This document shows positions 1 through 64,000 of a DNA stretch of 64,000 bases, in pieces. This DNA is from a virus, in IMG/VR virus record IMGVR_UViG_3300018083_000446, positions 1 to 64,000 of that record. One strand, written 5' to 3'. The position numbers were made by a program, and so were the translations under genes. The notes under the pieces were generated by a model, which ran no database searches, was not told the origin of the DNA, and worked only from the letters and a program-made list of their open reading frames with translations. How positions within the stretch are numbered: the first letter of the stretch is position 1; each line of letters starts with the position of its first letter.

Positions 1-2748
1 GTCTTGTATGCACCATTGATCCCATATGTTAGGATCATGGCTGGGGAATCCGGGCCCTTCGCTAGCATACACCTGCCACTCTACCACTCTACCATTAGCC
101 AGGTACTTACGCAATCGACCGGGCGTCGGACCGTGACCGGGACCACGATTGAATCGCAGAGTGTTTATCAAGTGCATACGCAGGTTCTGGTATTCAGTTC
201 GAGACGTCGCGCTACGACGTATCATCAACTGCATGACCTTGGGGCGCACCCAGATGTCCTTGACGGTTTCACCATGCTGGAAAGGCCCGCGTTGAGTGAC
301 GAACTCAAGGGGCGGCATTCCGAACCCGTCTTCCTGCATCACGTACCAAGGCGCTGACAGCATGAACTCAACGTCGTCCGGAGTGATGTAGACTAACCGT
401 TCTTGAACACCATACAGGACCTCACACGCAGCCACGCCTGGTACAGGCGGTGGTGTGGGTTCTGGTACAGGCTCTGGCGGCACCTCGGCTACCCCCTTGA
501 TGCCTGTTGTACGGCCTCTAGGTCCTAGGCGGCCTACAACAGTAGCAGTGCGGGTAGTCGTGATTTCAATAGCGTCGATCTTAGCGTTGTCAGTAGTGCT
601 GGTGAAACTGATCGTGATGGCTGCTGCAGCGACAACGACCTTGAAGTCCTTGTCCAGGGCTATGTTGGCGCCGCCAGCCTGTGAGAATATATCGAACGAA
701 GAAAGGACCGTCGTCCCGTTGATCGCTACGTTGAACACACGCTGGCCTGTGCCAGTCCAATGTAGTTCAGCGAATTTGAGGCGTACGTTGTACGTATCGT
801 TGGGTACGCCGAACGTGTAGGAGAACGTAGCTCCATAGCGTTCGCTTTGGTACAGCGTGGGGTCTGCGGTGTTGGCGATTGCATTACCACGTAGCAACGC
901 AGTCGAATCGCCAGACCACGATTGGTCGGACGCCCATGTTTGGCCAAGTGAATCTACGTACGGTCCGAACGATCCGGAGTCTATACGTATGGCGGTGAAT
1001 ACGCCTGGAGGCGCAACGGGCGAATCGTCGGTGGTGAGCCCCCACCATTTCTTGAGTGCTAGAACTTCACCCGCAGTGGCCGTAATGTCAGTGCCAACTT
1101 CAGTGACTGCGTTCCACGTAGCCAATGAAGTGTAGACTGATCCACCCCACAACCAGCTGTAGTTGGCAGCTGCGCTATACCATTTGTTGGCGTTCCACGA
1201 TACACCTTTACCTGGTATGAGGCTGTTACCCCATACGTGGTGCGGGTTGTTGGCGGTCGCTATCTTGTCGCTGACGTTGTCGTGTATCTGGTGTTGGCCT
1301 ACGCCGAATATGATATCACCACGCACGTCACTGTCGTCAGTGACCTGCCACACACGACCATAGCCTGAATCAGCCCCATTACCAGAGCCGACTACGAGGT
1401 TCCTAGCTGTTTCACAATCGTACGCACTGGACAGATGGATTGTTGGACCACCGTCTTCAGTGCCACCGTTATAGAAACAACTATCAAAGATGTCGATTGC
1501 GCGGCTTATTTCAGGCCATGCAGCCGTACCAGCGCAGTTGCCAATCTTATTCCAGTTGGCTACAGCCCTGTCGCAGTGAATGTCCCACCACAGGCCACCA
1601 CCACCGGTAGTCCCACGGCTGACGTTGTAGCGTACGATACCGTCAGTGCTAAGGACTACCTTATAGATGCCACCAGACTCACGCCATTCGTAGTACAGAT
1701 GGCCGTTGTTGACCCACGTATTGTTCTCGAAGCGATATCCTGCAGCGTTGAGCATGGTAAGGCCGTTGACACCATGCTCGCGTATCAAACACTTTTCTAC
1801 TACGCTACCTGTATTGGCGGCGTTGAATGTGGGCCAGCCGAAGCTGATACCTACACCATGCGTGAAGGCGATTTGACAGTTACGAAGTTCAAACCCAGCA
1901 CGATCATTATTGCCGATCGGGTTGCCAAACGGCCCTGACCCGGCATCCATGAACGTGATGCCCTCGAACTTCACGTTGTCAGCGTTCGTGAACCACCAGT
2001 CGGTTTGTTCACACACGTGGACACGATCGAAGCGAGTCGCTGGGTTAGTACCGCCTAGACGTATGCGTTTGTCGGCTCCACCTTCCCAACAGTATTCATC
2101 CGCCGCTAGAGTGGTAGTACCAGCTGCTTTGGCCTTGAACCGTGTAGGTACGCCGTTCTTCCAGCCCGTAACGTTGTTGAAGTTCTGTGCGGCGTTGGAA
2201 TCGACTTCGGTAAACCCAGACTCAGAGATATCAGGGGCTGTACGAGTCGACCGCCAATACGAACCTACAGACGTCCACGCAGCGTTGACGCCTGTGTCGT
2301 TGTAGTTCCTAGCACCTGAAATAATAACGTCACGATTCTGAGCGCGTATCGTTATGGCTTTGGAGTTGTTATTTAGTACTGCCCCGTTGAGGTAGTAGGT
2401 TCCAGGTGTAGGGTCGATAATGGAACCTGGAGGCGCCCCGTTGATGAGGTCCTGCAGGGCTGTAGCAGAGCCGTTAGTGGGGAATGTGAACCGTGGGAGG
2501 ATCGAAGCTTGGCCTGCGACAGCGAACTTCGATCCTACGATCTTACCACGATAGCGATAGTCGTAGAAGGCTGTTGGAACGAACCCCGTTTCAGGCGTGT
2601 CGATGAAGTACGGGTACGGCATCGTCTCGATGATGGTCCACGTACCAGCGCCTTGTGGTGAACGTTCGAGTTCGTACATGGTGGCACCAGCCACCAGGTC
2701 GCCTTGCGCTTCGACGTACCCTAGACCTGATTTGAGGGTTAGCGCCAT
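1..2748 (-). CDS. Distal tail (Dit-like) protein with large N-terminal beta-helix and malectin-like domains, partial at 3' end
   Basis: The frame is open from an ATG at 2748 to the left edge, 916 codons with no stop, so the C-terminus lies outside. After a short N-terminal region comes a stretch of about residues 85-560 rich in short beta-strand, Asn and Gly turns, reading like a right-handed parallel beta-helix. Residues about 585-730 look like a malectin (carbohydrate-binding) domain, with IRIDSG, DSLGQTW and LKFAELHW motifs. A GRLGPRG motif (about 742) and a Pro-rich linker (about 753-770) lead into a segment typical of actinophage distal tail proteins (GFGMPPLEF, RGPFQHGETVKD). The protein probably forms the baseplate hub and carries its own glycan-binding or glycan-cleaving appendage. 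It starts 2 bases past the tape measure stop, the usual place for Dit. Domain calls are from motif recognition only. Confidence 0.82.
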   Translation of the reverse strand, partial: MALTLKSGLGYVEAQGDLVAGATMYELERSPQGAGTWTIIETMPYPYFIDTPETGFVPTAFYDYRYRGKIVGSKFAVAGQASILPRFTFPTNGSATALQDLINGAPPGSIIDPTPGTYYLNGAVLNNNSKAITIRAQNRDVIISGARNYNDTGVNAAWTSVGSYWRSTRTAPDISESGFTEVDSNAAQNFNNVTGWKNGVPTRFKAKAAGTTTLAADEYCWEGGADKRIRLGGTNPATRFDRVHVCEQTDWWFTNADNVKFEGITFMDAGSGPFGNPIGNNDRAGFELRNCQIAFTHGVGISFGWPTFNAANTGSVVEKCLIREHGVNGLTMLNAAGYRFENNTWVNNGHLYYEWRESGGIYKVVLSTDGIVRYNVSRGTTGGGGLWWDIHCDRAVANWNKIGNCAGTAAWPEISRAIDIFDSCFYNGGTEDGGPTIHLSSAYDCETARNLVVGSGNGADSGYGRVWQVTDDSDVRGDIIFGVGQHQIHDNVSDKIATANNPHHVWGNSLIPGKGVSWNANKWYSAAANYSWLWGGSVYTSLATWNAVTEVGTDITATAGEVLALKKWWGLTTDDSPVAPPGVFTAIRIDSGSFGPYVDSLGQTWASDQSWSGDSTALLRGNAIANTADPTLYQSERYGATFSYTFGVPNDTYNVRLKFAELHWTGTGQRVFNVAINGTTVLSSFDIFSQAGGANIALDKDFKVVVAAAAITISFTSTTDNAKIDAIEITTTRTATVVGRLGPRGRTTGIKGVAEVPPEPVPEPTPPPVPGVAACEVLYGVQERLVYITPDDVEFMLSAPWYVMQEDGFGMPPLEFVTQRGPFQHGETVKDIWVRPKVMQLMIRRSATSRTEYQNLRMHLINTLRFNRGPGHGPTPGRLRKYLANGRVVEWQVYASEGPGFPSHDPNIWDQWCIQD

Positions 2749-2750
2749 GC

Positions 2751-5700
2751 CTAGCCTCTCGCCATAGCAATCATAGCACGCATATCCATTTCGACATCTG
2801 CTGGTGATTCATAGCTGGAGTAGCTAGCGTTGAGGTTCAGGTTGTACGTATCGCCTGGCATGGGTTGTTGGCGTGACATCTGGGCTAGCATCTTGGCAGC
2901 GCTAGTGTGCAAACCAGTGATGTATTCACCACCATGCACGACCGCTACCATTGGCTTACCCCACGGCCCAGGAACCATACCACCCTTCTGGAACTCAGGT
3001 AGGTCAGCACCCAACCCTCGAGTCGGGCTAGGCAACACAGGAGCCTCGTATTCAGCTCGTTCGCGCTCTTCGCGTAGTCGCTTCAAAGCACCGATGGCGT
3101 TGTTCACAGAGTCGGTGAATGCTTCGGCGGACCTACGCATAGCAGCGAAGTTGCCACTCAGGATTTCCTGAATGTTGTCCACCAACGGGCGCATTTGTTC
3201 GCCACCCTTCTTGAGGACGTCCGCGGCTTTCTGGGCGAACTCTTTCTCGAGGATGTCGATCTTGCGCATCGTGTTCTCGTGGAGGTCCTGGATTTCACGT
3301 TCGCCTTGTTCACGTATCTTACGCTGCTTTTCGTCCATCGCTTCGTTGATGGATTGGATACGCTTGTCGCGTTCCTTTTCAGCGCGCGCGATCGAACGCG
3401 CTAGACCTTCATCTTCGAGCTTGTCGTTGAAGTCCTGAGTCTCTTGTTCTAGTTGGCGCTCGAAATCGTTGTTCTCTTGCTCGAGCTGTCGTTCGAATGC
3501 AGCGTCTTCTGCTTGGCGCGCACGTCGAGCAGCGCGTTGATCGTTCTCTTCTTTGATCTTGGCTTCTAGAGCAGCTTTGTCCAGCTCGAAGTCACGTGCT
3601 ATGTCTTGCTGTTTGTTGACGAACTCGCGTTCGATATCAGCACGACGATCGTCGTAACGCTCTCGAGCAGCAGCGCGTTGCTTGTCGTCCGTCGCATCCG
3701 CCAGCGAGTCTTCGAGGTCGACCTTCGCTGCGTTGAGGTCGCGTGTACGTTTGAGTTCGTTATCGGACAGAGCCTTGGAATGATCTGCTTCCAGTTCGGC
3801 CTTGCTCTTGATAGCGTCTTTGGCTGCGTCTTCGTCTTCCTGTTGTTCCTTGCGACGACGCTTCTTTTCGTCTTGTGCATCTTTCTGTTGTTGGCGTCGT
3901 GCATCCTGGCTATCACTCAAGCCGCTACGCAACCCACGTTCCTCACGCGCACGCGCGAGGTTGTCGAGCATATCCTGGATACGTTCGTTCGTATCCTCGA
4001 TCACGTCAGCGATAGACTTAGCAGCTTCGATAATCGTTTCGTTTATCTTGCGGCCAACTTCTTCGCCTATGTCAGTCATCTTGGCCTGCATGTCCGAACC
4101 AAGCTGATCAACCTGGGCGATGATGCTATACATCTCACCGACGAGATCGTCAACAAGGCTGGCCGCGGTCCCACGTATCGGACGCTTTGCAGCTTCCAAT
4201 CGTGCAACGACTGCGTACTCGAGATCGGCTACGATATCGGTGGCGGCTTCGACTACATCGTAGGAATTCTCTTCTATGCCTTGTTCGAAGCCTGTGGTAA
4301 CGTCCTCGCCCAGGTCCTCGAACTTCTTGGACGGTGATCGAGCGTCCAACGCTGCCCTAGCGGAATTGAGAACACCTTGCGCTAGTGCGGTTGCTGCACG
4401 ACCTACTTCAGCGATGCCGTTCGTGATAGCCCCGGTCAAGCCTTGAACCACGGCTCGACCTGCTTCTGTACCAGCCACCAATAGCTGGCCGGCTAAGCCT
4501 TGAATGATGGCCACGACCTGACCGACCCACGTAGTTACAGCACCAACCGCGGTTGCCAGCGCTCCGCTAATGGCTGTGACAACGCCATTCCACGCGTCTG
4601 TTACGGTGGACAGGATCGTTGACAGAGCTCCCGAAATAGTGGACGTGATGGTATTCCAGCCGCTGGTTATCGAAGAGTCCAACGCGGTCATGGCTTCTTG
4701 GACTGCAGTACGCATAGCCAACCAAGTGCCTTGGGTCTTCGACAGTAGCATCTCCCAAGCTTGGCCGATCACCTGGCCCATTGCTACTATACCAGATTGG
4801 ACTATGCGTATTTCAGTACCCAGCTCGCTGAAGAACCCACCTATCCCAGCAACAGCTGCAGCAGTCTTACCTTGGATATCACCCCAGTTGTTTGACCACG
4901 CCGCTGTCAACAGCGCTACCACAGCTATGATTGCTATGATGGCGATAGTCAACGGACCGCCCAACACAGCTACAATAGCCGTAATAACGCCGATGGAGGT
5001 TACGATGATACCCGTCAAAGCAGTGAGCGCAGCCCCGATGCTAGTCAGGACTCCAGCGATAACCCCGGCCACTTGCCACAGAGCAAACGCAGCGATAACC
5101 GCCAATACGGCTTCTTTGTGTTCCCACAAGAACTTCGTTAGGCCAATCACGGCGTTTATCAAAGGGGTGATAATGGTCAACACGTGCTGACCGGCTTCCC
5201 CAAAGTGGCTTGTGGCTTTGGCGGCTGATTCGGCTGCGGCTGTGTAGTTGCCTTGCAGAATGAACTGCAACGATTCAACTATGCCGCTAACAGCTATCAA
5301 GGCCTGGGTTACTAGCTCACCCGCTACCCCAGCTTCAGCGGCCCATGGAGCCCATGCCTCTCCTAGTTCAGACAGCTTCTTCCCGATAGCATCTAGGATT
5401 TCACCGATAGTGGGAAGCTTGACACCCGCCTTATCGAGATGGTCTATGAGCTTCAGGATGCCAGTGGTTATCAACCCAACCGCCAACAAGAACCCGCCCA
5501 TGGACAATACAGCGCTGGCTATGGCCGCTACGATATTGCCAGCGATGATAGCCCCCAGACCTAGAGCAATATTCTTGAACAACTCCATGGCTGGTTCTGC
5601 CAGTCCGAACGCGTCAACGAACTCTCGGACCTGTTGTATGGCGTTGGCGAACGCGTCGAGCATGGACTTGCCGAAGTCTACGACTTGTTGGCTCAGCGCA

Positions 5701-6911
5701 GTGAAGTCAGCTTCCTTTAGGCCCTGCAAGAACGTCACTAGGTCATGCGCAGGCTGGGCTAGCGCATCGACGAACGTCTTACCAAACGCGTAGGCCAGCA
5801 CCTGGACGTTGTTCCAAGCGATACCCATCTGCGCGTTCAACGGCTTGAGGAGCTGGTCTACGAGTTGGGTGACCTGCAGACGCTCAAACGATCCGCGCAA
5901 TTCGTCGATCTGATCCTGGGTGGCATTCGCCAAAATGAGGAACGCAGCACCAGTACGTTGGAGGCCCAAGGTTGATATGGCTTGCAGGCGTTGTTCTTCA
6001 GTCAGTTTGCCAGCTGCTACGGCTTCATCGCTGAATGCGTTGTGCAGCTGTTGCATGACCTCGTCCATACCACGAGCATTGCCCGCGGAATCGAACAACG
6101 AAATGCCGTACTCGTCCATTACCTTTTGCGCGTCCTTGGATGGCCTGACCAAACGTTGAATCACACCACGCAAGGACGTCGCAGCCACGGAACCCGTGAC
6201 ACCGTTCTTACCTAGCAAAGCAGTAGCCAATGCCAGGTCTTCAATCGTGAACCCTGCAGCCTTGAATGCAGGCGCTGAATATTGTACAGCCGTGCCAAAG
6301 TCGGTGAATGTTAGAGCTGAGTTCTGTGCTACGACTGTAGCGGCTGTAGTAACGCGATCAATCTCTTCGACGCCGATACCAAAGGCGTTCATCGCAGTAG
6401 CGGTGAGTTTGGCAGCCGCTGCCAAACCAATCTCACCACCAGATGCAATGGTCAAGTCCTGGACAGCCTTTAGCGCACCACCCATGACGTCCGAAATGGG
6501 TACACCAGCACGAGCTAGTTCAGTAGCCGCCTTACTAAGGTCGGTCATACCTAACGTACCCACTCGAGCGAGGCTGGTGATAGACCCTTCGAGAGCGTCC
6601 ATCTGTTCATCAGTCGATCCGGTTAGAGCTTGGGTCAACGCCATGCTCTGTTCGAAGTCAGCTGCGAACTTTATGGAAGCAGCGCCGGCTAGCGCGACTG
6701 CACCGCCTACCACGACAGCAGCAGTCGTGACAGCACTGGCCATGCCAGTGAATGCGGATGCAGCCGCGCCAGCGGCCCCCCCGGACTCCGTCTCCATCCG
6801 GCGCGCGACACGCTGGATGGATAGGAGTCGACTTTCTACAACCGCAGCATCGCGGTTGAACACCGCCATGCCTGCGATAACTGCGGTTACACCAACTGGT
6901 GGGAACGTCAC
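2751..6911 (-). CDS. Tail tape measure protein
   Basis: 1386 residues, by far the longest gene in the window. The N-terminal quarter has the core of TP901-type tape measures (Ala/Gly-rich helices, then a long amphipathic region with the FADFEQSMALTQALTGS and GVTGSVAATSLRG motifs). The middle (about 450-700) holds several strongly hydrophobic helices, as expected for a protein that reaches the host membrane. Residues about 930-1250 are a highly charged Glu/Lys/Arg coiled coil. The protein sets tail length and is ejected ahead of the DNA. Its ATG overlaps the stop of the frameshifted tail chaperone (ATGA at 6911-6908), the standard arrangement. Confidence 0.95.
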   Translation of the reverse strand: MTFPPVGVTAVIAGMAVFNRDAAVVESRLLSIQRVARRMETESGGAAGAAASAFTGMASAVTTAAVVVGGAVALAGAASIKFAADFEQSMALTQALTGSTDEQMDALEGSITSLARVGTLGMTDLSKAATELARAGVPISDVMGGALKAVQDLTIASGGEIGLAAAAKLTATAMNAFGIGVEEIDRVTTAATVVAQNSALTFTDFGTAVQYSAPAFKAAGFTIEDLALATALLGKNGVTGSVAATSLRGVIQRLVRPSKDAQKVMDEYGISLFDSAGNARGMDEVMQQLHNAFSDEAVAAGKLTEEQRLQAISTLGLQRTGAAFLILANATQDQIDELRGSFERLQVTQLVDQLLKPLNAQMGIAWNNVQVLAYAFGKTFVDALAQPAHDLVTFLQGLKEADFTALSQQVVDFGKSMLDAFANAIQQVREFVDAFGLAEPAMELFKNIALGLGAIIAGNIVAAIASAVLSMGGFLLAVGLITTGILKLIDHLDKAGVKLPTIGEILDAIGKKLSELGEAWAPWAAEAGVAGELVTQALIAVSGIVESLQFILQGNYTAAAESAAKATSHFGEAGQHVLTIITPLINAVIGLTKFLWEHKEAVLAVIAAFALWQVAGVIAGVLTSIGAALTALTGIIVTSIGVITAIVAVLGGPLTIAIIAIIAVVALLTAAWSNNWGDIQGKTAAAVAGIGGFFSELGTEIRIVQSGIVAMGQVIGQAWEMLLSKTQGTWLAMRTAVQEAMTALDSSITSGWNTITSTISGALSTILSTVTDAWNGVVTAISGALATAVGAVTTWVGQVVAIIQGLAGQLLVAGTEAGRAVVQGLTGAITNGIAEVGRAATALAQGVLNSARAALDARSPSKKFEDLGEDVTTGFEQGIEENSYDVVEAATDIVADLEYAVVARLEAAKRPIRGTAASLVDDLVGEMYSIIAQVDQLGSDMQAKMTDIGEEVGRKINETIIEAAKSIADVIEDTNERIQDMLDNLARAREERGLRSGLSDSQDARRQQQKDAQDEKKRRRKEQQEDEDAAKDAIKSKAELEADHSKALSDNELKRTRDLNAAKVDLEDSLADATDDKQRAAARERYDDRRADIEREFVNKQQDIARDFELDKAALEAKIKEENDQRAARRARQAEDAAFERQLEQENNDFERQLEQETQDFNDKLEDEGLARSIARAEKERDKRIQSINEAMDEKQRKIREQGEREIQDLHENTMRKIDILEKEFAQKAADVLKKGGEQMRPLVDNIQEILSGNFAAMRRSAEAFTDSVNNAIGALKRLREERERAEYEAPVLPSPTRGLGADLPEFQKGGMVPGPWGKPMVAVVHGGEYITGLHTSAAKMLAQMSRQQPMPGDTYNLNLNASYSSYESPADVEMDMRAMIAMARG

Positions 6912-7724
6912 CCGCGCCTACCCTTCCGCTTGTTCGATTCGGATTTAGACTTCCTATCGACAGCGTCTGCCACGTGCGCCTCTATCGAAAGGTGAGTGCG
7001 GTAGTGCGCCACAGCGTTGGCGCGATCAAACCAGGTCAACTTCTCCGTCCAGTCCGTCCACGGGCAGTGCACGTACTGGGCTGCTTCCCTGGCTTCGAAC
7101 TCCGGCACCGTCTCCAGCACTCGTTCCATCGCCAAGCCTACGTTGAGCTTCGATGGAAGTTGGTACTCGTGGAGCGGTATCCCGTTCCTGGTTACCCCGA
7201 AAGGAAGCCTGGGCGGCCACTACGTCTACCTCCAGCGTACTGCCGGTGAAGCGTAGGATTTCGCTCAACAACCTTCCTTGGTCTTCCTCGGGTAGCGCGT
7301 ACAACTTTAGCCACTCCACGTAGCGTCGCACCCCTGTTGTAGGAATGTCGATGTCGTCGTAGACTGCTGTGATATCGTCAGACCACACAGTGGATTCGGG
7401 TGGTTCTAGGCCACGAGGGAGTTTGTGTACTGAAGTCCCCAGACCGTAGTACACCTTAGCGGCGAGCATTCCCCTATCGTAGTCGAAGTGCTGCAACTCG
7501 ATTACGTAGTTAGGATCGTTGGGGTTTTCCTCTTCACGGCCCTTCTCGTCGATGAAGACCTTAGGCGGGCGTGGCGGTACCAGCTTCCTATTGGCTTCAG
7601 CCAAGATCATAGCTGATACACGCTTCATTTTCAGTTCGAGGCCGTTTGCAGCCTTGAAGATTGATGGATCGGTCTGCGATCCCAGACCGTCTAGCACTTC
7701 GTTCGCGGCAGCGTCGTTGTTCAT
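6908..7724 (-). CDS. Tail assembly chaperone, +1 frameshifted long product (gpGT-like)
   Basis: Two overlapping minus-strand frames are both protein-like. Zero frame runs from ATG 7724. The +1 frame is closed by TAG codons until just before about 7215, then reads GVTRNGIPLHEYQLPSKL and continues with convincing protein to a stop at 6908, which overlaps the tape measure start. A +1 slip at the codon TTT (7202-7200) followed by C (7199) joins the frames at residue 175 and gives a product of about 271 residues. Tail chaperones directly upstream of tape measures are known to be made by programmed frameshifting, commonly -1; here the geometry requires +1 (or -2). The exact slip codon is inferred. 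Confidence 0.75.
7026..7724 (-). CDS. Tail assembly chaperone, unshifted product (gpG-like)
   Basis: Zero-frame product of 232 residues from ATG 7724. The first 175 residues are a mixed alpha/beta protein with a basic, Pro-rich segment (KLVPPRPPK). The last 57, after the proposed slip site, are low-complexity and Arg/Gly/Asp-rich, unlike a folded domain, which suggests that part is simply the unshifted tail. It lies between the tail tube gene block and the tape measure. A 16-bp palindrome (7790-7805) lies between it and the preceding gene. The role, keeping the tape measure soluble during tail assembly, is inferred from position. Confidence 0.7.
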   Translation of the reverse strand: MNNDAAANEVLDGLGSQTDPSIFKAANGLELKMKRVSAMILAEANRKLVPPRPPKVFIDEKGREEENPNDPNYVIELQHFDYDRGMLAAKVYYGLGTSVHKLPRGLEPPESTVWSDDITAVYDDIDIPTTGVRRYVEWLKLYALPEEDQGRLLSEILRFTGSTLEVDVVAAQASFRGNQERDTAPRVPTSIEAQRRLGDGTSAGDGAGVRSQGSSPVRALPVDGLDGEVDLV

Positions 7725-7789
7725 TTAGTCCTCTCTCTAAGCGGGGGGTGGTGGCCAGGGCCGGCTCACGAGTTCGCTACCTGGCCACC

Positions 7790-7805
7790 TTTTCCATTTG
7801 GAAAA
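7790..7805. repeat. Palindromic element, copy 1
   Basis: TTTTCCATTTGGAAAA, a 7-bp inverted repeat around a 2-bp centre. On the sense (minus) strand it begins 2 bases after the stop codon of the 7808-8029 gene and lies about 65 bases ahead of the tail chaperone. One of seven copies in the window. Confidence 0.9.
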
Positions 7806-7807
7806 GC

Positions 7808-8029
7808 TTACTTCTTCGCAGCATCCTCCTTTCCGGGTACGAATGGGATCAGGTCGGGAGACTCCCTTTGAAGTGAGAGCTCTTCGCGGTCAGCCTTGAC
7901 TTCGACGTTCTTGTAGCCGCGATCGACGAGCGCCTGCGCCATGCGCTGGGCGTTCTCAGCGAAGACAGCCTCTTCGCGTGCTTGGTCGTAGTTGTCTGGG
8001 TAATCAGCCTTGACAGTTGCTGTAGGCAT
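7808..8029 (-). CDS. Small protein between tail tube and tail chaperone genes
   Basis: 73 residues from ATG 8029, one base after the stop of the tail tube gene. Highly charged and mostly helical (AREEAVFAENAQRMAQALVD), ending in a Lys/Asp-rich tail. No domain recognised. Position suggests a tail or tail-tube accessory protein. Translation is probably coupled to the tube gene because there is almost no gap. Confidence 0.7.
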   Translation of the reverse strand: MPTATVKADYPDNYDQAREEAVFAENAQRMAQALVDRGYKNVEVKADREELSLQRESPDLIPFVPGKEDAAKK

Positions 8030-8030
8030 G

Positions 8031-9533
8031 TTACGACCCCTTGATGAGGATGCCGTCAGCGCCACCAGTCGCCAGACCAGCACCGTAGACGACGTTGACA
8101 TCGGCTGAGCTAGACGCCAGCGCGTTGATACGCACGTTGGCTGGAATGACACCAACCGACTCAGGCGCCACGTACCACGAGTTACCACCGGAAATGGAGC
8201 GTAGGATGCGACCACCACCTGTAGCACCATCGTGAGCCATGTAGCCTACCTGGCGTGCAGGGAACTGAATGTCACGAACAGCGCCCGTGCCATTCCCGGG
8301 GAACGCCTTCTCGAACCACGACGCACCCGAGTCACGCGTGTAGTACAAGCGCCCGCCAGCGGACCCGACCCACCACTCGGCAGGTCCCCTCATACAAACT
8401 GCGCTTAGTGACACACCGGGTGCAGGTCCGCCCGCAGGAGCCGCCGCCCATGTTCCGCCGCCGTTTGTGGTATACAGCACGATGTTACCATCGCCGACTG
8501 CTACCACGTTCTGAGCGTCAGAGCCGTGGATGGCGTTGAGGTTCTGGACGGTGAGCGAACCGGCTTCCTGGACGTTCACGCTGGAGGCGATGTCGGAGGT
8601 GAAGTAGATGTATCCACCTTCTCCAACGATCCAGTTTAGCGTGGAGCCCAAGCTGAACCCGTCACGCGGGCCCTTGGTTGCGACGAACCCGTTGGACATC
8701 TGCGTCCAGGTCCCGGTGCCAGCCAAAAGAGACGCCATCGACAGGTAGTGGATGGAATCGCTATCGTCTGACAGGACCACCAAGAACGTGCCTGAGCCCA
8801 TGATGCGTCGTGCGCCTTGCGTGGCACCCAACGACGCAATGGTGGACTCGATCCACGTCTGGCCACCATTGCGAGTGGCAACGATCTGAGCGTTCGCACC
8901 AGGTGAACCAGCTGCGTAGTTCTCCAGGACGAACACCTTGTTCGTGCCATCGGACGGAAGGCCGCACACGCCACAGTTGACCGCGTCAACGATGGCAACG
9001 TCCATGGCCTCGCGCGTGAGCTGTACGTCAGCTTGGCGAGCGAGGCCGATACGGAAGATCTCGTACGCTGCCTCACCGGTCATAGGCAAGGATTCGTTGA
9101 CGAGACCGCGCTCGTCAGCGTCCAGCGCGCCAAGGTCCTCGGTTGAGTAGCTGGTAGGACGTGCAGCCTCGAGCGCGAGAATCTTCGTCCAGCCGCCGTT
9201 GAAGTCCTTCGGGTCCTGGCAGTTACCGAAATGGACCTGTACGTCGTTGTCACAACCACGTAGGGCCAACTTGAGCATCAAGGACTTCTGGTCCAACAGG
9301 AACCGTGCAGTCATCTCGAGCTCAGGGTTACCTGGCGCACCGATGATCTTGCCAATGGGGACGAAGGAGTCGTACTGCCCGTCGGACGGGATACGCACGA
9401 CGGTAACGTCGCCCTGGTCGAACGTGAAGGCACCAGCCTTCCACAGGCCTTGGTATTGGGGTGGCGTCTCGGGCCCGGCTCGCTGCTCAAGCAAGAATAC
9501 CCGAGAATAACCAGTACGTACTGGTTCAGGCAT
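8031..9533 (-). CDS. Major tail tube protein fused to a C-terminal beta-propeller (BNR/Asp-box repeats)
   Basis: 500 residues. Residues 1-about 185 fit a siphovirus tail tube subunit (FDQGDVTVVRIPSDGQY, then EMTARFLLDQKSLML). From about 200 to the end the protein has repeated Asp-box-like turns: TRNGGQTW, TTNGGGTW, TRDSGASW and SISGGNSW, spaced as in sialidase-type or Ycf48-type propellers. Tube subunits carrying extra surface domains are known, usually Ig-like; a whole propeller is unusual. It would be displayed at high copy along the tail and could bind glycans. Position between connector genes and the tail chaperone supports the tube call. Tube assignment is moderately sure; the propeller repeats are plain in the sequence. 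Confidence 0.75.
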   Translation of the reverse strand: MPEPVRTGYSRVFLLEQRAGPETPPQYQGLWKAGAFTFDQGDVTVVRIPSDGQYDSFVPIGKIIGAPGNPELEMTARFLLDQKSLMLKLALRGCDNDVQVHFGNCQDPKDFNGGWTKILALEAARPTSYSTEDLGALDADERGLVNESLPMTGEAAYEIFRIGLARQADVQLTREAMDVAIVDAVNCGVCGLPSDGTNKVFVLENYAAGSPGANAQIVATRNGGQTWIESTIASLGATQGARRIMGSGTFLVVLSDDSDSIHYLSMASLLAGTGTWTQMSNGFVATKGPRDGFSLGSTLNWIVGEGGYIYFTSDIASSVNVQEAGSLTVQNLNAIHGSDAQNVVAVGDGNIVLYTTNGGGTWAAAPAGGPAPGVSLSAVCMRGPAEWWVGSAGGRLYYTRDSGASWFEKAFPGNGTGAVRDIQFPARQVGYMAHDGATGGGRILRSISGGNSWYVAPESVGVIPANVRINALASSSADVNVVYGAGLATGGADGILIKGS

Positions 9534-9822
9534 TGCCGTTCTCCTCGTATAGAGTGATGATCGTTTCAGCGTCTACGCGGAGCGCAGCCATAAGGGCAGC
9601 GTGAATTTCAGGCCGGCGGGCCCTGGCATCCCCACGTCGAATGATCCCTCGATTGAACAGTTCGTTCTGTAAGCGCGTAGTGACCTCCTCGCTCAACCCA
9701 AGGCTAGAGATGTCGGGAGGCCCTAGCAGGATACCCTGCCCCCAAGACTTTTCAGGTGCGCCGTCAGGGACGTGGACTAGGGACTTACGACCCACTCCAT
9801 CGACGTGCGTAACAGTCATCAT
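9526..9822 (-). CDS. Head-tail connector region protein, function unknown
   Basis: 98 residues. The start (ATGATG at 9822) overlaps the end of the 9819-11066 gene, and the end overlaps the tail tube start by 8 bases, so it is translationally coupled on both sides. The middle is helical (EEVTTRLQNELFNRG) with a basic RRGDARARR patch. Its place between a connector-like gene and the tube gene suggests a head completion or tail terminator role, but no family was recognised. Confidence 0.7.
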   Translation of the reverse strand: MMTVTHVDGVGRKSLVHVPDGAPEKSWGQGILLGPPDISSLGLSEEVTTRLQNELFNRGIIRRGDARARRPEIHAALMAALRVDAETIITLYEENGNA

Positions 9823-11066
9823 GCTCCTACGGAATCCCCCAATGCTTCGTTTCGTATCATTCGCCAGGCGTGCATTGCACCGCGTGTGGTGCCCAATGGA
9901 TTGTCTAACATCCTTTCAGTCACCCGATAGGATGTTCCGCCTGCTGCACTGGCGGAAGACTCCGACATATCCACACGCCAATAGTTCGAGATGTTCTCGA
10001 TGTTCCTGCAGCCACAGAATGGCCGTTCCAGGATCGACGCTGCGAACACAGCGATGGCACGCTCCCAACGAGGGTCCATCTCGTGTGATGGTCGCTTACG
10101 CGTCTGATCTCGATAGCCGGCTCGATACCAGAATCTACCGCGATCGGGTTGGCGCGCTTGAGCATACGACGTGTATTCATAGGAACCAGTCACCCCGTTC
10201 CACATAGCTGGTTGGCCGCTAATCAACCCCAGGCGATAGTCGCGTACGACTGAACACCCGAATTGAGCACCCAACCAGCACGTGGGGCACGCTTCAGTAC
10301 CGCACCCACACGAACCCCATTGGTTCTCCCACAAGAATTGTATCTGTTGACTGGGGTCGATGAACACTCGATACACGTCTACCGCGCTAACGAAGTTGGC
10401 GTTGTCAGAGCCGTCGATAGCACGTGTGGAATCCAAACGGTCCATCAAGGCTGGTATTACGAGCTGTTCACGGCGTGCTGTAATTGTAGCGAACCCGCTA
10501 GTGAACGTCACTGTTATCGGGCGGATTTCCCATTCGGGTTCACCGCCTTCGCCAGCGAAATATACACAGATTTCATCCGCATTTAGGAGTTGTGTTGCTA
10601 CGGTGATGGTAGCGGTTTCGGGGTATCCATCAGCGTCTTCGTCCGTGTACACCACAGGAGCACTGAGTGTTAGAACGGTCTTGCCTTCGATGCCGCCTGA
10701 CACCACATGGCCGTAGTCTAGTTTCACGGCCACTCCCAAACCATTGGGGGTGAACATACGTACACGGCTGAAATCCCGCGTTGAAGGACGAACGATGTTG
10801 TGTCGTTCGTCCTTCTCAAACGTGGGCAGTGGCTTGAACCCCAACCATTGCGTTATGCGTGTTTCGGCTTCCGCGATTGCAGCGGCAATAGACTCACGCG
10901 AAACACCGTCTGTCACTTGCCAATCGTGTTGCATCAACGGTTGGCCGCATGTCGTGGTAGGTGCGAGGGTTTCGTGGTAAACCCCGTTGAAGTGTAGCGG
11001 GTGCGCGCCCATGATGCGCGCAAACCGATCTAACGACAACAGGGTTCTAGCGTCGGCGCGGGCCAT
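9819..11066 (-). CDS. Probable head-tail connector/adaptor protein with a cysteine cluster
   Basis: 415 residues from ATG 11066 (MARADARTLL); that start overlaps the upstream gene by 20 bases. The protein is largely beta, with a region around residue 270-285 of closely spaced cysteines (SCGCGTEACPTCW) and a later CGC motif, suggesting a metal site. Helical C-terminal third (DPRWERAIAVFAASILERPF). Lies between a DUF1360-like membrane protein and the small 9526-9822 gene, where actinophages keep neck proteins. Family not recognised, so the role is from context. Confidence 0.65.
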   Translation of the reverse strand: MARADARTLLSLDRFARIMGAHPLHFNGVYHETLAPTTTCGQPLMQHDWQVTDGVSRESIAAAIAEAETRITQWLGFKPLPTFEKDERHNIVRPSTRDFSRVRMFTPNGLGVAVKLDYGHVVSGGIEGKTVLTLSAPVVYTDEDADGYPETATITVATQLLNADEICVYFAGEGGEPEWEIRPITVTFTSGFATITARREQLVIPALMDRLDSTRAIDGSDNANFVSAVDVYRVFIDPSQQIQFLWENQWGSCGCGTEACPTCWLGAQFGCSVVRDYRLGLISGQPAMWNGVTGSYEYTSYAQARQPDRGRFWYRAGYRDQTRKRPSHEMDPRWERAIAVFAASILERPFCGCRNIENISNYWRVDMSESSASAAGGTSYRVTERMLDNPLGTTRGAMHAWRMIRNEALGDSVGA

Positions 11067-11382
11067 TCTTGTATACCTTCTCAGACCATATGGCGAATGC
11101 GCTAGTAGCCAACCATGCAACCACAAGCCACACAGGTGTCAGCACCAACAGCAGGAGGATCAAGGCAGTCCAAATGCTCAAGCACAGAAAGCATTCAAAG
11201 ATGTTGCCATCCGGGTGTGCGATCGGTTGATCGTCTTCGTGTTTCACACCGGTCATCTCACGCAAGCGCACGATGATCTTGAAAGGGCCGGCTTCATACA
11301 TCAGGAGGTGTGTCAACCGCCATGTTGCTGCGGCTAACATCACTGCCATCAGCCAGTTGTCCGGCCTAGCGATTTCAATCAA
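11047..11382 (-). CDS. DUF1360-like membrane protein
   Basis: 111 residues with TTG as likely start (11382). Three hydrophobic stretches: about 9-28 (WLMAVMLAAATWRLTHLL), about 65-85, and about 85-102. The TWRLTHLLMYEAGPFKI motif and the FECFLCLSIW cysteine motif are those of the DUF1360 family found in sporulating bacteria and in many phages. Function unknown. A near-consensus promoter (11401-11429) lies immediately upstream, so this gene appears to lead a separate transcript of connector and tail genes. Confidence 0.75.
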   Translation of the reverse strand: MIEIARPDNWLMAVMLAAATWRLTHLLMYEAGPFKIIVRLREMTGVKHEDDQPIAHPDGNIFECFLCLSIWTALILLLLVLTPVWLVVAWLATSAFAIWSEKVYKNGPRRR

Positions 11383-11400
11383 ACCTCACCCGCCCAGCTC

Positions 11401-11429
11401 ATTATACCAGAGTCGGCCAATCGTGTCAA
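11401..11429 (-). promoter_or_regulatory. Sigma70-type promoter in the late operon
   Basis: On the minus strand: TTGACA (11429-11424), a 17-base spacer, TATAAT (11406-11401). Both hexamers match consensus exactly. The 10-mer CTTGACACGA that starts here also occurs at the promoters at 38109 and 47973. It lies in the 73-base gap between the glycosyltransferase block and the DUF1360-like gene and would start transcription of the connector-tail part of the operon. Confidence 0.75.
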
Positions 11430-11455
11430 GTGCCAACCTTTGGCTCGGCTCGCGC

Positions 11456-11773
11456 CTAGCGCGGAGGGCCCGCAGCCGCTAGCGCAGGTGATGCTTCTGT
11501 GCTGGCGTAGAGTCGAAACTCCTCTCGGTTCAGGAAGTGGTCAACATCGTCCTTGTACACCCAACGTACCTTGTGGTCAGGGTCTGACCCGAAACGATAG
11601 CGCGCACCGGTCTTCATACCAGTGTATGAAATGGGAGCGGCTGCGTCGCCAACGTATTCGATCAAAACAGCCCCGTCCTGCTGTGACGGAGTGGAAGGGT
11701 TCATCGCTTGAGCGTAGACATCGAATGAAGGTAGCGACGGAGCTCCACCACCACCAGAACAACCACAGGGCAT
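11456..11773 (-). CDS. C-terminal domain of the glycosyltransferase fusion with its own start signal
   Basis: In frame with the large glycosyltransferase gene, codon 772 is an ATG (11773-11771) preceded on the minus strand by GGGAGGAAAGA, an ideal ribosome binding site. The 105 residues that follow begin with a Cys/Gly motif (MPCGCSGGGG) and contain YTGMKTGARYRFG and a WVYKDDVDHFL segment, a compact small domain resembling stand-alone phage proteins encoded near head-tail genes. It may be made both as the tail of the fusion and as a separate protein, or the fusion may be a recent loss of a stop codon. Confidence 0.5.
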   Translation of the reverse strand: MPCGCSGGGGAPSLPSFDVYAQAMNPSTPSQQDGAVLIEYVGDAAAPISYTGMKTGARYRFGSDPDHKVRWVYKDDVDHFLNREEFRLYASTEASPALAAAGPPR

Positions 11774-14086
11774 TCTTTCCTCCCGAGTAATGTATTTCGA
11801 CCAGCGCTTGAAGATCTCTTCCTTTAGTGTCTCACGTTCCGAAAAGCCTTCTTCACGCCTTCGTCCCGTATCCATCCTGTAATGAAAGAGAGGCACAGCG
11901 AGTCTAGTGCCACAATAATCCGCCGCCACAACTTTGAGTGCGAAGTCCCAATCTTCCCACGCAGGAAGCTCTTCATCGAACCCTCCTACTTTTTCCCAGA
12001 CTGCACGCGGGTACATACAAGTGACAGGCCAAGGAAGTTGGCGGAGTACACTATCACATCCGTCCCACTCAGGGGCGTGATGGACTTCGCCGGTGTCGTG
12101 TCGGTACCAGTCGGTGTATACGAACCCGCCCACGCGATGTTGTTCGACATACATGAGCTCGAGAGCTTCGGGTTGGAAGTAGTCGTCCGCGTCAAGGAAA
12201 ACGAACGTTTCGCCTCTAGCAGCAGCCATCCCGAAGTTGCGAGCAGCACCAGCACCGATAGCGCCGGTAGTGTGGACAACATGTGCCCAAGCAGGAAGCC
12301 CAGGCAAAGGGCCACCAGTGTCGTTGACAACAATCGCTTCCCACCAGCGGAACGTTTGAGATCGTACTGAGTCGAGCGCGTCGAGTACATAGCGTTCATG
12401 GCCTGGTCCCACCGGTATGATAACCGAGACTAAACTGAATTCGTGCATCGGGATGATTGGGTCGGTTCGTTCGTCGTCCACAGGTGCTAGCCATGGAGTT
12501 AGATCGGTCTGCTTTCCCCACGGGTACCATTGGTGCCAACCCCAATCTTCCTGGGTGTTGGACATTGAGTCGGGGCGATTACGATACCTGAGGACGACTG
12601 CGTCTGTCACACGCTTCGCATTGGCTCCGAACGAGGTCGCTCGACACCAAAAGTCCGCGTCTTCCGCAGTCGGACACCGGCGGCGGTACCCACCAACTCT
12701 CTGCCATATGGAACGACGATACATCGACGTGGAACAGATCTGGTTCTGGTGTTTCATCTGGCGGCGATACTCGAACTCGGGTGGCCATGGTGACTTCCAT
12801 TCCTCTCCACTAGGCTCGATCACCGACATTGCACCGTACGCTATGTGGATAGAACGATCACGGTCCAACGCATTCGACAACACGTGCAGCACGTTGGACC
12901 CGAGCATGTTATCAGAGTCTAGTGGGACGATGTATTTGCCACGTGCGGCTGATATGCCAGCGTTCAAGGTCTCTGCTAGGTAGAGGTTCCCAGGGTTGGT
13001 GATGATGCGTACACGAGGGTTGTCTCCAGCAACCTCTCGAACGATCTGGATAGACCGGTCAGTAGATGCATCGTCAACAACGACGAGTTCCCAATCCGCT
13101 TGAGGCTGGTCCAACACCGATTTCACAGAGTCAGCGATGTACGCTTCCATGTTGTGGACAGGCATCACGACGCTGATCTTAGGGCCCGTGTGTGGTTCGA
13201 GTAGTGAACGATACAGATCGTGGTAACGACGTATCGCCACTTCCCACGTGAAGTTACGCAACACATGAGCGCGAGCCGCAGCCCCTAACCGCCTACGATG
13301 TTTGAAACAGTACTCGAGCCCCTCTACCAACGAAGCGTAGTCGTTAGCAGGCGCCAACCAGCCTGTCTCTTTGTGGATCACGATCTCGTTTTGACCGCCC
13401 CAAGCCCATCCTAGGATCGGCACGCCAGCTGCCATTGCTTCTAGCGTACCTATCCCAAACGTCTCCCGAGTGGTGCACAAGTACACACCAGCGTTCTGAA
13501 TGTAGGCCTTGTGCTCTCCGAGGCTGGACACACCAACAGCTTCGACGTTGTCAGCAGGTGGCATACCCCAGTGGACTGTCGAGATGAACTTACGATTGGG
13601 GGCCAACTTGGACAGTTCCCACAATGGAGTAGGATCACATATCGGGTCGACTCGAGTTTTGTTCCAGAGCACGTACCCTTTGTTGGCGACTGGCTCCCAC
13701 GCTGTGGGGTCTATGCCGTGGTACAACACTTGAGCGTTGATGTTAGTCCCTCGAGCGATGGCTTGCGCAACCCACTTGGACGGAGCTGTCACAACGTCGG
13801 CTGCACGCATAGCCTTGATAACGTCGCGGTTCATCTTGAGGGCCCATTTCGGCCACTCGAACCCGTACCAGTACAACCCGTGGCAATGCGACACCACAGG
13901 TATTGTAGCGTCTGCATCGGCTGCCACACCGGCGTGTGTGGCGACGAGGTCGGCTGCGCCCGGCTCATCCACGATCTCCCACCCCATTGTGGGCAACCAT
14001 TGGTTCTGAGCTTCGACGACTCGCCTTATACCACCGTCGCCACGATCCTCGCCAATGAACCGAGGGCCAATAAACAGTTTAGCCAT
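11456..14086 (-). CDS. Three-domain glycosyltransferase (GT4 + GT2 + GT2) with small C-terminal domain
   Basis: 876 residues. Residues 1-about 290 are a GT-B (GT4-like) transferase with the retaining-enzyme motif FGIGTLEAMAAGVPILG. Residues about 300-530 are a GT-A/GT2 domain (ISVVMPVHNMEAYI, VVVDDAST, and DSDNM as the DxD-type metal site). Residues about 555-770 are a second GT2 domain (VSVIIPVGPGHERY, LDADDYF). A small unrelated domain follows (residue 772 on). Such a protein could add several sugars in series. It sits last in a run of seven carbohydrate genes with 4-8 base overlaps, inside the virion gene operon, so the acceptor may be a phage structural protein; that is inference. Confidence 0.85.
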   Translation of the reverse strand: MAKLFIGPRFIGEDRGDGGIRRVVEAQNQWLPTMGWEIVDEPGAADLVATHAGVAADADATIPVVSHCHGLYWYGFEWPKWALKMNRDVIKAMRAADVVTAPSKWVAQAIARGTNINAQVLYHGIDPTAWEPVANKGYVLWNKTRVDPICDPTPLWELSKLAPNRKFISTVHWGMPPADNVEAVGVSSLGEHKAYIQNAGVYLCTTRETFGIGTLEAMAAGVPILGWAWGGQNEIVIHKETGWLAPANDYASLVEGLEYCFKHRRRLGAAARAHVLRNFTWEVAIRRYHDLYRSLLEPHTGPKISVVMPVHNMEAYIADSVKSVLDQPQADWELVVVDDASTDRSIQIVREVAGDNPRVRIITNPGNLYLAETLNAGISAARGKYIVPLDSDNMLGSNVLHVLSNALDRDRSIHIAYGAMSVIEPSGEEWKSPWPPEFEYRRQMKHQNQICSTSMYRRSIWQRVGGYRRRCPTAEDADFWCRATSFGANAKRVTDAVVLRYRNRPDSMSNTQEDWGWHQWYPWGKQTDLTPWLAPVDDERTDPIIPMHEFSLVSVIIPVGPGHERYVLDALDSVRSQTFRWWEAIVVNDTGGPLPGLPAWAHVVHTTGAIGAGAARNFGMAAARGETFVFLDADDYFQPEALELMYVEQHRVGGFVYTDWYRHDTGEVHHAPEWDGCDSVLRQLPWPVTCMYPRAVWEKVGGFDEELPAWEDWDFALKVVAADYCGTRLAVPLFHYRMDTGRRREEGFSERETLKEEIFKRWSKYITREERMPCGCSGGGGAPSLPSFDVYAQAMNPSTPSQQDGAVLIEYVGDAAAPISYTGMKTGARYRFGSDPDHKVRWVYKDDVDHFLNREEFRLYASTEASPALAAAGPPR

Positions 14087-14546
14087 TCACATACACCTGC
14101 ACGTATCCTGGCAACGACCCCGCGACATTGGTCCAAGACCTTTGCAGGTCATTGGTCTTGTCCTCATCGAAGCGGAGTTTGCCACACACTAGTTCACCTT
14201 TTCCAAATGGAAAAGCTCGCGCAACTACGTAGTGCCCTTCGAGCGCGACGTAAGGTGCCGCGTCCAACGGACTGTGGATAGACGTGACCAGATCGAACTG
14301 GCCTATAATTTCACCAATGATTAACCGTGCATACAGCCTCGCATCTCGTTTTACGTCTGGATCGAATGTTTGGCCAATGGAGGGTTTACAACCGAACATG
14401 CGTGCGGCTCGCACCATGTATCCGTTGTGGCATGCTAGGTCGAGGTACGAGCGTGGGATACCCAGGCATGCAAACATGGCATGCATGGCACGCTCACTAG
14501 CCTCGCGCACTTCAGTAGACGGGTCGATCACCGACTTCGTACTCAC
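14079..14546 (-). CDS. SAM-dependent methyltransferase-like protein
   Basis: 155 residues. Motif I-like YLDLACHNGYMVRAARMFG (about 38-56) followed by a DPDV segment and FDLVTS, an arrangement of class I methyltransferases, but shorter than most. The start overlaps the next glycosyltransferase by 35 bases. One copy of the 16-bp palindrome lies inside the coding sequence (14199-14214) and encodes AFPFGKGE in frame. Possible sugar O-methyltransferase given its neighbours; the catalytic assignment is tentative. Confidence 0.6.
   Translation of the reverse strand: MSTKSVIDPSTEVREASERAMHAMFACLGIPRSYLDLACHNGYMVRAARMFGCKPSIGQTFDPDVKRDARLYARLIIGEIIGQFDLVTSIHSPLDAAPYVALEGHYVVARAFPFGKGELVCGKLRFDEDKTNDLQRSWTNVAGSLPGYVQVYVNG
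14199..14214. repeat. Palindromic element, copy 2 (inside a coding region)
   Basis: TTTTCCAAATGGAAAA, here read through as part of the methyltransferase-like gene. This is the only copy that is clearly within a gene. Confidence 0.9.
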
Positions 14547-15183
14547 CTATGTGCTCCCAAGGCCCCACTAGATTCAACGCTGCAGCGCGTAGCCCATTGT
14601 GCATGTTGCAACGATCAGAGTAGTCGCGTTCACAGACGTACGCATCCACCCCTTCAAGGAACGGACCGACCTTTTCGTAGAACCGCTTCGACGCCAGGAA
14701 CGGACGCGTCCCGAATACGAACCCACTCCCGAACTCTAGGTGGAGCCACCACCCAGGTCCAACCGTGAACTTGGTGAAACACGGTAGGTTAGGGTGTATC
14801 GGTCCTAGACGTACGAAGTCGTATTCTTCTTCGCGTATCAACCAGATTGCTTTATCGAGATTGATTGAGCCTCGATCATACGAATCTTGGAGTTCCCAAT
14901 CGTCAGTAGTGTACAGCCAAAGTTCGTTGTGCGCCACTCTAGCCAACGCTCGATTGAGGGATGCCCCAATGCCACCGTGCGGCCCGGTTACGATTGAAAC
15001 GTCCTCGCCGGGGAAATGCGTGATGTTAGGCGTCACAGGCGATCCATCGTCCGCTATGATGTATCGAATGGTCTCCGTGCGACATTTGAGGTTCTCCACC
15101 AACGCATCTAGGCAAGTCTGGGCGTAGGCGTGGCGTGGAGCGCTGGGTTCGGGGTTGTACGTAGTCATGACCACCGCTACCAT
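14512..15183 (-). CDS. GT2-family glycosyltransferase
   Basis: 223 residues with VAVVMTTYNPEP at the N-terminus, a nucleotide-binding YIIADDGSP and LWLYTTDDWEL in place of a canonical DxD, all features of GT-A fold family 2 enzymes. Short for the family; lacks membrane segments, so it is cytoplasmic. Its start overlaps the end of the 15177-15878 gene. Third of four glycosyltransferase genes in a row (reading 5' to 3' on the minus strand). Donor and acceptor cannot be read from sequence. Confidence 0.8.
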   Translation of the reverse strand: MVAVVMTTYNPEPSAPRHAYAQTCLDALVENLKCRTETIRYIIADDGSPVTPNITHFPGEDVSIVTGPHGGIGASLNRALARVAHNELWLYTTDDWELQDSYDRGSINLDKAIWLIREEEYDFVRLGPIHPNLPCFTKFTVGPGWWLHLEFGSGFVFGTRPFLASKRFYEKVGPFLEGVDAYVCERDYSDRCNMHNGLRAAALNLVGPWEHIGEYEVGDRPVY

Positions 15184-15878
15184 GATCGTTCGGCTCCTAT
15201 GTGCACGAACAGATCACCGTAGGGTTTGACTTCTTGTACGGGCCAGATCACGCCTTGACGCGCTTCAGAAATGTGCGCCACGGCGAACTCGGTCTGGCCT
15301 GGTTCGAGCCCCTCAGGCCAAGGACCCACGCTTCTCTCCCAACCCACTGTCTCGATCCTGGGGTGGCCAGAAAAAACGTGAGGTTCAGCTGATGATGGAT
15401 CGAGTCGTAACCATAGACGACCGTGGCTGGAGGCGAATTCACCGCGGAGTGGCTGAGTGAAACCCAAGTATCCCAACCGCATGCAGCCAGCGCCGAGTTC
15501 GTTAAGCGCTCCGATGAAGAGGTCAAGGTCGAGCTCACGTGTCAACTCCCAATCATCTTCCAGAACCAGAACATGGCTGGCAAAGTTGTGTACTAGCTGT
15601 GTCGCCAAGTTGTAGTTCGCCCCATAGCCTGAACGACGTGAATTCGATGTGGTCACTAGCTCGAGCGGGATGGGCGACGTGTCGGTGATCTCGTGGAGCG
15701 TTTGAATGTACTCGTCCGTATCGCCGTCACTGGCAATGTGCACGGACAGCGCTCCGCTCGTGCGCACGTGTGCCAACGCAGACGTGAGCGTCGTTTTGGC
15801 ATACTCGAGGCGCCCGTACGTCAACAACATGATGCACACGTTACTCATTGGGGTCCTCTTGACGAGGCACCCATTCAC
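15177..15878 (-). CDS. GT2-like glycosyltransferase
   Basis: 233 residues. The N-terminus NVCIMLLTYGRLEYAKTTL and the motif VLVLEDDWELT (an acidic metal-binding motif) mark a GT-A fold. The preferred start is uncertain: an internal Met (MSNVCIM) some 10 codons in, close to the end of the preceding gene, may be the true one. Overlaps both neighbours, so it belongs to the same coupled set. Acceptor unknown. Confidence 0.75.
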   Translation of the reverse strand: MNGCLVKRTPMSNVCIMLLTYGRLEYAKTTLTSALAHVRTSGALSVHIASDGDTDEYIQTLHEITDTSPIPLELVTTSNSRRSGYGANYNLATQLVHNFASHVLVLEDDWELTRELDLDLFIGALNELGAGCMRLGYLGFTQPLRGEFASSHGRLWLRLDPSSAEPHVFSGHPRIETVGWERSVGPWPEGLEPGQTEFAVAHISEARQGVIWPVQEVKPYGDLFVHIGAERSW

Positions 15879-16533
15879 GTGTTACGAGATCACGTGTCTC
15901 CAGGATAACCCCTTGCCACGATGCCTTCGAGGCCGTATCGGCTTCAGCGTGACGACGGTAGTTGTAGAGTGGAGCGCCGTTGGCAACTGGCCAGTGACGA
16001 CCTGCACGAGGGTAATTCCCGATGATGATCGAAAGGAGTGCGGCATCCGGAGCACCCGACGCTGATTGAACTGGAAAACCACCCGTTCGTCGCCACAACG
16101 ACTTAGTAACCATTGCCGCATTACAGGCGAGCTCCTGGGTCTCACCGGTGTCCGAATAACGAACACCCACGTAGTAGTAACCGTACGGATCGCCTTGACG
16201 CGCTTGGTATTCCTTGACGCACTCTTCGATACAAGTAGGCTCGAGCCAATCATCCGACCCCAGCATAAAAACGAGTTCGCTCGGCGCAACCGCGACACCG
16301 ATGTTGAATGCATGTGCTACCCCCAGGTACCAAGGGCTCTTCCACACAGAGTACGCCAGGTCACTGGGGACCATGTGTAGGCTGACATCAGCCATGTCGT
16401 CTACGATCTGGAGATGGATACCCCCATGCGACAGATGGTTCCACGTTTGGTCGCTCACTGAACGGATGCACTCGTCCAACCACCTACGATTAGACGGGTT
16501 AGGGCCGACAGGGATCGTAACGGTCACCATCAT
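15841..16533 (-). CDS. GT2-family glycosyltransferase
   Basis: 230 residues starting MMVTVTIPVGPNPSN, then LQIVDDMAD and FMLGSDDWLEPTC, the classic GT2 donor-binding and DxD-type motifs. Start ATG overlaps the stop of the reductase gene by 4 bases. It would transfer a sugar from a nucleotide donor, perhaps the deoxy sugar made by the two upstream short-chain dehydrogenases. Confidence 0.82.
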   Translation of the reverse strand: MMVTVTIPVGPNPSNRRWLDECIRSVSDQTWNHLSHGGIHLQIVDDMADVSLHMVPSDLAYSVWKSPWYLGVAHAFNIGVAVAPSELVFMLGSDDWLEPTCIEECVKEYQARQGDPYGYYYVGVRYSDTGETQELACNAAMVTKSLWRRTGGFPVQSASGAPDAALLSIIIGNYPRAGRHWPVANGAPLYNYRRHAEADTASKASWQGVILETRDLVTREWVPRQEDPNE

Positions 16534-17336
16534 ACCGTAATTGGTTCTCGATCGTAGGCTTCGACCAACCGCGTGAGGTCGCGCAGCAGACTAACCGTCG
16601 GTTTGAGGCCTCGATACACTATAGGTTCGTCCACTGGAACGATGTTGATATCCTTGGCGAACGCATCCTTGAGGTCCAGTAGCAGTTGGTACTTCGTCGT
16701 GACGGGCGCTGCCACGTGGTACAGGCTAGGGCTCATGTGGAACATCTTGATGAGCATATCTGCCACATCGTAGACCGTACTACCCGCCCAATACGCCTGC
16801 GTGTAACCTTCGATGGTGGCACCGGCTGGTTGATCCAGGAACCACCGTAGCAACCCGTGCTGCAACCCGATGAACGACGTACGAACGATAACGGTATCAG
16901 GGACTTCACCCATCACTTTGCTACGCCCGTAGAGGTTGATCGGGTCTGTACGATCGAGTATGCTTCGCAACCCAGGTGCGTACCCGCTGAACACGCAGTC
17001 AGTAGATACCAGGATCACTTTAGAAGCGTGGAACACGTCCTTCACAACCCACGGCCCGAGCGCGTTGGCACGCACCATATCGGAAGGCATGTGCAACCCT
17101 GTCATGTGATGCGGCGTAAGGCCTGCGCAATTCACGACGACGTGAGGGTGGATAGCACCTTCTACCTTACGCATGGCGTCCCAGTCGGAGATATCATGCT
17201 CCGAACCTGTTACCCACGTCTGGTACTTGGCTAGGCGCGCCGCTGTCGCAACAGCACGCCCGAGCATACCACGCCCGCCTAACACCAACACTCGACCCTT
17301 GAAACCTTCGGGTTCTTTGAGTTCGACTTCAGACAC
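16530..17336 (-). CDS. NAD(P)-dependent nucleotide-sugar reductase (RmlD/CapF-like SDR)
   Basis: 268 residues. Rossmann motif LVLGGRGMLGRAVATAA (about 16-32), NCAGLTPHH, the STDCVFSG serine motif and the YGRSKVMGE Tyr-x3-Lys catalytic pair, in the order seen in dTDP-4-dehydrorhamnose reductases and related extended SDRs. It follows a 4,6-dehydratase-like gene with an 8-base overlap, so together they could convert a 4-keto-6-deoxy intermediate to a deoxy sugar nucleotide. Which sugar is made is not decided by sequence. Confidence 0.82.
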   Translation of the reverse strand: MSEVELKEPEGFKGRVLVLGGRGMLGRAVATAARLAKYQTWVTGSEHDISDWDAMRKVEGAIHPHVVVNCAGLTPHHMTGLHMPSDMVRANALGPWVVKDVFHASKVILVSTDCVFSGYAPGLRSILDRTDPINLYGRSKVMGEVPDTVIVRTSFIGLQHGLLRWFLDQPAGATIEGYTQAYWAGSTVYDVADMLIKMFHMSPSLYHVAAPVTTKYQLLLDLKDAFAKDINIVPVDEPIVYRGLKPTVSLLRDLTRLVEAYDREPITV

Positions 17337-18261
17337 CTTCGCTCTCCCTTATCATCTGGACTAGCTCTGTGCGGGAGAGCGGTTCGGCTAGATTGGAACT
17401 CATCGTAGGTAGTTCGCGTGTGTAGTCCTCGCTACCTGGCGGCATGATGGCGTAGAAGTTGTCGTACGCCTTGGTGCGATAGAGTTCGTAGTGGGTGATG
17501 AGGTCTTCGTGCTGCTTTTCACCAGGACGCTTCCCAACTACTTGGATTCGCCCAGCCTCGAACTCAGACCCACACACTTCCAACACAGCGTGCGCTATGT
17601 CGATCATACGTGCAGCGCGTGGGACAGGGACCGTGATCGAACCTCTAGGGGCGGCGAATGCCTTGACGATGGTATCCACAGCATCGTTGATGCTCATCCA
17701 GAACCTGGTCATGTCAGGGTCTGTTACACGAATGCAACCGTCTTCGCGGAATTGTTCACGCATGACAGGCACGACAGACCCAGTCGAACCAATGACGTTC
17801 CCGTAACGACACGCGTTGTACCCGTACTCAGATACCAGGCGTTCCATGAGCGCCTTGGTGATCCCATACGTGTTGACTGGCTGTGCAGCTTTGTCGGTGG
17901 ATATGGCTACCAAGCTTGCCATGTGTACGGTACGTGCGGCGTGCAACACGGTGCCTGATCCGACGACGTTCACCCTAGCGAACTCGTCTACGTTGAACTC
18001 ACCTTCGGGGATGAACTTCGCAGCTGCAGCGTGAATCACTGCATCGTGGCCTACCATCAGGTTCTGGACACGACCCAAGTCTGTGATATCCCCAAGCACG
18101 AATCGTGCATCGGGGAACTGTTGTGCACAACGGTATTGCTTTTCCTCGTCACGTGAGAGGATAGTGAACTTGGCGGGCCAACCGTCGCGCTGTGCACGAC
18201 GTAGAATCCCGCGACCCAAGTAACCAGTCCCCCCGGTGATCAAGATATTGCCTTTCAGCAT
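17329..18261 (-). CDS. Nucleotide-sugar 4,6-dehydratase (FlaA1/CapE-like SDR)
   Basis: 310 residues from ATG 18261, which overlaps the stop of the repeat-protein gene (TGATG). Motifs in order: ITGGTGYLGRGILRRA (NAD binding), HAAAAKFIPEGE, STDKAAQPVNTYGITKALME (S/T-D-K and YxxxK catalytic residues), RYGNVIGSTGSVVPVM, MTRFWM and GEKQHEDLI. This series is characteristic of UDP-GlcNAc 4,6-dehydratases. It is the first gene of the carbohydrate block, and its coupling to a virion protein gene suggests that glycan synthesis is timed with virion assembly. Confidence 0.87.
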   Translation of the reverse strand: MLKGNILITGGTGYLGRGILRRAQRDGWPAKFTILSRDEEKQYRCAQQFPDARFVLGDITDLGRVQNLMVGHDAVIHAAAAKFIPEGEFNVDEFARVNVVGSGTVLHAARTVHMASLVAISTDKAAQPVNTYGITKALMERLVSEYGYNACRYGNVIGSTGSVVPVMREQFREDGCIRVTDPDMTRFWMSINDAVDTIVKAFAAPRGSITVPVPRAARMIDIAHAVLEVCGSEFEAGRIQVVGKRPGEKQHEDLITHYELYRTKAYDNFYAIMPPGSEDYTRELPTMSSNLAEPLSRTELVQMIRESEGV

Positions 18262-20684
18262 CAAATCTCCCAGGGTTTGACCGCCTCTGCGGGCGGTTCG
18301 CAATTAGAGGGTTCGTACACCCAATCGTTATCACCGTAGTCTCGTGCTACTCCTACAGGCCAGACCACCTCCCTATCTAACGTATTGTCTTGTTCGCACG
18401 CTACGTAGTTCTCGAGCAACGGTGGTGCAATGTAGATCGCACCTAAGTTCTGAGCTCGTGGGCCTAGCGTGCCTCGCAGCGCTGTGGGTGGTGCAGCGAA
18501 TCGTATCTCGGCTCTAGCTCCGACACGACCTACCAATCCACCTTGGCGGAACAACAGACCAGCTACGCTTTGTGCATGCGTGCCTACGCGTGCTACCAAT
18601 ACCGTACGACGAATCGCTTGGTATGTGTTGGTGGCGCGTGGGCCGATTGTTATCGTAGCTGCAAACCCTCGCTGTGGGACCATTACAAAGTTGGGGCGAG
18701 CGCCCGCGCGCCCGACTGCAGGAGCGGATCGTACGCTAAGGATAACGAAGTCCACCCTAGCACCAGCGCGCCCCAACACACTGCCACTAGTAGTGCGCGT
18801 GGCTGCCGTTTGCGATTGAGTACCTACACTAGCCGTTCCAACTACAGTGATCCTCTTGACACCAGCGTTCTGCGCTCGAGAACCAGTGTGGCCAGCAGCA
18901 CTCCTCGACCCGCCAATAGCACCGACCAGCGTACCACGCGTGCCTGCGCTACCAACAGCAGCGCCGCTCGAGTTCTTCGCACCAACGTCCTGTGCGCGGG
19001 ACCCAACACTACCTTGCGCCGTACCAGTTAGGTTAGTGACGGTTTGTGCAGAGTTCTGAGCGTGGGTTCCTACTCGACCGCTAACGCTGGCGGTGGTTGA
19101 ATGCGCCCCAGCCGTGGTGGCTGTGGGGCCACTACGTGCAACGTCAGTCGCAGTGATTGATTTGACGCCTGCGTTCTGTGCACGTGAACCTGCATAGCCA
19201 GCTACGAACTTGGCTCCGCCTTGTGCACCCACCGTGGCAGCATGTGTGCCTACACGACCCACCACTGCAGACGTACGTTGTGCTACGTCTACATGTGTAG
19301 CTCGACTGCCAACGCTGGCGACTTGGGCGGTGGTGATGCGCTTGACGCCTGCATTGGTGGCGCGTGGACCTACACTACCTGCGACAGTCGCAGGAGCTGC
19401 TGCTGGTATAACAAACTGTGCCCACGAAACGAGTATGCGACGCTCGATGACTTCCGCGCCAACGTTGGTAGCACGTGGGCCAACGTGGCCCAAGGATGGT
19501 GGGCGTGTAGCAGCTGCTGGTATCTCTAGTTGTACCCACGATACCTGAGCACGCGCTGTTATACCTTGGCTACCAACGGTTTGAGCGTGCGCTCCCACAC
19601 GCCCCACCACCGTCGATGTGTTGGTACGTGCGACGGCCGTAGTGACCTTAGCGCCTACTGAAGCTACGTGGGGGTTGGCGATCTTCTTGACGCCAACCGC
19701 TACAGCCCTAAAGCCTGTCTTGCCAGCGATCGCACCGCTAACACCAGTGATCTGTGAACCAGCGGTTGTCGCGTGGGTGCCAACTTTAGCTGTGGCCGCT
19801 ACACTAGTGCTATGTACGCCTACGTCAGTCGCACGTGGGCCGACTCGAGCGGCGCCTGTAGCAGTCGCACTACGTACGCCTACATTCTGGGCACGTGGGC
19901 CAGCTGTTCCAACCAGTGGTATACCAGCTGCGGCGGTTGGTACTTGTAGTGATACGTAGGATACTACGGCACGCGGTTGTGGAATAAACCCTACGTTGGT
20001 AGCACGTGGACCAAGTTTGCCAACTATCGCACCCACGCTCTGTTGCATGAACGTGAGGTTAGCGCTGAACTCAACCCACGGGTTTAGGTCAGTAGTTAGC
20101 CCATCAGAATGTGCAAAGTCTGACGCGGCTGAATCACCAAAGCGAAGCGTCGTTGTGAACGAGGTAGACGTACCAGCTTTGCGAAAGCCAATCTCAATAA
20201 CGAGGTAGTCGCCAGCGCTGAACGTACGTGACGTTAGCGTGAGGGTTGTGGCTTCAGCGGCGTCCTGGAAACGCCGTGTCAGAGCAGAAGTGGTAAACTC
20301 AGGTGGGGCAGCAGCTGTGTTATCGCTAGCACTAACAGCTAGCAGGTCATTGATGTGTGTGCCCGCGCTGGAGACCTGGCGTATGTTGATCGCTACGGTC
20401 GAGTTGAGGTTAGCGTTCGACTCTAGACCACGAATGACGCCGGTGACCGTACCACTGATGGTCTGCGCCGCCATCGGTCCAACGATGTACTGGCGCATGA
20501 CCGTCGTCGCCGGGTTGGCGGCTGACGGGCTTGCACTAGCGTGGTTCGCAAGGGTTGTGTTTGCCTTAGTTGTCGAACCAATCTCGCGGTCGAAGCCCGT
20601 TGTAGCTGTGGCTGTCCAACCAGTTCCTACGGCTGGCGAAATCGCCGGCGTGGTGCCGTCTGGTAGGTAGATCCTCGTAGCCAC
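18261..20684 (-). CDS. Large virion protein made of about 24 Gly/Arg/Ala repeats
   Basis: 807 residues. The first about 215 resemble a jelly-roll-like virion domain. Then come about 24 repeats of 18-25 residues with the core G-x-x-G-(P/T/S/A)-(R/H)-A-(T/Q)-x-(V/A)-G. Three repeats carry an insert of the type VSWVQLEIPAAA. A 50-residue, Cys-containing, acidic C-terminus ends the protein. No known fold is recognised for the repeats; they could form a beta-solenoid or fibre shaft, and are rich in Ser and Thr. Single copies of the motif occur in the three other virion proteins at 1-2748, 20689-22674 and 22674-23810. It is directly upstream of the glycan block. Confidence 0.75.
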   Translation of the reverse strand: MATRIYLPDGTTPAISPAVGTGWTATATTGFDREIGSTTKANTTLANHASASPSAANPATTVMRQYIVGPMAAQTISGTVTGVIRGLESNANLNSTVAINIRQVSSAGTHINDLLAVSASDNTAAAPPEFTTSALTRRFQDAAEATTLTLTSRTFSAGDYLVIEIGFRKAGTSTSFTTTLRFGDSAASDFAHSDGLTTDLNPWVEFSANLTFMQQSVGAIVGKLGPRATNVGFIPQPRAVVSYVSLQVPTAAAGIPLVGTAGPRAQNVGVRSATATGAARVGPRATDVGVHSTSVAATAKVGTHATTAGSQITGVSGAIAGKTGFRAVAVGVKKIANPHVASVGAKVTTAVARTNTSTVVGRVGAHAQTVGSQGITARAQVSWVQLEIPAAATRPPSLGHVGPRATNVGAEVIERRILVSWAQFVIPAAAPATVAGSVGPRATNAGVKRITTAQVASVGSRATHVDVAQRTSAVVGRVGTHAATVGAQGGAKFVAGYAGSRAQNAGVKSITATDVARSGPTATTAGAHSTTASVSGRVGTHAQNSAQTVTNLTGTAQGSVGSRAQDVGAKNSSGAAVGSAGTRGTLVGAIGGSRSAAGHTGSRAQNAGVKRITVVGTASVGTQSQTAATRTTSGSVLGRAGARVDFVILSVRSAPAVGRAGARPNFVMVPQRGFAATITIGPRATNTYQAIRRTVLVARVGTHAQSVAGLLFRQGGLVGRVGARAEIRFAAPPTALRGTLGPRAQNLGAIYIAPPLLENYVACEQDNTLDREVVWPVGVARDYGDNDWVYEPSNCEPPAEAVKPWEI
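18438..20030 (-). repeat. Protein-level tandem repeats, about 60-bp period
   Basis: DNA encoding the repeats of the 807-residue protein. The unit is about 54-75 bp; Gly-Pro-Arg-Ala-Thr/Gln-Asn codons recur (for example the sense-strand word GGCCCACGTGC). Units are diverged rather than identical, so this is an old expansion. Confidence 0.8.
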
Positions 20685-20688
20685 GAGG

Positions 20689-22674
20689 TTAGCTCACCTG
20701 GTTAGCAGTGAAGCGCAAGCGCAACGCTGACCAATTAGTGATAGTGCCGCTGACTGTTTGGACCGCATCTTGCCAAGTGTATGGCACGTCAGTGTGCGTC
20801 CACGTTTGGACTACGCTCGCACCTTCCATGAGGTCCACTACCAAGTCGATCTGGTGGCCTGCCAAGTCCTTTTTGTAGCGATAGTAGAGGGTGCGTGTGC
20901 CAGCCACTGGTGCGCTTAGAACACCTAATGCTACTGTCGCAGCATCGTTCACAGGGCTAGCACTAGACTTAATGTAGTCGGCATCACTCGCTGGTAGCTC
21001 GTCTATCGAAGCGTACAGGTTGACGTTGCTATCTAGTTCGTTCGTCCAGCCACCGTCTGTTACATCAGCTACAGGTCGTACGGCTTGACCACCAGTGGTA
21101 ACACCAACGCACTGAGCCCTAGGGCCTACATGGCCAGCCACGGCTGTGCTGTCGCCATCACCCAACACCATCGCTGTACCGGTGTCGTGACGTACACTAA
21201 GTAGTGTGGTACCAGCGTCATACACCCAACCTTCCTGGGTGAGGTCACTACGCTGTGGTAATCGTACACCGTTGGACGTGACACGTGTAGGCGTGAAGGC
21301 TACACGCACACGCTCTATGCCAGGCTCGAACGTGGTATAGCTAACGCCTAGTGTGTTGTACTTGATAGCTTGCACTACTGCAGGTAGCCCACCCAACCCG
21401 CGCACTGAAACTATGTGCGTCTCGCTGGGTGGTGCCCATTCAGGTACGGCTGCGAAGCCGTCCATGTAGTGCTTGATCAGATCGCCGTAGCTATCGGACC
21501 ACCAGTAGTCGTCGGTCGCTGCCAACGCTGCTTTGATACGACCGCCAGTGTTATCTAGTCCGTACGTGACGAAGTTGAACGAACGATAAGCGTCCTCCTT
21601 GAAGGACGACGTACTGGTCTGGGCGTACCACAACGCGTTGATTGACGCCCACCGTGCTGTGTGGCTAGTCAGCCCTGGATCGCCGCAGCACACATCTTGT
21701 TCGTCGATTCGCTGCGCGGAGAAACTAGTACCGGCACTGAAGTTCGTGACCACCCACGTTAGCAACGCTGGCACATGCGTAGTGTAGTTCGGGTCTACAT
21801 CAGCTGGGTTATTACGATTCAGGATATACCGACACGTCTCCATCGGGACGAGTTGATTGTCGTTACCAGCTTCGTCTTGAGAACGATGGATGTCCTCGAA
21901 GTACGCCTGCCACTTGTTCGTGGTCATTGGCCCGTTGGCACCAAGCACCCAATTCCAAGCCGTGTTACGTGCCGTAGTGTAGGCGCTGGTATTGCCAATA
22001 CCCAGACGTATGAGCTCGTCGAAAAGCTCCACACCAGCCACAGCGTTGCAACCGTATTCCTGGTTGACAGCTCCTGTCGGGCCATACACACGGAACGGCC
22101 ACGGTGACTGTGTTGTGCTACCAGTACGTACGTGGGATTGCAATGCATCAGCGCAATCAATCGCAGCGTCACGATAGGTAGTGTCACCGGTCAGCTGCCA
22201 GAACTTGAGGTACGCGTGGCCTAGTTCACCTATCTTGTCTGGCTCGAGCCCGTCGGTATCATCGTCGTCAGCATCGCCATCACCAGTGTACGTGAACGCA
22301 CCAAACTCAGACGTGGCGAACGGAACGTTAGGCCAATCCCATGAACCAGACGTCGTGCCATTGGCGAGCATGTAGTCCAAGCAAGCCTTGACGTGTGATA
22401 TGAGACTGCTATCCCCGGAGAACGCAAGCCACGGTATCAACGAGTCCACGAAGCACGCGTAGGTCATGGCCGGGTTGTGCGACCCGAACTCCGTACCACC
22501 ACTGTCGAAACAACAGTACCTCAAGTACGGCTTGGTACCGCCTACAGTAGGTACGGTCTTGAAGTAGTTCCAAGCGTAGCCGATCAACTGCACGTAGGCA
22601 GTGTTCTGCGGGGTCAACCACGACAGTAGTTTACTGCTACCGTCGAGGACTTCCGTGTGTCCGTTGATCGCCAT
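20689..22674 (-). CDS. Virion protein with six-hairpin-glycosidase-like domain and shared C-terminal module
   Basis: 661 residues. Residues 1-about 430 are helical with repeated aromatic motifs (LGHAYLKFWQLTGDTTYRDAA, EYGCNAVAGVELFDEL, ARWASINALWYAQ) typical of (alpha/alpha)6-barrel glycoside hydrolases and lyases. An Asp-rich loop (DGDADDDDTDG) sits near residue 130. Residues about 510-661 begin with GHVGPRAQCVG and match the C-terminal region of the next gene (both contain DLVVDLMEGASVVQTWTHTD). It may cleave a host surface polysaccharide at adsorption. Its catalytic acid was not identified. Confidence 0.7.
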   Translation of the reverse strand: MAINGHTEVLDGSSKLLSWLTPQNTAYVQLIGYAWNYFKTVPTVGGTKPYLRYCCFDSGGTEFGSHNPAMTYACFVDSLIPWLAFSGDSSLISHVKACLDYMLANGTTSGSWDWPNVPFATSEFGAFTYTGDGDADDDDTDGLEPDKIGELGHAYLKFWQLTGDTTYRDAAIDCADALQSHVRTGSTTQSPWPFRVYGPTGAVNQEYGCNAVAGVELFDELIRLGIGNTSAYTTARNTAWNWVLGANGPMTTNKWQAYFEDIHRSQDEAGNDNQLVPMETCRYILNRNNPADVDPNYTTHVPALLTWVVTNFSAGTSFSAQRIDEQDVCCGDPGLTSHTARWASINALWYAQTSTSSFKEDAYRSFNFVTYGLDNTGGRIKAALAATDDYWWSDSYGDLIKHYMDGFAAVPEWAPPSETHIVSVRGLGGLPAVVQAIKYNTLGVSYTTFEPGIERVRVAFTPTRVTSNGVRLPQRSDLTQEGWVYDAGTTLLSVRHDTGTAMVLGDGDSTAVAGHVGPRAQCVGVTTGGQAVRPVADVTDGGWTNELDSNVNLYASIDELPASDADYIKSSASPVNDAATVALGVLSAPVAGTRTLYYRYKKDLAGHQIDLVVDLMEGASVVQTWTHTDVPYTWQDAVQTVSGTITNWSALRLRFTANQVS

Positions 22675-23810
22675 TAGACCTGGTTAGCTGTGAAGCGTAC
22701 GCGCAAGTTCGAATAGTCGCTGATGGCGTTGGTTATTGTTTGTTCAGCCAGTGTATGAGTCGTGGAAATATCGGTATGGGTCCACGTCTGCACGACGCTA
22801 GCGCCTTCCATCAAATCCACAACCAAGTCCACTTGCGCGCCGCTGATATCCTTCCAATAGCGATAGCGTAGCGTGCGCGTACCGCTAATCGGGGCTGACA
22901 ACGTACCCATCGCCAGAGTGACTGGTGATGAGTTAGGGTCTTGTTCGGAGCGAATGTAGTCAGCATCGTCCGCTATAACTTCATCCACCACTGCAAACAA
23001 GTTCGTGGTAGCGCCGGTCTGCGTAGTCCACGCACCAACGCTAATGTCCGATGTTGGCTGTACAACTTGCCCTTCAGCTTTTGTACCTGCACACTGAGCT
23101 CGAGCACCTACGCTACCTAGCGCCGCGCCTGAAAGGTTTGTGCCACTGGTGCCTTCGAACGCAGCGATAACCATCGCTGTATCGGCCGATATCGTGCCCC
23201 ATACGTGGCCCCGACTTTGTGCCGTCGTCACCGACTGGTTTACTATAGAACCAGCCATGTTGACGGCGCCATTCGTCTCGCGGCTAGCAGCGTTGAATTC
23301 AGCCCACGTACCCTCAGTGCCCGTTTGGTTCAGGTTGATTGTGACGGTGCCACCCAAGTCGATGGAAATGACCGCCATGTACAACGCGTTGACTTTGCCA
23401 GTGTTGTCAACGTTGAGCGAATCGTGCAGAGTTTGAGCAGTCGATGCGTTGTTGTTCGACCCGATCAACGAACTGGCTGTCAACGCATCTTGCACTTCAG
23501 CCAGGAACAACGTGACCCCACCGCTCGTACTAGCCCAAGTTACGTTGACTGAACCAGCCGACAAGTTCTCCTTATAGAACATGCCGGCATTGGCACCAGC
23601 ACCACCATGGCGTCGTGCAATGACCGTGTATGCACCGTGCACGTTGTCCGAGATGGTTAGGCCAGTTTCCTGGCCGCCAGACCCACCAAAGTTCGTTAGC
23701 CCAGCAACTGCCAAACGCCCGGCTGTGTAAGTGATAAAGCCGTTCAGCGTACCACCGGTACCGGTGTCTACAGCGTGCTTAACCGTTTGCGTGACAGTAG
23801 GGGCAGCCAT
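22674..23810 (-). CDS. Virion protein with beta-sandwich N-terminus and shared C-terminal module
   Basis: 378 residues. The N-terminal about 225 are Gly/Thr/Ser-rich beta structure without recognisable motif. From about residue 230 (GSVGARAQCAG) the protein is related to the C-terminus of the 20689-22674 product, including GTRTLRYRYWKD and the MEGASVVQTWTHTD block, so one module has been duplicated or swapped between neighbouring genes. Its start is separated by a single base step from the stop of the 20689 gene's neighbour, indicating coupled translation. Probable appendage or decoration protein. Confidence 0.7.
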   Translation of the reverse strand: MAAPTVTQTVKHAVDTGTGGTLNGFITYTAGRLAVAGLTNFGGSGGQETGLTISDNVHGAYTVIARRHGGAGANAGMFYKENLSAGSVNVTWASTSGGVTLFLAEVQDALTASSLIGSNNNASTAQTLHDSLNVDNTGKVNALYMAVISIDLGGTVTINLNQTGTEGTWAEFNAASRETNGAVNMAGSIVNQSVTTAQSRGHVWGTISADTAMVIAAFEGTSGTNLSGAALGSVGARAQCAGTKAEGQVVQPTSDISVGAWTTQTGATTNLFAVVDEVIADDADYIRSEQDPNSSPVTLAMGTLSAPISGTRTLRYRYWKDISGAQVDLVVDLMEGASVVQTWTHTDISTTHTLAEQTITNAISDYSNLRVRFTANQV

Positions 23811-24212
23811 TTACTCGAGTTCCCCAGAAATGTCTGATGCCTGTATGGTAACACCCAATCGAACCGTCACCCCTTCGGTTTCGACCCACACACGTGCCTG
23901 CATCGCTTGCATCTCCGCGAACGTAGCAGAATCATGTTTTACAGACGGCATAGAGCCGCGTGGGCCTAGTTCGCCAAAGACGATATTTTTAGTGGTGAAC
24001 CATTCTTGGAACGGGCCTGCACCTATACGTATATCGACTCCCCATTGAACGATACGCCCTTGGCCCGCAACTTGGCTCCATGAGTTCGGGTTGCTGGTGG
24101 TGAATACCACGTTGAAGCCGCGCAAGCCATCTGGAATGGCTTGCGCGGTGAACAAACGCCTCGCCCCGCTTGAAACAGGCGTCGGAGCGACCGTACGTGT
24201 GACGATCGCCAT
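23811..24212 (-). CDS. Small virion protein, function unknown
   Basis: 133 residues, mostly beta, with RGFNVVFTTSNPNSWSQVAGQGR and WVETEGVTVRLGVTIQASD. No cysteine. It abuts the 22674-23810 gene without a gap and follows the 24217-24939 gene after 4 bases. Likely a capsid or appendage component from position only. Confidence 0.65.
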   Translation of the reverse strand: MAIVTRTVAPTPVSSGARRLFTAQAIPDGLRGFNVVFTTSNPNSWSQVAGQGRIVQWGVDIRIGAGPFQEWFTTKNIVFGELGPRGSMPSVKHDSATFAEMQAMQARVWVETEGVTVRLGVTIQASDISGELE

Positions 24213-24216
24213 ATGT

Positions 24217-24939
24217 CTACGCGACGGCGCCTAGATCAACCGACCCCGACGACAGAGCGTAGGTGCCCTGACCTGCGAATGTCTCAGGCACACACTTCTG
24301 CGAATAGAACACGAACGGCTGCGTACCGGTCAGGTCTATCGCAGTACCGCCGCTGGTGGTGGCAACGCGGAACGAGTCCGTAGCCAGACCAGTAGCGATC
24401 ACGAAATAGATCGTACCTACGCTGAGGCCCGTAGGCAACGTACCCCAGAACACCACACGGTTGTCAGCGACTAGACCGTGGGCCTTGCTGAAGATATCGT
24501 TGTTGGTGATGTCGGTCGAAGTCTCAGCAGACGAGTACAGCAGAGCACCACCACCTGCGGGCATCATACCACTGAAGTTGCCCGTTGTGATGGCGTCCCA
24601 GAACCCGACCCACGCTACGGTTGTAGACGCTGGCACGTCCCACGTTGGAAGCGTAGCCGCCAACGCTTTTGCACCGCCCGAACTAGCTGCCCACGTGAGG
24701 GCCTTGCGTGCGTAGGCAGGTGAACCACCAGTGACTTCGTTGGTGCCAGTTGTAGAATACGCCGTGTGAAGCGAACCGTGTGTTGCTTCAGTGGCGAACC
24801 CATCTAGTGCGGCGTGCTTGCCATTGTTGGCCATGAAGAACGCCTCGTATGGCCGCAGCAACCGCGCCAAATCGCGCGCTATAGGCGCACGATGCACGAC
24901 ACCACACGGACACAACCGAGGCGCAGGCAAATGAATCAT
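24217..24939 (-). CDS. Probable capsid decoration/minor structural protein
   Basis: 240 residues from ATG 24939, chosen because CTGGAGGAGGAACGC, a very strong ribosome binding site, precedes it. A second possible start (ATG 24834, MANNGKHAAL) begins a region found as stand-alone phage structural proteins (GANEVTGGSPAYARKA-like segment, here GTNEVTGGSPAYARKAL). Residues about 160-215 have the AHGL..V.FWGTLPTGLSVGTIYFV pattern common in phage appendage proteins. The first 35 residues hold a CPCG motif. It lies directly after the major capsid gene and its hairpin. Confidence 0.7.
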   Translation of the reverse strand: MIHLPAPRLCPCGVVHRAPIARDLARLLRPYEAFFMANNGKHAALDGFATEATHGSLHTAYSTTGTNEVTGGSPAYARKALTWAASSGGAKALAATLPTWDVPASTTVAWVGFWDAITTGNFSGMMPAGGGALLYSSAETSTDITNNDIFSKAHGLVADNRVVFWGTLPTGLSVGTIYFVIATGLATDSFRVATTSGGTAIDLTGTQPFVFYSQKCVPETFAGQGTYALSSGSVDLGAVA

Positions 24940-24961
24940 GCGTTCCTCCTCCAGGAGTGAT

Positions 24962-24981
24962 GGGGGTCCCGAAGGACCCCC
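24962..24981 (-). terminator. Stem-loop with UUCG tetraloop after the major capsid gene
   Basis: On the minus strand GGGGGTCC-TTCG-GGACCCCC: an 8-bp perfect stem closed by C(UUCG)G, an exceptionally stable tetraloop. It lies 7 bases past the capsid stop codon and has no U-tract, so it is more likely an mRNA-stabilising 3' structure or a partial attenuator than a strong terminator. Confidence 0.8.
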
Positions 24982-24988
24982 TACACCG

Positions 24989-26461
24989 TTACCCCTTGTA
25001 ATCCGCGAAGAACGAGGGTGCAGTCGATCGCGAGGTGACACCACCGTTGATGAAGTACGGATCGTTCGGGAACGGATCACGCGTGTGCAGCATCGGGCTG
25101 TACTGAACGTTGAGGAGCCGACCAAACAGGTGAGGCACCGGAACGATCAATCGCGGCTCGATGTACGCCTGCCACTGCACGCATGTGTTGACTGGAGGCT
25201 TGAGGTGCCAGAAGTACTGACCACCATCAGTCCAGTAGAACGTGCCCATGCGGCCATCGTTGACGGCGTCCATTGTGCCGTTGCGATAGTCGAGGAATTC
25301 CCAGTAGATGCCCGCCATACCACCGAGGAAGGTGTTGCAGATGAAATAGATATCGGACGCGAATGACCCGGCGGTCACCTTGTTCGATGTCGTCTGCGAA
25401 TCTTCGTCGATAGCATCGTCGAACACGACTGGGAACTGAGCGCCATCAACGAGCAGATACTTGCCCTGGCGCATGGCGTCGCGCATCTGGATCTGGTCGT
25501 TGGCGTTCATGAGCAGCGTCTGCGTGCCGTCTGTAGCACGCATCTGACAGCCGAACGTCATGTACGAACACGGCCAGAACGCCGTGAGTTCGTAGAACAG
25601 GTTCTCGCGCATGGCAAGCGACCACGACGCCGGCATGAGCCCCATCTTCTCGGCGTTCGAGCGCAAGATGCGGATCATGTAGACGATGGTACGAACGATG
25701 TCGGCGCCAGACGAAGTGTCACCAACACGCTTGTAGCCGTAGTCCAACACCAGCGAGTTCAGCGAAGGGCACGACTGGCCTGTGATGGCGTCCTTCTTGT
25801 TCGTGCCAATCAGCAAGTCCAGCCCAGGGAATTCACGATAGCCACCGCCGCTAGTGTTGTTGGCGGGGTTACCCGAGTACACCTGGCGAAGCAGCTTGTT
25901 CTGGAACGACACACCCAGCTCGACGAAACGCATGAGCGCCTCACGTGCCAAGTTCTGCGCACCACCCGGGATGCTGGGCGTGATGATGCCGTTGGAGTTG
26001 ACGCCAGGCGCCAGCAACGGATCATTGACGATACGCAGGTCCATGAACTCAGAGCGGTTGATTTGCTGGCGTGCCAGTGTGGTCAGCTCGAGTTCACGAG
26101 TCTTGAATGCGTAGCGTCCGAACTGCGCCGTCTGGTAGCAGTTCTTCATTGGACCAGCTGTAGGCGGCTCGTCGCACAACCCCACCGGGTTCGCACCTGA
26201 ACCTGGCAAAAAGCCCGTCAGGTACGGGAACAGCGGGTCGGTCGAGTTGGTAGGGCGAGCTGGAATAGCGCCCGCCAGACCCACAGGTTGGACGCGAGTC
26301 GAGATGATGTCCCGCTCGAGGCCTGGGTATGACCACAACCCGTTGACCCCATGCAGGTATGGCGTGGTGTTCCCATACACGCCGGACGGTGCAGTGTGCC
26401 GCTGGCCGGCGACAACCTGCGAGCTCGAAAGCTCTCGAGCCAGATCCTGAAGCAGACCCAT
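24989..26461 (-). CDS. Major capsid protein
   Basis: 490 residues from ATG 26461 with an AAGGGGGG-type ribosome binding site. Follows the protease gene, is followed by a stable hairpin, and has the composition of an abundant virion protein (few Cys, Asn/Phe-rich beta segments such as YIEPRLIVPVPHLFGRLLNVQYSP). The N-terminal about 100 residues are flexible, Gly/Pro-rich, and may act as the delta or scaffold-like segment cleaved by the protease. Longer than a minimal HK97-fold protein, so an added domain is possible. Confidence 0.85.
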   Translation of the reverse strand: MGLLQDLARELSSSQVVAGQRHTAPSGVYGNTTPYLHGVNGLWSYPGLERDIISTRVQPVGLAGAIPARPTNSTDPLFPYLTGFLPGSGANPVGLCDEPPTAGPMKNCYQTAQFGRYAFKTRELELTTLARQQINRSEFMDLRIVNDPLLAPGVNSNGIITPSIPGGAQNLAREALMRFVELGVSFQNKLLRQVYSGNPANNTSGGGYREFPGLDLLIGTNKKDAITGQSCPSLNSLVLDYGYKRVGDTSSGADIVRTIVYMIRILRSNAEKMGLMPASWSLAMRENLFYELTAFWPCSYMTFGCQMRATDGTQTLLMNANDQIQMRDAMRQGKYLLVDGAQFPVVFDDAIDEDSQTTSNKVTAGSFASDIYFICNTFLGGMAGIYWEFLDYRNGTMDAVNDGRMGTFYWTDGGQYFWHLKPPVNTCVQWQAYIEPRLIVPVPHLFGRLLNVQYSPMLHTRDPFPNDPYFINGGVTSRSTAPSFFADYKG

Positions 26462-26470
26462 GGTCCCCCC

Positions 26471-27994
26471 TTATCCTCTCGTGCCAATGAGGGGACCAAG
26501 GATCGTACCCTCGAAGAAGTCCTTAGCAATGCCGGCCTCTGCACCTGTGCTGGCCACAACATTGTCGTCGGACTTGGACGCCGAAACGGGCGCCCCAACC
26601 TTCGGAGTCATAGCCTCAGCCACCACAGCGTCACCGCTCTTGATGTCCTTGGTTCGTTCGTCGATCGACTTGACCTGCGCGGCCAACGTGCTAACGAGCT
26701 CTTGGATGCTCATGAGCGTCTTGGTCGTTTCGATCCTGAAGTTGTTCTCCTGGACCTGCTCAGGTGTGGGCGGTGGCTCGACCTCAATACCGAGGTCAGC
26801 TGCCTTACTCTCCAGACCCTGGGTCTTCAGAGCTTCGGCCAGACCCTCAGTAGCGGTTTCCCACTGCTTGATCTGGTCTTCGGGGATGCCCATATCCACG
26901 AAGTACTTCCGCTTGTCGGGGGTGAAACCCATCTCGTTCGCCTTTCCTGCGTTCAAAAGATTGAAGCTAGTCGTCCAGACGGCAGCGTTCGTCACCGGTA
27001 GAACCGATATCTCGTACGAGCGGTACCATTCAATCAGGTTCTCTCTCTGCAGCCCGAAGAATCCATGCGATACGCCAGCGTCCTCCCGTGCAGCTTTCTC
27101 AGCGAGCGCTTCTTTTCCAGCGTCGATGAGGCCGCTGGCGTGGACGAAGCCATCTTCTGTCAGGTCGAGCCAGTCCACCTGGCCGAACTTGGAACCCATG
27201 GTGTGCCACAGCCACAACTCGGGATACTGGCTATGTTCACTAGCCCAATCCACGAATTCCTTGTGCGCGGCCTTGGTGAAAATTTCTCCCTCCCTGTCCA
27301 TGAAGTTGTTAGACCACACGGTGTAAAACCGCAGGCGACCGTCTTTCTGTCGTACCAGCCCGAACGCCGCCGACCCACCGTCGTGTTCGTCCGTGCCTGA
27401 CACAGGGGTGTGGGCGGAGCCCGAGTTGTTGAACCTTGTCACCAGTGACCGCAAACCTTCCAACAACCCAGGCTTCCCCGTCGGGCTGTTTGGTAGGGGT
27501 GGTTCGATAACAGGCAACGGATCGGGCTCCGCAAAATCTCGTTCCGCTACGACCGCGACAGTACCACTCGAGGAATCAGTCGTTGCTTTGGCACGCCATA
27601 GACTAGACACACCCTCAGGATCAACCGGCCCCTCCACCAAAGCGCATGAACCTTCACCGACGTACCAGTGACAAGTGGCGCAACTTCCAGCGTTGCTAGC
27701 TCTGATCGTACGGTAGCCGGCAACGTCCTTAGTAAGTTGTACCAACCCTGGAGGCGGGTCGTCATAGTCTCCGTTGTCATACTCCTTCGCCTCGAACAAC
27801 AGTTCAGCATCTTCGAGAGTCATAGTGGAAGGGTCCGCGTCTTTAGACGCCGCCACCCCATTCGCCATCTTGAAGCATTTCTCTTCTGGATGCCCGTCCG
27901 CCGCACAGCCGTTGAAGATGTGGAGCCACTGGCGTTGGCGGGTGGGCGGCAGCTTCTTGACGTGGGCAGGAGCATTAGCCGCGGTGTAAGGCAT
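26471..27994 (-). CDS. Prohead protease with ChaB-like and HiPIP-like N-terminal regions
   Basis: 507 residues. Residues 1-about 90 resemble ChaB-like or gpF-associated regions (PAHVKKLPPTRQRQWLHIFNGCAADG). Residues about 100-130 have a CATCHWYVGEGSC cysteine set like high-potential iron-sulfur proteins, a domain seen fused to some phage proteases. Residues about 210-370 look like an XkdF-type protease: SNNFMDREGEIFTKAAHKEFVDW and HTMGSKFGQVDWLD with a candidate catalytic His, then AGVSHGFFGL with a Ser. The C-terminal about 100 residues are a helical scaffold-like region. Expected to process the capsid between portal and shell assembly. Confidence 0.78.
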   Translation of the reverse strand: MPYTAANAPAHVKKLPPTRQRQWLHIFNGCAADGHPEEKCFKMANGVAASKDADPSTMTLEDAELLFEAKEYDNGDYDDPPPGLVQLTKDVAGYRTIRASNAGSCATCHWYVGEGSCALVEGPVDPEGVSSLWRAKATTDSSSGTVAVVAERDFAEPDPLPVIEPPLPNSPTGKPGLLEGLRSLVTRFNNSGSAHTPVSGTDEHDGGSAAFGLVRQKDGRLRFYTVWSNNFMDREGEIFTKAAHKEFVDWASEHSQYPELWLWHTMGSKFGQVDWLDLTEDGFVHASGLIDAGKEALAEKAAREDAGVSHGFFGLQRENLIEWYRSYEISVLPVTNAAVWTTSFNLLNAGKANEMGFTPDKRKYFVDMGIPEDQIKQWETATEGLAEALKTQGLESKAADLGIEVEPPPTPEQVQENNFRIETTKTLMSIQELVSTLAAQVKSIDERTKDIKSGDAVVAEAMTPKVGAPVSASKSDDNVVASTGAEAGIAKDFFEGTILGPLIGTRG

Positions 27995-28416
27995 TATTTA
28001 GATACCTCCGATATAACGAGCTGAGCTCCCTTTTTGAACTCTGGCCGGTCGATTTTATCACGAATGTTAGGCCAGCCCCAAGCTGCGTGGAAGCTAGCTT
28101 GGCCGCTAGGCCCGTGTACATAACCCGAGTAGTAGCGCCCCCAGCGATCTTGGACGGCGTTGTTGATCTGCCATTGAATGCCTACCCCACTCGAGACGTC
28201 CTTCAACCGCCAGTTCCGCAGTAGGCGATACGTGCGTTGGTACGCCTTGCCAGTGCCGGGGTTGGCGGGTTTGTCTGGCGGGGGCGGGTACACGAGCTCC
28301 ATGATGATGTTAGCGCAGTAGGATTGGGTGTACTCATGGAGTGCAGCGTACGTTTCAGGCCCGTGGATGATCCTGGAGTTGGCACGAATAGCGGAGAAGC
28401 GTACGCGTACTGACAT
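27994..28416 (-). CDS. Hypothetical protein between portal and protease
   Basis: 140 residues, basic, with YRTLRNWRLKDVSSGVGIQW-like beta segments and a conserved-looking YYSGYVHGPSGQASFH turn. It resembles small neck/tail-completion proteins of the HK97 gp10 type in length and pattern, but usually those lie after the capsid gene, so the assignment is weak. One base shared with the protease start (27994). Confidence 0.6.
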   Translation of the reverse strand: MSVRVRFSAIRANSRIIHGPETYAALHEYTQSYCANIIMELVYPPPPDKPANPGTGKAYQRTYRLLRNWRLKDVSSGVGIQWQINNAVQDRWGRYYSGYVHGPSGQASFHAAWGWPNIRDKIDRPEFKKGAQLVISEVSK

Positions 28417-28423
28417 AACGTAG

Positions 28424-29857
28424 TTACACCGTTACCGCCGGACGCTTGGTGGATTGGGTTGGAGGCGACTGTTCGAGGTTGTCGTTAGGTTGTGTCTTCG
28501 GCCCAGCCGGCCCTTTGGGACCGGGTTCACCGCGTGTGACTGGCGTCTCGGGCGGAGGTGGCAAGGAGGCTTCTAGTTCGACTTCGCCTGTCGCATCCGA
28601 TTCGCCCATCATCTTCAGGTAGCGCGGGTCCAGGTCACCTGTGTCAACCAGGATCTGTCGTGCGACTTCAGTGGTGATCGCCCCAGATTTAATAAGCAAG
28701 TCCAACCACACAGCACGCTCCTTGGACACTGCGACTTCGTCGAATTTCTGGGCCAGGTCTTGTTCCCCAAACTCGAACGTGACGGACGACGGCATCACGC
28801 CTCTGAAGTTGAAGACCTGGCCCAGAATCCCCATGAACGCTGCAGCACCTTTGCCTCGACTCTTGACGTGGGAGGTCTTGGCTTCTGTGCCAGAGCCGAT
28901 CCCACGCCCGGGGGCGGGTGCGAAGTCACCATAGTCCGTTCCAAACGCCAGCGCTAGATTGGTAACGTACCACTGCATCGCCAGGTCTTCGTTGAAGTTG
29001 TCTGGCAAAGACGCAAGGTCGATCTGGGCGTGAGACACTGTGGCGTTCGGGTCTAGCGTGCCGATAATGGCGGGCATTACGAACCGCATCTGGCCCATAC
29101 TGTCAGCAGTCTGGCGGTGCTTTTGGAGCGCATCTTCGATCATGCGCGTGGGCATGCCGCTAACTAGGTGGATAGCTTTCTCGAACCGGCCAGACACCTT
29201 CTCACGCTTGTAGATCAGGATGTCACGCATGATCTGGGATGCACGTAGTACGCGAGTTAGAGCGCAGTACTGCATCCCATTGTGTTCTTGTCTGGGGGAT
29301 GGGAACTCCGCTAGCGGTATCACCTGGAACCACTTCATCAAGTGGCCTCGACCACGACGGTCGTAGTAGATCACAGGTGTCTCTGGGATTCCCGTACGAA
29401 CACAATGAGCGCTATCGAGGTGGTTCAGACCAACCGGCGGGCTAGCAGGTTGGGGTCCGTTTCGTACCACCTCGATAAACGCACCATTGTCCTGCGTGAA
29501 CAGGTCTATCAATACCTTGGAGACGAAGGGAATCCACCCCTCACCAAATTCAGCGCTGTGGAGTAGACGCTGAACGGCTGCAGTGGTGAGGGGTGGCCCT
29601 TTCAACGTCCAACCGAAAGCTGCGTAGCGTGCAACGGTCGAGTAGAGCGCACTGGCGAACATCGGTTCCGTAGGCCAGAACGCTCTCAAAAACTGGTCCC
29701 TAAGGCCAGGTGTGTTACCCCACGGTGGTACCGTATCAGCTGCGTCAGCCATAGCTAACGTTATCGAATACGTCTCGCCAAAGAACCCACCTTCGTTGGG
29801 CCTCGTGGGGTGGTCTACTACTGAGCCGTTAGTGAGGTTGGTGGGGTCTATGGGCAT
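28424..29857 (-). CDS. Portal protein
   Basis: 477 residues following the large terminase. A central core with VLIDLFTQDNGAFIEVVR, YYDRRGRGHLMKWFQVIPLAEFPSP and the long helix RASQIMRDILIYKREKVSGRFEKA is typical of siphovirus portals (wing and stem). Ends with a disordered region containing a short collagen-like run (GEPGPKGPAGPK). It forms the dodecameric DNA channel. A copy of the palindrome lies in its leader at 29872-29887. Confidence 0.88.
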   Translation of the reverse strand: MPIDPTNLTNGSVVDHPTRPNEGGFFGETYSITLAMADAADTVPPWGNTPGLRDQFLRAFWPTEPMFASALYSTVARYAAFGWTLKGPPLTTAAVQRLLHSAEFGEGWIPFVSKVLIDLFTQDNGAFIEVVRNGPQPASPPVGLNHLDSAHCVRTGIPETPVIYYDRRGRGHLMKWFQVIPLAEFPSPRQEHNGMQYCALTRVLRASQIMRDILIYKREKVSGRFEKAIHLVSGMPTRMIEDALQKHRQTADSMGQMRFVMPAIIGTLDPNATVSHAQIDLASLPDNFNEDLAMQWYVTNLALAFGTDYGDFAPAPGRGIGSGTEAKTSHVKSRGKGAAAFMGILGQVFNFRGVMPSSVTFEFGEQDLAQKFDEVAVSKERAVWLDLLIKSGAITTEVARQILVDTGDLDPRYLKMMGESDATGEVELEASLPPPPETPVTRGEPGPKGPAGPKTQPNDNLEQSPPTQSTKRPAVTV

Positions 29858-29871
29858 GGGGGGTGGGGAGC

Positions 29872-29887
29872 TTTTCCATTTGGAAAA
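29872..29887. repeat. Palindromic element, copy 3
   Basis: TTTTCCATTTGGAAAA between the large terminase stop and the portal start. On the sense strand it lies 6 bases after the stop and 14 bases before the portal ATG. Confidence 0.9.
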
Positions 29888-29893
29888 GGTGGG

Positions 29894-31615
29894 CTAATCC
29901 AAGTTCAACCGTTTGCATTCGTGGACGGCCATTGATAGGGCGACCGCCAAGTCGATCTTAGAGCCGGCGCCTTTCTTTACCAGACGCATCTTGGTGTTCG
30001 AGTCCTTGGCGATCTTCGCCGCGGCGTGGGAGATGTGTTCACGTACATCAACGTCACCGAAGTGTAGGATCGTACGGTCACGGATGTATGTGTATAGCAA
30101 ATGGTCCGCTACCATACGATCACCACCTTGGCTGAACGAGTACGCCCACACCAGGCCTTCGTTGCGGAAGCGAGTCATCATGTCGTGCAACTGGTACATG
30201 TCATACGCCAGTTGGAGGACGTTGAGCTTGGCTTGGGGGATGCACGGGCCGAGCTGGTTAACGTAGTCGTGAGACGCGCAGGGCTGGTTGAGTGGGTGGA
30301 TATGGCCTGTCAACCACTGGCGCAGCGTTGGCTCGATCGTGAGGGAGTAGTTGATCGTGCCGCCAGGAGGCGGGGTCCATAACGCGGAGCGGCGCAGTAC
30401 GATCTTTTGTGGGTTAGTCGGGTGGCGCGATACGATGATAGCACCGCTACAGTCACCAGAAACTGAGGCGTCGGCCGCCACCACAACCGGAGTATCTGGA
30501 GTCAGGGTTTGAAGGGACGGGTCAAGCTCGTCCGGAGTCGCCCTGCAATGGTCCCACCATTCCGTTGGCAAAAAGGAGGAGACACTGGATACCCAGTTAT
30601 TGTTGTGGAGACGGTCGAACGCTTCAGGGCGCAGCGTCGTAGCTTGGCTCTGGTAGTAGGAGGGTACTTGCCAGGGCATTCTACGTGCTGCTTCGCCCGT
30701 ATCCCAATACGTGAACAATCGCGCTCGCGGGTTCACGTACAGCGGGAGGGCGTCGGTCTCTGGTCCTGGCCAGTCTGGTACGTCGTCTCGAGTAAGCTGG
30801 CGAGCGCCTCGCTCTGGCAGGGTACCGAGTTCGAACTGCTCGATAAGTAGAAGGCTTTCACCTTCAAATCCTGCATAAGTCTCAACCCACCTAATGGACT
30901 TAGGCCGCGTGGGAACGGGAGTTAGTTCGTCCCACAGACGTTGAGACCCCTCGAGAGTGTAGCCCCAAAGCTCAGACCAGAATGTGGCCGTGGGGTTCAT
31001 ACCAGCCTGGCCCTTGTAGTCACCGGAGAGAGGGCGTATGACTGAGCCGGATGGAACGTGCGTAGCGTCACGACGTATGATATCCCAGTACCCTGGGATT
31101 TCTTCTTTGTGTCGATCGTAACGCGGATCGAGCTCTAGGGACTTGAGAACTTTATCGTACAACAAACCTCGAGACTGGTCGAGGTCGTTAGCCACCATGT
31201 AGATTTCGTTAGCACCACCCCAACGCTCAGCCACCCAACGGGCGATCATCGAGGCGATCGTAGTCTTGCCAGACTTCTTCACGGTGGAGTAGATAAAGTT
31301 CTGGAACCCGTCCTCGACGCCCATACGGGCTGCGAAGTCGGGGGCGAATGCGCAGCGCAGAATTACGCGTTGGACGGGTTCCAGCTTGATAGGGCGACCA
31401 GTCTCTGGAACGAAGAAACTGGTGTGTGCAAAGTCGAACAGGTCTTCCGGGCTGAACCGCGGGTGTGTACGGCCTCTAGGGGCGTCTTCCAAGCTGGATT
31501 GGGGGAGCGCACGGATCTTAGCGCCTAGGTGGGTAGCGAGAACTCGTGCGGCTTCCAGCTGGGCTGGGCTCAGCGCGTCCGTCGGTGGGGGCACCGAAGC
31601 CGACGCGGTTGTCAC
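29894..31615 (-). CDS. terL: Terminase large subunit
   Basis: 573 residues; GTG start overlapping the small terminase stop (GTGA). Walker A-like STVKKSGKTT (residues 110-119), Walker B-type TATFWSELWGY with the Glu at 215, coupling motif region after it, and an RNase H-like nuclease with VVVAADASVSGDCSGA (about 384-400) and the C-terminal KIDLAVALSMAVHE Asp. This is the ATP-driven packaging motor and DNA-cutting enzyme. Length and motif order are normal. Confidence 0.93.
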   Translation of the reverse strand: MTTASASVPPPTDALSPAQLEAARVLATHLGAKIRALPQSSLEDAPRGRTHPRFSPEDLFDFAHTSFFVPETGRPIKLEPVQRVILRCAFAPDFAARMGVEDGFQNFIYSTVKKSGKTTIASMIARWVAERWGGANEIYMVANDLDQSRGLLYDKVLKSLELDPRYDRHKEEIPGYWDIIRRDATHVPSGSVIRPLSGDYKGQAGMNPTATFWSELWGYTLEGSQRLWDELTPVPTRPKSIRWVETYAGFEGESLLLIEQFELGTLPERGARQLTRDDVPDWPGPETDALPLYVNPRARLFTYWDTGEAARRMPWQVPSYYQSQATTLRPEAFDRLHNNNWVSSVSSFLPTEWWDHCRATPDELDPSLQTLTPDTPVVVAADASVSGDCSGAIIVSRHPTNPQKIVLRRSALWTPPPGGTINYSLTIEPTLRQWLTGHIHPLNQPCASHDYVNQLGPCIPQAKLNVLQLAYDMYQLHDMMTRFRNEGLVWAYSFSQGGDRMVADHLLYTYIRDRTILHFGDVDVREHISHAAAKIAKDSNTKMRLVKKGAGSKIDLAVALSMAVHECKRLNLD

Positions 31616-32157
31616 GCCGCGTCAACCTCGGTTTCTTCCGGGGAGGTTAGGGATTCATAACCACCCGAAAGTCTGGCGAGCGCATCGCCGTCTTCGCCGT
31701 CGGGGGCGAAGCCGGGGGCGTCGGGCTCTGAAATGAGCGTCACGAGCGCACGGCGCGCCGTAGGCGGTAGTGTGTTGAGCAACCGCTGAAGGGCATCCGC
31801 GGGATCGTTCTGGCGTGCATTGGGGGTTGTTAGGGTGGACATGTGCTTGAGGATGTCCCCGAACAGCCGACCGAACTCAGCCGGTTCCATGTCATGCATA
31901 ACGTTGGGCAGATAGAGCATGACCTGGTTGAGCGCGTCGAACGTTTTGAGCGTCGTAAGCGTACGGAGTTGGCCGTTGAGGTTCTCTTGGGCCATCGGGT
32001 CCTGCGCGATAGACGCCATGAGGTACGCTGTTGCGTTGGGCGTCGTGGGGCCGAAGAGCCTCTCGGCCGCGAGCGCCACGTTACCACCTGCGACCACCAA
32101 GGCCTCAACGCAGATTTCAGCTGGCAGTAGTGTTTGCTGGGATTCGTGGGGGTACAT
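31612..32157 (-). CDS. terS: Terminase small subunit
   Basis: 181 residues. The N-terminal helix-turn-helix-like segment (EICVEALVVAGGNVALAAERLFG) fits DNA-binding small terminases; a helical oligomerisation core and an acidic, disordered C-terminus follow. Immediately upstream of, and overlapping, the large subunit. Recognises the packaging site. The family match is from position and pattern rather than from a signature. Confidence 0.8.
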   Translation of the reverse strand: MYPHESQQTLLPAEICVEALVVAGGNVALAAERLFGPTTPNATAYLMASIAQDPMAQENLNGQLRTLTTLKTFDALNQVMLYLPNVMHDMEPAEFGRLFGDILKHMSTLTTPNARQNDPADALQRLLNTLPPTARRALVTLISEPDAPGFAPDGEDGDALARLSGGYESLTSPEETEVDAA

Positions 32158-32302
32158 AGTATTGGCGGAAGCACACGACGCACAACACGCCTTTAGGAGT
32201 GTAGAAGCGCGTGGTCGGGGTCGGGACGGTGAACGAGCGTATGCACAGCCGACAGTGAAGAGGTGGCAGGGTCGCGGTCTTACCGGAGGCTGCGTGTGGC
32301 AT
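32117..32302 (-). CDS. Zinc-ribbon micro-protein heading the late operon
   Basis: 61 residues from ATG 32302, with two CxxC pairs (CRLC about residue 14, CVVC about 40), the spacing of a zinc ribbon. It overlaps the small terminase start by 41 bases. The -10 box TATAAT ends 7 bases before this ATG, so the mRNA probably starts at or next to the start codon. An in-frame ATG 9 bases upstream lies within the -10 and is less likely. Similar zinc proteins beside small terminases are common; function unknown. Confidence 0.65.
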   Translation of the reverse strand: MPHAASGKTATLPPLHCRLCIRSFTVPTPTTRFYTPKGVLCVVCFRQYYVPPRIPANTTAS

Positions 32303-32309
32303 TTGAGTC

Positions 32310-32338
32310 ATTATAGCACATCGACGGGGGGGAGTCGA
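32310..32338 (-). promoter_or_regulatory. Putative late promoter (leaderless type)
   Basis: Minus strand TCGACT (32338-32333), 17-base spacer, TATAAT (32315-32310), then 7 bases to ATG 32302. The -10 is perfect, the -35 is 4 of 6 (in positions T, G, A, C). It is the only promoter-like site upstream of the terminase genes. Confidence 0.55.
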
Positions 32339-32391
32339 GTAGTCGCGTCTAGTTACTACTCGGGTAACTACTGGTCAACAGGACTCCCCCC
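32327..32391. promoter_or_regulatory. Nested inverted repeats in the divergent control region
   Basis: GGGGGGAGTC (32327-32336) pairs with GACTCCCCCC (32382-32391). Inside, CGAGTAGT pairs with ACTACTCG and TAGTTAC with GTAACTA. The outer left arm overlaps the -35 of the late promoter, so protein binding or DNA extrusion here could control late transcription. Confidence 0.55.
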
Positions 32392-32449
32392 GGCTGCTGG
32401 TGGGGTAACGCTCATGGGTGCGCGCAGGCGCACATGTTCGTATGGGGGG

Positions 32450-32510
32450 GCACATACTACCGGTTGTGTGTGGGGGGCACGTGGGCACGTCGCACATACT
32501 ACCGGTTGTG
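32450..32510 (+). repeat. Direct repeat pair GCACATACTACCGGTTGTG
   Basis: Two perfect 19-bp copies at 32450-32468 and 32492-32510, 42 bp apart (four helical turns), in the gap between the divergent late promoter and the 32549 gene. Spacing on the same helix face suits an operator. No gene is seen in 32316-32548 other than these elements. Confidence 0.8.
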
Positions 32511-32548
32511 GTCTGGACGGATGGGTGCCGACGTGCGACTATTTGGGC

Positions 32549-32992
32549 ATGCCGAACCCCCCCACCCCACCCACCACCCCCCACGCCAACGTCGCGTCGG
32601 GCGTGGACGTGGGCGCGTACGATGCGCGTCTGGCGCACGAGATCGCCCAACGCGATCTCGCGTACGCCACACGCCAACGCGAACGGGACGCACGCGAACG
32701 TGCGTACTTGGACGCGCTCTCGTGGGCGCCCGTCACAACCGCGCTGCGTGAACGCAGGAACGTCCCGCTCGCCTCCCAACGCGCCTTCATGCCCACGCCA
32801 CCTCGCCCACACCGGGACTGGGCTGACGCGCCCTGCCCCACGCACGGGCCAGGCTGCAAACGCTGCGCACGCCCCGCACGCGGGGCACCCATGCCCTCCG
32901 CCTGGGAGGCCAACGCGCCCCACGCTCGCACGCACATGGCGCCTGACCCGTCCTGCCATCACCCCCTGGTGAAGTGCTCGCACAAGTGGTAG
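32549..32992 (+). CDS. Hypothetical protein with C-terminal cysteine motifs
   Basis: 147 residues. Pro-rich N-terminus, a charged helix (ARLAHEIAQRDLAYATRQRERD), then CPTHGPGCKRC and a final CHHPLVKCSHKW, which together could bind zinc. Very GC-rich relative to the late genes, which also gives long spurious frames on the other strand. Weak ribosome binding site at this ATG. First plus-strand gene of the divergent pair. Confidence 0.55.
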   Translation: MPNPPTPPTTPHANVASGVDVGAYDARLAHEIAQRDLAYATRQRERDARERAYLDALSWAPVTTALRERRNVPLASQRAFMPTPPRPHRDWADAPCPTHGPGCKRCARPARGAPMPSAWEANAPHARTHMAPDPSCHHPLVKCSHKW

Positions 32993-32996
32993 CCTA

Positions 32997-33057
32997 GCGC
33001 CCTCACGTGGGGGCGCCTCCCCCTAGGAGGCACCCCCAGGTGCGTGCCCTAGCACGC
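32997..33057. terminator. Three tandem hairpins
   Basis: GCGCCC/GGGCGC (32997-33002 with 33011-33016), GCCTCC/GGAGGC (33015-33020 with 33026-33031, loop CCCTA), and GCGTGC/GCACGC (33042-33047 with 33052-33057, loop CCTA). The first two share bases and are mutually exclusive. They start 4 bases after the stop of the 32549 gene and end 24 bases before the next start. Confidence 0.6.
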
Positions 33058-33080
33058 AAGGACACATAGGAGGTCGCACC

Positions 33081-33284
33081 ATGCGACGTACCCTCATAGC
33101 GCTCGCCTTCGCCGCCACCGCCGCGGCCTCGCCCGCGCACGCCGCTCCCCAGCCAGTCTCGCCCGACGTAGCTTGGGTGGACCCCGAGGACGGCTGCGAG
33201 TGCGTCTACGTCCGCACGCCTGCGGGCGACGTGATCACGATCCACCTCGAGGAAGGGGACTGGGACGACGCTCCCGGCTCCTAG
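33081..33284 (+). CDS. Small secreted protein
   Basis: 67 residues with a clear signal peptide: MRRT, a hydrophobic core LIALAFAATAAA, and an AHA-AP cleavage site at about residue 21. The mature part is acidic with a CEC motif. Ribosome binding site AGGAGG 9 bases upstream. Acts outside the membrane; function unknown. Confidence 0.75.
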   Translation: MRRTLIALAFAATAAASPAHAAPQPVSPDVAWVDPEDGCECVYVRTPAGDVITIHLEEGDWDDAPGS

Positions 33285-33311
33285 CCTCGCTCGCGCCCCC
33301 GGAGGGGCGCC

Positions 33312-33608
33312 ATGCCCTGGGCTCACCACTGGCCTGATGGGTCTCCGCACCAGCCGTATCCTCACCACGCCCCAAACCCGGGGCCACTCCCCACGAGGCC
33401 GGCAAGGTGGCTGCACCCCGACGCACGTGAGCCCAGGACATGGCGCTACCTGCGCCTTAGGAGAGCACATGCACGAGCACCATTCGCCCGCCACGGTCGA
33501 GACCGTGGACGTAGTGGGCTGGTTCCCGCGTGCCGAATGGCGCGTTGGCCTGGCCGACGGCTGCCTGGTATGGCTGCCCATCACCGACCCGCGGCCCTTA
33601 GTGGGTGA
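33312..33608 (+). CDS. Doubtful small His/Pro/Arg-rich protein
   Basis: 98 codons from ATG 33312 with a good ribosome binding site (GGAGGGGCGCC). The first about 50 residues (WPDGSPHQPYPHHAPNPG) are plausible, but the rest is Arg-rich and lies antiphase to the better-supported 33469 gene. Either a true overlapping gene or a start followed by an accidental frame. Confidence 0.3.
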   Translation: MPWAHHWPDGSPHQPYPHHAPNPGPLPTRPARWLHPDAREPRTWRYLRLRRAHARAPFARHGRDRGRSGLVPACRMARWPGRRLPGMAAHHRPAALSG

Positions 33609-33630
33609 GGTCTACGACCCCACCGCGTGA
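33469..33630 (+). CDS. Small hypothetical protein
   Basis: 53 residues from ATG 33469, with AGGAG 6 bases upstream. Balanced composition (VDVVGWFPRAEWRVGLADGCLVWLPI) consistent with a small beta-rich fold. The frame is open further upstream, but the ribosome binding site decides this start. Confidence 0.6.
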   Translation: MHEHHSPATVETVDVVGWFPRAEWRVGLADGCLVWLPITDPRPLVGEVYDPTA

Positions 33631-33661
33631 CACACGCCTGATGGGCGCGGAGCCGTGCACC

Positions 33662-33690
33662 TTGCATGGCGAGTCTGCCCTTGCTACACT
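33662..33690 (+). promoter_or_regulatory. Putative sigma70-type promoter
   Basis: TTGCAT (33662-33667), 17-base spacer, TACACT (33685-33690). Precedes an AT-rich inverted-repeat region and the 33817 gene cluster. Confidence 0.5.
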
Positions 33691-33693
33691 AGA

Positions 33694-33793
33694 CTCATAC
33701 AATCCCACACTTTTCAAAAATTGAGATGAGTAATGTAACAATATAGTAACAAGTATAGTATATGGAAAGTGTTAGAAACTAGGATTGTATGAG
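33694..33793. other. AT-rich region bounded by a 12-bp inverted repeat
   Basis: CTCATACAATCC (33694-33705) is perfectly inverted as GGATTGTATGAG (33782-33793). A second, nested pair is ACACTTT (33707-33713) with AAAGTGT (33766-33772). The 50 bases between are far richer in A and T than anything nearby (for example TAATGTAACAATATAGTAAC). It holds no gene. Candidate replication origin, leader-RNA structure or recombination site. Confidence 0.7.
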
Positions 33794-33816
33794 GTTACCC
33801 CTCATGTGGAGACCGT

Positions 33817-33954
33817 ATGCCAGCCATGAACCGCGCCACACGTAGGGCCCTTCGCTACCGGCCCACCACCGTACCCCGCCCCATTCGAGAGGCGGCCGAC
33901 GCCGACCCACCCACTCCCCACCCCCACACGCCACGAAAGGCCCCGCCCAAATGA
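33817..33954 (+). CDS. Basic Pro/Arg-rich micro-protein
   Basis: 45 residues, strongly basic (NRATRRALRYRP) then Pro/His-rich, likely disordered and possibly nucleic-acid binding. Accepted because its TGA overlaps the ATG of the next gene (ATGA at 33951-33954). First gene after the AT-rich region. Confidence 0.5.
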   Translation: MPAMNRATRRALRYRPTTVPRPIREAADADPPTPHPHTPRKAPPK

Positions 33955-34247
33955 TCGACACCTTCCGCGCCGCGCTCACCGCCACGCCCACGCTCGAGGC
34001 CACGTTCCGCGAGGGCGATTCCGAGCTCAACGCACAGGTGATCGCCACCTTCCCCAACGGGTATGGTGCCTCGATCGTACGAGGCCCGTATACCTACGGT
34101 GGTAACGAAGGCCTGTTCGAGCTCGCCGTGCTAGACCGCCACGGGCACCTCACCTACGATACACCCATCACGTCCGACGTAGAAGGCTGGCTCACAGTCG
34201 AGGACGTCTTCAACCTCCTACTACGCATCCAAGCCCTACCCTCATAG
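33951..34247 (+). CDS. Small hypothetical protein
   Basis: 98 residues, mixed alpha/beta (ATFPNGYGASIVRGPYTYGG, then ELAVLDRHGHLTYDTPI). Ribosome binding site GAAAGG about 10 bases upstream and an ATGA overlap with the preceding gene. No family recognised. Followed by a strong hairpin. Confidence 0.7.
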   Translation: MIDTFRAALTATPTLEATFREGDSELNAQVIATFPNGYGASIVRGPYTYGGNEGLFELAVLDRHGHLTYDTPITSDVEGWLTVEDVFNLLLRIQALPS

Positions 34248-34256
34248 GCAGGCCGT

Positions 34257-34292
34257 GGAGGCCGTGACGGACCACCCACCCGTCAGGCCTCC
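34257..34292 (+). terminator. Intergenic hairpin
   Basis: GGAGGCC-g-TGACGG pairs with CCGTCA-GGCCTCC (34257-34270 with 34280-34292): 13 bp with one bulged base and a 9-base loop. No U-tract follows. One of a set of strong hairpins between the small genes of 33-36 kb. Confidence 0.65.
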
Positions 34293-34342
34293 AATGCCAT
34301 GCGTGAGCGCTGGCGCATCACAAATAGGGAGGTCACTCTACC

Positions 34343-34804
34343 GTGACTACCTCAACCACGCCCACCCCCGCGACCGAAGCGGATGAGGCCTCACCCGAGC
34401 GTCTGCCTTATGTGGTGATCCGCATGTCGGAAGCCATGAAGGCTGCTCTCGCTGCCTATTGCACCGAACACGGTGCGGTAGCTACGAAGCTCGCGCGGGA
34501 ACTCCTCGCCGCCCACATTGGGTGGGACCTCACTAAGGACCCGGATGCACCGGGTGGTGCAACGCGGACCAAGTACACCTCTGATGAGGCACGTGAGGAA
34601 GGCAAGCTCCGGAACAAGCTACACAATGGCCTGCTCCGCAAGGGTTTGTACCAGATGCACATGTCCCAACAGAAGAACCGCCCAGAGCTGGGCGCCGTAG
34701 CTATGGCCACGGTCTCAGCCCTATCGGCCACGCCGAAGCCCGGCGTCGAAGCCCTCAAGGCGCTCGACGCCACCCTAACGGCTGCTATGGAGGCAGGAAA
34801 GTAA
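34343..34804 (+). CDS. Probable DNA-binding protein, paralogue of the 40924-41382 gene
   Basis: 153 residues, GTG start with AGGGAGG upstream. Disordered acidic N-terminus (about 1-25), then YVVIRMSEAMKAALAAYC, ARELLAAHIG, and a charged TKYTSDEAREEGKLRNKLHN helix. The layout (a beta strand followed by two helices) suggests a ribbon-helix-helix fold. The lone minus-strand gene at 40924-41382 has the same order of segments (YIVVPMPANMKS, IRDLLAGQRG, RKYATDEEREAAQK). Confidence 0.65.
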   Translation: MTTSTTPTPATEADEASPERLPYVVIRMSEAMKAALAAYCTEHGAVATKLARELLAAHIGWDLTKDPDAPGGATRTKYTSDEAREEGKLRNKLHNGLLRKGLYQMHMSQQKNRPELGAVAMATVSALSATPKPGVEALKALDATLTAAMEAGK

Positions 34805-34880
34805 TCGCACCACACCCCATCGTATCCGCGCTGTCACTGCAGCCCTACGGGGCGCAACAGCTTGTACGGCCACCCGCCAC

Positions 34881-34903
34881 GGGCGGGGCTAACCACCCCG
34901 CCC
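34881..34903 (+). terminator. GC-rich hairpin
   Basis: GGGCGGGG-CTAACCA-CCCCGCCC, 8 perfect pairs with a 7-base loop, in the 148-base gap after the 34343-34804 gene and just before palindrome copy 4. Apart from these two elements the gap shows nothing. Confidence 0.6.
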
Positions 34904-34923
34904 CGCTACCCGTTAGGGTTAGC

Positions 34924-34939
34924 TTTTCCAAATGGAAAA
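34924..34939. repeat. Palindromic element, copy 4
   Basis: TTTTCCAAATGGAAAA, followed by GG, so that GGAAAAGG can act as the ribosome binding site for the ATG at 34953. Confidence 0.9.
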
Positions 34940-34952
34940 GGTCGCACCCCGT

Positions 34953-35267
34953 ATGCAACCCAAACGCCTCAAGCCAGGCCATATCGTCCAGGTCAGCACG
35001 CTCCCCACATGTGACTACTGCCTCATGTCGGGGTATCGACCACCACGTTCCGCTAGGTACGACTTCCGCAGCCGTGATGGCCGTTGGGCTAACGGGTGCG
35101 TGGAGCACTATCGCCTCATGCGTATGGTGCCTCGCCTAGGCGTAGGCGCAGGCCAGATGCTCGTTACCCCCGATGAGACCATCACCGACCCTTCGTCACC
35201 GTCCACCGGGTGTATCCCAGCCCTCACCATCGGTGCCGTACTCCTACACAAGGCCAGCCTCATGTAA
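34953..35267 (+). CDS. Small protein with CxxC motif
   Basis: 104 residues. A CDYC motif near residue 30 and a later Cys-His (GCVEHYRLM) could form one zinc site. Basic N-terminus (QPKRLKPGH). An ATG at 34932 is in frame but lies inside the palindrome; 34953 is preferred because the palindrome then supplies its ribosome binding site. Confidence 0.6.
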   Translation: MQPKRLKPGHIVQVSTLPTCDYCLMSGYRPPRSARYDFRSRDGRWANGCVEHYRLMRMVPRLGVGAGQMLVTPDETITDPSSPSTGCIPALTIGAVLLHKASLM

Positions 35268-35287
35268 CCCCACCCTCACTCGACATT

Positions 35288-35371
35288 GCGCCCTCCCCGG
35301 GCGCACCATACCAGCTCATCACCCGAGTAGGGCGCGCCCACTCGAGGCCCGGGTGGTGGGCTGATATGGTG
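35288..35371 (+). ncRNA. Strongly structured intergenic RNA element
   Basis: The 184-base gap (35268-35451) holds no gene but several hairpins. GCGCCC/GGGCGC (35288-35304) is followed by a 68-base stem-loop (35304-35371) whose 22-base arms pair with one mismatch and two G-U pairs, with an inner CGAGT-a-GGGCG/CGCCC-ACTCG stem. TCGAGG/CCTCGA and CCCAAC/GTTGGG hairpins come after it. Changes that keep pairing as G-U suggest selection for RNA structure. Could be a processed small RNA, RNase III site or attenuator. Confidence 0.5.
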
Positions 35372-35451
35372 CGGTCGAGGTCGATCCTCGATACCCAACG
35401 CCAGCCCAGTAAGGGGTTGGGACCGTACCTACCTCACATAAGGAGGCCTGC

Positions 35452-35715
35452 ATGGCCACGTTCACAAGCGGTGTCGAGGGCACCTTCACCTTCGCTGAGT
35501 TCGAGCACCTCATGCAACAGGTCCGCAACCTCCCCAAGAACTTCGACGAGGAGGCCGTGCGCAAGGAGGCTGGCTACGAACGATACGACTACAACGCCGG
35601 TCGCCTCATCGAAGCGACTCGACGGTTCAAGGGCAAGGTCACCATCTCCGTCGAGGAACTCCCGTTCCAGGGCATCCCGCATAAGGAACCCGACGCACCC
35701 GACCCCGATGCATAA
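35452..35715 (+). CDS. Small hypothetical protein
   Basis: 87 residues with a textbook AAGGAGG ribosome binding site 7 bases upstream. Helical N-terminal half (FAEFEHLMQQVRNLPKNF), then a beta segment (GKVTISVEELPF) and an acidic Pro/Asp tail. No family recognised. Overlaps the next gene by 8 bases. Confidence 0.72.
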   Translation: MATFTSGVEGTFTFAEFEHLMQQVRNLPKNFDEEAVRKEAGYERYDYNAGRLIEATRRFKGKVTISVEELPFQGIPHKEPDAPDPDA

Positions 35716-36025
35716 CCCACCTGCAGACGAGCACATCCGCATCGACGATCCCGCTCGACTCGAGTGTGACTCATCACACGAGATCGTGGGTGGTCCGGAG
35801 ACCCATCACCCCCAGCTGTACTTCACGCATGTACGTTGGGCTAAGGACCCCGACAAGTGCTGGGACTCAGTGATCTGCCAGCACCACCTAGCATGGGGAG
35901 CCATGTTCATGGCCGGTGAGGAGGCCCCCGCCTACTACTCGGACGTGTTCGTGGAATGGCGCATCGAGCTTATCCCCCAGTCCTTGGTCCGACGCCGCCC
36001 CGCCTACGACCCCCCTCTCGCCTAG
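35708..36025 (+). CDS. Small hypothetical protein
   Basis: 105 residues from ATG 35708. Contains His and Cys spaced in two groups (CDSSHE, CWDSVICQHH) that might coordinate a metal, then AYYSDVFVEWRIEL. Coupled to the previous gene by overlap; followed by a strong hairpin. Confidence 0.65.
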   Translation: MHNPPADEHIRIDDPARLECDSSHEIVGGPETHHPQLYFTHVRWAKDPDKCWDSVICQHHLAWGAMFMAGEEAPAYYSDVFVEWRIELIPQSLVRRRPAYDPPLA

Positions 36026-36034
36026 CAGCCCCAC

Positions 36035-36089
36035 CCTGCCCTCGATCCTCGACTCACCCACGCCGCCGAGTCGTACGATCGAGGGCAGG
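36035..36089 (+). terminator. Intergenic stem-loop, 13-bp perfect arms
   Basis: CCTGCCCTCGATC (36035-36047) pairs with GATCGAGGGCAGG (36077-36089), with an inner CGACTC/GAGTCG stem (36050-36055 with 36068-36073). It fills most of the 94-base gap before the 36120 gene; no U-run. Confidence 0.7.
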
Positions 36090-36119
36090 TATGGTGCAAC
36101 TAGCACCAAAGGAGATCTA

Positions 36120-36380
36120 ATGCCTGTCGCAACACAGGACCAGCGCATCGCCATGCTCTATGGCGACATGAGCCCCACGCCTGGCTCTCCCCTCAGCTTG
36201 GGGAAGCCCAACGCTGACTGGTGGGCTTCCGCAGCCGCTGATGGCTACGTCCAGGCCCTGCTAGAGAAATTCGAGGCCACCCATCCGGAGGCCGCTAAGG
36301 ACCTGGCGTTCATTGCCAACGAGGCCAAGTGGTCTCACGGCTGGAAGGCCTTTGGTCGCATGATCCTGGAGGTACTCTAA
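36120..36380 (+). CDS. Small hypothetical protein
   Basis: 86 residues, ATG 36120 behind AAAGGAGATCTA. Mostly helical (YVQALLEKFEATHPEAAKDLAFIANEAKW), Trp-rich. No family recognised. Starts a run of genes with gaps of a few bases or overlaps to 38112. Confidence 0.7.
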   Translation: MPVATQDQRIAMLYGDMSPTPGSPLSLGKPNADWWASAAADGYVQALLEKFEATHPEAAKDLAFIANEAKWSHGWKAFGRMILEVL

Positions 36381-36382
36381 CT

Positions 36383-36682
36383 ATGGCACGTGCCACGAAG
36401 TACGCTGAGTACGACGAGCCCGAGTTCGCACCCGTGCCCGCCCACCCTACCTACCCCTACAGCCCAGCCAGCGAGGGGCGCACTCGTTTGTTCGACATTG
36501 AGCTCAAGACCGTCATTGGCACGGTGTATGCCACCCCCGGTGGCGACATGAGCCCGAAGGCGGTTGCCTTCCTCACCATCTGCGACTACGGTAAGGATGG
36601 TGAGTTCACCTTCCCCAACGAGGACGGTTCCATCCTCCACGTTGGCATCTACACTGAGGAGGTACCGGGTAAGACCCTGTAA
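36383..36682 (+). CDS. Small hypothetical protein
   Basis: 99 residues from ATG 36383, two bases after the previous stop. Tyr/Pro-rich N-terminus, then a beta-rich part (VIGTVYATPGGDMSP, FLTICDYGKDGEFTFPNEDGS). No family recognised. Confidence 0.7.
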   Translation: MARATKYAEYDEPEFAPVPAHPTYPYSPASEGRTRLFDIELKTVIGTVYATPGGDMSPKAVAFLTICDYGKDGEFTFPNEDGSILHVGIYTEEVPGKTL

Positions 36683-36689
36683 CCAGACC

Positions 36690-36896
36690 GTGGACAATGA
36701 CACCATCACCGCCTCGCTCCAGGAGCTTGAGGCCATTGAACGCAACAGCAATGCCGAGCACCGGCCGCTGTTCGATCACCGCGAGGCCGTACGCATAGTA
36801 CATATGCGTATGGCCATCCGCGTTGGCCACGTCTATGATGAAGGCGTCCCCATCCTATACGGAGGACAAGCACAATGGCAGGCCATAGCCCAGTAA
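36690..36896 (+). CDS. Small hypothetical protein
   Basis: 68 residues with GTG 36690 as likely start. Helical, charged (ITASLQELEAIERNSNAEH) with REAVRIVHMRMAIRVGH. Overlaps the next gene by 22 bases. Function unknown. Confidence 0.5.
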   Translation: MDNDTITASLQELEAIERNSNAEHRPLFDHREAVRIVHMRMAIRVGHVYDEGVPILYGGQAQWQAIAQ

Positions 36897-37072
36897 TACG
36901 TTACGCGGAATGCCCATCCTGCCTTCGGCCCTACAGGAAGGGTGACCTCCTAACTCACGCCATCGACTCGGGCCACCTTGAGCTCACGCGCCACCTCAAC
37001 CGGCACCTCGACCCCCAACCGAGCTGCCATTGGTGCGCGATGGAGCCTCTAGAAGAAGAGGACACACCATGA
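36875..37072 (+). CDS. Zinc-finger-like micro-protein
   Basis: 65 residues with CPSC (about 13-16) and CHWC (about 51-54), and His-rich helix between (HLELTRHLNRHL). One or two zinc sites are likely. Acidic C-terminus. ATGA overlap with the next gene. Confidence 0.65.
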   Translation: MAGHSPVIRYAECPSCLRPYRKGDLLTHAIDSGHLELTRHLNRHLDPQPSCHWCAMEPLEEEDTP

Positions 37073-37245
37073 CCTTCCCACCCCAGCCCACTCGCATATG
37101 GGTCCAACCCGGTACCAGCCCTAGAATCAGCGGCCAGCTAGTGCAATACCAATGCACGCTGTGCGGCCAATGGCTTGGGTTCCGTACCTTCCCATCCCGC
37201 TTCAGCCCCAACTGGGTTGGGACCTGCTGCCTGTCCAATGGGTAA
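37069..37245 (+). CDS. Zinc-ribbon-like micro-protein
   Basis: 58 residues, with CTLC (about 29-32) and a CC pair (about 53-54). Fits a one-zinc ribbon. Starts by ATGA overlap and ends overlapping the next gene. Confidence 0.6.
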   Translation: MTFPPQPTRIWVQPGTSPRISGQLVQYQCTLCGQWLGFRTFPSRFSPNWVGTCCLSNG

Positions 37246-37390
37246 AAAGCCCCACACCGGCCCATCGAACTATTGCATGGCTTGCTCCAAACCGTACCAC
37301 CCTGGTAACTGGAAATGGAGCGTATGGCTGTGCAACCCGTGCGTGAAGAAGGGAGTCACCCCCGATGATATCGAGGCGTTACGTAGTTGA
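37238..37390 (+). CDS. Zinc-ribbon micro-protein
   Basis: 50 residues with two CxxC pairs (CMAC about 14, CNPC about 33) and lysines at both ends. Overlaps its neighbours on both sides, so accepted despite its size. Confidence 0.6.
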   Translation: MGKKPHTGPSNYCMACSKPYHPGNWKWSVWLCNPCVKKGVTPDDIEALRS

Positions 37391-37634
37391 GTCGGAAGGC
37401 AACTGGGCCTGCCGCATCCGGGATACCGACCAAGGTATCCACTACGTGGCTCGCATGCTGCCCCCACACATGGCACACGCCGCTGCTTGGGTATGGAACC
37501 ACCAAGAAGCCGGACGCATCCTAGTGTCCGTGGCCTCAAGGTTCCACATCCTGGCTCCAGTCTCTGGCTACGCCGTAGAGGCTGAGCCGTTGTTCTATGG
37601 TGGTGACTACCCACCAGGGATACCACGCCCGTGA
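37365..37634 (+). CDS. Small hypothetical protein
   Basis: 89 residues, ATG 37365. Alternating beta and helix (RRYVVESEGNWACRIRDTDQG, MAHAAAWVWNHQEAG). Overlaps the previous gene by 26 bases and the next by 4 (GTGA). Confidence 0.65.
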   Translation: MISRRYVVESEGNWACRIRDTDQGIHYVARMLPPHMAHAAAWVWNHQEAGRILVSVASRFHILAPVSGYAVEAEPLFYGGDYPPGIPRP

Positions 37635-37981
37635 CTAACCCCAGCCCTTACACCATCACTAACCAGATGGTGACCGACATACTCGTAGCTGCCTTTGAAG
37701 GTGGCATCAACTACTGGTGCACGCGAGTGGACGTAGTCGTGTGGCCTCCCGAGTGTGAGTTCGCATCCGACGTACCCACCCATGGTGGTACCGTCTACCT
37801 CATTGTGGAAGGCGACGAAACGGATCGACGCGCCCTCGACCTCCGCTCTATCAAGCGAGGCATCCGACGGGCCGCTGCCCACTTCAAGCACACACCCTTG
37901 TCCTTCTATGAGAACCATGACGCCTCATCCGCTGACTGTGCAGTGCAGTTCGCCTTGTTCAACGAGCTGGTGTACGGATGA
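37631..37981 (+). CDS. Small hypothetical protein
   Basis: 116 residues from GTG 37631 (GTGA overlap). Contains a hydrophobic beta segment VDVVVWPPECEF and a basic patch (LDLRSIKRGIRRAAAHFK) that could contact nucleic acid. No family recognised. Confidence 0.68.
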   Translation: MTNPSPYTITNQMVTDILVAAFEGGINYWCTRVDVVVWPPECEFASDVPTHGGTVYLIVEGDETDRRALDLRSIKRGIRRAAAHFKHTPLSFYENHDASSADCAVQFALFNELVYG

Positions 37982-38112
37982 ACTACAAGTGCAGATGCGG
38001 GGGCCACATGCAGCCCCATTCAGACAACCCCATCTACTTCCGTCGTAGGTGCGACCGTTGTGGGCGCATCAACAAACAGCACAAACGAAAACCCGCCTCG
38101 AAGAAGGCTTGA
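37978..38112 (+). CDS. Basic zinc-finger micro-protein
   Basis: 44 residues, ATGA overlap with the previous gene. Two cysteine pairs (CRC and CDRC) and a Lys/Arg-rich C-terminus (KQHKRKPASKKA), consistent with a nucleic-acid-binding zinc knuckle. Its last codons contain the -35 box of the next promoter. Confidence 0.6.
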   Translation: MNYKCRCGGHMQPHSDNPIYFRRRCDRCGRINKQHKRKPASKKA

Positions 38113-38137
38113 CACGACCCCCAAAAGGTGGTAGAGT
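38109..38137 (+). promoter_or_regulatory. Promoter of leaderless type
   Basis: TTGACA (38109-38114), 17-base spacer, TAGAGT (38132-38137), then 6 bases to the ATG at 38144. Shares the 10-mer CTTGACACGA with the promoters at 11429 (minus) and 47973. Confidence 0.65.
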
Positions 38138-38143
38138 TACTAC

Positions 38144-38812
38144 ATGGGTAGATACCTGCGCCCATCAGAAGCCCTAACGTACAAGCCTGACCAGTTCCTG
38201 TACAAGCGTGGGCTCAAGCGTCCCCAACTGGTGACCATCTACCTGACTGAGGGAGCGTGGAACCGCCACATGCACGACGCTATCCAGCTGCAGTACGTGA
38301 AAGCAAACGCTGCCAATGCTAAGGGTATCGTGCTATACTTCCAAGCCCTCACCACACCAGGCCAACGCTGGTCGGATGAGCGTCCCACCTACTTGCGTGA
38401 CCTCTCCGCCATGTTGCTTGACCCACAACACGATCCACGCAGGCGTAACACCACCGATGCTGAAGGCTTGGCTACGTACACCTTCAACGCTGGTCTCCCT
38501 ACCGCTCGACTCCCCCTCAACGCTGGCCCTCACCATCCTATATGGTGGGACCCTGAGACTGACTCGCCGGGCGGGCGTATGCGACGTGTGTTCAAGCTAG
38601 ACCAGTTCCCCCTAGAGTACTATGCCCAACTGGCACTCACCCACTCGATAGGTGACCCGTACCATCGTAACTTCCAACTCACTCGTACACTACTGGCCTC
38701 CAATGCGCTCGAGGCCATAGGTCGTAACACCCTACAGCCTGCCATAAAGCTTGGCAACCCGCACCCCATCACGACTCGCTTGCGCCGTCGCCCAAAGGAG
38801 ATAGAATGGTAG
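38144..38812 (+). CDS. Hypothetical protein
   Basis: 222 residues, no recognised domain. Basic at both ends, with FLYKRGLKRPQLVTIYLTEGAWNRHMHD and a central LPLNAGPHHPIWWDPETDSPGG. Its mRNA seems to begin at or very near the ATG. First gene of a transcript of small genes extending to 40750. Confidence 0.65.
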   Translation: MGRYLRPSEALTYKPDQFLYKRGLKRPQLVTIYLTEGAWNRHMHDAIQLQYVKANAANAKGIVLYFQALTTPGQRWSDERPTYLRDLSAMLLDPQHDPRRRNTTDAEGLATYTFNAGLPTARLPLNAGPHHPIWWDPETDSPGGRMRRVFKLDQFPLEYYAQLALTHSIGDPYHRNFQLTRTLLASNALEAIGRNTLQPAIKLGNPHPITTRLRRRPKEIEW

Positions 38813-39120
38813 ACGACTCGTCCCCACCTGGCCCGTTGATCCCGTTCAACCAACCGTCGGCCCCGCCCCCTTCGGGCGACGACCGGCCTAACGGCCCACC
38901 CAGGCCCGTACCATTCCAGCCCAGCCCGGACGCTATCAAGGCCGTGCTAACTGCTTTGGTGATAACCCAAGGTGAGCCATTGATCAACCCCCAGCGTGTA
39001 GTGTTGTCGATCGGACGCTCTACCGTAGAGGTGGGGCGTGGTCGAAGGCTGTTCTTCGAGTACATCGAGGACGAACTCAACCCGTTCGGCCGCCTCGACC
39101 TCATAGTGGTAGACCAATGA
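38806..39120 (+). CDS. Small hypothetical protein
   Basis: 104 residues. Pro-rich, disordered first 45, then a compact alpha/beta part (DAIKAVLTALVITQG, RVVLSIGRSTVEVGRG, LDLIVVDQ). Overlaps both neighbours. Confidence 0.65.
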   Translation: MVDDSSPPGPLIPFNQPSAPPPSGDDRPNGPPRPVPFQPSPDAIKAVLTALVITQGEPLINPQRVVLSIGRSTVEVGRGRRLFFEYIEDELNPFGRLDLIVVDQ

Positions 39121-39230
39121 ACGATCAAACCGGCGATCGCTTGTTTGTGCTGCTCGTTCTCCTGCTCCTCCTGGGTATGGCGCCTTGCGTTCTATACCTC
39201 TGGGTGTTCGTCCTTCGGGCCATCCAATGA
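39117..39230 (+). CDS. Single-span membrane micro-protein
   Basis: 37 residues: a charged start (NDQTGDR), then an almost continuous hydrophobic stretch (LFVLLVLLLLLGMAPCVLYL). ATGA overlaps on both sides. Inserts in the cytoplasmic membrane; role unknown. Confidence 0.6.
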   Translation: MNDQTGDRLFVLLVLLLLLGMAPCVLYLWVFVLRAIQ

Positions 39231-39388
39231 CCCCTGAAGAGCTAGAGCTACTGCTCCAGACCGCACGTCGTGTAACCCTCCTCGAGGAGGCCATGATACG
39301 GCACCTAGAGGTCTCCATCGCCTTTGAACGTGAGGCTCAAGCCTTCTGGAACAACCTAGCAGAAAGGATTCCAACCGTCCGACCATGA
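39227..39388 (+). CDS. Small helical protein
   Basis: 53 residues, one amphipathic helix with heptad-like pattern (EELELLLQTARRVTLLEEAMIR). ATGA overlaps with the membrane protein before it and the gene after it, so it may partner with the former. Confidence 0.6.
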   Translation: MTPEELELLLQTARRVTLLEEAMIRHLEVSIAFEREAQAFWNNLAERIPTVRP

Positions 39389-39636
39389 ACCGCGTAGTAA
39401 CCCGCACTTACAAGTCCGAGCGTGACTTCCAACGTGACGCTAACAAGCTGTGGAAACGAGGCTATACAGTCTCGTCCATCACCACCACGCCTGGCCGTAC
39501 CAAGTTGGGCCAGACCCTTACCAGATACCTGGTTTTTGGTCTGTTTGCTAGGCCTGCGCGACACCATGATACGGTGACTGCAGTATATACATTGCAGCCC
39601 ACCTCCACCCTAGCACCCTCGTTTGCGAGCCGGTAA
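39385..39636 (+). CDS. Small hypothetical protein
   Basis: 83 residues, basic (RTYKSERDFQRDANKLWKRGY). The pattern of a charged helix followed by beta strands (YTVSSITTTPGRTKLG) and a hydrophobic turn (YLVFGLFARPARHHDTVTAVY) resembles small phage and bacterial proteins with a single membrane-associated hairpin. Function unknown. Confidence 0.62.
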   Translation: MNRVVTRTYKSERDFQRDANKLWKRGYTVSSITTTPGRTKLGQTLTRYLVFGLFARPARHHDTVTAVYTLQPTSTLAPSFASR

Positions 39637-39684
39637 ACAACCGCGCTCCGCTGACAGGCCTGTGTGACCCGAAAGGATTTCCAC

Positions 39685-39855
39685 GTGTACGTACCACTCC
39701 AGTACACCGGTAAAGAGTGCACCGATCCACGCGCTCCCCTCTACAAAGCACAACGCGTAGAGTGGATGCAACACCAGTCAGTCACACCCCGTCTACTCGA
39801 ACTCGAAGCCCAAACCCGTGCCATGACTGAGGCTATGCTAGCCTCAGAGGTCTGA
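39685..39855 (+). CDS. Small hypothetical protein
   Basis: 56 residues. GTG 39685 is chosen over GTG 39664 because GAAAGG lies 9 bases upstream. C-terminal amphipathic helix (LLELEAQTRAMTEAMLASEV). Its stop overlaps the presumed CTG start of the muralytic gene. Confidence 0.55.
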   Translation: MYVPLQYTGKECTDPRAPLYKAQRVEWMQHQSVTPRLLELEAQTRAMTEAMLASEV

Positions 39856-40238
39856 TACGTGCACTCGCCATTGGGCTCCTGGCTTTCGCATTCCTATGCC
39901 TAGCTCATGGCGTTGGTCTCGCATCCGGCTCGCCGTCGGTCACCTACACTCCTGAACACACACTCGATGCTATCGAACAGGCTTCACGTGACTCAGGCAT
40001 ACCCTACCGTACGCTCTATCGCATCGTGGAGTGTGAGACCGGTGGTACGTTCGACCCCTATTCAGTCGGCGCTGCAGGAGAACTAGGCGCCGTGCAACTG
40101 CATCCCAAAGGAGCACTACGAGACTTCTACCGTGTCTACGACGACCCATTCAACCCGTATGAGGCCGTATACTTCCTAGCGGAAGCCCTGTCAGGTAACC
40201 GCCCACCCTTGGGAGCGTGGGCATGGAGCTGTAAATGA
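39852..40238 (+). CDS. Secreted lysozyme-like (SLT-type) protein with a non-canonical start
   Basis: 128 codons. After a basic residue the N-terminus is a signal peptide or membrane anchor (ALAIGLLAFAFLCLAHGVGLA). Then comes a transglycosylase-like core: YRIVECETGGTFDPYSVG with the catalytic-type Glu, followed by GAAGELGAVQLHP, matching the E-S...GA.G.MQ..P pattern. No ATG, GTG or TTG exists in frame between an in-frame stop at 39828 and GTG 40026, which would remove the signal and part of the active site. CTG 39852, overlapping the previous stop, is the best candidate start. It would cut peptidoglycan outside the membrane. Confidence 0.6.
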   Translation: MIRALAIGLLAFAFLCLAHGVGLASGSPSVTYTPEHTLDAIEQASRDSGIPYRTLYRIVECETGGTFDPYSVGAAGELGAVQLHPKGALRDFYRVYDDPFNPYEAVYFLAEALSGNRPPLGAWAWSCK

Positions 40239-40348
40239 CACCTGAAGAAACCAAGAAGGCCGCCCGTAAAAAGGGTATGGAAGAAAGAAAGGCCTTGGTC
40301 GCTAAGCTGCTACGCAAGTTCGCTCCGTTGAAACACAAGTACAAGTAG
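40235..40348 (+). CDS. Lys-rich micro-protein
   Basis: 37 residues, 13 of them Lys or Arg, all helical (KKAARKKGMEERKALVAKLLRK). ATGA overlap with the muralytic gene. The 18 bases around its start (GGAGCTGTAAATGACACC) recur at the start of the next gene. Confidence 0.55.
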   Translation: MTPEETKKAARKKGMEERKALVAKLLRKFAPLKHKYK

Positions 40349-40357
40349 GAGCTGTAA

Positions 40358-40750
40358 ATGACACCCGTTGCTTCTCAAACTATCTTCTGGGCCCCGGCTT
40401 CAACGCCGGGGTCCCGTTCGGTTACGAACGAACGTATCGAATGGTTGGTACGCTCCACATACGGTGGGTTCGAGCGCCTCAGCCGTAAGCGTAACCCACA
40501 CCTGAGTTGCTTCGACGCATGGCACGTCCACGACTTTCGACCCGCGCATGATCCTATCTTCAGTTCGTTGCTGCGATGCGCCCACTGCAACGCAGCCTCA
40601 TTTGAGGTTCTGCACCACCACAACTTCACCGGCGCGCACAACAGACCGACGTGCGCGTATCGTGAACTCGTTGAAGTGTACTACAACCCTACGTCTGCAG
40701 CGCTGTTCGCCATCGCTGACTGTGGTGTGATACACCTATGGATGGACTGA
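40358..40750 (+). CDS. Hypothetical protein with CxxC and His cluster
   Basis: 130 residues. CAHC near residue 78, followed by LHHHNFTGAHNRPTC, gives a likely zinc site of HNH-like flavour, but no nuclease signature is complete. Last gene before the convergent hairpin region. Confidence 0.6.
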   Translation: MTPVASQTIFWAPASTPGSRSVTNERIEWLVRSTYGGFERLSRKRNPHLSCFDAWHVHDFRPAHDPIFSSLLRCAHCNAASFEVLHHHNFTGAHNRPTCAYRELVEVYYNPTSAALFAIADCGVIHLWMD

Positions 40751-40755
40751 CTAAA

Positions 40756-40884
40756 ACCCTAGCACTGCGACCTCATTGGGGTCCGTGTGCTAGGGTCCAG
40801 CCAGACTGCATGACCTGCCTTTATAGTGAGGCGACGAGCGGAGGGTTGACTCTTCCCAACCCGTCACCCCACTATAAAGGCAGG
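40756..40884. terminator. Two strong inverted repeats between convergent genes
   Basis: ACCCTAGCAC/GTGCTAGGGT (40756-40765 with 40787-40796) and CCTGCCTTTATAGTG/CACTATAAAGGCAGG (40814-40828 with 40870-40884, 15 perfect pairs), the latter enclosing GGGTTG/CAACCC. They fill the 173-base gap between the plus gene ending at 40750 and the minus gene ending at 40924. Probably a bidirectional terminator; a structured small RNA is also possible. Confidence 0.65.
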
Positions 40885-40923
40885 CCGCTCGCTCCCCTTG
40901 GGCGAGCGACCCGCCGCCCCACC

Positions 40924-41382
40924 CTACGCGGCTGCGGGCACCGCCGTTTCAGGGACGGGCGTGCCGTCCGCCACGTTCGCAGCTGCCTGGGCAGTAGCCT
41001 GCTCAACCGAGAGGCCCTGCGCCTTGAGCGCATTGAACTGAGCGAACAGCGCCTTCATGGTGTTCGAGCGCGTCTCGCGACGGGTCTTCTGAGCCGCCTC
41101 GCGCTCCTCATCGGTCGCGTACTTGCGCCGAGGAGTGGACACGGACACTGGGATCTCGATACCACGCTGGCCAGCCAGCAAGTCACGAATGAACACACCA
41201 GCCGGCTTCTCAGCCTGTTGGGCTTCCGCCTCGAAGATTGACTTCATGTTGGCGGGCATCGGAACCACGATATACGAGCGCAGCTGTCGGCGCTGCTTGC
41301 GCTTCTCCTGCTCTTCCGGTGTCAGTTCCTTTTTCGCTGGGGCCTCGGCCGTCGCGCTATCCGTTCCATTACCTCGTGCCAT
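40924..41382 (-). CDS. Lone minus-strand probable DNA-binding protein
   Basis: 152 residues from ATG 41382, with GGAGG 9 bases upstream. Disordered start, KKELTPEEQEKRKQRRQ helix, YIVVPMPANMKSIFEA, IRDLLAGQRG, a basic STPRRKYATDEEREA segment, and a helical Ala-rich end. Related in layout to the 34343-34804 protein; may be a ribbon-helix-helix regulator. It has its own consensus-like promoter and is the only minus-strand gene between 33 and 60 kb, as phage regulators often are. Confidence 0.7.
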   Translation of the reverse strand: MARGNGTDSATAEAPAKKELTPEEQEKRKQRRQLRSYIVVPMPANMKSIFEAEAQQAEKPAGVFIRDLLAGQRGIEIPVSVSTPRRKYATDEEREAAQKTRRETRSNTMKALFAQFNALKAQGLSVEQATAQAAANVADGTPVPETAVPAAA

Positions 41383-41412
41383 CGGGGGCACCTCCACATT
41401 GGTTGATACCCT

Positions 41413-41442
41413 AGTATCGCACGCCACGTATGGGGGTGTCAA
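41413..41442 (-). promoter_or_regulatory. Promoter of the lone minus-strand gene
   Basis: Minus strand TTGACA (41442-41437), 18-base spacer, GATACT (41418-41413). Same hexamers and spacing as the plus-strand promoter at 47973-48002, suggesting common control. Confidence 0.65.
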
Positions 41443-41486
41443 GCCCCTTTTCAACCAATGTGTGACCAATTCCAAACACCGACCTA

Positions 41487-41540
41487 CCCCCACGCGACCA
41501 CCCCCTACCCCCACGCTACCCCCACCCCACGACCCCCACG
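41487..41540. repeat. C-rich iterated octamer CCCCCACG
   Basis: Perfect copies at 41487-41494, 41508-41515 and 41533-41540, plus a 7-of-8 copy at 41525-41531, in the gap between two divergent promoters (235 bases without a gene, 41383-41617). Could be operator or iteron sites. Confidence 0.6.
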
Positions 41541-41581
41541 CACGGTAGTCTGGGGTATACCCCCGTAGTTACCCGGTCTCC

Positions 41582-41610
41582 TTGACCAAACAAATCAATC
41601 ATGGTATAGT
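41582..41610 (+). promoter_or_regulatory. Promoter of leaderless type
   Basis: TTGACC (41582-41587), 17-base spacer, TATAGT (41605-41610), then 7 bases to ATG 41618. There is no room for a ribosome binding site in the transcript. Divergent from the 41413-41442 promoter. Confidence 0.7.
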
Positions 41611-41617
41611 GAGAGAA

Positions 41618-41875
41618 ATGCCCCACCAAATCCCTGACGCAGTCCAAGCTCGACGCTTTGTAGAGCTCAACAAGGACCACAACCCCTTCTTTCCGGAAGG
41701 CCTACTGTTCGACGGCAAGTGCCCGTCCCTTACCTCAAACGTGGAGTCGTACCATGTAATCATCACCCAACATGCTGCCAGTTGCACATGTCCAGCATGG
41801 GGATACAACCCTTACAAGGCGTGCAAGCACATAACGCTTATCCAACAGGCTATGCTCCACGCTGGTGGGGTATAG
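41618..41875 (+). CDS. SWIM zinc-finger protein
   Basis: 85 residues. CTCPAWGYNPYKACKHI gives CxC...CxH, the SWIM signature (predicted to bind DNA or protein). The N-terminus (QARRFVELNKDHNPFFPEG) and YHVIITQHAASC support a small stand-alone SWIM domain as found in many actinophages. ATG 41618 is decided by the promoter. Confidence 0.75.
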   Translation: MPHQIPDAVQARRFVELNKDHNPFFPEGLLFDGKCPSLTSNVESYHVIITQHAASCTCPAWGYNPYKACKHITLIQQAMLHAGGV

Positions 41876-41876
41876 C

Positions 41877-41892
41877 TTTTCCATTTGGAAAA
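41877..41892. repeat. Palindromic element, copy 5
   Basis: TTTTCCATTTGGAAAA starting one base after the stop of the SWIM gene. It is followed by GGTGAACC and the ATG at 41901, so AAAAGGTGA provides the ribosome binding site. Confidence 0.9.
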
Positions 41893-41900
41893 GGTGAACC

Positions 41901-42107
41901 ATGGAAGAAGAATCAGTAGCCCACTCGCCTGCGTTGACTAAGGATATCGCCGTCTCAATTCGAGACCTCTTGCGTGAAGACGACGAAGGCGAACTCGATC
42001 CGTACGATGCGATCATAAACGGCGTAGGCGGTGGTTCGACGTTCAAGCTCACCAACACTGAGACTGAGCTCCAGTACCTGGTGACCATCGCCCCCGTCGA
42101 GGACTAG
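41901..42107 (+). CDS. Small acidic protein
   Basis: 68 residues, acidic (EEESVAHSPALTKD, REDDEGELDPYD). Ribosome binding site from the adjoining palindrome. No family recognised. Confidence 0.65.
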   Translation: MEEESVAHSPALTKDIAVSIRDLLREDDEGELDPYDAIINGVGGGSTFKLTNTETELQYLVTIAPVED

Positions 42108-42108
42108 C

Positions 42109-42300
42109 GTGAAAACGCCTCGCATAGATCGGATTATTCAGGGGCTACTACTCTACCTGGTAGGTGTGGCGGTGCTGTTCCTTGTAATAGCACCATTTTA
42201 CGCTACGCCTTGGTGGGCTTGGGCTTTGGTGGCTTGGCCAACAGCAGGTATGGCAGTGCTCATAGTGTACGACGAAGTCCGTCGAAGGCGAGGCCACTAG
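42109..42300 (+). CDS. Two-span membrane protein
   Basis: 63 residues, GTG start. Two hydrophobic segments (IIQGLLLYLVGVAVLFLVIA and WWAWALVAWPTAGMAVLIV) and a basic end (VRRRRGH). Small phage membrane protein; role unknown. Confidence 0.65.
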   Translation: MKTPRIDRIIQGLLLYLVGVAVLFLVIAPFYATPWWAWALVAWPTAGMAVLIVYDEVRRRRGH

Positions 42301-42301
42301 C

Positions 42302-42898
42302 ATGAGTCGAGCCTCGCTCGTCGGAGCACCGTGTGAATCGGCTCGCTACGAAGGGCGAGGCCGATTCGGCGCTCGAGACCCTGTATATGGACCGTTGTGC
42401 GGTCGCCCGGCTCGTTTCGTATGGTTGGGCATCGACCCCAGCGTCCTCGGTTTGACCGTTGCACAGCGCAAGAAGTATATCCGCGCTAATGTCCTGATGT
42501 GTTGGGACTGTGCGCGTCGCATGTACGAGATGTTCTGTTGGCAGCTCAAGGATGGCAAGGCTAAGCTAGAAAGGCTCGACGTGGTAAAACTCAGGTTACA
42601 CTGTAAGGACTGTGGAGCCACAGTTTACGTGTCCTGGGATGGCGACGTTATTACCACCCACCCCGGTGAGATCAAGTGGTGCGTACGCTGTGGCAAGCGT
42701 GCGGCTATGGACCTGGACCACGAACGAGACTTCCTAGAGGTCATGGCCCAGGACCTGGCAGAGAACGGTGCTACCCCTGATGTACGCCTCATACAGATGC
42801 TGTACGAGGATTGGCCTCGAACGGATCGACGATTCGATGGCTTCTATGACTACTTCAAGTACGTCATGGCCCACCCAGAAGAGATTGGAGTCGGATGA
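42302..42898 (+). CDS. Hypothetical protein with several CxxC sites
   Basis: 198 residues with CWDC (about 67), CKDC (about 100) and CVRC (about 125) plus other cysteines, suggesting two zinc sites. A YVSWDGDVITTHPG beta hairpin lies between. Overlaps the helicase start (ATGA), so it may act with it. No family recognised. Confidence 0.65.
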   Translation: MSRASLVGAPCESARYEGRGRFGARDPVYGPLCGRPARFVWLGIDPSVLGLTVAQRKKYIRANVLMCWDCARRMYEMFCWQLKDGKAKLERLDVVKLRLHCKDCGATVYVSWDGDVITTHPGEIKWCVRCGKRAAMDLDHERDFLEVMAQDLAENGATPDVRLIQMLYEDWPRTDRRFDGFYDYFKYVMAHPEEIGVG

Positions 42899-44265
42899 AC
42901 ATCATACCACAAGGAGTGGCTGAATTCCTTGACCCACCACCCGAACCGCCCGTGCCCCTTAGGCTGCCTGCTTTGCTCGAGCCACGTGCCTATCAGCTGG
43001 AGGCAGCTGAATGGCTTTATCGTGGGAAGCGCCGTATCCTCGGTGATGACGCTGGTCTTGGTAAGACTCTGGAGGCGGCTATGGCGGCCGTCAAGCCAGT
43101 CCTCATCATATGCCCCACGTACCTTGTATGGCAATGGGCAGCCTTTATTGAAGAGAACTACCCAACAGACACTATCGCGGTGGCTGGTGTTGGCTCGCGA
43201 AAGCAAAGGCACCAAGCCCTCACAGGTTCGGACAACCTGGCGACCTTCGTAAAGGAAGCTCCCGCAGACTGGACCATCGTAAACACTGACATGGTGCGTA
43301 GCTACGCGATGCCCGAAGTGGAGACAGTGATCCTCGATGAGGCCCACCACTTCCGCAATCGTGAAGCCGAGCGCTCCAAGAACTGTGCCGCTTTGACGGC
43401 GCGTACCCCACGTGTGTACGAGCTGACCGCCACGCCGATCTATAAGGACGTGGGTAACCTGTACCACCTGTTGCACATGCTGGACCCCACCACCTACAAG
43501 TCCTACTACGACTGCATCGACCGATGGGCCGTTACATACGGTGATCGTTGGTCCACCAAGATCGTACGCCTGCGTAGCCCTAAGGCTCTAGAGCGTGAGC
43601 TCGAGCCGTGGCTCCTTCGGAGGACTTATAAGGACGTAGGCCTATTCCTGCCAGAGATCATCGAGAACCACGACGTGCTCCAACTCGAGCCGAAGTACAA
43701 GAAAATGTACGACGACTTGCGAGACTACTATCGGAAGCCCGATGGGGAGTACGCCAACAGCGCGGCTGAAATCCTGCACTTGCTGCGCCATTGCACTGTC
43801 GGTCCTAAGATCGACGCCATCCCTCAGATACTGGAGGACAACCCTGGTCCTTGTGTAGTGTTCACGTGGTATCGTGAATCAGCCGACATATGCGCTGACG
43901 TACTACAGAAACTGTACTCCCGCCCAACAGACCCCGTCGTAGTGAAAGGCGACGTTGACCCTGACACTCGCTCAGCCATTGCCAAAGAAGCCATCAACGC
44001 AGGCGGTATCGTCGTAGCTACGATGGCTTCTCTAGGTGAGGGCGTTGACCTAAGCGCCGCTAAGACCTGTATCTTCCTAGAGGAGGACTACGTACCTGGC
44101 CGTATGTATCAGACTGTCAAGCGCATCCAGCGGTGGACAACGGACGAACGTCCTGTGCTTGCGCATTACATTAGGTGCCGTGGTACTGTTGACACGGTTG
44201 TCCACCGTGCTGTAGTGGACCGCAAAGGCACCGCCGAATCCATCCTGAAGGACGCACTCGATTGA
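42895..44265 (+). CDS. SNF2-type (superfamily 2) helicase/ATPase
   Basis: 456 residues. Motif I GDDAGLGKT (50-58), motif Ia IICPTYLVWQW, motif II LDEAHHFRN (D148-H151), motif III ELTATPIYKD, a second RecA domain with VVFTWYRESADI, VKGDVD, VATMASLGEGVDLSAA and motif VI VKRIQRWTTDERP. The order and the DEAH-x-F-x-N form are those of Snf2-related enzymes. Uses ATP to move on or remodel DNA, probably in replication or recombination. Compact, without extra domains. Confidence 0.9.
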   Translation: MNIIPQGVAEFLDPPPEPPVPLRLPALLEPRAYQLEAAEWLYRGKRRILGDDAGLGKTLEAAMAAVKPVLIICPTYLVWQWAAFIEENYPTDTIAVAGVGSRKQRHQALTGSDNLATFVKEAPADWTIVNTDMVRSYAMPEVETVILDEAHHFRNREAERSKNCAALTARTPRVYELTATPIYKDVGNLYHLLHMLDPTTYKSYYDCIDRWAVTYGDRWSTKIVRLRSPKALERELEPWLLRRTYKDVGLFLPEIIENHDVLQLEPKYKKMYDDLRDYYRKPDGEYANSAAEILHLLRHCTVGPKIDAIPQILEDNPGPCVVFTWYRESADICADVLQKLYSRPTDPVVVKGDVDPDTRSAIAKEAINAGGIVVATMASLGEGVDLSAAKTCIFLEEDYVPGRMYQTVKRIQRWTTDERPVLAHYIRCRGTVDTVVHRAVVDRKGTAESILKDALD

Positions 44266-44474
44266 AGCCAGGTATACACAAACTACCAATTTTGACACGC
44301 AAGTTGTACACCGACAACGAGCTAGAAGTTTCCGGGCACACAGTCTTATACATTTGGGATGGTTTCGCTACCAAGATTGATTTTACAGGCGCTCGACACG
44401 AAGAACTAGCCACCGCGTACTACGAGTGGCTACGAAAAAAGAAGCCTATCTTTCCAAAGGTCCCACTCGATTGA
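44262..44474 (+). CDS. Small hypothetical protein
   Basis: 70 residues, TTG start overlapping the helicase stop (TTGA). Beta N-terminus (VSGHTVLYIWDGFATKIDF) and a charged helix at the end. The junction CTCGATTGA recurs at the next gene. Confidence 0.58.
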   Translation: MKPGIHKLPILTRKLYTDNELEVSGHTVLYIWDGFATKIDFTGARHEELATAYYEWLRKKKPIFPKVPLD

Positions 44475-44707
44475 CCACCATCTTTTGCGCCAACTACAAA
44501 GACGGCGATGCTTGCACCGACGGATGCCGTATGTTGTGGGATCGAGACATAGACACAGCTGAAGACGTCCTTCGAAGGAACCCCGAATGGTTTGGGGTTA
44601 CTAGCTGGTGTGCAGACCATGGCATACACGTACGTTGGTACTGCGCTATCACCTGTTTCACTCGCTACCATGAACGACACGACCACCAAGAAAGCACATT
44701 CGATTGA
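44471..44707 (+). CDS. Small Cys-rich protein
   Basis: 78 residues, TTG start in a TTGA overlap. Six cysteines (CANYKDGDACTDGC, then WCADHG, WYCAITC) suggest two metal sites. Function unknown. Confidence 0.58.
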   Translation: MTTIFCANYKDGDACTDGCRMLWDRDIDTAEDVLRRNPEWFGVTSWCADHGIHVRWYCAITCFTRYHERHDHQESTFD

Positions 44708-45075
44708 AGAAGTTCAATCTTCGATGCCGTAAATGCAATGGTTCTCGCATCTATATCACACACAAGCGTACGAACTATGGTGAGGACGGGCACGACGACA
44801 CCTACTACCTCACGTGCGCCACATGTGGCACAGGCGAAGAAATCACTGACTACCCTATGCAGCCCGAACCATCGTTGGACCCTGTTGCGATGACCGTGTA
44901 CGCTATGGAAGGCGTACAGAAGTACCTAGACAAGGTCAACACTGAATGCCGAACCGCTTATACCGCTAGAATGGAGCCCCCGCCTACTTCCACGCCAGTG
45001 AAAGGCCTCCTACGTATCGGAGGTAACTACGATTCCGGTGTGTGGTCGCTTACCCTAGTCCTGGAGGACTCATGA
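44704..45075 (+). CDS. Zinc-ribbon protein
   Basis: 123 residues, TTG start in a TTGA overlap. CRKC (about 8) and CATC (about 38) form a zinc ribbon at the N-terminus; a short helical region and a beta end (GLLRIGGNYDSGVWSLTLVL) follow. May bind nucleic acid. Confidence 0.65.
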   Translation: MKKFNLRCRKCNGSRIYITHKRTNYGEDGHDDTYYLTCATCGTGEEITDYPMQPEPSLDPVAMTVYAMEGVQKYLDKVNTECRTAYTARMEPPPTSTPVKGLLRIGGNYDSGVWSLTLVLEDS

Positions 45076-45269
45076 CCCTCAGTAAGCAACGCATCCTCGA
45101 AGTGGCGTTCGACGCCGTCGAGACGTACGTATCCAAGTACAACGACGACAACGAATCCCAGGTCTCCGTTAGCCTCGAACTCGAAGGCGACGCGTCCGAC
45201 AATGGCTGCATCAACATTGATGGTGGTCACGTGCACGGTGCGTGGGTACTACTGTTGGGGGAGTTGTAA
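45072..45269 (+). CDS. Small hypothetical protein
   Basis: 65 residues, ATGA overlap. Acidic, with a helix (KQRILEVAFDAVETYVSKY) and a beta hairpin (SVSLELEGD). Unknown. Confidence 0.6.
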   Translation: MTLSKQRILEVAFDAVETYVSKYNDDNESQVSVSLELEGDASDNGCINIDGGHVHGAWVLLLGEL

Positions 45270-45632
45270 ATGCCGTCCAACTTCCCACCTGAGATCCGCA
45301 AGGCCATGATCTGGGTAGCCAAGGACTGTTGGCAGATTGCTGACGACCACGGCTGGCACACATCAGACCGTTCCACCCTCGAGCGTGCCATGTTGGTAGT
45401 TACGGAGTTGAGCGAACTATGTGAGTCCGCTCGTTCCAACACGCTCGCAGACCCCAGCGACCACATTCCTCAGTACACCATGGCTGAAGAAGAATGGGCC
45501 GACGTGTTGGTGCGCGTGTTCGACCACTGCGTAGAGGACCATGTATCGCACGAACGACTCATCAGTGCCTTGTTTGCGAAGATGGAGTTCAACCGCTCAC
45601 GCCCATACCGCCACGGCAACAAGACGGCATGA
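45270..45632 (+). CDS. MazG-like nucleotide pyrophosphohydrolase
   Basis: 120 residues. VVTELSELCES (ExxE) and AEEEWADVLVRVFDHC (ExxD) are the metal-binding motifs of the MazG/all-alpha NTP pyrophosphatase fold. Hydrolyses NTPs or (d)NTPs to monophosphates; phage versions may adjust nucleotide pools or alarmones. Start directly after the previous stop, with GGGGAG upstream. Confidence 0.8.
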   Translation: MPSNFPPEIRKAMIWVAKDCWQIADDHGWHTSDRSTLERAMLVVTELSELCESARSNTLADPSDHIPQYTMAEEEWADVLVRVFDHCVEDHVSHERLISALFAKMEFNRSRPYRHGNKTA

Positions 45633-45802
45633 CCACGCCGTACCCAGGCTCTGAAGGCCAGACCTATCACATGCATATTGAGACTGAAGTAGCAAACGTG
45701 ACGCTCACTGCCAGCGTTTACTTCGACGCGAACATCGCTAAGTTCGACCCCGTGTGGGAGGAAATCACCGACTACATCGCTGCTAAAATGAACGCACTAT
45801 AA
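45629..45802 (+). CDS. Small hypothetical protein
   Basis: 57 residues, ATGA overlap with the MazG-like gene. Beta-rich with a C-terminal helix (VWEEITDYIAAKMNAL). Unknown. Confidence 0.58.
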   Translation: MTTPYPGSEGQTYHMHIETEVANVTLTASVYFDANIAKFDPVWEEITDYIAAKMNAL

Positions 45803-46056
45803 TGGTAGTTTCATTTGAGCCCGTCGAACAAGTCGACCGCATACGTGACGTGGTGTCCCGTATCTGTACGTTGAGCGTGGACGACCTCGAACTAGTGCTG
45901 CGAGAAACTACTAAGTTCGAATCGTTCGCCCCCTACGTGGACGCCACGCTGTACCTCGATCGCCGTGAAGACAATCTCATGTTCCAGGAGGTAGTGCGAG
46001 GCCTACTCGAATACCGTAAGTTCCTCACAGTCCATGAACACAACTACCGAAGATAG
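45802..46056 (+). CDS. Small acidic helical protein
   Basis: 84 residues, one-base overlap with the preceding stop. Helical (EQVDRIRDVVSRICTLSVDDLELVLRE) and acidic throughout. Unknown. Confidence 0.6.
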   Translation: MVVSFEPVEQVDRIRDVVSRICTLSVDDLELVLRETTKFESFAPYVDATLYLDRREDNLMFQEVVRGLLEYRKFLTVHEHNYRR

Positions 46057-46339
46057 TATGGCCGAAACCGCTAACATCACCGTGTTGTACGACGCTGGCC
46101 CTTCAACCAGGGCTGTGGTCTACATCAATGGTGAACTGCACGAAGCAGCCAACCACACCAACGAGGACGGATTCGTATGGTCCTTGCTCGACCAACTCCA
46201 AGGCAAGATCGTCGGAGAGATCGACACCACCGAATACCTCAAGGCTGACTACTACGACGTCAACGATCGTAACGACTCTTTCCCACCGTTGCTCCATGAC
46301 ATTCCTAAAGACGAATACGAGGACCCGGATAACCTATGA
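46034..46339 (+). CDS. Small acidic protein
   Basis: 101 residues from ATG 46034; ATG 46058, two bases after the previous stop, is an alternative start. Beta N-terminus (NITVLYDAGPSTRAVVYI) and Asp/Tyr-rich end. Unknown. Confidence 0.6.
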   Translation: MNTTTEDSMAETANITVLYDAGPSTRAVVYINGELHEAANHTNEDGFVWSLLDQLQGKIVGEIDTTEYLKADYYDVNDRNDSFPPLLHDIPKDEYEDPDNL

Positions 46340-47028
46340 GTACTCTACGACTCGAAGGTCTAGGGCTCGGGCGTCACGAAGACCCCGACCCTAAGGATGC
46401 GCTCTTCCCAGTACGCACGTTGCTGCAAGCGTTCCCATCAGCCCCTCCAGCCTACCGCATGTGGCCACACCCGTACCCTCACCCGTTAGACCAAGGTAAT
46501 ACTGGTACGTGCGTCGGTCATGGCTTCAAGCACCAACTCATGGCTGCCCCTGGCAAACGCTACGATTCAGACGAGGAACCTACAGCACTCACCATCTACC
46601 GGGAGGCCTGCCCCCTAGATCCGTGGCCTGAGAACGACGACGGTAACCTCCAACACGGTACGTCCGTGCGTGCTGGTGCCCAGGCCCTGATGGCTCGTAA
46701 CATCATCACCAGTTACTGGTGGGCTAACACCCTCCAGGATTGCATCGACCATCTGTTGCTACGTGGGCCGTTGGTATTGGGGTGGAACTGGTACGAGTCC
46801 ATGTTCTACCCTACCTCCAAAGGGTACATCACCCCTAGTGGTGGTGTGGCTGGTGGGCACTGCCTGCTTGCCATCGGTGTTATCCCTGAAGCTCGACGCA
46901 TCCGTTTACTCAACTCATGGGGTGGAGACTGGGGCCAGAACGGCCGCGTGTGGGTATCGTACGATACATTCGAGCGTCTCATGGACGAGGACGGTGAAGC
47001 ATGCACCACGGTAGAACCGAGGCCGTAG
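46336..47028 (+). CDS. Papain-like (C1A-type) cysteine peptidase
   Basis: 230 residues. Q53-GNTGTC59-VGHGF gives the oxyanion Gln and nucleophile Cys; GGH175CLLAIGV supplies the His; LLN193SWGGDWGQNG supplies the Asn and the conserved Trp. All residues needed for activity are present, with no signal peptide or propeptide, so it should act in the cytoplasm. A closely related layout is known in some phage and bacterial C1A proteins. Targets could be host proteins or phage assembly proteins. Followed after 4 bases by a glycosidase-like gene. Confidence 0.85.
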   Translation: MSTLRLEGLGLGRHEDPDPKDALFPVRTLLQAFPSAPPAYRMWPHPYPHPLDQGNTGTCVGHGFKHQLMAAPGKRYDSDEEPTALTIYREACPLDPWPENDDGNLQHGTSVRAGAQALMARNIITSYWWANTLQDCIDHLLLRGPLVLGWNWYESMFYPTSKGYITPSGGVAGGHCLLAIGVIPEARRIRLLNSWGGDWGQNGRVWVSYDTFERLMDEDGEACTTVEPRP

Positions 47029-47032
47029 GCCC

Positions 47033-47746
47033 ATGGCACTGAACGTAGACGTTGATCCGCGCTATAGTGGGGGGTACCCCGGTGTGGCTGAAGCTAAGCG
47101 CCACAACACCGAGATCGTCCGCATGCTGAGCCTACCACAGAACGAAGCGTATGCTGGTGCCATGATGCAGGAAGGTATCGAGGTGTTAGGCATCATCACC
47201 GGTGAGTCGTACGTAGGTGGTCGCCATTGGCGCGACGCAGACCCGTACGTGCTCCCTAGCTGTAGCGCGCTCCAGATCGGGAACGAGCCGATGATGGGCC
47301 ACGGTGCCTCCTTCCCTGAAGGCGGCGCGCCCAACATGATCCAGCTATGGGAGCGTGTACGTACCTACGTGCGCGTGCGCCAAGGTCGCACGGACCTACC
47401 TCTCGTAGGGCCTGGTATCTGGATGCAACGCCCCGAGTTGTGGGCTAGCGTGCGCCCAGACCTCAACGAGTGTGTAGCAGGCGCTGTGCACGTGTATGAA
47501 GGAGCGGGTGATTCGTTCGGTGAGATAGGTTGGCTCGATGGCCAATTAGCAGACTATGCGAGCATAGCACCTGATCTTCCGTTGTGGTGCACCGAGTTCA
47601 CCGCACGTTGGCCCGAATTGTACCCAGTCAAGCGGACCATCAATCGCTATTGTGACATAGCCATATGGGCTCACTACGGGCATGGTGTACCAGGCCACGG
47701 CTTGGTTGGCACCACTGAGTTCCAACTCCACGCGGTGTCCAAATGA
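47033..47746 (+). CDS. Glycoside hydrolase-like protein (clan GH-A pattern)
   Basis: 237 residues. QIGNEP (N84-E85-P86) matches the acid/base motif of clan GH-A TIM barrels, and WCTEFT (E188) about 103 residues later matches the nucleophile strand. Shorter than most members. No signal peptide, so its location is unclear: it might be released at lysis or act inside. Paired with the papain-like peptidase gene, 4 bases upstream. Confidence 0.72.
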   Translation: MALNVDVDPRYSGGYPGVAEAKRHNTEIVRMLSLPQNEAYAGAMMQEGIEVLGIITGESYVGGRHWRDADPYVLPSCSALQIGNEPMMGHGASFPEGGAPNMIQLWERVRTYVRVRQGRTDLPLVGPGIWMQRPELWASVRPDLNECVAGAVHVYEGAGDSFGEIGWLDGQLADYASIAPDLPLWCTEFTARWPELYPVKRTINRYCDIAIWAHYGHGVPGHGLVGTTEFQLHAVSK

Positions 47747-47976
47747 TCGTATACATCAAGGACAAGGGTAACGTCATAGAAATCCGAGAGGAGGAATCAC
47801 GCGTCAACGTGTGTGCGTATGCCGAAGCTGACTTCGAACGCACTCACATGGAGCGCGAAATCGACCTCAACAGCATGCACTACTTCTATTCGATTATGTC
47901 TAACGCACGCTCGATTGTAGCTGGTGTGGAAGGCCAGATAGAGCGCATGAAAAATTCGTCCGTCAAGCCCACTTGA
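47743..47976 (+). CDS. Small hypothetical protein
   Basis: 77 residues, ATGA overlap. IVYIKDKGNVIEIREEESRV then a helix (HYFYSIMSNARSIVAGVEGQIERMK). The last codons contain the next -35 box. Unknown. Confidence 0.6.
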   Translation: MIVYIKDKGNVIEIREEESRVNVCAYAEADFERTHMEREIDLNSMHYFYSIMSNARSIVAGVEGQIERMKNSSVKPT

Positions 47977-48002
47977 CACGATCCTAGCTAGTATGCGATA
48001 CT
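47973..48002 (+). promoter_or_regulatory. Promoter upstream of the replication gene group
   Basis: TTGACA (47973-47978), 18-base spacer, GATACT (47997-48002), followed 19 bases later by GTG 48022 with a GGGAGA ribosome binding site. Same hexamers and spacing as the 41413-41442 minus-strand promoter. Confidence 0.7.
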
Positions 48003-48021
48003 AGTAACTACGGGAGATAGT

Positions 48022-49047
48022 GTGCAATTTTCAGTGACCGAACGCCAGACTGCTAAACGATGCCCTCGCGCCCATCGTCTCAGCGCCAAGGGTGGGCAAC
48101 ACCTTGGGCTTATCGTACCACCTGTGTACTTGAGTGTGGGTTCATTGATCCACAAAGGCTCACAGATGTGGTTGCTAGACTCAGCTCGTACCACTTCGTA
48201 CGAGGGCCACGTCATGCAGGCTGGCTCGAACCTCATTGAGAGTTCCCGCGCACGCTACCTCCGAAACGTGGGTGCTACTATCAGCGATGAGGAAGAAGCA
48301 CCATTGTGGGAAGCGTACGAGTATGCACTCACGATGGCACGCAACTACGAGATTCGTTGGGGTACACCACTCCCTGAGGGCTATACGCTGATACGCCCTG
48401 AACAGCGCGTGGTAGTCCCAGTCCCAGGCACCGAGCACCCATGTGAAGCGTGCAATGGTGATGGGTGTGAATCGTGCGACGGCACTGGTGTGCAACTCCA
48501 CCACTTGGATGGACGGTTTGATGGGTTGATTGTGGATCGTGCAGGCCGCATCCACATACTCGAGCACAAGACATACAAGTCTCGCCCCAACATTGATGGC
48601 CTCAAGACCAACGACCAGTTCCTGGCGTACATGTGGCTCGCCATGCAGCTAGATATCGGTGATGTCGCTGGTGTGGCGTACGATGGACTGTGGAGGCGTG
48701 ATACTGTCCCACGTGGGAAGACATTCGAGGACCTGTTCTATCGTGTGACGATCACACGCTCGTTGGCTGAACTGCGTGAGTTCCAGGCCATGCTGCCCAA
48801 CGAACTCAACTTCATGTACAACCAGCTGCGCGCTCCCACAGACCCGTGGATCGACCGACGTTGGCAAGGGTGCTACGACTGTGCGTTCGCTTCCAAGACC
48901 TTGAAGAACGGCACCACGCGCACAGGCCTGTGTGACGCAATATCACGAGGGGAGGACACCAAGAGTGTCCGCGCGCTCTACTACGCCGAACGTGACGACG
49001 ATGTGGATGAGGCCGCTGAGTTGGACACCGAAGACGCTGCAGCCTAA
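48022..49047 (+). CDS. Cas4/RecB-like PD-(D/E)XK nuclease with Fe-S cluster cysteines
   Basis: 341 residues, GTG start. H44 (motif I), D167 in LDGRFDGLIVD, E181-H-K183 and Q199xxxY203 make up the PD-(D/E)XK active site. C14 with C284, C287 and C304 has the one-plus-three layout of the iron-sulfur cluster in Cas4 and AddB nucleases. Between them lies an extra CEACNGDGCESC unit (C141-C152) resembling the zinc module of DnaJ. Likely a DNA end-processing exonuclease for recombination-dependent replication, next to a Sak4-like ATPase. Confidence 0.86.
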   Translation: MQFSVTERQTAKRCPRAHRLSAKGGQHLGLIVPPVYLSVGSLIHKGSQMWLLDSARTTSYEGHVMQAGSNLIESSRARYLRNVGATISDEEEAPLWEAYEYALTMARNYEIRWGTPLPEGYTLIRPEQRVVVPVPGTEHPCEACNGDGCESCDGTGVQLHHLDGRFDGLIVDRAGRIHILEHKTYKSRPNIDGLKTNDQFLAYMWLAMQLDIGDVAGVAYDGLWRRDTVPRGKTFEDLFYRVTITRSLAELREFQAMLPNELNFMYNQLRAPTDPWIDRRWQGCYDCAFASKTLKNGTTRTGLCDAISRGEDTKSVRALYYAERDDDVDEAAELDTEDAAA

Positions 49048-49099
49048 GGCTGTACGTCGCATACGTGAAGTCGATGAATTCCGTACACCGGAGGAAATA

Positions 49100-49300
49100 G
49101 TGGCACGAACCTGTCGCGTTACCCTTACGACCCCATCTCGAATGGACGCCGGCCTAGTGGTATTCACCTGCAACATGCCGGAAGGTCACGAAGGTGACCA
49201 CACTGAGAAGGGTCGCGTGCGTGACCGTCGCCACCACGTCAAAGGCTATGTGATACGCTGGGCTGAGATTGAAGAAACTGAGGTATGGCGAACAGAATGA
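49100..49300 (+). CDS. Small basic protein
   Basis: 66 residues from GTG 49100, chosen for the GGAGGAAATA just upstream. CRVTLTTP, TCNMPEGHEGDH and RDRRHHVKG: a Cys/His set that may bind zinc. Overlaps the next gene by 16 bases. Confidence 0.6.
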   Translation: MARTCRVTLTTPSRMDAGLVVFTCNMPEGHEGDHTEKGRVRDRRHHVKGYVIRWAEIEETEVWRTE

Positions 49301-50130
49301 CTACACTAACACCCGCTAACGCTAAGGAGTTCATGCGTCGCTATGGCGGGATCGAAACACGCTCGGTAGCCGACGTGAAGTCGGGTATCAAGATCGGGTT
49401 CTTCGGGCCTGGTGGTGGAGGTAAGACCACACTGGTGGGTACGGCTGTGGATTCCGAGTTCGGGTCCCCGATGCTGTACATCAACGCACGTGGCAACCCC
49501 GAAGTCATACGGTCCAAGGGTGATCGTATCCAGGTAGTGGACGTGAAGTCGTACAAAGAGGTCGCTGCGATCCGGAAGGACCTGTATGCAGACACCGATT
49601 GCCCTTTCAAGTCTGTCGCCATCGACACCGTTAGCGAGCTCCTCGCGTTGGACCTCCGAGACCGATATGGTTCAGGTCCAGTTGAATGGCAAGCTCATTC
49701 CGCTAGCACAGCTGATATACTGGGAATGCTGCGCGACTGGGTCGATATGGCTGATTGGGGACCACGCCTCAACGTGTTCTTCGTCTTCTGGGATACCCCC
49801 GAATCACGTAAGATCAACGGAGAGGACGTAACACGGTTCGAACTCCAGCTGAACAAGGCCCTCCAGGCTCAGGCACCTGGGTTGGTGAACTGGTTGGGAC
49901 GTGTGTACGTAGCTGAAGGCGAACCGCGCTACACACGGTGCTTAGACTTCAGGCCTATCGAGAAGTTCCACGTTGCCAAGCACCAGATCGACCCTGAAGA
50001 TCCGTTCGCACGACAGATTCCCATGCAGATATTCAACCCCCACCTGGGGCACATTCTTGATACACTGAAAGGGGGGATCGACTTCCCAGTCAACCAACAT
50101 CTCCTACGCGCACCTCGTAAGGAGTCGTAG
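49285..50130 (+). CDS. Sak4-like RecA-type ATPase
   Basis: 281 residues. GFFGPGGGGKTT (39-49, Walker A) and FKSVAIDTVSEL (Walker B region) in a short RecA-core protein fit the phage AAA_24/Sak4 group of ssDNA-binding, strand-annealing ATPases. Together with the nuclease before it and the probable ssDNA-binding protein after it this forms a recombination unit. An alternative Met at codon 5 exists. Confidence 0.8.
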   Translation: MANRMTTLTPANAKEFMRRYGGIETRSVADVKSGIKIGFFGPGGGGKTTLVGTAVDSEFGSPMLYINARGNPEVIRSKGDRIQVVDVKSYKEVAAIRKDLYADTDCPFKSVAIDTVSELLALDLRDRYGSGPVEWQAHSASTADILGMLRDWVDMADWGPRLNVFFVFWDTPESRKINGEDVTRFELQLNKALQAQAPGLVNWLGRVYVAEGEPRYTRCLDFRPIEKFHVAKHQIDPEDPFARQIPMQIFNPHLGHILDTLKGGIDFPVNQHLLRAPRKES

Positions 50131-50134
50131 CCGT

Positions 50135-50704
50135 ATGGCTAAGCGTAAGTCACCCTTAGACCCGGGGTCTACAGTACGGGTTCCGCCAAACCAGATAGAT
50201 CCAACAAGGACAAGTACTAAGATGGGTAGAGTAGCTGATTTCAGTGGCGTTAGCGATTACAAGACGATTGCCGCAGGCCAGTACGAAGTCGAGGTCGTGT
50301 CGTTCGAGTGGAAGGACCCGAAGGGTACTCCTTCTCCCGACAAGGTCAACCCGGCGACTGGCAAGGCGTACCAATACGCTAACGTCAAACTGACCGTCAC
50401 CGACGAGACGGATGACGCTGGTGAGAAGGTCGCTGGCCATGTCCTGTTCGACAAGTTCTCAGAGAGCCCCAAATCGCTGTTCGTGTGGAAGCGTGCGGCG
50501 ATTGCGTTCGGCGAGGACCCCGAACTGTTCGACAACGCCGTTGACCTCGACGTGGTGATCGGCAACATGGTCGGTCGCCGCGCCATTGCTACCGTGGCTG
50601 TGGAAGAGTTCAAGCGCGATGATGGAACGGCCGGGAAGTCCAACAAGATTTCCACGTACGCTTCCGTCGAACAGCCCACGTCCACTTCGGCTTCGCGCCG
50701 CTAA
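50135..50704 (+). CDS. Probable ssDNA-binding protein (DUF669-like)
   Basis: 189 residues. A beta-barrel-like core (GQYEVEVVSFEWKD, YANVKLTVTDE, RRAIATVAVEEFK) with a disordered, Ser-rich C-terminus, and position just after the Sak4-like ATPase, fit the DUF669-type single-strand-binding partners. Four bases after the previous stop. Confidence 0.7.
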   Translation: MAKRKSPLDPGSTVRVPPNQIDPTRTSTKMGRVADFSGVSDYKTIAAGQYEVEVVSFEWKDPKGTPSPDKVNPATGKAYQYANVKLTVTDETDDAGEKVAGHVLFDKFSESPKSLFVWKRAAIAFGEDPELFDNAVDLDVVIGNMVGRRAIATVAVEEFKRDDGTAGKSNKISTYASVEQPTSTSASRR

Positions 50705-50722
50705 GCGTAGTCCGGACTACGC
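50705..50722. terminator. 18-bp perfect palindrome after the ssDNA-binding gene
   Basis: GCGTAGTCCGGACTACGC begins right after the stop codon at 50704. As RNA it gives a 7-bp stem with CCGG loop. The rest of the 91-base gap shows no gene of useful size. Confidence 0.65.
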
Positions 50723-50795
50723 GAATGGACATGAGGAAAACATAGTGTACAGGCAGGGTTTGAAGACCTGGGAGCCGAAGGAACTGTAAGACCGC

Positions 50796-51011
50796 ATGTC
50801 CACGTTGTTGCGCGAAGGTTTGGAGGCTCGTCTGGTCGCACTCGAGGACCTTCTAACTGAAGGCCTCGGGACGCCACCAGGCGAGTCTCCGCCTGAAGTG
50901 TGCGCGAGTTGCTACGAATTGATTGAACACTGCTACTGTATGGACCCTGTGCAGTGGCCTTTAGCTGCCGTCGTGTACAAATTGAGGGCAGAGCTATCTA
51001 TGGATACGTAA
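50796..51011 (+). CDS. Small protein with cysteine cluster
   Basis: 71 residues. Helical N-terminus (LEARLVALEDLLTEGLG), CASCYELIEHCYC in the middle (likely zinc), helical end. One-base overlap with the primase start, so it may assist replication. Confidence 0.62.
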   Translation: MSTLLREGLEARLVALEDLLTEGLGTPPGESPPEVCASCYELIEHCYCMDPVQWPLAAVVYKLRAELSMDT

Positions 51012-53434
51012 TGGAGCTCCCCGAGTTCCTAGACCTCGTCGTTACGGCACCCGAGGGCTTCTTTTGCTTCGCGCATGGCGGACCCACAGCCGGTGGCTGG
51101 TGGGAGCGATGGTATCGCTGGCCTCACCAACGCGATGAGATCATTGAAGCCGCGGAACGCGAGAGAGGTACGTCGAACGTTTACTTCTCTTCGTACCTGT
51201 TCCGACAAGCATCGAGCACTAAAACGAACGTCGTCCCAGGAACCCGCACAATCCAGGCCGACCTAGACGAGGCTAGCCTCGACGATATCCCAATAGAGCC
51301 TAGCGTACTGGTTCGCACGTCTCCACGACGCCATCAAGCGTTCTGGATTCTGAAGGACCCGTTGGACCTTGAAGCCCACGAGATTCTGTCACGCAAGCTC
51401 ACGTATGCCATCTCGAAGTGTGACCACTCAGGGTGGGCGTTGGGTCGCAAGGTCCGCCTACCTGAGACGTTCAACTTCAAGTACCTGGATGGGCCACACC
51501 CTGTAGAGGTGGTCCAAGTCTCGCGCAAGGTCTACACGGCCGCCGCGTTCGAGATGCTGCCAGATGCTGCACCGTCCACCGAAACGGTTGAGATAGACAA
51601 TTGGCTGGACCTCACCCCCACACTCACCCTAGACATAGGACCACAGGAACTCCTCGAGTCCATCAAGGACAAGGGGTTGCATCCCAAGGTCTACATGCAA
51701 TACAACGTCCAAGCGGCCGACCGTTCGGGTGCGATATACTCGTTGATGCAGTACGGCTTTCGTTGTGGGCTAGACCGTGATTCAGTATTCTGGTTAGCGA
51801 AGCACTCAAAGAACAACAAGTTCGCTGACCTACGCCACAACGGTGATCGTGAGCTAGGGAAGGATGTACTACGTGCTGAAGCTAGTGTGCGTCGGAGTGG
51901 CGCTGACCCACGTGAGGTCATAAACCAACTGCGCCGCTTGACGCCCACCATTGTACGCAAGCAGTCCATCTTCAAACAGATCGTACAGTTCATGCGCGAA
52001 CGTGGGCAGTTCCTGCACGCCGTAGACGACACGTTATGGTACGTGAGGCGTGACATAGGCCGACCCATTGTAGTGGGTGAGCATTCAGACTATCTGGATG
52101 CTTTGCTCGACATGGAATACGGCATGAACAAGACGGAGACCGAACACAACTACGCCGCAGCTGGGTTGGTGAATTACACGCGCAACCTCACCACCAATTC
52201 ATTCAAGACATCGTTGTCCTTCTTTGACCAGCCGTCCGACGCCTTGTTACTCCATACCGGTCGCAAAGACGTACTGCGTATCACGGCCGGTGCAGTTGAC
52301 AACGTTGTGGACGGTGCGCATGGTGTGGTTTTCCCTTGGCAGAACAACGTAGAACCGTTTGACATAGGGCCGCCAGAACCTGCGTGGGCTGAGATGCTGT
52401 TCGGCCACTCTGGTGGTCACGATGCGTTGCACAACGTGATCGGCATGGAGCGTGGCGCTGCGTTGGCGTTGCTAGAGGTGTGGTTGATGTTCCTGTTCTT
52501 CAGGAACATAGCGGTGTCACGCCCACTGTTGGCCACGTTCGGCCAGCCAGGCTCTGGCAAGTCCACGTTGTTCAAGAAGGTGTACGCCTTGATCTATGGG
52601 CGGCACAAAGCAATCGAGTCGATTACGAAAGAGGAAAACTTCGACCATGCGGTCGCATCAGATCCGCTTGTTGTACTTGACAACGTTGATTCCTGGAAGG
52701 AGTGGTTGCCTGATCGCTTGGCACTTTCCGCCGGAACATCTGACATCACCAAACGTAAACTCTACTCTGACGCTGATTCCTTTGTGCTCAAGCGCCAGGC
52801 GATGGTTGGAATCACGGCCCATAACCCTCGATTCGGTAGGGAGGATGTGGCCGATAGACTACTTCTGCTTTCATATGAAAGGCTCGAGCGATTTGCTCCT
52901 GAACAGGCTATCATCGACGTTATTGTCGCTAACCGAAGTAGACTATGGGGAGGTATTGTAGCGGACCTACAACGAGTTTTGGCTACGCCTATGCCAGACG
53001 AAGGCCCTCAGTTCCGCGTTGAGGACTTCGCTCGCATTGGGTTCTGGATAGCGCGTGCGTTGGGAATCGAGAACCAGTTCACAACGGCGATTTCGTCCAT
53101 ACGTGTGGGGCAGCGTGCCTTTACGCTAGACGAGGAACGAATGCTCGTTGACGCACTGAAGTGGGTAGCCGTAAAGAAGTACCCCATCCAAGACCGTACA
53201 CCAGGCCAACTGTGGTCGTGGATTGAGGGTGCTCCTAACGTAGACCCCGTAGCGTTCGCGCGAGCCTATCGTAATCCCATTGCGTTCGGCAAGAAACTGT
53301 TGGTCATGCAAGATTCATTGAAGTCGATGTTCGACATTACGTGGACAGTAGATGTAGAGGCAGGGAAGTTGTGGACAATCTTACCCAAGGGAGAACTATC
53401 CGTCAATGGCACGCAAAGAACTCAAGGTGGCTAG
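51011..53434 (+). CDS. Primase-helicase (AEP-like primase plus SF3-like ATPase)
   Basis: 807 residues from ATG 51011. TIQADLDEA (D84, D86) and SPRRHQAFW (H108) fit the RepB/archaeo-eukaryotic-primase catalytic motifs. Around residue 510, TFGQPGSGKSTLFKKVY is Walker A, followed by DPLVVLDNVDSWKEW (Walker B-like, with Asn in place of the usual acid) and AMVGITAHNPRFGREDVADRLLLL (sensor and Arg-finger-type segment). The two-domain order is that of phage and plasmid primase-helicases that load replication forks. The frame is open further upstream, but the overlap with the previous stop favours this start. Confidence 0.82.
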   Translation: MELPEFLDLVVTAPEGFFCFAHGGPTAGGWWERWYRWPHQRDEIIEAAERERGTSNVYFSSYLFRQASSTKTNVVPGTRTIQADLDEASLDDIPIEPSVLVRTSPRRHQAFWILKDPLDLEAHEILSRKLTYAISKCDHSGWALGRKVRLPETFNFKYLDGPHPVEVVQVSRKVYTAAAFEMLPDAAPSTETVEIDNWLDLTPTLTLDIGPQELLESIKDKGLHPKVYMQYNVQAADRSGAIYSLMQYGFRCGLDRDSVFWLAKHSKNNKFADLRHNGDRELGKDVLRAEASVRRSGADPREVINQLRRLTPTIVRKQSIFKQIVQFMRERGQFLHAVDDTLWYVRRDIGRPIVVGEHSDYLDALLDMEYGMNKTETEHNYAAAGLVNYTRNLTTNSFKTSLSFFDQPSDALLLHTGRKDVLRITAGAVDNVVDGAHGVVFPWQNNVEPFDIGPPEPAWAEMLFGHSGGHDALHNVIGMERGAALALLEVWLMFLFFRNIAVSRPLLATFGQPGSGKSTLFKKVYALIYGRHKAIESITKEENFDHAVASDPLVVLDNVDSWKEWLPDRLALSAGTSDITKRKLYSDADSFVLKRQAMVGITAHNPRFGREDVADRLLLLSYERLERFAPEQAIIDVIVANRSRLWGGIVADLQRVLATPMPDEGPQFRVEDFARIGFWIARALGIENQFTTAISSIRVGQRAFTLDEERMLVDALKWVAVKKYPIQDRTPGQLWSWIEGAPNVDPVAFARAYRNPIAFGKKLLVMQDSLKSMFDITWTVDVEAGKLWTILPKGELSVNGTQRTQGG

Positions 53435-53606
53435 CGTCATGGTACGCATGGAGCCTTCGTTGTATGACGCTGTGGTGCAGTACGTGAACTCGATAAACGA
53501 TTCGGGCTCCACATGGTTCCGCGAGTTGGCAATCCAGGAGCTGGAACGCCGCGGGATGTTAGGGCCTGATTTGAAGGACAAACTCGTTGGTGCTCGCTGG
53601 TCGTGA
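53406..53606 (+). CDS. Ribbon-helix-helix-like small protein
   Basis: 66 residues. A basic strand (KVASVMVRMEPSLYDAV) followed by helices (FRELAIQELERRG) looks like a MetJ/Arc-type DNA-binding fold. Overlaps the primase end by 29 bases. Possibly a small repressor. Confidence 0.6.
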   Translation: MARKELKVASVMVRMEPSLYDAVVQYVNSINDSGSTWFRELAIQELERRGMLGPDLKDKLVGARWS

Positions 53607-53608
53607 GC

Positions 53609-53624
53609 TTTTCCAAATGGAAAA
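53609..53624. repeat. Palindromic element, copy 6
   Basis: TTTTCCAAATGGAAAA starting 2 bases after the stop of the 53406-53606 gene, followed by GGTCACT. Confidence 0.9.
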
Positions 53625-53661
53625 GGTCACTTTCACCGGTCTGGCGCTTCGCTAGACGCTT

Positions 53662-53871
53662 GTGCCACACATCGTAACGTTTCCTAAGTGCCAGACGTGC
53701 GGGTCTGGCGAAGCACGCACGTGCCCTGTGTGTGCAGAATGGACTTGCTTTGAATGTTTGATTGTAGTAGACGAGCATGATGATTCAGACTGTGTCCACA
53801 TCCTCCCCCCACCACTCCCCCCAGGCGGGTGGTCCGATAGCGGGCCCGGAGTGTCACAGAGGGACCTGTAG
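53662..53871 (+). CDS. Zinc-finger small protein overlapping the polymerase start
   Basis: 69 residues, GTG start at about 53662. CQTC, CPVC and CFEC give three CxxC pairs (about 10, 20 and 30), a strong zinc-binding pattern, followed by an Asp/His and Pro-rich tail. It overlaps the polymerase gene by 95 bases. Confidence 0.6.
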   Translation: MPHIVTFPKCQTCGSGEARTCPVCAEWTCFECLIVVDEHDDSDCVHILPPPLPPGGWSDSGPGVSQRDL

Positions 53872-56242
53872 AGGGTATGGTGATCCCAGCTATGGGGTGG
53901 TACTGGTAGGGATTGCGCCTGGTGGACGTGAGGTCGATCTAGGTCGGCCGTTCGTGGGTGCATCAGGCCAGTTCATGGACTCTATGCTCCAGCTTTGTGA
54001 TTGGCCTCGAGCTAAAACTTACGCTACGAACCTGATATGCTGGTGGAAGAACGATCCGACTGATGAGGAGATTGCTCGATGCGCGACACGGTTCACGGAA
54101 GAGATCCGTTCTATCCAGCCTCGGCTGATAATCTCGTTGGGCCAGATCGTAACGTCACGACTTACGGGCCTGCCCAGGAAAACCAAGAATATCCTGGGAA
54201 GTGTACTATGGTCCGAAGAATTCAATTCCTACGTCCTGACGACGCGCCACCCAGCTGGCGTATTACGTGCCCAGAGCATGACCATGGCTCAGGACCTAAT
54301 ACGAGACTTCGACAAAATCCCTATGATACTGGAGTGGCCTCGTGACGGCTCGATCGCAACCTTCGACTACGAAGTGGTTACCGACCCTACACAAGCCCAA
54401 GCAATCCTTGACTCTCTCCCCCGTGACGGGCGAACGAACGTCGTCATCGACATCGAAACGAATTCGAAGACAACCGACGAGTCCGACACTGACGTTTTCA
54501 CAGAAGAGCTCCTGCGTGTGGGATTTCGATGGCGTGTGGATGGTGGAAGAGAGTACGTATACACGTTCCGACCCGGAGCTTGGGCCGACGGACTGCGTTT
54601 TCCTGACGGTGTACGATGGCAGTTCCAGTTCGGTGTATACGACACTATGGGGCTATGGCGACACCTTGGACAGCGCCTACCAATCGCTGAGGACCTCGGT
54701 CTCAAGTCATATTGCGTCGACGAACGAGCCGGGCACCACGGCCTTAAAACGCTGGCTCGAGAGTACCAAGGAGCAGGATGGTACGACGCCCCCCTAGAAA
54801 GCCATAAGAAGAATGGCTCAATGCACAAACTGCCGCCAGAGGTGGTCGACAGGTATAACTCAGCCGATGTTGTGTACACTGGACGAACCGACCCCATTCT
54901 CTCTGCGCGTATGGAGCGCGAAGGTACTACTAACCTCTACTACAACATCCTTATCCCAGCGTACAATGTGTATCGTGATGCCCAATATCGAGGCATCAAC
55001 ATTGACCATCGAAAGCTTATCCAGCTAGGCTGGGAAACGTGGATGCCTCGATGGATCGGTATGGAACGCGAGATGCAGGCGGAAGCCTCCGATCTGGGTT
55101 TCAAAGGCGAAATCAACTTAGGTAGCCCGTTGCAGCTGTCCACATTCTTCTTCGAGACGCTGGGCCTCGAACCAATCAAAATGACTCGAGGCGGTGTGCG
55201 AACCGCCCCACGTCCATCGACCGACAAGGAAGTGCTGGAACAGCTAGACCACCCGTTCGCGCGGAAGCTGCGCACGTTCCGCACGCTGGACGGTATGATG
55301 GACTTCGTGTTCCAAATCCAGAACGAGATCAAACTCGATGGGGCTATCCACCCTTCAGGCCAGTTCCACACCGCACGCACCGGCCGTAGGACCTACAAGC
55401 GTCCACCCATGCAAACCATCCCACAAGCGTACACCGTGGGGGCTGAGTACGCACAGATCGAGGAAATCTTCATACCCCACAACCCCGCTACACATGGGAT
55501 GCTCAAGGTAGACTACGAACAGATCGAGGCGTGGGTAGGCTGGTTCCTGTCTCAAGACCCAATCATGCTAGAGCACTTGCTGTCTGGCGATATCCATTCC
55601 GCCACGGCTGAACTAGCGTTCAAGATTGACCGAAACGATTACGGCCCGCAATACCGCAAGAACCCTGAATGGGACGTGAAGCGACAGGGTGCCAAGAAAC
55701 TACGATACACGCTGATGTATGGTGGTGGGCCTGACAAGGTAGGTGCACCCCCACCTGTAGGCTTGGGTATCCCGTACAACGAAGCGTCGTTATTGATACG
55801 CAACTTCTGGTCTGGGTATCCTACGTTCACCAGGTGGGCACGCATGATCGAAACGGCAGCACGCAACCAAGGTGAACTGTGGTCCGAGTTCGGGCGCAAG
55901 ATGCACTTTCCAGTGATCTTGGACACTGATTCCCTACGCCAGGCTATCAACTTCCCTATCCAGTCCAACGCATCGGACCACGTACTCGTAAGCGCTCTCG
56001 AGCTGGCTGAAAGCTTGAAGGCCTACAACTCGTTCTTCTTGTTGGACGTGCACGATGCGATCTGGATTGAGTACGATCTACGTTACGAACTCGAAGTCAC
56101 GCGCCTGGTACGTGAGGTAATGGAGCGTCCGAAGATGGCAGGCGGGCCTAACATCGCTGTTGAAATCAAGGTCGGCCCCAACATACACAACACTCATACC
56201 GTAGAACGTGAGTCGCCTTGGGTCTTCAATGCCGTACACTAA
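53777..56242 (+). CDS. DNA polymerase A with fused uracil-DNA-glycosylase-like domain
   Basis: 821 residues. Residues 40-190 are a UDG-superfamily domain: GIAPGGREVDLGRPFVG (45-61) and the TRHPAGVLRA motif (157-165). Residues about 220-370 are a 3'-5' exonuclease (D225-I-E227, D289, Y360-NSAD364). Residues about 390-821 are the polymerase: VDYEQIEAW (motif A, D579), KRQGAKKLRYTLMYGG (motif B, about 635-650) and DVHDAIWIE (motif C, D760 followed by Ala instead of the usual Glu). Replicative polymerase of the phage. UDG-like domains fused to phage polymerases are known (SPO1 type). The start is uncertain because of overlap with the zinc-finger gene. Confidence 0.93.
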   Translation: MMIQTVSTSSPHHSPQAGGPIAGPECHRGTCRGYGDPSYGVVLVGIAPGGREVDLGRPFVGASGQFMDSMLQLCDWPRAKTYATNLICWWKNDPTDEEIARCATRFTEEIRSIQPRLIISLGQIVTSRLTGLPRKTKNILGSVLWSEEFNSYVLTTRHPAGVLRAQSMTMAQDLIRDFDKIPMILEWPRDGSIATFDYEVVTDPTQAQAILDSLPRDGRTNVVIDIETNSKTTDESDTDVFTEELLRVGFRWRVDGGREYVYTFRPGAWADGLRFPDGVRWQFQFGVYDTMGLWRHLGQRLPIAEDLGLKSYCVDERAGHHGLKTLAREYQGAGWYDAPLESHKKNGSMHKLPPEVVDRYNSADVVYTGRTDPILSARMEREGTTNLYYNILIPAYNVYRDAQYRGINIDHRKLIQLGWETWMPRWIGMEREMQAEASDLGFKGEINLGSPLQLSTFFFETLGLEPIKMTRGGVRTAPRPSTDKEVLEQLDHPFARKLRTFRTLDGMMDFVFQIQNEIKLDGAIHPSGQFHTARTGRRTYKRPPMQTIPQAYTVGAEYAQIEEIFIPHNPATHGMLKVDYEQIEAWVGWFLSQDPIMLEHLLSGDIHSATAELAFKIDRNDYGPQYRKNPEWDVKRQGAKKLRYTLMYGGGPDKVGAPPPVGLGIPYNEASLLIRNFWSGYPTFTRWARMIETAARNQGELWSEFGRKMHFPVILDTDSLRQAINFPIQSNASDHVLVSALELAESLKAYNSFFLLDVHDAIWIEYDLRYELEVTRLVREVMERPKMAGGPNIAVEIKVGPNIHNTHTVERESPWVFNAVH

Positions 56243-56777
56243 GACCTCCATCCCACGTAAGCCCACGCCTGCGGCACGCCCTCGCGTGCGCGAGCCTATG
56301 GACGCTAGAAAGCCGACACTGAAGAATGAATCTCTTATCGAACGCGTTACGCAGCGCGCTGCTCCTACACCTGTCCCAGGAAGAACTGTCCTTGCGATTG
56401 ACCCTGGCGGCGCTTCAGGCGTCGCCGCTAGATTCCCCGACGGACGATGGCTCACCAACACCCTCACAGATCCCGCAGACCTCTGGGACCTCTTCACCCC
56501 ACCCAACACTCCCGACCTTTGCGTGTTCGAAATATTTAGTACCGGAGGACGAGTTGACAAGTACATGATCTATACGATAGAATTGGTGGGTGGGATCAAG
56601 GCGGTGTGCTATGCAATGGGAGTGCGAGCGTTCGCACACAGCCCCAAAAAACGGTACCCATGGCTCCAACTAGCTGAAAGTATGCTCAAGGGCCAAGGCC
56701 ACACTCGCCACGAAGTCGATGCGCTGGCTCACCTACTGTGCTTCGAGGAACTGAGGCCAGATGCCAGAGCAACGTGA
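56229..56777 (+). CDS. RuvC-like Holliday junction resolvase
   Basis: 182 residues from ATG 56229; GTG 56208 is an alternative. Basic, Pro-rich first 50 residues, then an RNase H fold: LAIDPGGASGVA (D58), CVFEIF (E101) and HEVDALAHLL (D164). These are the RuvC catalytic acids. Would cut branched DNA before packaging. Overlaps the polymerase end. Confidence 0.8.
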   Translation: MPYTKTSIPRKPTPAARPRVREPMDARKPTLKNESLIERVTQRAAPTPVPGRTVLAIDPGGASGVAARFPDGRWLTNTLTDPADLWDLFTPPNTPDLCVFEIFSTGGRVDKYMIYTIELVGGIKAVCYAMGVRAFAHSPKKRYPWLQLAESMLKGQGHTRHEVDALAHLLCFEELRPDARAT

Positions 56778-56958
56778 AACCATAGTCGAACTACTGATAG
56801 ACGACTATTGGAAAAAGGAGGCCGATGCCGTCATAGACAGAGCCCTGGCTGTGGGGTTCAACCTCGATACTGTCGCAGCCATCATAGTGCAGAACGGCAC
56901 TGACATGCTTATCCTACTGACATTCTGGAAGCCCATACTGGAGCAAGAACATGCCTGA
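56761..56958 (+). CDS. Small helical protein
   Basis: 65 residues. Two helices (IVELLIDDYWKKEADAVIDRAL, VAAIIVQNGTDMLILLTFWKPIL), the second hydrophobic enough to touch the membrane. Overlaps both neighbours. Unknown. Confidence 0.6.
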   Translation: MPEQRETIVELLIDDYWKKEADAVIDRALAVGFNLDTVAAIIVQNGTDMLILLTFWKPILEQEHA

Positions 56959-57655
56959 TACATCGACGACCGCTCCGTATCAGTTGATGCCACCACTCAG
57001 CGACGATGAGTACAACGCGCTGAAGTCTGACATCAAGGAACGCGGCGTCGCTGTTGCCATCGAGTTTGATGGCGACGGTAATCTGTTAGACGGTCACCAT
57101 CGACTGCGTGCATACGAGGAACTCATCGACGAAGGGTTCGACGTACCGATGTATGACCAAAAGGTCATGCACTTCGAGAACGAAGAAGCCAAACGCGACT
57201 ACGTCCTCGCGCTCAACCTCAAGCGTCGCCACCTAACGGGTGAGCAGAAGGCCTTGTTGTACGCTCGACTGCGCCAGCCCCCCTTCAACATGACGCTCCA
57301 AGCCATCGCTCGAGTGGCTAATGTAGGCGTGGGTACTGTGTGGCGCAAGCTCGAAGAGGTCCCTGCTGACGTACGTGAAACGCTCGACCAGCTCGAGACC
57401 ATTGGGCGTGATGGGAAGACCTACCCAGCCGTATATGGTGGGGCCGTTGAGCGTACCATCATCCCAGCTGAGAAGGCGCTACGTGACCACACGTCGAAGG
57501 GCTACACTAGTGGCGACCAATCCAGCGAGATCGCCCCGAAGTTCCTGATCGTGATCACATGCCCTGACGAGGACACTCAATCCAACATACTCGAAGGGCT
57601 CCCAGCCCAAGACTGGGCCGACGACGGCGTCTCCATCAAAGCGATCATCTCATGA
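56951..57655 (+). CDS. ParB-like protein
   Basis: 234 residues. LLDGHHRLRAYEEL (about 46-58) is the ParB/sulfiredoxin-fold signature, and NLKRRHLTGEQKALLYARLR plus TLQAIARVANVGVGTVWRKL looks like a helix-turn-helix DNA-binding part. Residues about 195-234 add an unrelated C-terminal domain. ParB-fold proteins bind or hydrolyse CTP or cut DNA. The start of the ABC-GNAT gene overlaps its stop by 4 bases (ATGA), so the two are made together. Confidence 0.82.
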   Translation: MPDTSTTAPYQLMPPLSDDEYNALKSDIKERGVAVAIEFDGDGNLLDGHHRLRAYEELIDEGFDVPMYDQKVMHFENEEAKRDYVLALNLKRRHLTGEQKALLYARLRQPPFNMTLQAIARVANVGVGTVWRKLEEVPADVRETLDQLETIGRDGKTYPAVYGGAVERTIIPAEKALRDHTSKGYTSGDQSSEIAPKFLIVITCPDEDTQSNILEGLPAQDWADDGVSIKAIIS

Positions 57656-58803
57656 AGGTGACCGTCGAATCAAACGTGGCACGCACTGCGCGTGTCATGC
57701 AGATGGAAGGCATCTTCGACGTGCCTGCATCTAAACGTACCCGCCTCGAGTGGGACGTAAACCTACCTCTCTCGGAAAGGAGTTGGGACATTGGACTCAT
57801 CGTTGGGCCGTCCGGCTCCGGGAAGACCACTGTGGCACGCCATCTCTGGCCTACACACCTTGGAACCACATACGAGTGGGACCTCGCTAGATCGGTCCTT
57901 GACTCGTTCCCAGATGGTATGCCTGTGCGAAAGATCGTTGAAATCCTCAACTCGGTCGGGTTCTCCTCTCCGCCTGCATGGGTGCGTCCATATCATGTTC
58001 TTAGTACTGGAGAACAATTCCGAGTAACCGTAGCTCGTGCGCTGGCTGAGGCGTTACACAGGCCTGAGGGGGCAGAGCCCGGCACGCGAAAATTAGTGGT
58101 GTTGGACGAATTCACTTCTGTCGTCGATCGTACTGTCGCGCAGATCGGTTCGTGTGCGATTGGACAGGCCGTGCGAGCATACAACGAACGGGTGCAATTC
58201 GTTGCAGTGACTTGCCACTATGACGTGGAAGATTGGCTCCAACCAGACTGGGTGTACACCCCAGTCACCAATGAGTTCACTTGGAGGTCGGTTCGACCCC
58301 GCCCCCAAATCGAACTTGAAGTCTTCCGCGTTCATCATTCGGCATGGCAGCTATTCAAGCACCATCACTATTTGAGCACGGAGCTCAATCATGCCGCTTT
58401 TTGCTTTGTCGCCATGTGGCGAGGAATCCCCGTCGCTTTCGACGCGTGGCTCCCCCAGCCTCATGGCCAGATTCACAATCTTCGAAGGGAGCACCGCGTC
58501 GTCGCTCTGCCTGACTATCAAGGGGTTGGTATCGGGAACGCTCTCTCCCGGCATATTGCTTCCATGTGGAAATCACTCGGTTTTCGTGCAATGTCTACGG
58601 CCGCCCACCCAGGGCTGGTACGCTCGCGTGCGCGCTCTTCACTATGGAGAATGCATCGTCCCCCTGGTCGTACCGCTGGAGGTGGTATGATGTCTCGTGA
58701 CAAACAGTTCGGCTCTAAGATCGCCATCGACCGACTCAGCGCCGGGTTCGAGTACATCGGCCCAGAGATGGACCGTGACATGGCAAGGAAACTTTTAGGG
58801 TGA
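57652..58803 (+). CDS. ABC-type ATPase fused to a GNAT acetyltransferase-like domain
   Basis: 383 residues. ABC ATPase: Walker A GPSGSGKTT (52-60), signature LSTGEQFRVTVARA (117-130), Walker B KLVVLDEFTSV (147-157, catalytic-type E153), and H189 of the switch. No membrane segments, so not a transporter. Residues about 225-345 have a GNAT fold with an acyl-CoA loop (Q290-GVGIG) and a Cys-Phe-Val core strand. The C-terminal about 35 residues are basic. A similar GNAT fold is used by the Mu Mom DNA-modification protein; this link is inference. Coupled to the ParB-like gene. Confidence 0.85.
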   Translation: MKVTVESNVARTARVMQMEGIFDVPASKRTRLEWDVNLPLSERSWDIGLIVGPSGSGKTTVARHLWPTHLGTTYEWDLARSVLDSFPDGMPVRKIVEILNSVGFSSPPAWVRPYHVLSTGEQFRVTVARALAEALHRPEGAEPGTRKLVVLDEFTSVVDRTVAQIGSCAIGQAVRAYNERVQFVAVTCHYDVEDWLQPDWVYTPVTNEFTWRSVRPRPQIELEVFRVHHSAWQLFKHHHYLSTELNHAAFCFVAMWRGIPVAFDAWLPQPHGQIHNLRREHRVVALPDYQGVGIGNALSRHIASMWKSLGFRAMSTAAHPGLVRSRARSSLWRMHRPPGRTAGGGMMSRDKQFGSKIAIDRLSAGFEYIGPEMDRDMARKLLG

Positions 58804-58805
58804 GC

Positions 58806-58821
58806 ATTTCCATTTGGAAAA
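58806..58821. repeat. Palindromic element, copy 7 (one mismatch)
   Basis: ATTTCCATTTGGAAAA, the same element with one changed base, starting 2 bases after the stop of the ABC-GNAT gene and 29 bases before the 58851 start. Confidence 0.85.
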
Positions 58822-58850
58822 GCTCAACCATAGCTGGAGGCTAGACCTGG

Positions 58851-59012
58851 ATGGACAAGTGCGAGAATTGCGGTGAAGAATTCAAACTACCAGCGCTCCG
58901 CTACACAACCGTGCCACCCGAATGGGCGCTCAAGTATCGAGCGGAAGGCCACGTGGACGGGCGCGCTTATTTGTGCGGGTCCTGCCGTAAGCTAATAAAG
59001 GCGCTTAGGTGA
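58851..59012 (+). CDS. Zinc-ribbon micro-protein
   Basis: 53 residues. Two CxxC pairs (CENC near the start, CGSC near the end) about 38 residues apart. Its stop overlaps the GTG of the tail protein gene (GTGA at 59009-59012). A basic C-terminus suggests nucleic-acid binding. Confidence 0.6.
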   Translation: MDKCENCGEEFKLPALRYTTVPPEWALKYRAEGHVDGRAYLCGSCRKLIKALR

Positions 59013-60154
59013 GCCACGCATACCAGGTGCGGTTGTACGATCGTGCCACAGGAGCGCTTACAGCGATCTTCGACGATTGGAACTCGTTGTACTACTATCG
59101 TCGACTGAACGACTACGGGTACCACACGTTCTCGATTGATGGTGACGACCCCAAACGAGAGCTGTTCCAGCTAGATACCCTAGTCCAGGTCCTGCGTCGT
59201 GATGAGGCCGCGGGCATCCCTTGGACTGAAGACTATATTGCATTCCACCGCACTGGAGTGCAACAAGTCACAGACCGTGGGCGCGTACTGTTCTCGTCGT
59301 ATGGGCGTTCGTTGGAGGAACTACTCAAACGAAGGCACATACTGTGGCGCCCGGGAGACATCGCCATCGCACGCGGCCAGGAAGGGGAGTACCTGGCTGG
59401 CGCTGCTGACGACGTGATGAAACAGTACGTGCGCGAGAACATTGGCAACAGCGCAGCCCTTTCTAACGGGCGTATGGCTGAAGGGAAGCTCGACGCGTTC
59501 ACCGTGGACGCCAGCTTCACGTTGGCCCCGTCGTGGGAAGGGCGACGTGCGTACAAGAACCTGTTGGCAGTCGTACAGGAGGTTGGGGCTGCACGTTCGG
59601 TCGACTTCGATGTAACGTGGTCAGCACCTAGTGGAGCGCTGTTGTTCCAGTTCCACACGTACTACCCACGCAAAGGCCAGGATCGTACTGGTGCTGGGAC
59701 TGCGGCTCCGGTCGTGTTTAGCTTGGAACATGCCAACATGTCGGCCCCTTACTTGACTGAATCACGCATGAATGAGATCACAGCTGTGTACGTGTTGGGC
59801 CAAGGCGAGGGTGTAGCACGAACGTTCGTCGAGCGTACCAACGTGTTCGGGCTAGATGCGTCACCGTGGAATCGAGTGGAATACACTCACGACGCACGTA
59901 CTGAAGCTGGGTTGGGAGGGTTGCAAGCCTTGGGTGACGCTCACCTATTGGAGCACGGCCCAGACAACCACATGTCCTTCCAAGTCATTGCCAGCCCTGG
60001 CAGCGTATATGGCCGCGAGTACTTCATAGGCGATCTGATCTTGGGGAAGTTCCTAGGGGCTGAACAACCGCGCAAAATCATTGGCGTCGAAGTCACCGTG
60101 GCAGACGGCGATGAGAACATCCGAATCCACTTCGAGGGTGAGGAGCAGAACTAA
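59009..60154 (+). CDS. Tail protein, ReqiPepy6 gp37-like
   Basis: 381 residues, GTG start. YQVRLYDRATGALTAIF, the YGYHTFSIDGDD segment, DTLVQVLRRD, FSSYGRSLEELLKRR, and the C-terminal GREYFIGDLILGKF are the pattern of the siphovirus ReqiPepy6 gp37-like baseplate/hub proteins that normally follow Dit. Here it is on the plus strand at the end of the replication block, about 59 kb of window away from the minus-strand Dit gene, which is unusual. Confidence 0.82.
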   Translation: MSHAYQVRLYDRATGALTAIFDDWNSLYYYRRLNDYGYHTFSIDGDDPKRELFQLDTLVQVLRRDEAAGIPWTEDYIAFHRTGVQQVTDRGRVLFSSYGRSLEELLKRRHILWRPGDIAIARGQEGEYLAGAADDVMKQYVRENIGNSAALSNGRMAEGKLDAFTVDASFTLAPSWEGRRAYKNLLAVVQEVGAARSVDFDVTWSAPSGALLFQFHTYYPRKGQDRTGAGTAAPVVFSLEHANMSAPYLTESRMNEITAVYVLGQGEGVARTFVERTNVFGLDASPWNRVEYTHDARTEAGLGGLQALGDAHLLEHGPDNHMSFQVIASPGSVYGREYFIGDLILGKFLGAEQPRKIIGVEVTVADGDENIRIHFEGEEQN

Positions 60155-60573
60155 TGTCGCAGTACGTTGAAGTCTCGGACCTAGACAAAATCGTACGCGG
60201 ATTAGTGGATCGCATCCATGCGCTCGAAACGCGTGAATCCAGGCCGTTAGTGTGGACCGTGGTTACAGCGTTCGCCAACGGGTGGGGCAACTACGGGTCT
60301 GGGTTCGCTGAAGCTGCCTACGCTAAGGACGCCAGCGGTCGAGTGTTCTTGCGGGGGCTGATCCAGGGTGGAACGCTAGGGACGGGGGCGTTTACTCTAC
60401 CGGTCGGGTACCGATACAAGCCGTTGCCCCCGTCCTTCCAATACATTCACATGCCCACGATAGCTAACAACGTCTTGGGCGGGGTGCTGGTTCTACCGAG
60501 TGGGGAAGTAGTACCGTACCTCGGGTCCAACGCATGGATGGACCTTTCGCCAGTCCACTTCCCGGCTGCGTAG
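60154..60573 (+). CDS. Probable small tail fibre or baseplate protein
   Basis: 139 residues. A short helical N-terminus (VSDLDKIVRGLVDRIHALE) followed by a beta-rich domain (WTVVTAFANGWGNYGSGF, GRVFLRGLIQGGTLGTGAF), similar in pattern to actinophage minor tail and fibre-tip proteins. One-base overlap with the gp37-like gene. Last plus-strand gene; converges on the lysis block 7 bases away. Confidence 0.68.
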   Translation: MSQYVEVSDLDKIVRGLVDRIHALETRESRPLVWTVVTAFANGWGNYGSGFAEAAYAKDASGRVFLRGLIQGGTLGTGAFTLPVGYRYKPLPPSFQYIHMPTIANNVLGGVLVLPSGEVVPYLGSNAWMDLSPVHFPAA

Positions 60574-60580
60574 CGCCAGG

Positions 60581-60826
60581 TTACCCCGGGCCTGTGGGCG
60601 GGCGACCGCGGGATACAGGTGTTCCCGCTATGGGCTGGGCTGTAATCAATCGCAACCCTGCGTTGATTACAGCCACTACGATGGTCAACACGGTTACTTG
60701 TTGCGTGGTGAAGTTGAACACGTTAGCCGCGTCCAACACCAAACCTACAGCCACAAGCACCAGCGAGCCGATGTTGACCCACAGAGTTCGGCTCGTCCAC
60801 CACTTCTTGGCTCGCGATGCTGTCAT
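60581..60826 (-). CDS. Holin-like membrane protein
   Basis: 81 residues from ATG 60826. Basic start (TASRAKKWW), then two hydrophobic segments (VNIGSLVLVAVGLVLDAAN and VTVLTIVVAVINAGLRLI), a typical small phage holin or phage membrane protein. ATGA overlap with the preceding gene. The lysis role is inferred from context. Confidence 0.65.
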   Translation of the reverse strand: MTASRAKKWWTSRTLWVNIGSLVLVAVGLVLDAANVFNFTTQQVTVLTIVVAVINAGLRLITAQPIAGTPVSRGRPPTGPG

Positions 60827-60963
60827 GGCAATGGCACGTCCAGGTGTGCTACGCTGAGTAGGGCCAAGCCTAGTGCTGTGAGGTTCACCTTGACAGGTGC
60901 GGTGACGAATGCAGCAATCAAGAACACGACGATCGCTGCGACGACGCAAAGCAGTTTCAACAT
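60823..60963 (-). CDS. Small membrane protein
   Basis: 46 residues, two hydrophobic segments (LLCVVAAIVVFLIAAFV and LTALGLALLSVAHL). Resembles a common type of actinophage small membrane protein. Its ATG overlaps the previous stop, and its stop overlaps the next start. Confidence 0.65.
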   Translation of the reverse strand: MLKLLCVVAAIVVFLIAAFVTAPVKVNLTALGLALLSVAHLDVPLP

Positions 60964-61880
60964 TAGATAGCTCCGTACTGTTGGGCTACACGTGTGACCT
61001 CAGCTGAGGCCGCACTCACGGCGGGGTCAGGGTGGTTGGCGAGCGGCCCTGTTACATCGTTGGCTAGGTATGCCAGCGCCTGAAGCACGTCGTCCAACTC
61101 AGGTGGTGTAACGGGGTCGGGCGGTGGTTCTACGATAGGCCAGTTGTGCGCTATGGCAGCTCCCACGGTCCATATTTGGATACCGTAGGTGGGGTGGGTG
61201 AACTGGGCTGCCAAGGTAGGTAGGTCACCGTGTTCCAGCATGTTGACGACTGGGAACTCAGGGAACCCTGCTTGCTCGAGTTCACGGCCCATGCGTATAC
61301 GACCCATAGCAGGGTCCAGACCAGGATCACCCGGCAGGTACGTTTCGATGGCGACGTACTCAGAGCCGCCCACCCACGCAGCAGTCTCCTGTGGGGTAGC
61401 AGCGCCTAGCATCGCTGTGTTGGGTACGAACGTGATCCCAGTCAGTTGGTTGGGATCAACTACCGAATTCCAATACCCTTCAAGGAATTGGTTCACAGGG
61501 GCTGCACCCTCGCGTGCCCAGAAGTCTTGCCAACCCTCCTCCCAGTTGAGATTGAAATGATCGAACACGTTGGCGAATGATCCGTGAATGGCTCCTTCAG
61601 AACCTGCGTTACCAGTTCCGCGTGGGACGGACCATCCCCCGCATTCCAGCCCCAAGTCACGGAATTGTTGGCGTAGGCCTGCGGCTGAGTCTGGGTTGGA
61701 AACCTTGAGGCCTTCGCCCAGGTTGTTACGCAGCCAATATTGAGGGGTGTCGTCGTACACTGTCGGGATCAGGACTTCAGTCGTATGACCCGGCAGGTGT
61801 ACGTTGGCGAGCGCTTCGGCGATCTGTTCGGGGCTGTCGTAGTGTTCCCACGGTGACAGCCACACTGTTAGTCGCGTCAT
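60963..61880 (-). CDS. Glycosidase-like TIM-barrel protein, possible endolysin
   Basis: 305 residues. RLTVWLSPWEHYDSPEQIAE, EVLIPTVYDDTPQYW, ECGGWSVPRG, EYVAIETYLPGDPG and IQIWTVGAAIAHNW follow the beta/alpha alternation of a TIM barrel, with several conserved-looking Glu/Asp at strand ends. A Pro-rich linker (PPPDPVTPPELDD) leads to a small helical C-terminal domain. Located next to holin-like genes, so it may degrade the wall; no classical endolysin motif was found. No signal peptide. Confidence 0.55.
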   Translation of the reverse strand: MTRLTVWLSPWEHYDSPEQIAEALANVHLPGHTTEVLIPTVYDDTPQYWLRNNLGEGLKVSNPDSAAGLRQQFRDLGLECGGWSVPRGTGNAGSEGAIHGSFANVFDHFNLNWEEGWQDFWAREGAAPVNQFLEGYWNSVVDPNQLTGITFVPNTAMLGAATPQETAAWVGGSEYVAIETYLPGDPGLDPAMGRIRMGRELEQAGFPEFPVVNMLEHGDLPTLAAQFTHPTYGIQIWTVGAAIAHNWPIVEPPPDPVTPPELDDVLQALAYLANDVTGPLANHPDPAVSAASAEVTRVAQQYGAI

Positions 61881-62416
61881 TTGCCCTCCGTGTGCGCTTT
61901 CATTTCAGACTGGATGGTCTCGATTTCGATGGTGACTGCGGCAGCTTTTTCTCGTAGCGCCTTGATACGCTCATCGGTTATGAAGGGGCAACCTTCGAAC
62001 GTCGTCTCTGTGCAGTTCGTCCGCATTTGGAACATAGCGTGATCGAGGCGCCGCAGGTTCACCCACGCGACCAACCCAGCGAACAAAGCCACCAAGGACA
62101 CCGTCATGAGGATGGCTATCAACGCCCACGCCAACACACCCACAGGAGCGCGCACGCCTGGTGCGATAGGTGAAGTCATTAAGGCTATTATGAAGATCAC
62201 ACCAACGCCCATAGACGCCAACGTCACAACCAGCCAGAATACACTCGACGTGAGTGCGTCGTTGGCCATGATATGCTCTGGTGAATTTGGCGGGCGATTG
62301 GCGACTATAGCGCGAGCTTTGGCTGCGTGTCGTACCAGGTAGGCATGTACCGCGATTGACGCCACCGGGGTAAGCGCCATAAAGAGGCCTAGTAAAAAGA
62401 ACTCCTCACGTGTCAT
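61877..62416 (-). CDS. Membrane protein
   Basis: 179 residues with hydrophobic segments at about 6-28, 58-80 and 93-115, then a Cys-containing loop (NCTETTFEGCPF) and a C-terminal helix (DERIKALREKAAAVTIEIETIQSE). Adjacent to holin-like and coiled-coil genes. Unknown. Confidence 0.6.
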   Translation of the reverse strand: MTREEFFLLGLFMALTPVASIAVHAYLVRHAAKARAIVANRPPNSPEHIMANDALTSSVFWLVVTLASMGVGVIFIIALMTSPIAPGVRAPVGVLAWALIAILMTVSLVALFAGLVAWVNLRRLDHAMFQMRTNCTETTFEGCPFITDERIKALREKAAAVTIEIETIQSEMKAHTEGK

Positions 62417-62648
62417 GGCGACCTGTCTTGATACGGGCCAGTATACGTAGCCTCTCTAGTTGTACCTCCTGCTCTTGCTTTCTTTTTTCTAGCATGTTAC
62501 GTTCCTCCCCACTGGCTGGTCGCGTGCCCTTCGGTTGCGGGTCGATGGACGGCAACTCAATCTCCGATACTGGGGTAAGCTCTAGCGGTCGCTCTGGACG
62601 GCCGACGGCTACCCGTGCAACGCGTTTGAACCACTCCATGAGTGTCAC
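62406..62648 (-). CDS. Small basic helical protein
   Basis: 80 residues from GTG 62648, chosen because it overlaps the preceding stop (GTGA); ATG 62639 is the alternative. WFKRVARVAVGRPERP, a Pro-rich middle, then a charged helix (EERNMLEKRKQEQEVQLERLRI). Unknown. Confidence 0.55.
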   Translation of the reverse strand: MTLMEWFKRVARVAVGRPERPLELTPVSEIELPSIDPQPKGTRPASGEERNMLEKRKQEQEVQLERLRILARIKTGRHDT

Positions 62649-62977
62649 AACTGCGGTATTTTTTCCTTCGCCAAGGCGATGCCTTCTTCGGCGTGCTTTG
62701 CGAACGATAAGGCGATACTGCGGAAATAGTCTGACGACTCTTGCGCTCCTCGATATCGTGCTTCCCAAACGGCCTGCATCTCCTCGTATCTTTCGCGCCA
62801 CTGCGCTATTTGTGCTTCGTGAGCTTTGTCGCGCGCTTCTAGTGCAGATTGGAGTTCCTTTTCTGCTTGTTGGCCGTTGACGATGCGGCCTGCGTACAAC
62901 CCAACAGCCGCCAGGAACATGACGAAGCCAATACCGGCAGCGCCAATCGCATCCCAAGCGTCTACTAAGCCTTGCAC
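62645..62977 (-). CDS. Membrane-anchored coiled-coil protein
   Basis: 110 residues, GTG start. One hydrophobic N-terminal segment (IGAAGIGFVMFLAAVGLYAG) and a long coiled coil (AEKELQSALEARDKAHEAQIAQW, then YEEMQAVWEARYRGAQ). Resembles small lysis or virion accessory membrane proteins. The best ribosome binding site nearby serves an out-of-frame ATG at 62997. Confidence 0.6.
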   Translation of the reverse strand: MQGLVDAWDAIGAAGIGFVMFLAAVGLYAGRIVNGQQAEKELQSALEARDKAHEAQIAQWRERYEEMQAVWEARYRGAQESSDYFRSIALSFAKHAEEGIALAKEKIPQL

Positions 62978-63056
62978 CAGCGAGTACCTGTGTTCATGTC
63001 ACAACCTCCGATCCACCGAGGCGGGTAGGGGGCTGCGGGGGCGCCCGAGGCTAGGG

Positions 63057-63767
63057 TTAGGTATTACCCACAGTGAGAGCAAATGAACCATCATTGTTTG
63101 CGTCAGCGTTGTTGTCGCCAGTGAGCTCCACTGTCACGACTTGTCCGCTGGTAATTGCTCCAGTCCAATGAACGGCTGCGGTACCCAATGCACCACCACC
63201 GTCTGTGCCTGATGCGTTACCAGTGGCGACTACGCCACCTGCGACTTTGATACGTGCCGTTGAAGTAGTGTTGCCACTACCTGAATGGCCAACGCGATAC
63301 ATAGCGCTGGCGTGCGCTTGCCCACTACGTGGAGCAGCCAACGAGCCGACCTGAGTCCACACGGCGTTGTTGTCCATGTCGACTGGGAAAGCTTGTTGTG
63401 CTTGGCTGGCGCTGGTGGTGGTCTTTGCGTTGGTAACTACGACTTGCTGGTCATAGCGCGTGTGCCAATGCGTACCAGTTCCCCACGTGCCTGAATCGTA
63501 GGCTGTGTTGGCGTTGGTGATCCAGGTGTTACGCTGGTTCACCATGTCGTTGTAGGCGTTGAGGTTGCCTAGTGAGTTCTGTTCCCATTGGCTGGCCGTG
63601 AGGGACCACAGTTGCCCGCTAGACCAACCAGGTGTAGCACGGCCGTTGACCGTGCCTGCCAGGTCCCGCGCGGCTGCACGCCACAGACCAGCTGTGTCAC
63701 GCCAGTTGCGTACGGCTCCGTCCAGGTACGATTCGGTTTGGTTGCCAGGGTCTTTGATGAAGGTCAC
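63057..63767 (-). CDS. Probable virion/tail protein
   Basis: 236 residues, GTG 63767 (GTGA overlap with the preceding gene). A helical N-terminal part (ESYLDGAVRNWRDTAGLWRAA, WQNSLGNLNAYNDMV-like) and a beta-rich Ala/Gly/Thr C-terminus (HASAMYRVGHSGSGNTTSTARIKVAGG). Probable minor tail or appendage protein near the lysis block. Confidence 0.6.
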   Translation of the reverse strand: MTFIKDPGNQTESYLDGAVRNWRDTAGLWRAAARDLAGTVNGRATPGWSSGQLWSLTASQWEQNSLGNLNAYNDMVNQRNTWITNANTAYDSGTWGTGTHWHTRYDQQVVVTNAKTTTSASQAQQAFPVDMDNNAVWTQVGSLAAPRSGQAHASAMYRVGHSGSGNTTSTARIKVAGGVVATGNASGTDGGGALGTAAVHWTGAITSGQVVTVELTGDNNADANNDGSFALTVGNT

Positions 63768-64000
63768 TGGCACACCCACAGAGTACCGTCGTTGAACCAG
63801 TCAGTCGATTCACCATTAGGCATCGTGTACGAAGTCGCTACAGCGGTACCGCCCGGTGGGATGATCGAGTTCGTAGGGCCTGTGACAACCAACGACCCAC
63901 CGTACGCCTTGAAGTATCGCCATTGGCCTATGGTAGTACCAACGGACGGTAGGGTTTGCGGGCTAACACCACGATAGAACACTGTGGCGGTCGAGCTGAG
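63764..64000 (-). CDS. Probable tail/appendage protein, 5' end outside the window
   Basis: 79 codons visible, frame open to the right edge, so its start lies beyond 64000. Beta-rich (FYRGVSPQTLPSVGTTIGQW, GSLVVTGPTNSIIPPGG), ending near WFNDGTLWVCQ. Stop overlaps the next GTG. Probably part of a virion protein. Confidence 0.6.
   Translation of the reverse strand, partial: LSSTATVFYRGVSPQTLPSVGTTIGQWRYFKAYGGSLVVTGPTNSIIPPGGTAVATSYTMPNGESTDWFNDGTLWVCQ

Follow-up and report, generated by a model that had tools for sequence, protein, structure and literature searches.

In an uncultured virus, two overlapping reading frames lie directly upstream of a tape measure gene, and the question that they raise is whether the second frame is a gene of its own or is entered by ribosomes that change frame, and, if so, where and in which direction. 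Frameshifting is general among tail assembly chaperone genes and is usually -1, while the accessible text of two studies considers a +1 shift very likely for HSTV-2 (PMC5009743, PMC8211752). No general motif has been identified for forward shifts, according to the accessible part of the PRFect paper (PMC10885494). We analysed a 64,000-nucleotide stretch of DNA, hereafter the window, which is part of a 64,973-base virus record; the features of the locus are read off its minus strand (Table 1). The preliminary description of this DNA had proposed a programmed +1 shift in which a Phe tRNA slips from TTT to TTC.

Two conserved frames upstream of a tape measure gene

The frame-0 product is called G and the extension read after the shift is called T. 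In the window, the +1 frame is open from 7219 to its TGA at 6910-6908 and overlaps frame 0 by 191 nt; when TTTC is read as one step, the result is an uninterrupted 271-aa protein. The stop codon of T and the start of the tape measure gene share the letters GTGA (6911-6908), so that the start is a GTG and not the ATG that the preliminary description had named. The rest of its layout stands: two protein-like frames over 6908-7724, the closure of the +1 frame by a TAG until just 5' of TTT-C and the exact coordinates of TTT-C. Residues 1-175 of G form a conserved core and the 57-aa tail beyond the slip site is not conserved. In 18 of the 25 distinct loci compared below, the frame-0 stop is reached no more than 54 nt past the site; the longest such distance, 171 nt, belongs to the window and L002.

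Table 1. Coordinates of the features of the frameshift locus in the window
Feature	Position	Strand	Details
Frame-0 ORF, G protein	7026..7724	-	ATG start at 7724, 232 aa
T extension, post-shift reading	6908..7198	-	96 codons and TGA
Tape measure protein ORF	2751..6911	-	1386 aa, GTG start; phrog_58 match, E 2.5e-74
TAG, last +1-frame stop and 5' limit of the shift	7220..7222	-	+1 frame open from 7219
TTT_C slip site	7199..7202	-	P-site Phe codon TTT 7202-7200 (codon 175) and C 7199
E-site codon TCC (Ser)	7203..7205	-	TCC in 11/25 loci
Frame-0 A-site codon CGG	7197..7199	-	Rare in window ORFs
Shine-Dalgarno-like GGAGG	7229..7233	-	26 nt 5' of TTT

Relatives were collected from IMG/VR viral contigs by seven scans with the G protein and one with the T domain. 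The 29 non-refetched loci and the window make 30 loci examined, and leaving out five near-duplicates (L006, L059, L061, L062 and L064) gives 25 distinct loci, which fall into 24 clusters when G is grouped at 90% identity and into 16 at 50%. One of the six patterns in the first G scan (FRGNQERD) spanned the slip-site residues, as did the pattern MDKFPSDE in one later scan that gave no new locus; none of the other patterns spanned them. Ten of the 29 relatives were retrieved via the T domain alone, and these carry the same TTT_C site. Searching 50,697 phage records with tblastn yielded no cultured relative for T of the window or for G of L007, L009, L006, L040, L065, L068 and L060, and G of the window gave a single match, to a fecal phage record at E 0.6. 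A megablast search with positions 1-25000 of the window returned no match, and scans of genome contigs for relatives found none. Two of the loci examined, L060 and L064, are different chaperone loci about 75 kb apart on one 143-kb viral contig (IMGVR_UViG_3300031566_000001), which is either a join of two viruses or one virus with two copies.

The junction between the frames

Both the frame-0 ORF and the +1 ORF are kept in 30/30 loci, the second frame is always +1, and the overlap of each locus contains one in-frame TTT_C and no more. Ten +1-permissive tetranucleotides were tested; TTTC is the only one present in the overlap of the window and the only one common to all 25 distinct loci. The nearest upstream limit is set by L007, where the +1 frame opens just two codons 5' of TTT, and the nearest downstream limit by five loci (L015, L060, L063, L067 and L068) whose frame-0 stop lies 6 nt 3' of TTT, which together leave about five codons for the junction. 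Counted from the first post-shift codon, the first 15 residues of the 25 T domains form a gap-free alignment, and a conserved pattern, x-V-x-R-x-G-x-P-I, begins directly after the slip. In this alignment of homologues the junction falls at TTT_C, where the preliminary description had put it, and the invariance of TTT_C and the +1-frame conservation of the post-slip residues support the shift that it proposed.

The phase of the substitutions also switches frame at the site. Between the window and L002, substitutions 5' of the site are distributed as 16/6/38 over the three frame-0 codon positions, with third positions dominant, and those 3' of the site as 4/2/11 over the +1-frame codon positions in the overlap and 1/0/4 in T alone. 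More distant pairs have the same tendency, less sharply.

A -2 frameshift at this position or close to it would enter the same frame with one extra residue, and for such a shift the accessible text of PMC3498833 gives a precedent, the tail chaperone of phage Mu. We consider it improbable here: at TCC_TTT in the window, the tRNA-Phe in the P site would have to settle on a mismatched CCU, and the upstream bases required for -2 differ among relatives, whereas the C required for +1 is invariant. The -1 slippery heptamer of most phage chaperones was rejected as well, the second frame being +1 in 30/30 loci.

A little less probable again is that T is a separate gene, translated from an internal start or by re-initiation at the G stop. 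The GGAGG found 20-26 nt 5' of the site in 19/25 loci would fit such a gene, as would the +1-frame GTG or ATG that a few loci have near the site. However, the first +1-frame start codon is scattered between 131 nt upstream and 211 nt downstream of TTT and occupies no position common to all 25 loci, and conservation begins at the first residues after the slip, while in the window the first possible start, a TTG, lies 67 nt past TTT and the G stop 171 nt past it. Among the 25 loci we looked for homologues in which the second frame is an independent gene with a common start, and there are none.

Two further explanations have a negligible probability. A sequencing error or a decayed gene might be suspected in a single uncultured contig, but it is refuted by the relatives, in which the same split recurs in 25 distinct loci from many metagenomes, and substitution patterns on either side of the site are those of living genes. 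Transcriptional slippage would likewise give a fused product, but it normally requires long homopolymers and the run in the window is three T only. A programmed +1 ribosomal frameshift at UUU_C is the reading that we consider very likely on the evidence of these sequences; its products would be G and a G-T fusion, the arrangement of lambda gpG/gpGT with the direction changed to +1.

Codon context, upstream element and RNA structure

The Phe codon at the site is TTT in 25/25 loci, compared with 45 TTT and 70 TTC at the remaining Phe codons of these genes (45/115; Fisher P = 4e-9, relatedness not corrected), and TTT makes up 15% of the Phe codons (80/534) in mechanically chosen window ORFs. Therefore, the conservation of TTT_C exceeds chance. 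Outside the slip sites, in-frame TTT_C is found 64 times in the contigs' ORFs against 86.5 expected (P 0.003), a count that took 16 sequences as input and from which the 13 recognised shift sites were removed. We discounted this as evidence of avoidance, as the Cys codon TGT gives the same ratio (0.74). Because the depletion elsewhere is mild and 5/25 G genes have an additional in-frame TTT_C 5' of the slip site, TTT_C alone is probably not enough for shifting.

On either side of TTT, the codon context is partly constrained. The C that follows is invariant (25/25), and the frame-0 A-site codon is CGG in nine loci, CCG in five, CTG in four, CAA in three, CGC in two, and CCA and CAG in one each. 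CGG accounts for 8% of Arg codons, or 5.3 per 1000 codons, in mechanically chosen window ORFs. A CGN codon is present at the A site in 11/25 loci and absent in 14/25, and consequently a rare-codon pause cannot account for all of them. The E-site codon is TCC in 11 loci, TCT in two and another codon in 12 (including GCC, ATG, CAG, AAA and GGG); where it encodes Ser, it is TCY in 13/13 cases, compared with 85/238 Ser codons elsewhere in G (P 3e-6, relatedness not corrected).

In 19/25 loci the GGAGG element ends 21, 24 or 27 nt before TTT, which leaves 20, 23 or 26 nt between the two. GAGG or AGGAG occupies its place in L003, L005 and L054, and L007, L015 and L040 have no GGAGG-like element there. 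Over positions -36 to -15, the mean pairing energy with the 16S rRNA tail is -9.64 kcal/mol, versus -6.96 kcal/mol (sd 0.56) for synonymous redraws, none of which is as low (0/200); the redraws follow codon usage in the G genes themselves and may overlook preferences that are local. When 22 windows along G are compared, just the two over the GGAGG place stand out (0/150 each). Effects of Shine-Dalgarno-type elements are known at 3 nt for +1 shifts and 10-14 nt for -1 shifts, as given in the accessible text of PMC3673220. With a gap of 20-26 nt, the GGAGG falls at neither spacing.

Downstream RNA structure was rejected as a family-wide stimulator. Its mean z is 0.06 over +8 to +68 and -0.59 over +8 to +108, with controls at -0.38 and -0.41; the window and L002 reach z of -3.0 and -3.1 in the longer stretch.

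Proposed mechanism, known counterparts and protein identity

The sequences themselves show two conserved frames, an invariant UUU_C, where the junction lies and a tape measure gene downstream; from these we infer the slip itself, its direction and its rate, together with the chaperone role of the products. Most ribosomes would stay in frame 0 and make the 232-aa G protein. In the remainder, the P-site tRNA-Phe, which would decode UUU by wobble, may move one base onto UUC, its Watson-Crick codon, where pairing is better, while the A site is slow to fill. Reading would then continue as GGG GUA ACC in the +1 frame and produce the 271-aa G-T fusion, which would end at the tape measure start. The predicted junction peptide is FTGSTLEVDVVAAQASFGVTR for the +1 shift, the same with FF for a -2 shift and FTGSTLEVDVVAAQASFR for the unshifted product. 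By analogy with lambda gpG/gpGT, G and G-T may coat the tape measure protein and recruit the tail tube protein.

The UUU_C slip site is familiar chiefly from influenza and certain plant viruses. In influenza PA-X, the slip was located by mass spectrometry and changes to UCC lowered frameshifting by 40-70%; the accessible text of the same paper predicts a class of UUU_C sites with restricted A- and E-site codons, its examples favouring CGN (PMC3498833). A UUU_CGN slip site has also been described for amalgaviruses (accessible text of PMC5052127). The window's UCC_UUU_CGG has the same E- and P-site codons as the influenza A PA-X site UCC_UUU_CGU, followed by the same C, and shifts in the same predicted +1 direction, although PA-X and the amalgaviruses belong to RNA viruses translated by eukaryotic ribosomes. 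Whereas those sites favour CGN, the window's family uses CGG, CCG, CTG, CAA, CGC, CCA or CAG, and it appears to act like the UUU_CGN kind on a wider site.

Among DNA viruses, TTT-CGC has been proposed for a +1 shift of HF1-like haloviruses, from six genomes and without experiment in the accessible text (PMC7230728). We checked HF2, in which AAG_TTT_CGC_AGA_TAG is present and the +1 frame is open. The HF1-like haloviruses (HF2, HSTV-2) share the +1 direction of the second frame with the window but are archaeal myoviruses, and hhalign did not detect the HF2 chaperone as a homologue of the window's G family (probability 0.3). A UUU_C +1 chaperone shift is consequently not the first of its kind here, but a better supported variant of one already proposed. 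Searches of the open-access literature found no further phage case of the motif, a weak negative, as the phrase search even missed PMC7230728. The bacterial release factor 2 gene prfB likewise combines a +1 P-site slip with an upstream Shine-Dalgarno-like element; its slip occurs on a CUU that precedes a stop codon, and the element is 3 nt away (accessible text of PMC12421855); in contrast, the A-site codon here is a sense codon in 25/25 loci and the element is 20-26 nt away. In lambda, as in the window, a short ORF and its longer frameshifted form lie directly 5' of the tape measure gene, but lambda shifts -1 and the window would shift +1 at UUU_C.

What appears to be new in these sequences is the relaxed A-site codon, the upstream UCC preference and the GGAGG at 20-26 nt. 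The 25 diverged genes, all with UUU_C, supply a forward-shift motif whose E-site and A-site preferences are directly testable. They would also extend a slip site experimentally known in influenza to prokaryotic viruses, probably those of bacteria, and annotation programs could use the motif to recognise split chaperone genes of uncultured phages. A broader proposal, which we advance tentatively and with some doubt, is that UUU_C with an upstream UCC might be a general +1 slip signal for prokaryotic ribosomes that needs neither a stop codon nor a rare A-site codon, and that DNA phages, haloviruses and eukaryotic RNA viruses might each have arrived at it independently; in the phages studied here, the GGAGG at 20-26 nt might assist it as a new Shine-Dalgarno-like element of long range, outside both known acting spacings.

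We assign G and G-T as a putative tail assembly chaperone on the basis of position and layout, since neither G nor T has a significant family match and G has no significant fold match. Neither protein significantly matches a chaperone family in Pfam or PHROG, and both are without detectable sequence relation to known families. The fold search of G with Foldseek gave no significant match: the best PDB hit has E 2.0, the best BFVD hit is a Bacillus phage Staley protein at E 0.018, and the 'tape measure chaperone' of phage Maja is not significant at E 0.21. The Staley match is 152 aa long, a length shared by two genes of that phage, one of which lies two genes upstream of the phage's tape measure gene. 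A T profile compared with solved sequences found nothing significant. The AlphaFold model of G has a pLDDT of 77 overall, high to about residue 165 and below 50 after about residue 180, and the model of T (pLDDT 78) consists of three helices, of which the last spans about 40 residues. A tape measure family match lies 3' of the chaperone locus in the window and in seven of the eight relatives tested; in the eighth, L015, the downstream match is to a minor tail protein family.

Several other features of the window were noted. At the major tail protein position, 8031-9533 (minus strand) encodes a protein with a weak YCF48/BNR beta-propeller match (PF14870, E 2.1e-5, below the curated cut-off), and a minor tail protein match (phrog_538, E 2.2e-35) is found at 59009-60154 on the plus strand, opposite to the main tail genes. 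Between the tail and head genes, several ORFs over 11456-18303 (minus strand) resemble glycosyltransferases and sugar epimerases by eye, and the translation of an 807-aa ORF at 18261-20684 (minus strand), also judged by eye, has many degenerate VG-RATNVG-type repeats. A Uracil-DNA glycosylase domain (PF03167) and DNA polymerase A (PF00476) are found within one 821-aa ORF at 53777-56242 (plus strand), and the L002 contig has its polymerase A match in an 829-aa open frame.

Follow-up and report, generated by a model that had tools for sequence, protein, structure and literature searches.

A capsid-linked glycosyltransferase gene with a nested module suggests virion glycosylation in a lineage of uncultured siphoviruses

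Introduction

A few mycobacteriophages are known to carry glycosylated virion proteins, and this changes how antibodies recognize them. In Che8 and other cluster F1 mycobacteriophages, phage-encoded glycosyltransferases (GTs) are proposed, or have been shown, to attach glycans to proteins of the capsid and the tail tube (Freeman et al. 2023, as cited in PMC11256854 and PMC12619734). The block of genes described here likewise contains phage-encoded GTs. In mycobacteriophage Maravista the GT genes are located toward the 3′ end of the genome, whereas here they occupy the interval between the major capsid protein (MCP) gene and a connector-position gene in every relative checked. Also unlike the mycobacteriophage system, a phage module with a start codon of its own is joined to the last GT, and elaborated members of the lineage include sugar-synthesis genes.

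Other described systems share single features with the block. Its GT2 domains match GtrB-like PHROGs, but the block GTs are multidomain and lack the membrane anchor of GtrB, no GtrA flippase was matched, and the membrane gene beside the GT belongs to DUF1360. GtrAB sits in a conversion cassette, whereas the present block lies in a head operon. The block dehydratase has the PF02719 fold and conserved catalytic residues in common with the UDP-GlcNAc 4,6-dehydratases PseB, FlaA1 and FnlA. Like lambda gpFI and other small proteins whose genes directly follow that of the MCP, such as HCTV-1 gene 113, the phage module is encoded behind the MCP, and any resemblance in fold is faint; the module differs in being fused to a GT, and the similarity is too weak for homology. 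A nested, dual-product gene tied to the capsid gene would offer a concrete and testable way to target a glycosyltransferase to the virion.

Results and Discussion

A sugar-synthesis and glycosyltransferase block within the head operon

The window, which is the whole 64,000-nucleotide stretch of DNA that was analyzed, represents most of a 64,973-base IMG/VR virus record. A preliminary description of this DNA proposed that a dehydratase-like enzyme, an RmlD-like enzyme, a methyltransferase-like protein and four GT genes with six GT domains overlap one another inside a virion operon. Pfam matches on the minus strand bear out the dehydratase, the reductase, the four GT genes and their six domains, with GT b recognized through its relatives (Table 1). 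The frames overlap their neighbors by 1 to 38 nt. The dehydratase ATG at 18261 sits within a longer TTG frame that reaches 18303, and it overlaps the 3′ end of the repeat-protein gene. The placement within a virion operon also holds, because terL, a portal-position gene, a protease-position gene and the MCP gene lie upstream of the block, and the connector-position gene, the tube-position gene and the tape measure gene lie downstream. PHROGs confirm the identities of terL and the tape measure protein. The methyltransferase label lacks support: the 155-residue protein has no Pfam or PHROG match and no recognizable SAM-methyltransferase domain, and hhalign comparison with methyltransferases from the blocks of relatives aligned just 14 residues locally, with a probability of 0.2%. 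Its sole relative is found in locus L010 (88%). Genuine methyltransferases nevertheless occur often in this interval of relatives: among the 110 unknown ORFs that were scanned, 10 matched Methyltransf_24, and DegT aminotransferases and a sulfotransferase are also present.

Table 1. Coordinates of the features discussed, given as window positions.
Feature	Position	Strand	Evidence or remark
Major capsid protein (MCP)	24989-26461	minus	predicted HK97 fold, 490 aa; anchor of conserved gene order
MCP-to-block gene 1	24217-25125	minus	
MCP-to-block gene 2	23811-24212	minus	
MCP-to-block gene 3	22674-23810	minus	
MCP-to-block gene 4	20689-22674	minus	
MCP-to-block gene 5, repeat protein	18261-20684	minus	
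PseB/FlaA1-like nucleotide-sugar 4,6-dehydratase	17329-18261	minus	PF02719 (Polysacc_synt_2), E 2.3e-67
RmlD-like NAD(P) sugar reductase	16530-17336	minus	PF04321, E 1.7e-18
GT2-type glycosyltransferase a	15841-16533	minus	PF00535, E 1.9e-8
GT2-like glycosyltransferase b	15177-15878	minus	no Pfam match; often near terminal GT in relatives
GT2-type glycosyltransferase c	14512-15183	minus	PF00535, E 1.4e-4, just under curated cut-off
155-aa protein	14079-14546	minus	carries palindrome copy; no family match
Terminal GT, 876 aa	11456-14086	minus	GT4 + GT2 + GT2 + C-terminal Cys-motif module (Pfam)
Terminal GT, GT4 domain	~13199-14086	minus	
Terminal GT, GT2 domain	~12452-13198	minus	
Terminal GT, GT2 domain	~11777-12451	minus	
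Internal Shine-Dalgarno GGAGG	11779-11783	minus	5 nt before internal ATG
Nested module	11459-11773	minus	in-frame internal ATG (11771-11773), residue 772, MPCGCSGG...; predicted 105-aa free product
Extended sigma-70 promoter	11401-11429	minus	TTGACA-N17-TATAAT, perfect match; between terminal GT and DUF1360
DUF1360 membrane protein	11047-11382	minus	PF07098, E 9.6e-6; usually next gene after terminal GT
Connector-position protein	9819-11126	minus	downstream interval boundary; named by position alone
Tube-position protein	8031-9533		named by position alone; weak BNR/YCF48-like C-terminal part

Catalytic motifs are conserved in the block. Against PF02719 the dehydratase scores 227.7 bits (gathering score 20.2), which places it in the superfamily, and the catalytic residues D-K...Y...K are invariant in eight aligned sequences. 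Its best NCBIfam model is the PseB equivalog (TIGR03589), but the score of 211.6 bits lies under the 407.75-bit cut-off, and the likeness does not fix substrate or stereochemistry. The dehydratases of relatives L004 and L013 score 274.6 and 286.8 bits against the same model. In L008 and L009 an intein interrupts the dehydratase at its conserved STDKA site, and functional genes that carry inteins usually have them in the active site. For the RmlD-like reductase, the best NCBIfam model was rmlD at 68.4 bits, again under the cut-off. Relatives of GT a (37-55% identity) occupy the same genomic interval. GT b has relatives at 47-56%, carries an invariant EDDW motif and is linked through its relatives to the family of GT c. 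The DxD and ED motifs of the terminal GT are invariant in eight sequences. The block therefore has the phage-encoded GTs with intact catalytic motifs that characterize virion glycosylation of the mycobacteriophage type. None of its GTs has a predicted transmembrane (TM) segment (19-residue hydropathy peaks at no more than 1.41 in each), and no flippase, polymerase or oligosaccharyltransferase was matched among the proteins scanned.

The putative capsid protein matched no protein family, and we therefore predicted its structure from 32 aligned sequences. The AlphaFold2 model has a mean pLDDT of 78, and the top 50 Foldseek matches are all shells of the HK97 fold, either capsids or encapsulins, with E-values to 5.5e-10. 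VIA Z scores reached 20.5 for a cyanophage capsid, with 319 residues aligned, and 15.5 for HK97 itself. Judged by this model, the protein is the MCP and has a predicted HK97 fold.

The glycosyltransferase is linked to the capsid gene throughout the lineage

We fetched relatives with a six-sequence MCP profile, which yielded 52 viral and 6 MAG loci, and ran profiles from the window's genes against all ORFs of these loci. Dereplication gave 47 MCP clusters, 21 of which have the full MCP-to-connector interval. A GT lies inside all 21 complete intervals, down to ~30% capsid identity, and GTs are thus linked to virion genes as in a mycobacteriophage-type system. A GT4-containing GT is present in 15 of these intervals, DUF1360 in 18, the dehydratase in 9 and the RmlD-like reductase in 4. 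The interval is cut in the other 26 clusters, and GT or sugar genes are visible in 20 of them; the remaining six end within or soon after the MCP gene, save L044, in which the interval is open for ~6 kb and GT-free to the contig end. The connector-position protein, which has no family match, retains 30-42% identity in distant relatives. A second, independent fetch by GT returned 52 loci, nearly all with the MCP gene upstream and DUF1360 or the connector-position gene downstream.

GT architecture tracks the MCP tree, which took in only clusters having a readable terminal GT: one clade has a single GT2 domain plus the module, others have GT2-GT2 plus the module, and most have GT4-GT2-GT2 plus the module. 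The simplest lineages carry the GT2-module protein alone, and the remainder represents elaboration. This form, at about 365 residues, is a minimal two-domain protein to work with. Judging from gene content, the block is a core feature of a large lineage of uncultured siphoviruses, and in this diverse lineage, with 47 capsid clusters fetched, glycosylation seems to belong to the core traits and to be inherited vertically.

No cultured relative was found by DNA searches or by tblastn with the MCP or TerL, and the analogy to actinophages drawn in the preliminary description is accordingly not shown. GT matches in cultured phages were generic GT2 domains that covered at most 57% of the query. Relatives lie on MAG contigs labeled as Chloroflexota groups, Proteobacteria, Gemmatimonadetes and Altiarchaeales. 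Genome searches matched 2 of 400 genomes from one phylum and 1 of 298 from another, and each set included a genome known to match. A literature search, with subscription journals mostly outside its reach, found no description of the arrangement, so novelty is not proven.

The linkage to the capsid gene bears on what the GTs modify. The block could alter the host envelope, either for superinfection exclusion, which was the alternative raised in the preliminary description, or for serotype conversion. Related GTs are labeled as GtrB-like O-antigen conversion proteins in PHROGs, a dehydratase with a reductase is typical of surface polysaccharide loci, and the DUF1360 membrane protein beside the GT could fit an envelope role. 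We nevertheless regard this explanation as unlikely, because the GTs have no TM segments, the proteins scanned include no match to a flippase, polymerase or oligosaccharyltransferase, and the GT is strictly linked to the MCP gene and fused to a phage module. The same observations argue for the phage-encoded virion glycosylation that had been proposed. Virion (probably capsid) glycosylation is thus favored, and modification of the host envelope is less likely.

The acceptor named in that proposal fares less well. The Ser/Thr-rich repeat protein is encoded directly beside the block with translational overlap, contains 19.7% Ser+Thr and repeats a G-x-R/H-A motif ~13 times, in many cases at a spacing of ~20 residues. 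Yet its gene profile matched this window only, and the relatives all retain the GT and module without it. The protein is confined to the window and therefore cannot be the general acceptor; we think it quite unlikely that it and its two upstream relatives are what the GTs modify, although it may be an additional acceptor in this phage. Profiles of each of the five genes between the MCP gene and the block matched no other genome among the MCP relatives, and three that were re-tested on the second fetch again gave a window-only result.

A nested module with a probable translation start of its own

The terminal GT reads without a stop into a small Cys-motif module, which consists of M-x-C-x-C or M-x-C-C, a variable linker and a folded domain with the pattern V-x-x-E-Y-x-G ... 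Y-x-F ... D-V. Each of the 27 genes examined first has an ATG or TTG before the Cys motif. The internal Shine-Dalgarno (SD) sequence of the window pairs with the anti-SD at -10.3 kcal/mol, and only 0.8% of the gene's codon positions are equally strong. We picked internal starts by the Cys motif rather than by the SD, and found a mean SD energy of -9.8 kcal/mol for 22 dereplicated genes, whereas 329 further ATGs in frame within these genes averaged -3.0 (Mann-Whitney p 8e-14). When synonymous codons were shuffled, the mean was -6.8 kcal/mol and none of 300 shuffles was as strong (z -6.6); therefore, the amino-acid sequence does not account for the SD by itself. The result was replicated with 22 further independent genes from the second fetch (-8.8 versus -3.0, p 1.7e-13, z -5.3). 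Six second-fetch genes fell outside this statistic by the motif rule, five with Cys directly after Met and the sixth with the separate ORF of L125. For comparison, gene starts, each taken as the best among the first 26 codons, gave -9.3 for the MCP, -9.4 for the tube-position and -7.1 for the connector-position genes. Among the 22 starts of the first set, those of L014 and L032 have an SD weaker than -6.

The strength of the SD makes internal initiation at the module start likely, and the terminal GT gene therefore probably makes two products, the GT-module fusion and the free module. The module is fused to the GT in nearly all relatives, and the internal start might instead be left over from an ancient gene fusion, such that only the fused protein is made. 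We give this little credence, because the SD has withstood synonymous drift in both of the independent sets and TTG substitutes for ATG in L013, L019 and L038. Locus L036 has a second, separate 76-residue copy of the module downstream of the fusion. The GT of L125 terminates before the domain, which has an ORF to itself; this arrangement is partly degraded in appearance and could reflect a frameshift. In L055 a similar domain is found at the end of one more GT, which is of another kind. A GT followed by M-x-C-x-C with an embedded SD provides a genetic marker for finding more such genes.

In the AlphaFold2 model of the module, four strands are followed by a helix and one more strand, and pLDDT exceeds 80 within the domain. 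The best viral Foldseek matches (E 2.8e-3) are to uncharacterized phage proteins. Comparison with the lambda gpFI C-terminal domain gave Z 3.4 across 56 aligned residues, a score that unrelated chains also reach, and unrelated GINS B-domains scored above gpFI (all Z 3-4.5). HCTV-1 gene 113, which directly follows the MCP gene, gave a suggestive alignment, but at an hhalign probability of 4% (HMM E about 1). A match to PDB 9y6s (E 3e-4) was taken as chance; the sole paper naming this entry concerns eukaryotic flagella.

The module itself could be the acceptor, glycosylated within the fusion and, as the free form, in trans. A variable Ala/Pro/Ser/Thr-rich linker joins the Cys motif to the folded domain, and a single gene gives both forms; however, the linker is short or Ser/Thr-poor in several relatives, and we judge such a role distinctly improbable. 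It is very improbable that the GTs glycosylate hypermodified phage DNA, a known role of some phage GTs (cited in PMC12619734), since no base-hydroxylating or base-activating enzyme was found among the window proteins scanned and the GTs lie in the head operon, away from PolA and the nucleases.

A proposed model for glycosylation during head assembly

The position of the GT behind the capsid gene and its fusion to the module suggest that the phage adds sugars to its own particle as this is assembled. We think it reasonably probable that the block is an elaborated form of an ancestral virion-glycosylation system, in which a virion protein, with the MCP as the likeliest one, receives a glycan and the module acts both free and fused, the fused copy docking the GT. 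The computation supports the gene content, the MCP linkage, the fusion, the internal initiation signal and the conserved catalytic motifs; the sugar, acceptor, docking and benefit are what we infer. The dehydratase and reductase would act in turn on a UDP-sugar to yield an activated deoxysugar or deoxyaminosugar, and the single GT2 enzymes and the GT4-GT2-GT2 protein would assemble a short glycan. The acceptor would be a virion protein, and the MCP is the most likely candidate because the enzyme is tied to its gene, although a GT that adjoins the MCP gene need not act on the MCP. The free module may be a head-accessory protein. The fused module could dock the GT on the assembling head, such that modification of the acceptor takes place at the particle or close to it, and the benefit may be shielding, stability or host-surface mimicry.

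More tentatively, and with somewhat less confidence than we would need to favor it, capsid glycosylation may be a core assembly step of the whole lineage. One gene would supply a free head-accessory protein and a GT-fused copy that is built into or docked on the head, and this arrangement would have been extended to multi-enzyme assembly lines with their own sugar synthesis.

A promoter behind the block

The extended sigma-70 promoter is the single exact match to its consensus in the window, and 100 shuffles produced none. It is kept in L010 and was not seen at the corresponding place in the other loci. Such a promoter would allow independent expression of the tail-side genes, leaving the glycosylation block on the head transcript.

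A dispersed palindrome and a consensus promoter

The sequence AGCTTTTCCAWWTGGAAAAGGT forms a near-perfect palindrome that is found at seven scattered sites in the window, with 10 strand matches where chance would predict none. The majority of copies are intergenic, one lies within the ORF for the 155-aa protein of the glycosylation block, and two of the window's sites are kept in L010, the locus of an uncultured relative. The palindrome may serve as a repressor operator or as some other scattered binding site. An exact sigma-70 consensus promoter, also kept in L010, occurs once in the whole window, where it stands between the glycosylation block and the DUF1360 membrane protein gene with the tail-side genes.

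Coordinates of the features in the window and in loci of uncultured relatives
Feature	Locus	Position
Palindrome AGCTTTTCCAWWTGGAAAAGGT	window	7786, 14195, 29869, 34920, 41874, 53605, 58803
ORF containing one palindrome	window	14079-14546
Sigma-70 consensus promoter	window	11401-11429
Tail-side protein	window	8031-9533
Putative fibre	window	1-2748
Pectate-lyase-like protein	L017	13167-14774
Dehydratase with intein	L008	7005-9077
Dehydratase with intein	L009	8489-10561
Second glycosyltransferase	L055	16506-18548
Plus-strand gene	window	46336-47028
Its block relative	L013	6405-7055
DNA polymerase fusion	window	53777-56242

Tail-side, putative fibre and block genes

The C-terminal part of a conserved tail-side protein (500 aa) is propeller-type and BNR/YCF48-like; such domains would decorate the tail tube, should this be the protein that builds it. 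A carbohydrate-binding domain of the Malectin family is present in the 916-aa putative fibre (E 2e-28), which also matches a beta-helix weakly. Because a pectate-lyase-like/endosialidase-N-terminal protein is encoded between the major capsid protein gene and the block in L017, this slot seems open to fibre-like genes in other relatives as well.

In L008 and L009, the nucleotide-sugar dehydratase is interrupted at its conserved STDKA site by an intein of ~340 aa that matches TIGR01443 (intein C-terminal splicing region). L055 encodes a second glycosyltransferase of a different kind (680 aa), whose C-terminal domain lacks the Cys motif and otherwise resembles the nested module of the terminal glycosyltransferase. 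Elsewhere in the window, a plus-strand gene shows 33% identity to a gene within the L013 glycosylation block, and its product gave no match in a Pfam scan. The window also encodes a family A DNA polymerase fused to a uracil-DNA glycosylase domain.

Follow-up and report, generated by a model that had tools for sequence, protein, structure and literature searches.

A 24-fold, 20-residue repeat private to one phage as an apparent variant of exchangeable virion surface arms

Introduction

The adenovirus fibre possesses a triple β-spiral shaft, in which degenerate repeats of 15-22 residues with a conserved Gly/Pro turn follow an anchoring N-terminus, an architecture reportedly described by van Raaij in 1999 (cited in PMC12796354). 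The repeat array presented here may resemble this shaft, with degenerate repeats, a putative Gly/Pro turn and a probable anchor at the N-terminus; however, its profile has no match in the PDB, its period is fixed at 20 residues and the glycine at position 0 of each unit (Gly0) is invariant.

The known arms of phages are helical coils, collagen-like or Ig domains, and those of head fibres and decoration proteins were proposed to aid adhesion (PMC7602432). Phi29 gp8.5, SPP1 gp12 and T4 Hoc (PMC7602432) resemble the present protein, as read here, in that a conserved capsid-side domain is followed by an elongated repetitive arm, encoded among the head-module genes; however, the arm of the present protein is by sequence neither helical, collagen-like nor Ig. 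The amino-acid tandem repeats of Borgs, which are recent, near-perfect at the DNA level and mostly disordered (PMC9879509), are likewise private, new in each element and located in surface-type proteins, whereas the present array contains no DNA repeat detectable by Tandem Repeats Finder (TRF) and its codons are scrambled. Moreover, the N-terminal domain has homologues in Streptomyces phage Wakanda gp27, encoded between the major capsid protein (MCP) and a head-tail adaptor, and in a protein of an uncultured phage (Caudoviricetes MW202601). Compared to the 807-residue protein, both consist of the domain alone (about 224-252 residues) and have no repeat arm.

Surface arms of phages on conserved anchors are a known kind of structure; for the present repeat and for the swapping of repeat types, no description was found in the open-access literature searched.

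Results and discussion

Overall architecture of the repeat protein

The window, which is the whole stretch of DNA analysed, covers 64,000 of the 64,973 bases of one virus record. The repeat protein and its parts are located as follows:

18261..20684, minus strand: 807-residue repeat protein, whole coding sequence, GTG start
20040..20684, minus strand: N-terminal domain, residues 1-215, predicted β-sandwich
18420..20030, minus strand: 24-unit repeat array, residues 219-755, consensus VVGRVGPRATNVGVkxITTA, period 20
18264..18419, minus strand: C-terminal segment, residues 756-807, acidic, without the repeat

A preliminary description had placed about 24 diverged units at 18438-20030. These coordinates are correct and correspond, on the minus strand, to residues 219-749 of the open reading frame (ORF), and 24 units could indeed be anchored on an invariant glycine (Gly0 in 24/24). 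Position +2 is R in 16 of the 24 units and H in five, +3 is A in 19/24, +4 is T or Q in 19/24, and +7 is G in 15/24. Sixteen of the 23 spacings between units are exactly 20 residues, and the others are 19, 21, 22, 22, 37, 37 and 38 residues; the 37-, 37- and 38-residue spacings contain an extra strand-like second element of ~17 residues (VSYVSLQVPTAAA, VSWVQLEIPAAA, VSWAQFVIPAAA). A higher-order repeat of 60 residues was rejected, as the autocorrelation at lag 60 is no stronger than that at lag 20 or 40. In a held-out test, HMMs built from half of the units scored the other half at 72-75 bits, compared to at most 8.3 bits for 200 shuffles of the region, so the array is not a product of chance.

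The array is composed of A, G, V, T and R, and is strongly basic, with a net charge of +45 over 542 residues. Residues 219-755 contain no collagen-like G-X-Y run, and the 807-residue protein has no recognised tip domain and matches no Pfam and no PHROG family at E<=1, including no YadA-like head repeat. Searches with the array found no relative by tblastn against phages and none that could be confirmed among 84,980 genomes, and the DNA pattern GPRA[TQ]NVG gave two matches in viral contigs, both in wrong frames. The 24-fold repeat is genuine and confined to this phage.

A conserved N-terminal domain encoded among head genes

The preliminary description was right about the repeat of the 807-residue protein and overlooked a conserved domain in front of it. 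Residues 1-215 match Wakanda gp27 and the MW202601 protein at 33-36% identity, and a profile of these three homologues recruits 80 more viral contigs. AlphaFold2, run with 59 sequences, predicted a confident β-sandwich with a pLDDT mostly above 90. Among solved structures, the domain is closest in fold to the C-terminal domain of CocE-type hydrolases (Z 9-12), followed by the VP2 projection of IBDV, a birnavirus (Z ~8); the family has no sequence match to solved structures, and no function can be read from a common sandwich fold. The BFVD neighbours include phage proteins named collagen repeat and S74 peptidase/chaperone, names that are hallmarks of fibres.

At the loci encoding this domain, the genes in front include those of the major head protein, protease, portal and TerL, and the genes behind encode head-tail adaptors, tail tube and terminator. 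The window gene comes after portal-, protease- and MCP-like ORFs, which were assigned by order and size, the putative MCP having no Pfam or PHROGs match, and after the neighbouring ORF listed below. With a homologous N-terminal domain and a neighbourhood of head genes, the 807-residue protein belongs with the Wakanda gp27-type proteins, and its gene order suggests a location on the head or neck surface. One neighbour bears on this location:

24217..25125, minus strand: neighbouring ORF, PHROG 240 (head protein) and Pfam Gp80 (GP4 fiber I), true start inside the ORF

In Pfam, Gp80 and gp77, both nearby, are described as a fibre and a fibre-tail adaptor protein of podophage GP4, which makes the neck or tail another possible site of the arms.

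Related phages bear different repeats on the same domain

Of the ~80 loci with the anchor domain, 43 encode at least 75 further residues, usually a tandem array whose repeat differs between loci (for example GSYxITG, GVPTIDKA, SGTGTLTA, AYLxGG, DAGAGSEA or SPSESPS). Autocorrelation revealed array periods mostly of 20-23 residues, with exceptions of 14, 18, 24 and longer. On the domain tree, arm presence follows clades (11 changes versus 25 in shuffles), and the repeat types are scattered, with 35 changes for 25 types and, for most types, as many changes as members. Anchors that are 82% (L032/L050) and 76% (L006/L009) identical bear unrelated arrays, and anchors only 33% identical (L015/L048; L044/L027) bear the same kind of array, a comparison limited to these latter pairs and similarly clear cases because some cross-locus matches (e.g. 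L050/L061) are no better than those of reversed arrays.

The window array itself has no detectable relative among the arrays of the other loci. Its BLAST matches to them (E down to 6e-12) were rejected as an effect of composition, since reversed arrays score alike and the matches vanish under composition statistics. Taken as a type, the window repeat is one of about 20 that are interchangeable on the anchor domain, which the preliminary description had also overlooked. That the same base in relatives bears different repeats of nearly equal length makes the window array look, from sequence comparison, like one version of an exchangeable virion surface arm.

Arm charges in relatives span +11 to -12 per 100 residues; opposite surface charges occur even within one motif family (L027, +11, versus L044, -9 per 100 residues). 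As one motif family occurs with both signs of charge, the core residues look structural and the exposed ones variable. The arms of L059, L062, L025, L066 and L081 are mucin-like, with SPSESPS or poly-Ser/Thr sequences on the anchor and 35-82% Ser+Thr, and are likely glycan-bearing.

The motif is held at the protein level

In the array DNA, Tandem Repeats Finder detected only a 21-base fragment, and where residues are identical between units, the codon identity is 0.32, compared to 0.31 expected from independent draws. Without a DNA repeat by TRF and with codon agreement at chance, a recent DNA tandem repeat is ruled out. Synonymous differences between units are saturated (pS 0.74), and pN is 0.44 at the core positions -4 to +8 versus 0.67 outside the core. 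Since codons agree at chance, pS is saturated and pN is lower in the core, the array is old, or is kept free of DNA repetition, and it is selection on the protein that preserves the motif. Scrambled codons with a conserved core are also found in most of the other arrays. The preliminary description had raised the case of ordinary low-complexity linkers without fold or conservation, which a fixed 20-residue period and a core conserved despite fully scrambled codons argue against.

In the arrays of L027, L044, L061 and L033, which have up to 75 units, codon choice is as random as independent draws. Such randomness could reflect selection against recombination-prone DNA repeats.

Predicted structure and a proposed shaft

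Structure prediction of multi-unit stretches, as proposed in the preliminary description, was run and gave two strands per unit, but no confident fold. AlphaFold2 modelled the array with a pLDDT below 50 without homologues. In a self-aligned model of six units, two strands were predicted in every unit at a pLDDT of about 50, and a Foldseek search with this model returned only insignificant β-solenoid neighbours (E>=3). Such values, <50 or ~50, would fit disorder as much as an obligate oligomer. Among the traits of a triple β-spiral, the period of 20 and Gly0 fit, and the two strands per unit come from the low-confidence model (pLDDT ~50).

We read the array, with a probability of about one half, as the shaft or arm of a fibre or decoration protein on the virion surface, at the capsid or neck. 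The N-terminal β-sandwich (residues 1-215) would serve as an anchor on the head or neck, as gene order suggests, and the following 24 units might form an elongated, probably β-rich shaft, in which each 20-residue unit may contribute two short strands joined by a G-P/T/S/A turn. The residues V-4, G/A-3, V-1, G0, A+3, V+6 and G+7 would make up the structural core, and the exposed positions would diversify. Related phages would keep the anchor and the period and exchange the repeat type, with one type running across several surface proteins.

It seems rather unlikely that the array is instead an intrinsically disordered spacer, that is, a flexible bristle which separates modules or shields the capsid, and whose sequence is held by composition and only loosely by the motif. 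The pLDDT below 50 over the whole array, the A, G, V, T and R composition and the plainly low-complexity arrays in relatives (SPSESPS in L059, L062, L025 and L066; poly-Ser/Thr in L081) are consistent with such a bristle; however, the exact 20-residue spacing, the invariant glycine and a core conserved with scrambled codons exceed what composition gives, and the valines and alanines are at fixed places within a period common to other families.

Read as a surface shaft or arm, the odd private motif turns into a testable class with a conserved virion anchor, an arm sequence that is swapped freely and a period kept at 20-23 residues. If exposed, the arms are candidates for fast-changing surface traits, such as adhesion, charge and avoidance of immunity or superinfection. 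The common period predicts a shared fibre architecture that is yet to be solved and that accommodates widely differing sequences.

A sugar cassette directly downstream

11456..18303, minus strand: sugar cassette directly downstream of the repeat protein, two NAD-dependent epimerase/dehydratases, glycosyltransferases and two small ORFs

The members of the cassette include an 876-residue protein that combines one GT1-type with two GT2 domains, other GT2 proteins, and epimerase/dehydratases that are RmlD-like and Polysacc_synt_2-like; its two small ORFs have no Pfam match. The cassette is embedded in the block of structural genes, with the repeat protein on one side and a 435-residue ORF at 9819-11126 on the other.

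The array might be a glycosylation acceptor for this adjacent cassette, with a T/Q/N site in each unit and single units that mark other proteins, a reading we hold to be improbable. Besides the cassette itself, it is favoured by GT2 domains in 4/90 downstream proteins of repeat-bearing loci versus 0/64 in arm-less loci, although this 4:0 contrast is small and most repeat-bearing loci have no glycosyltransferase beside them. Moreover, position +4 is T in only 10/24 units, and the array is poorer in Ser+Thr than the N-terminal domain (17% versus 26%), which makes glycan carriage less likely and speaks against a mucin-like Ser/Thr(/Pro)-rich carrier.

Single units in neighbouring proteins and matching within a genome

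The preliminary description had further reported that four virion proteins share the repeat, and that single units mark the start of a C-terminal module common to the two neighbouring proteins. The unit profile was searched, with a cut-off of E = 0.01, against the 8023 ORFs that the window and 85 other loci contain together. It retrieved the 807-residue protein (E 1e-89), the 661-residue protein (E 1.4e-3) and the 378-residue protein (E 2.4e-3), the latter two being the only other ORFs that passed; the repeat has no match in Pfam, PHROGs or the PDB.

21091..21144, minus strand: single unit (AGHVGPRAQCVG) of the 661-residue protein, directly before the C-terminal module
20701..21090, minus strand: C-terminal module of the 661-residue protein
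23079..23126, minus strand: single unit (LGSVGARAQCAG) of the 378-residue protein, directly before the C-terminal module
22683..23072, minus strand: C-terminal module of the 378-residue protein, 57% identical to that of the 661-residue protein
499..543, minus strand: weak single unit (VVGRLGPRGRTTG) of the left-edge protein, behind malectin

The single units of the 661-residue protein (residues 511-528, 15.6 bits) and the 378-residue protein (residues 229-244, 14.0 bits) have scores that 0/1000 shuffles reach in either case, and their position at the start of the module is borne out. In the left-edge protein, the unit (residues 736-750) sits just behind malectin (587-727) and scores only 6.2 bits (2/1000 shuffles). 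Because this unit is weak, three of the four proteins are sure carriers and the fourth is a probable one. The carriers appear to be virion proteins, judging from gene position, and the single units in the neighbours would be the array's spacer element, placed between a variable front domain and the C-terminal module. Scans of viral contigs with this module found no sufficiently conserved stretch and confirmed no relative.

The first ~430 residues of the 661-residue protein (window 20689-22674, minus strand) have no Pfam match and appear, by eye, α-toroid glycosidase/lyase-like, and the protein is possibly an enzyme on the virion.

The reuse of a motif across proteins recurs in other genomes with other motifs. 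The array type is found again in other ORFs of its own locus in L027, L061, L025, L066 and L044, the last with four more ORFs; some of the matches in L044 also cover the C-terminal module, and the ORF in L066 is short and directly upstream. Same-genome sharing thus amounts to 5/44 loci (11%) at E<1e-10, compared to 0.7% of cross-genome pairs. The 132-residue C-terminal module of the 661- and 378-residue proteins is also present in L044 and L027, in which it is preceded by AYLEG, AYADG or VYIEG from their own repeat, versus GPRAQCVG and GARAQCAG in the window. Over the 44 residues around the module start in the window, the window profile scores 20.0 and 18.4 bits and the profiles of the other genomes score below 0; the scoring is reversed for L027 and L044, which together represent one repeat family. 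As the genome's own repeat precedes the module in the window, L044 and L027, the reuse is real and recurrent.

These matches raise the tentative possibility of a genome-wide "repeat code" on the surface of many phages, in which one private type of ~20 residues would run across several virion proteins, be matched by protein-level selection despite scrambled DNA, and, with the divergence of lineages, be replaced as a whole set by an unrelated type of equal period. Such a code, if true, would be like serotype switching. That units of different proteins pack together, so that all surface proteins of one phage need the same type, is quite improbable, for although the same-genome sharing, the own repeat before the module in all three genomes and a synonymous saturation that argues for matching by selection rather than recent copying would suit such homotypic docking or oligomerisation, most loci have no second carrier within the flanks examined, a single unit is a small interface, and co-acquisition as a gene block would also yield matching. 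Of the docking, oligomerising or modification unit suggested in the preliminary description, the reuse in several virion proteins stands, the unrelated repeats that occupy the same position in relatives speak against a common sequence-specific docking code, and the Ser/Thr content given above speaks against a glycan carrier.

Propellers and a second short element

A 500-residue ORF of the tail region (window 8031-9533, minus strand) carries a BNR/YCF48-like propeller after an initial stretch of ~200 residues, and the arm of L011 has an NHL propeller at its end, behind the repeats; it seems that propellers serve repeatedly as virion tips.

In addition to the repeats, VSW(V/A)QLEIP-like strands (window 18261-20684; L052, VEVSWAEFEIPDA) and KRTTNIGAQVEY-like pairs (L044:1046-1789) constitute a second short element, found between modules and inside arrays, which may be a further interchangeable spacer.
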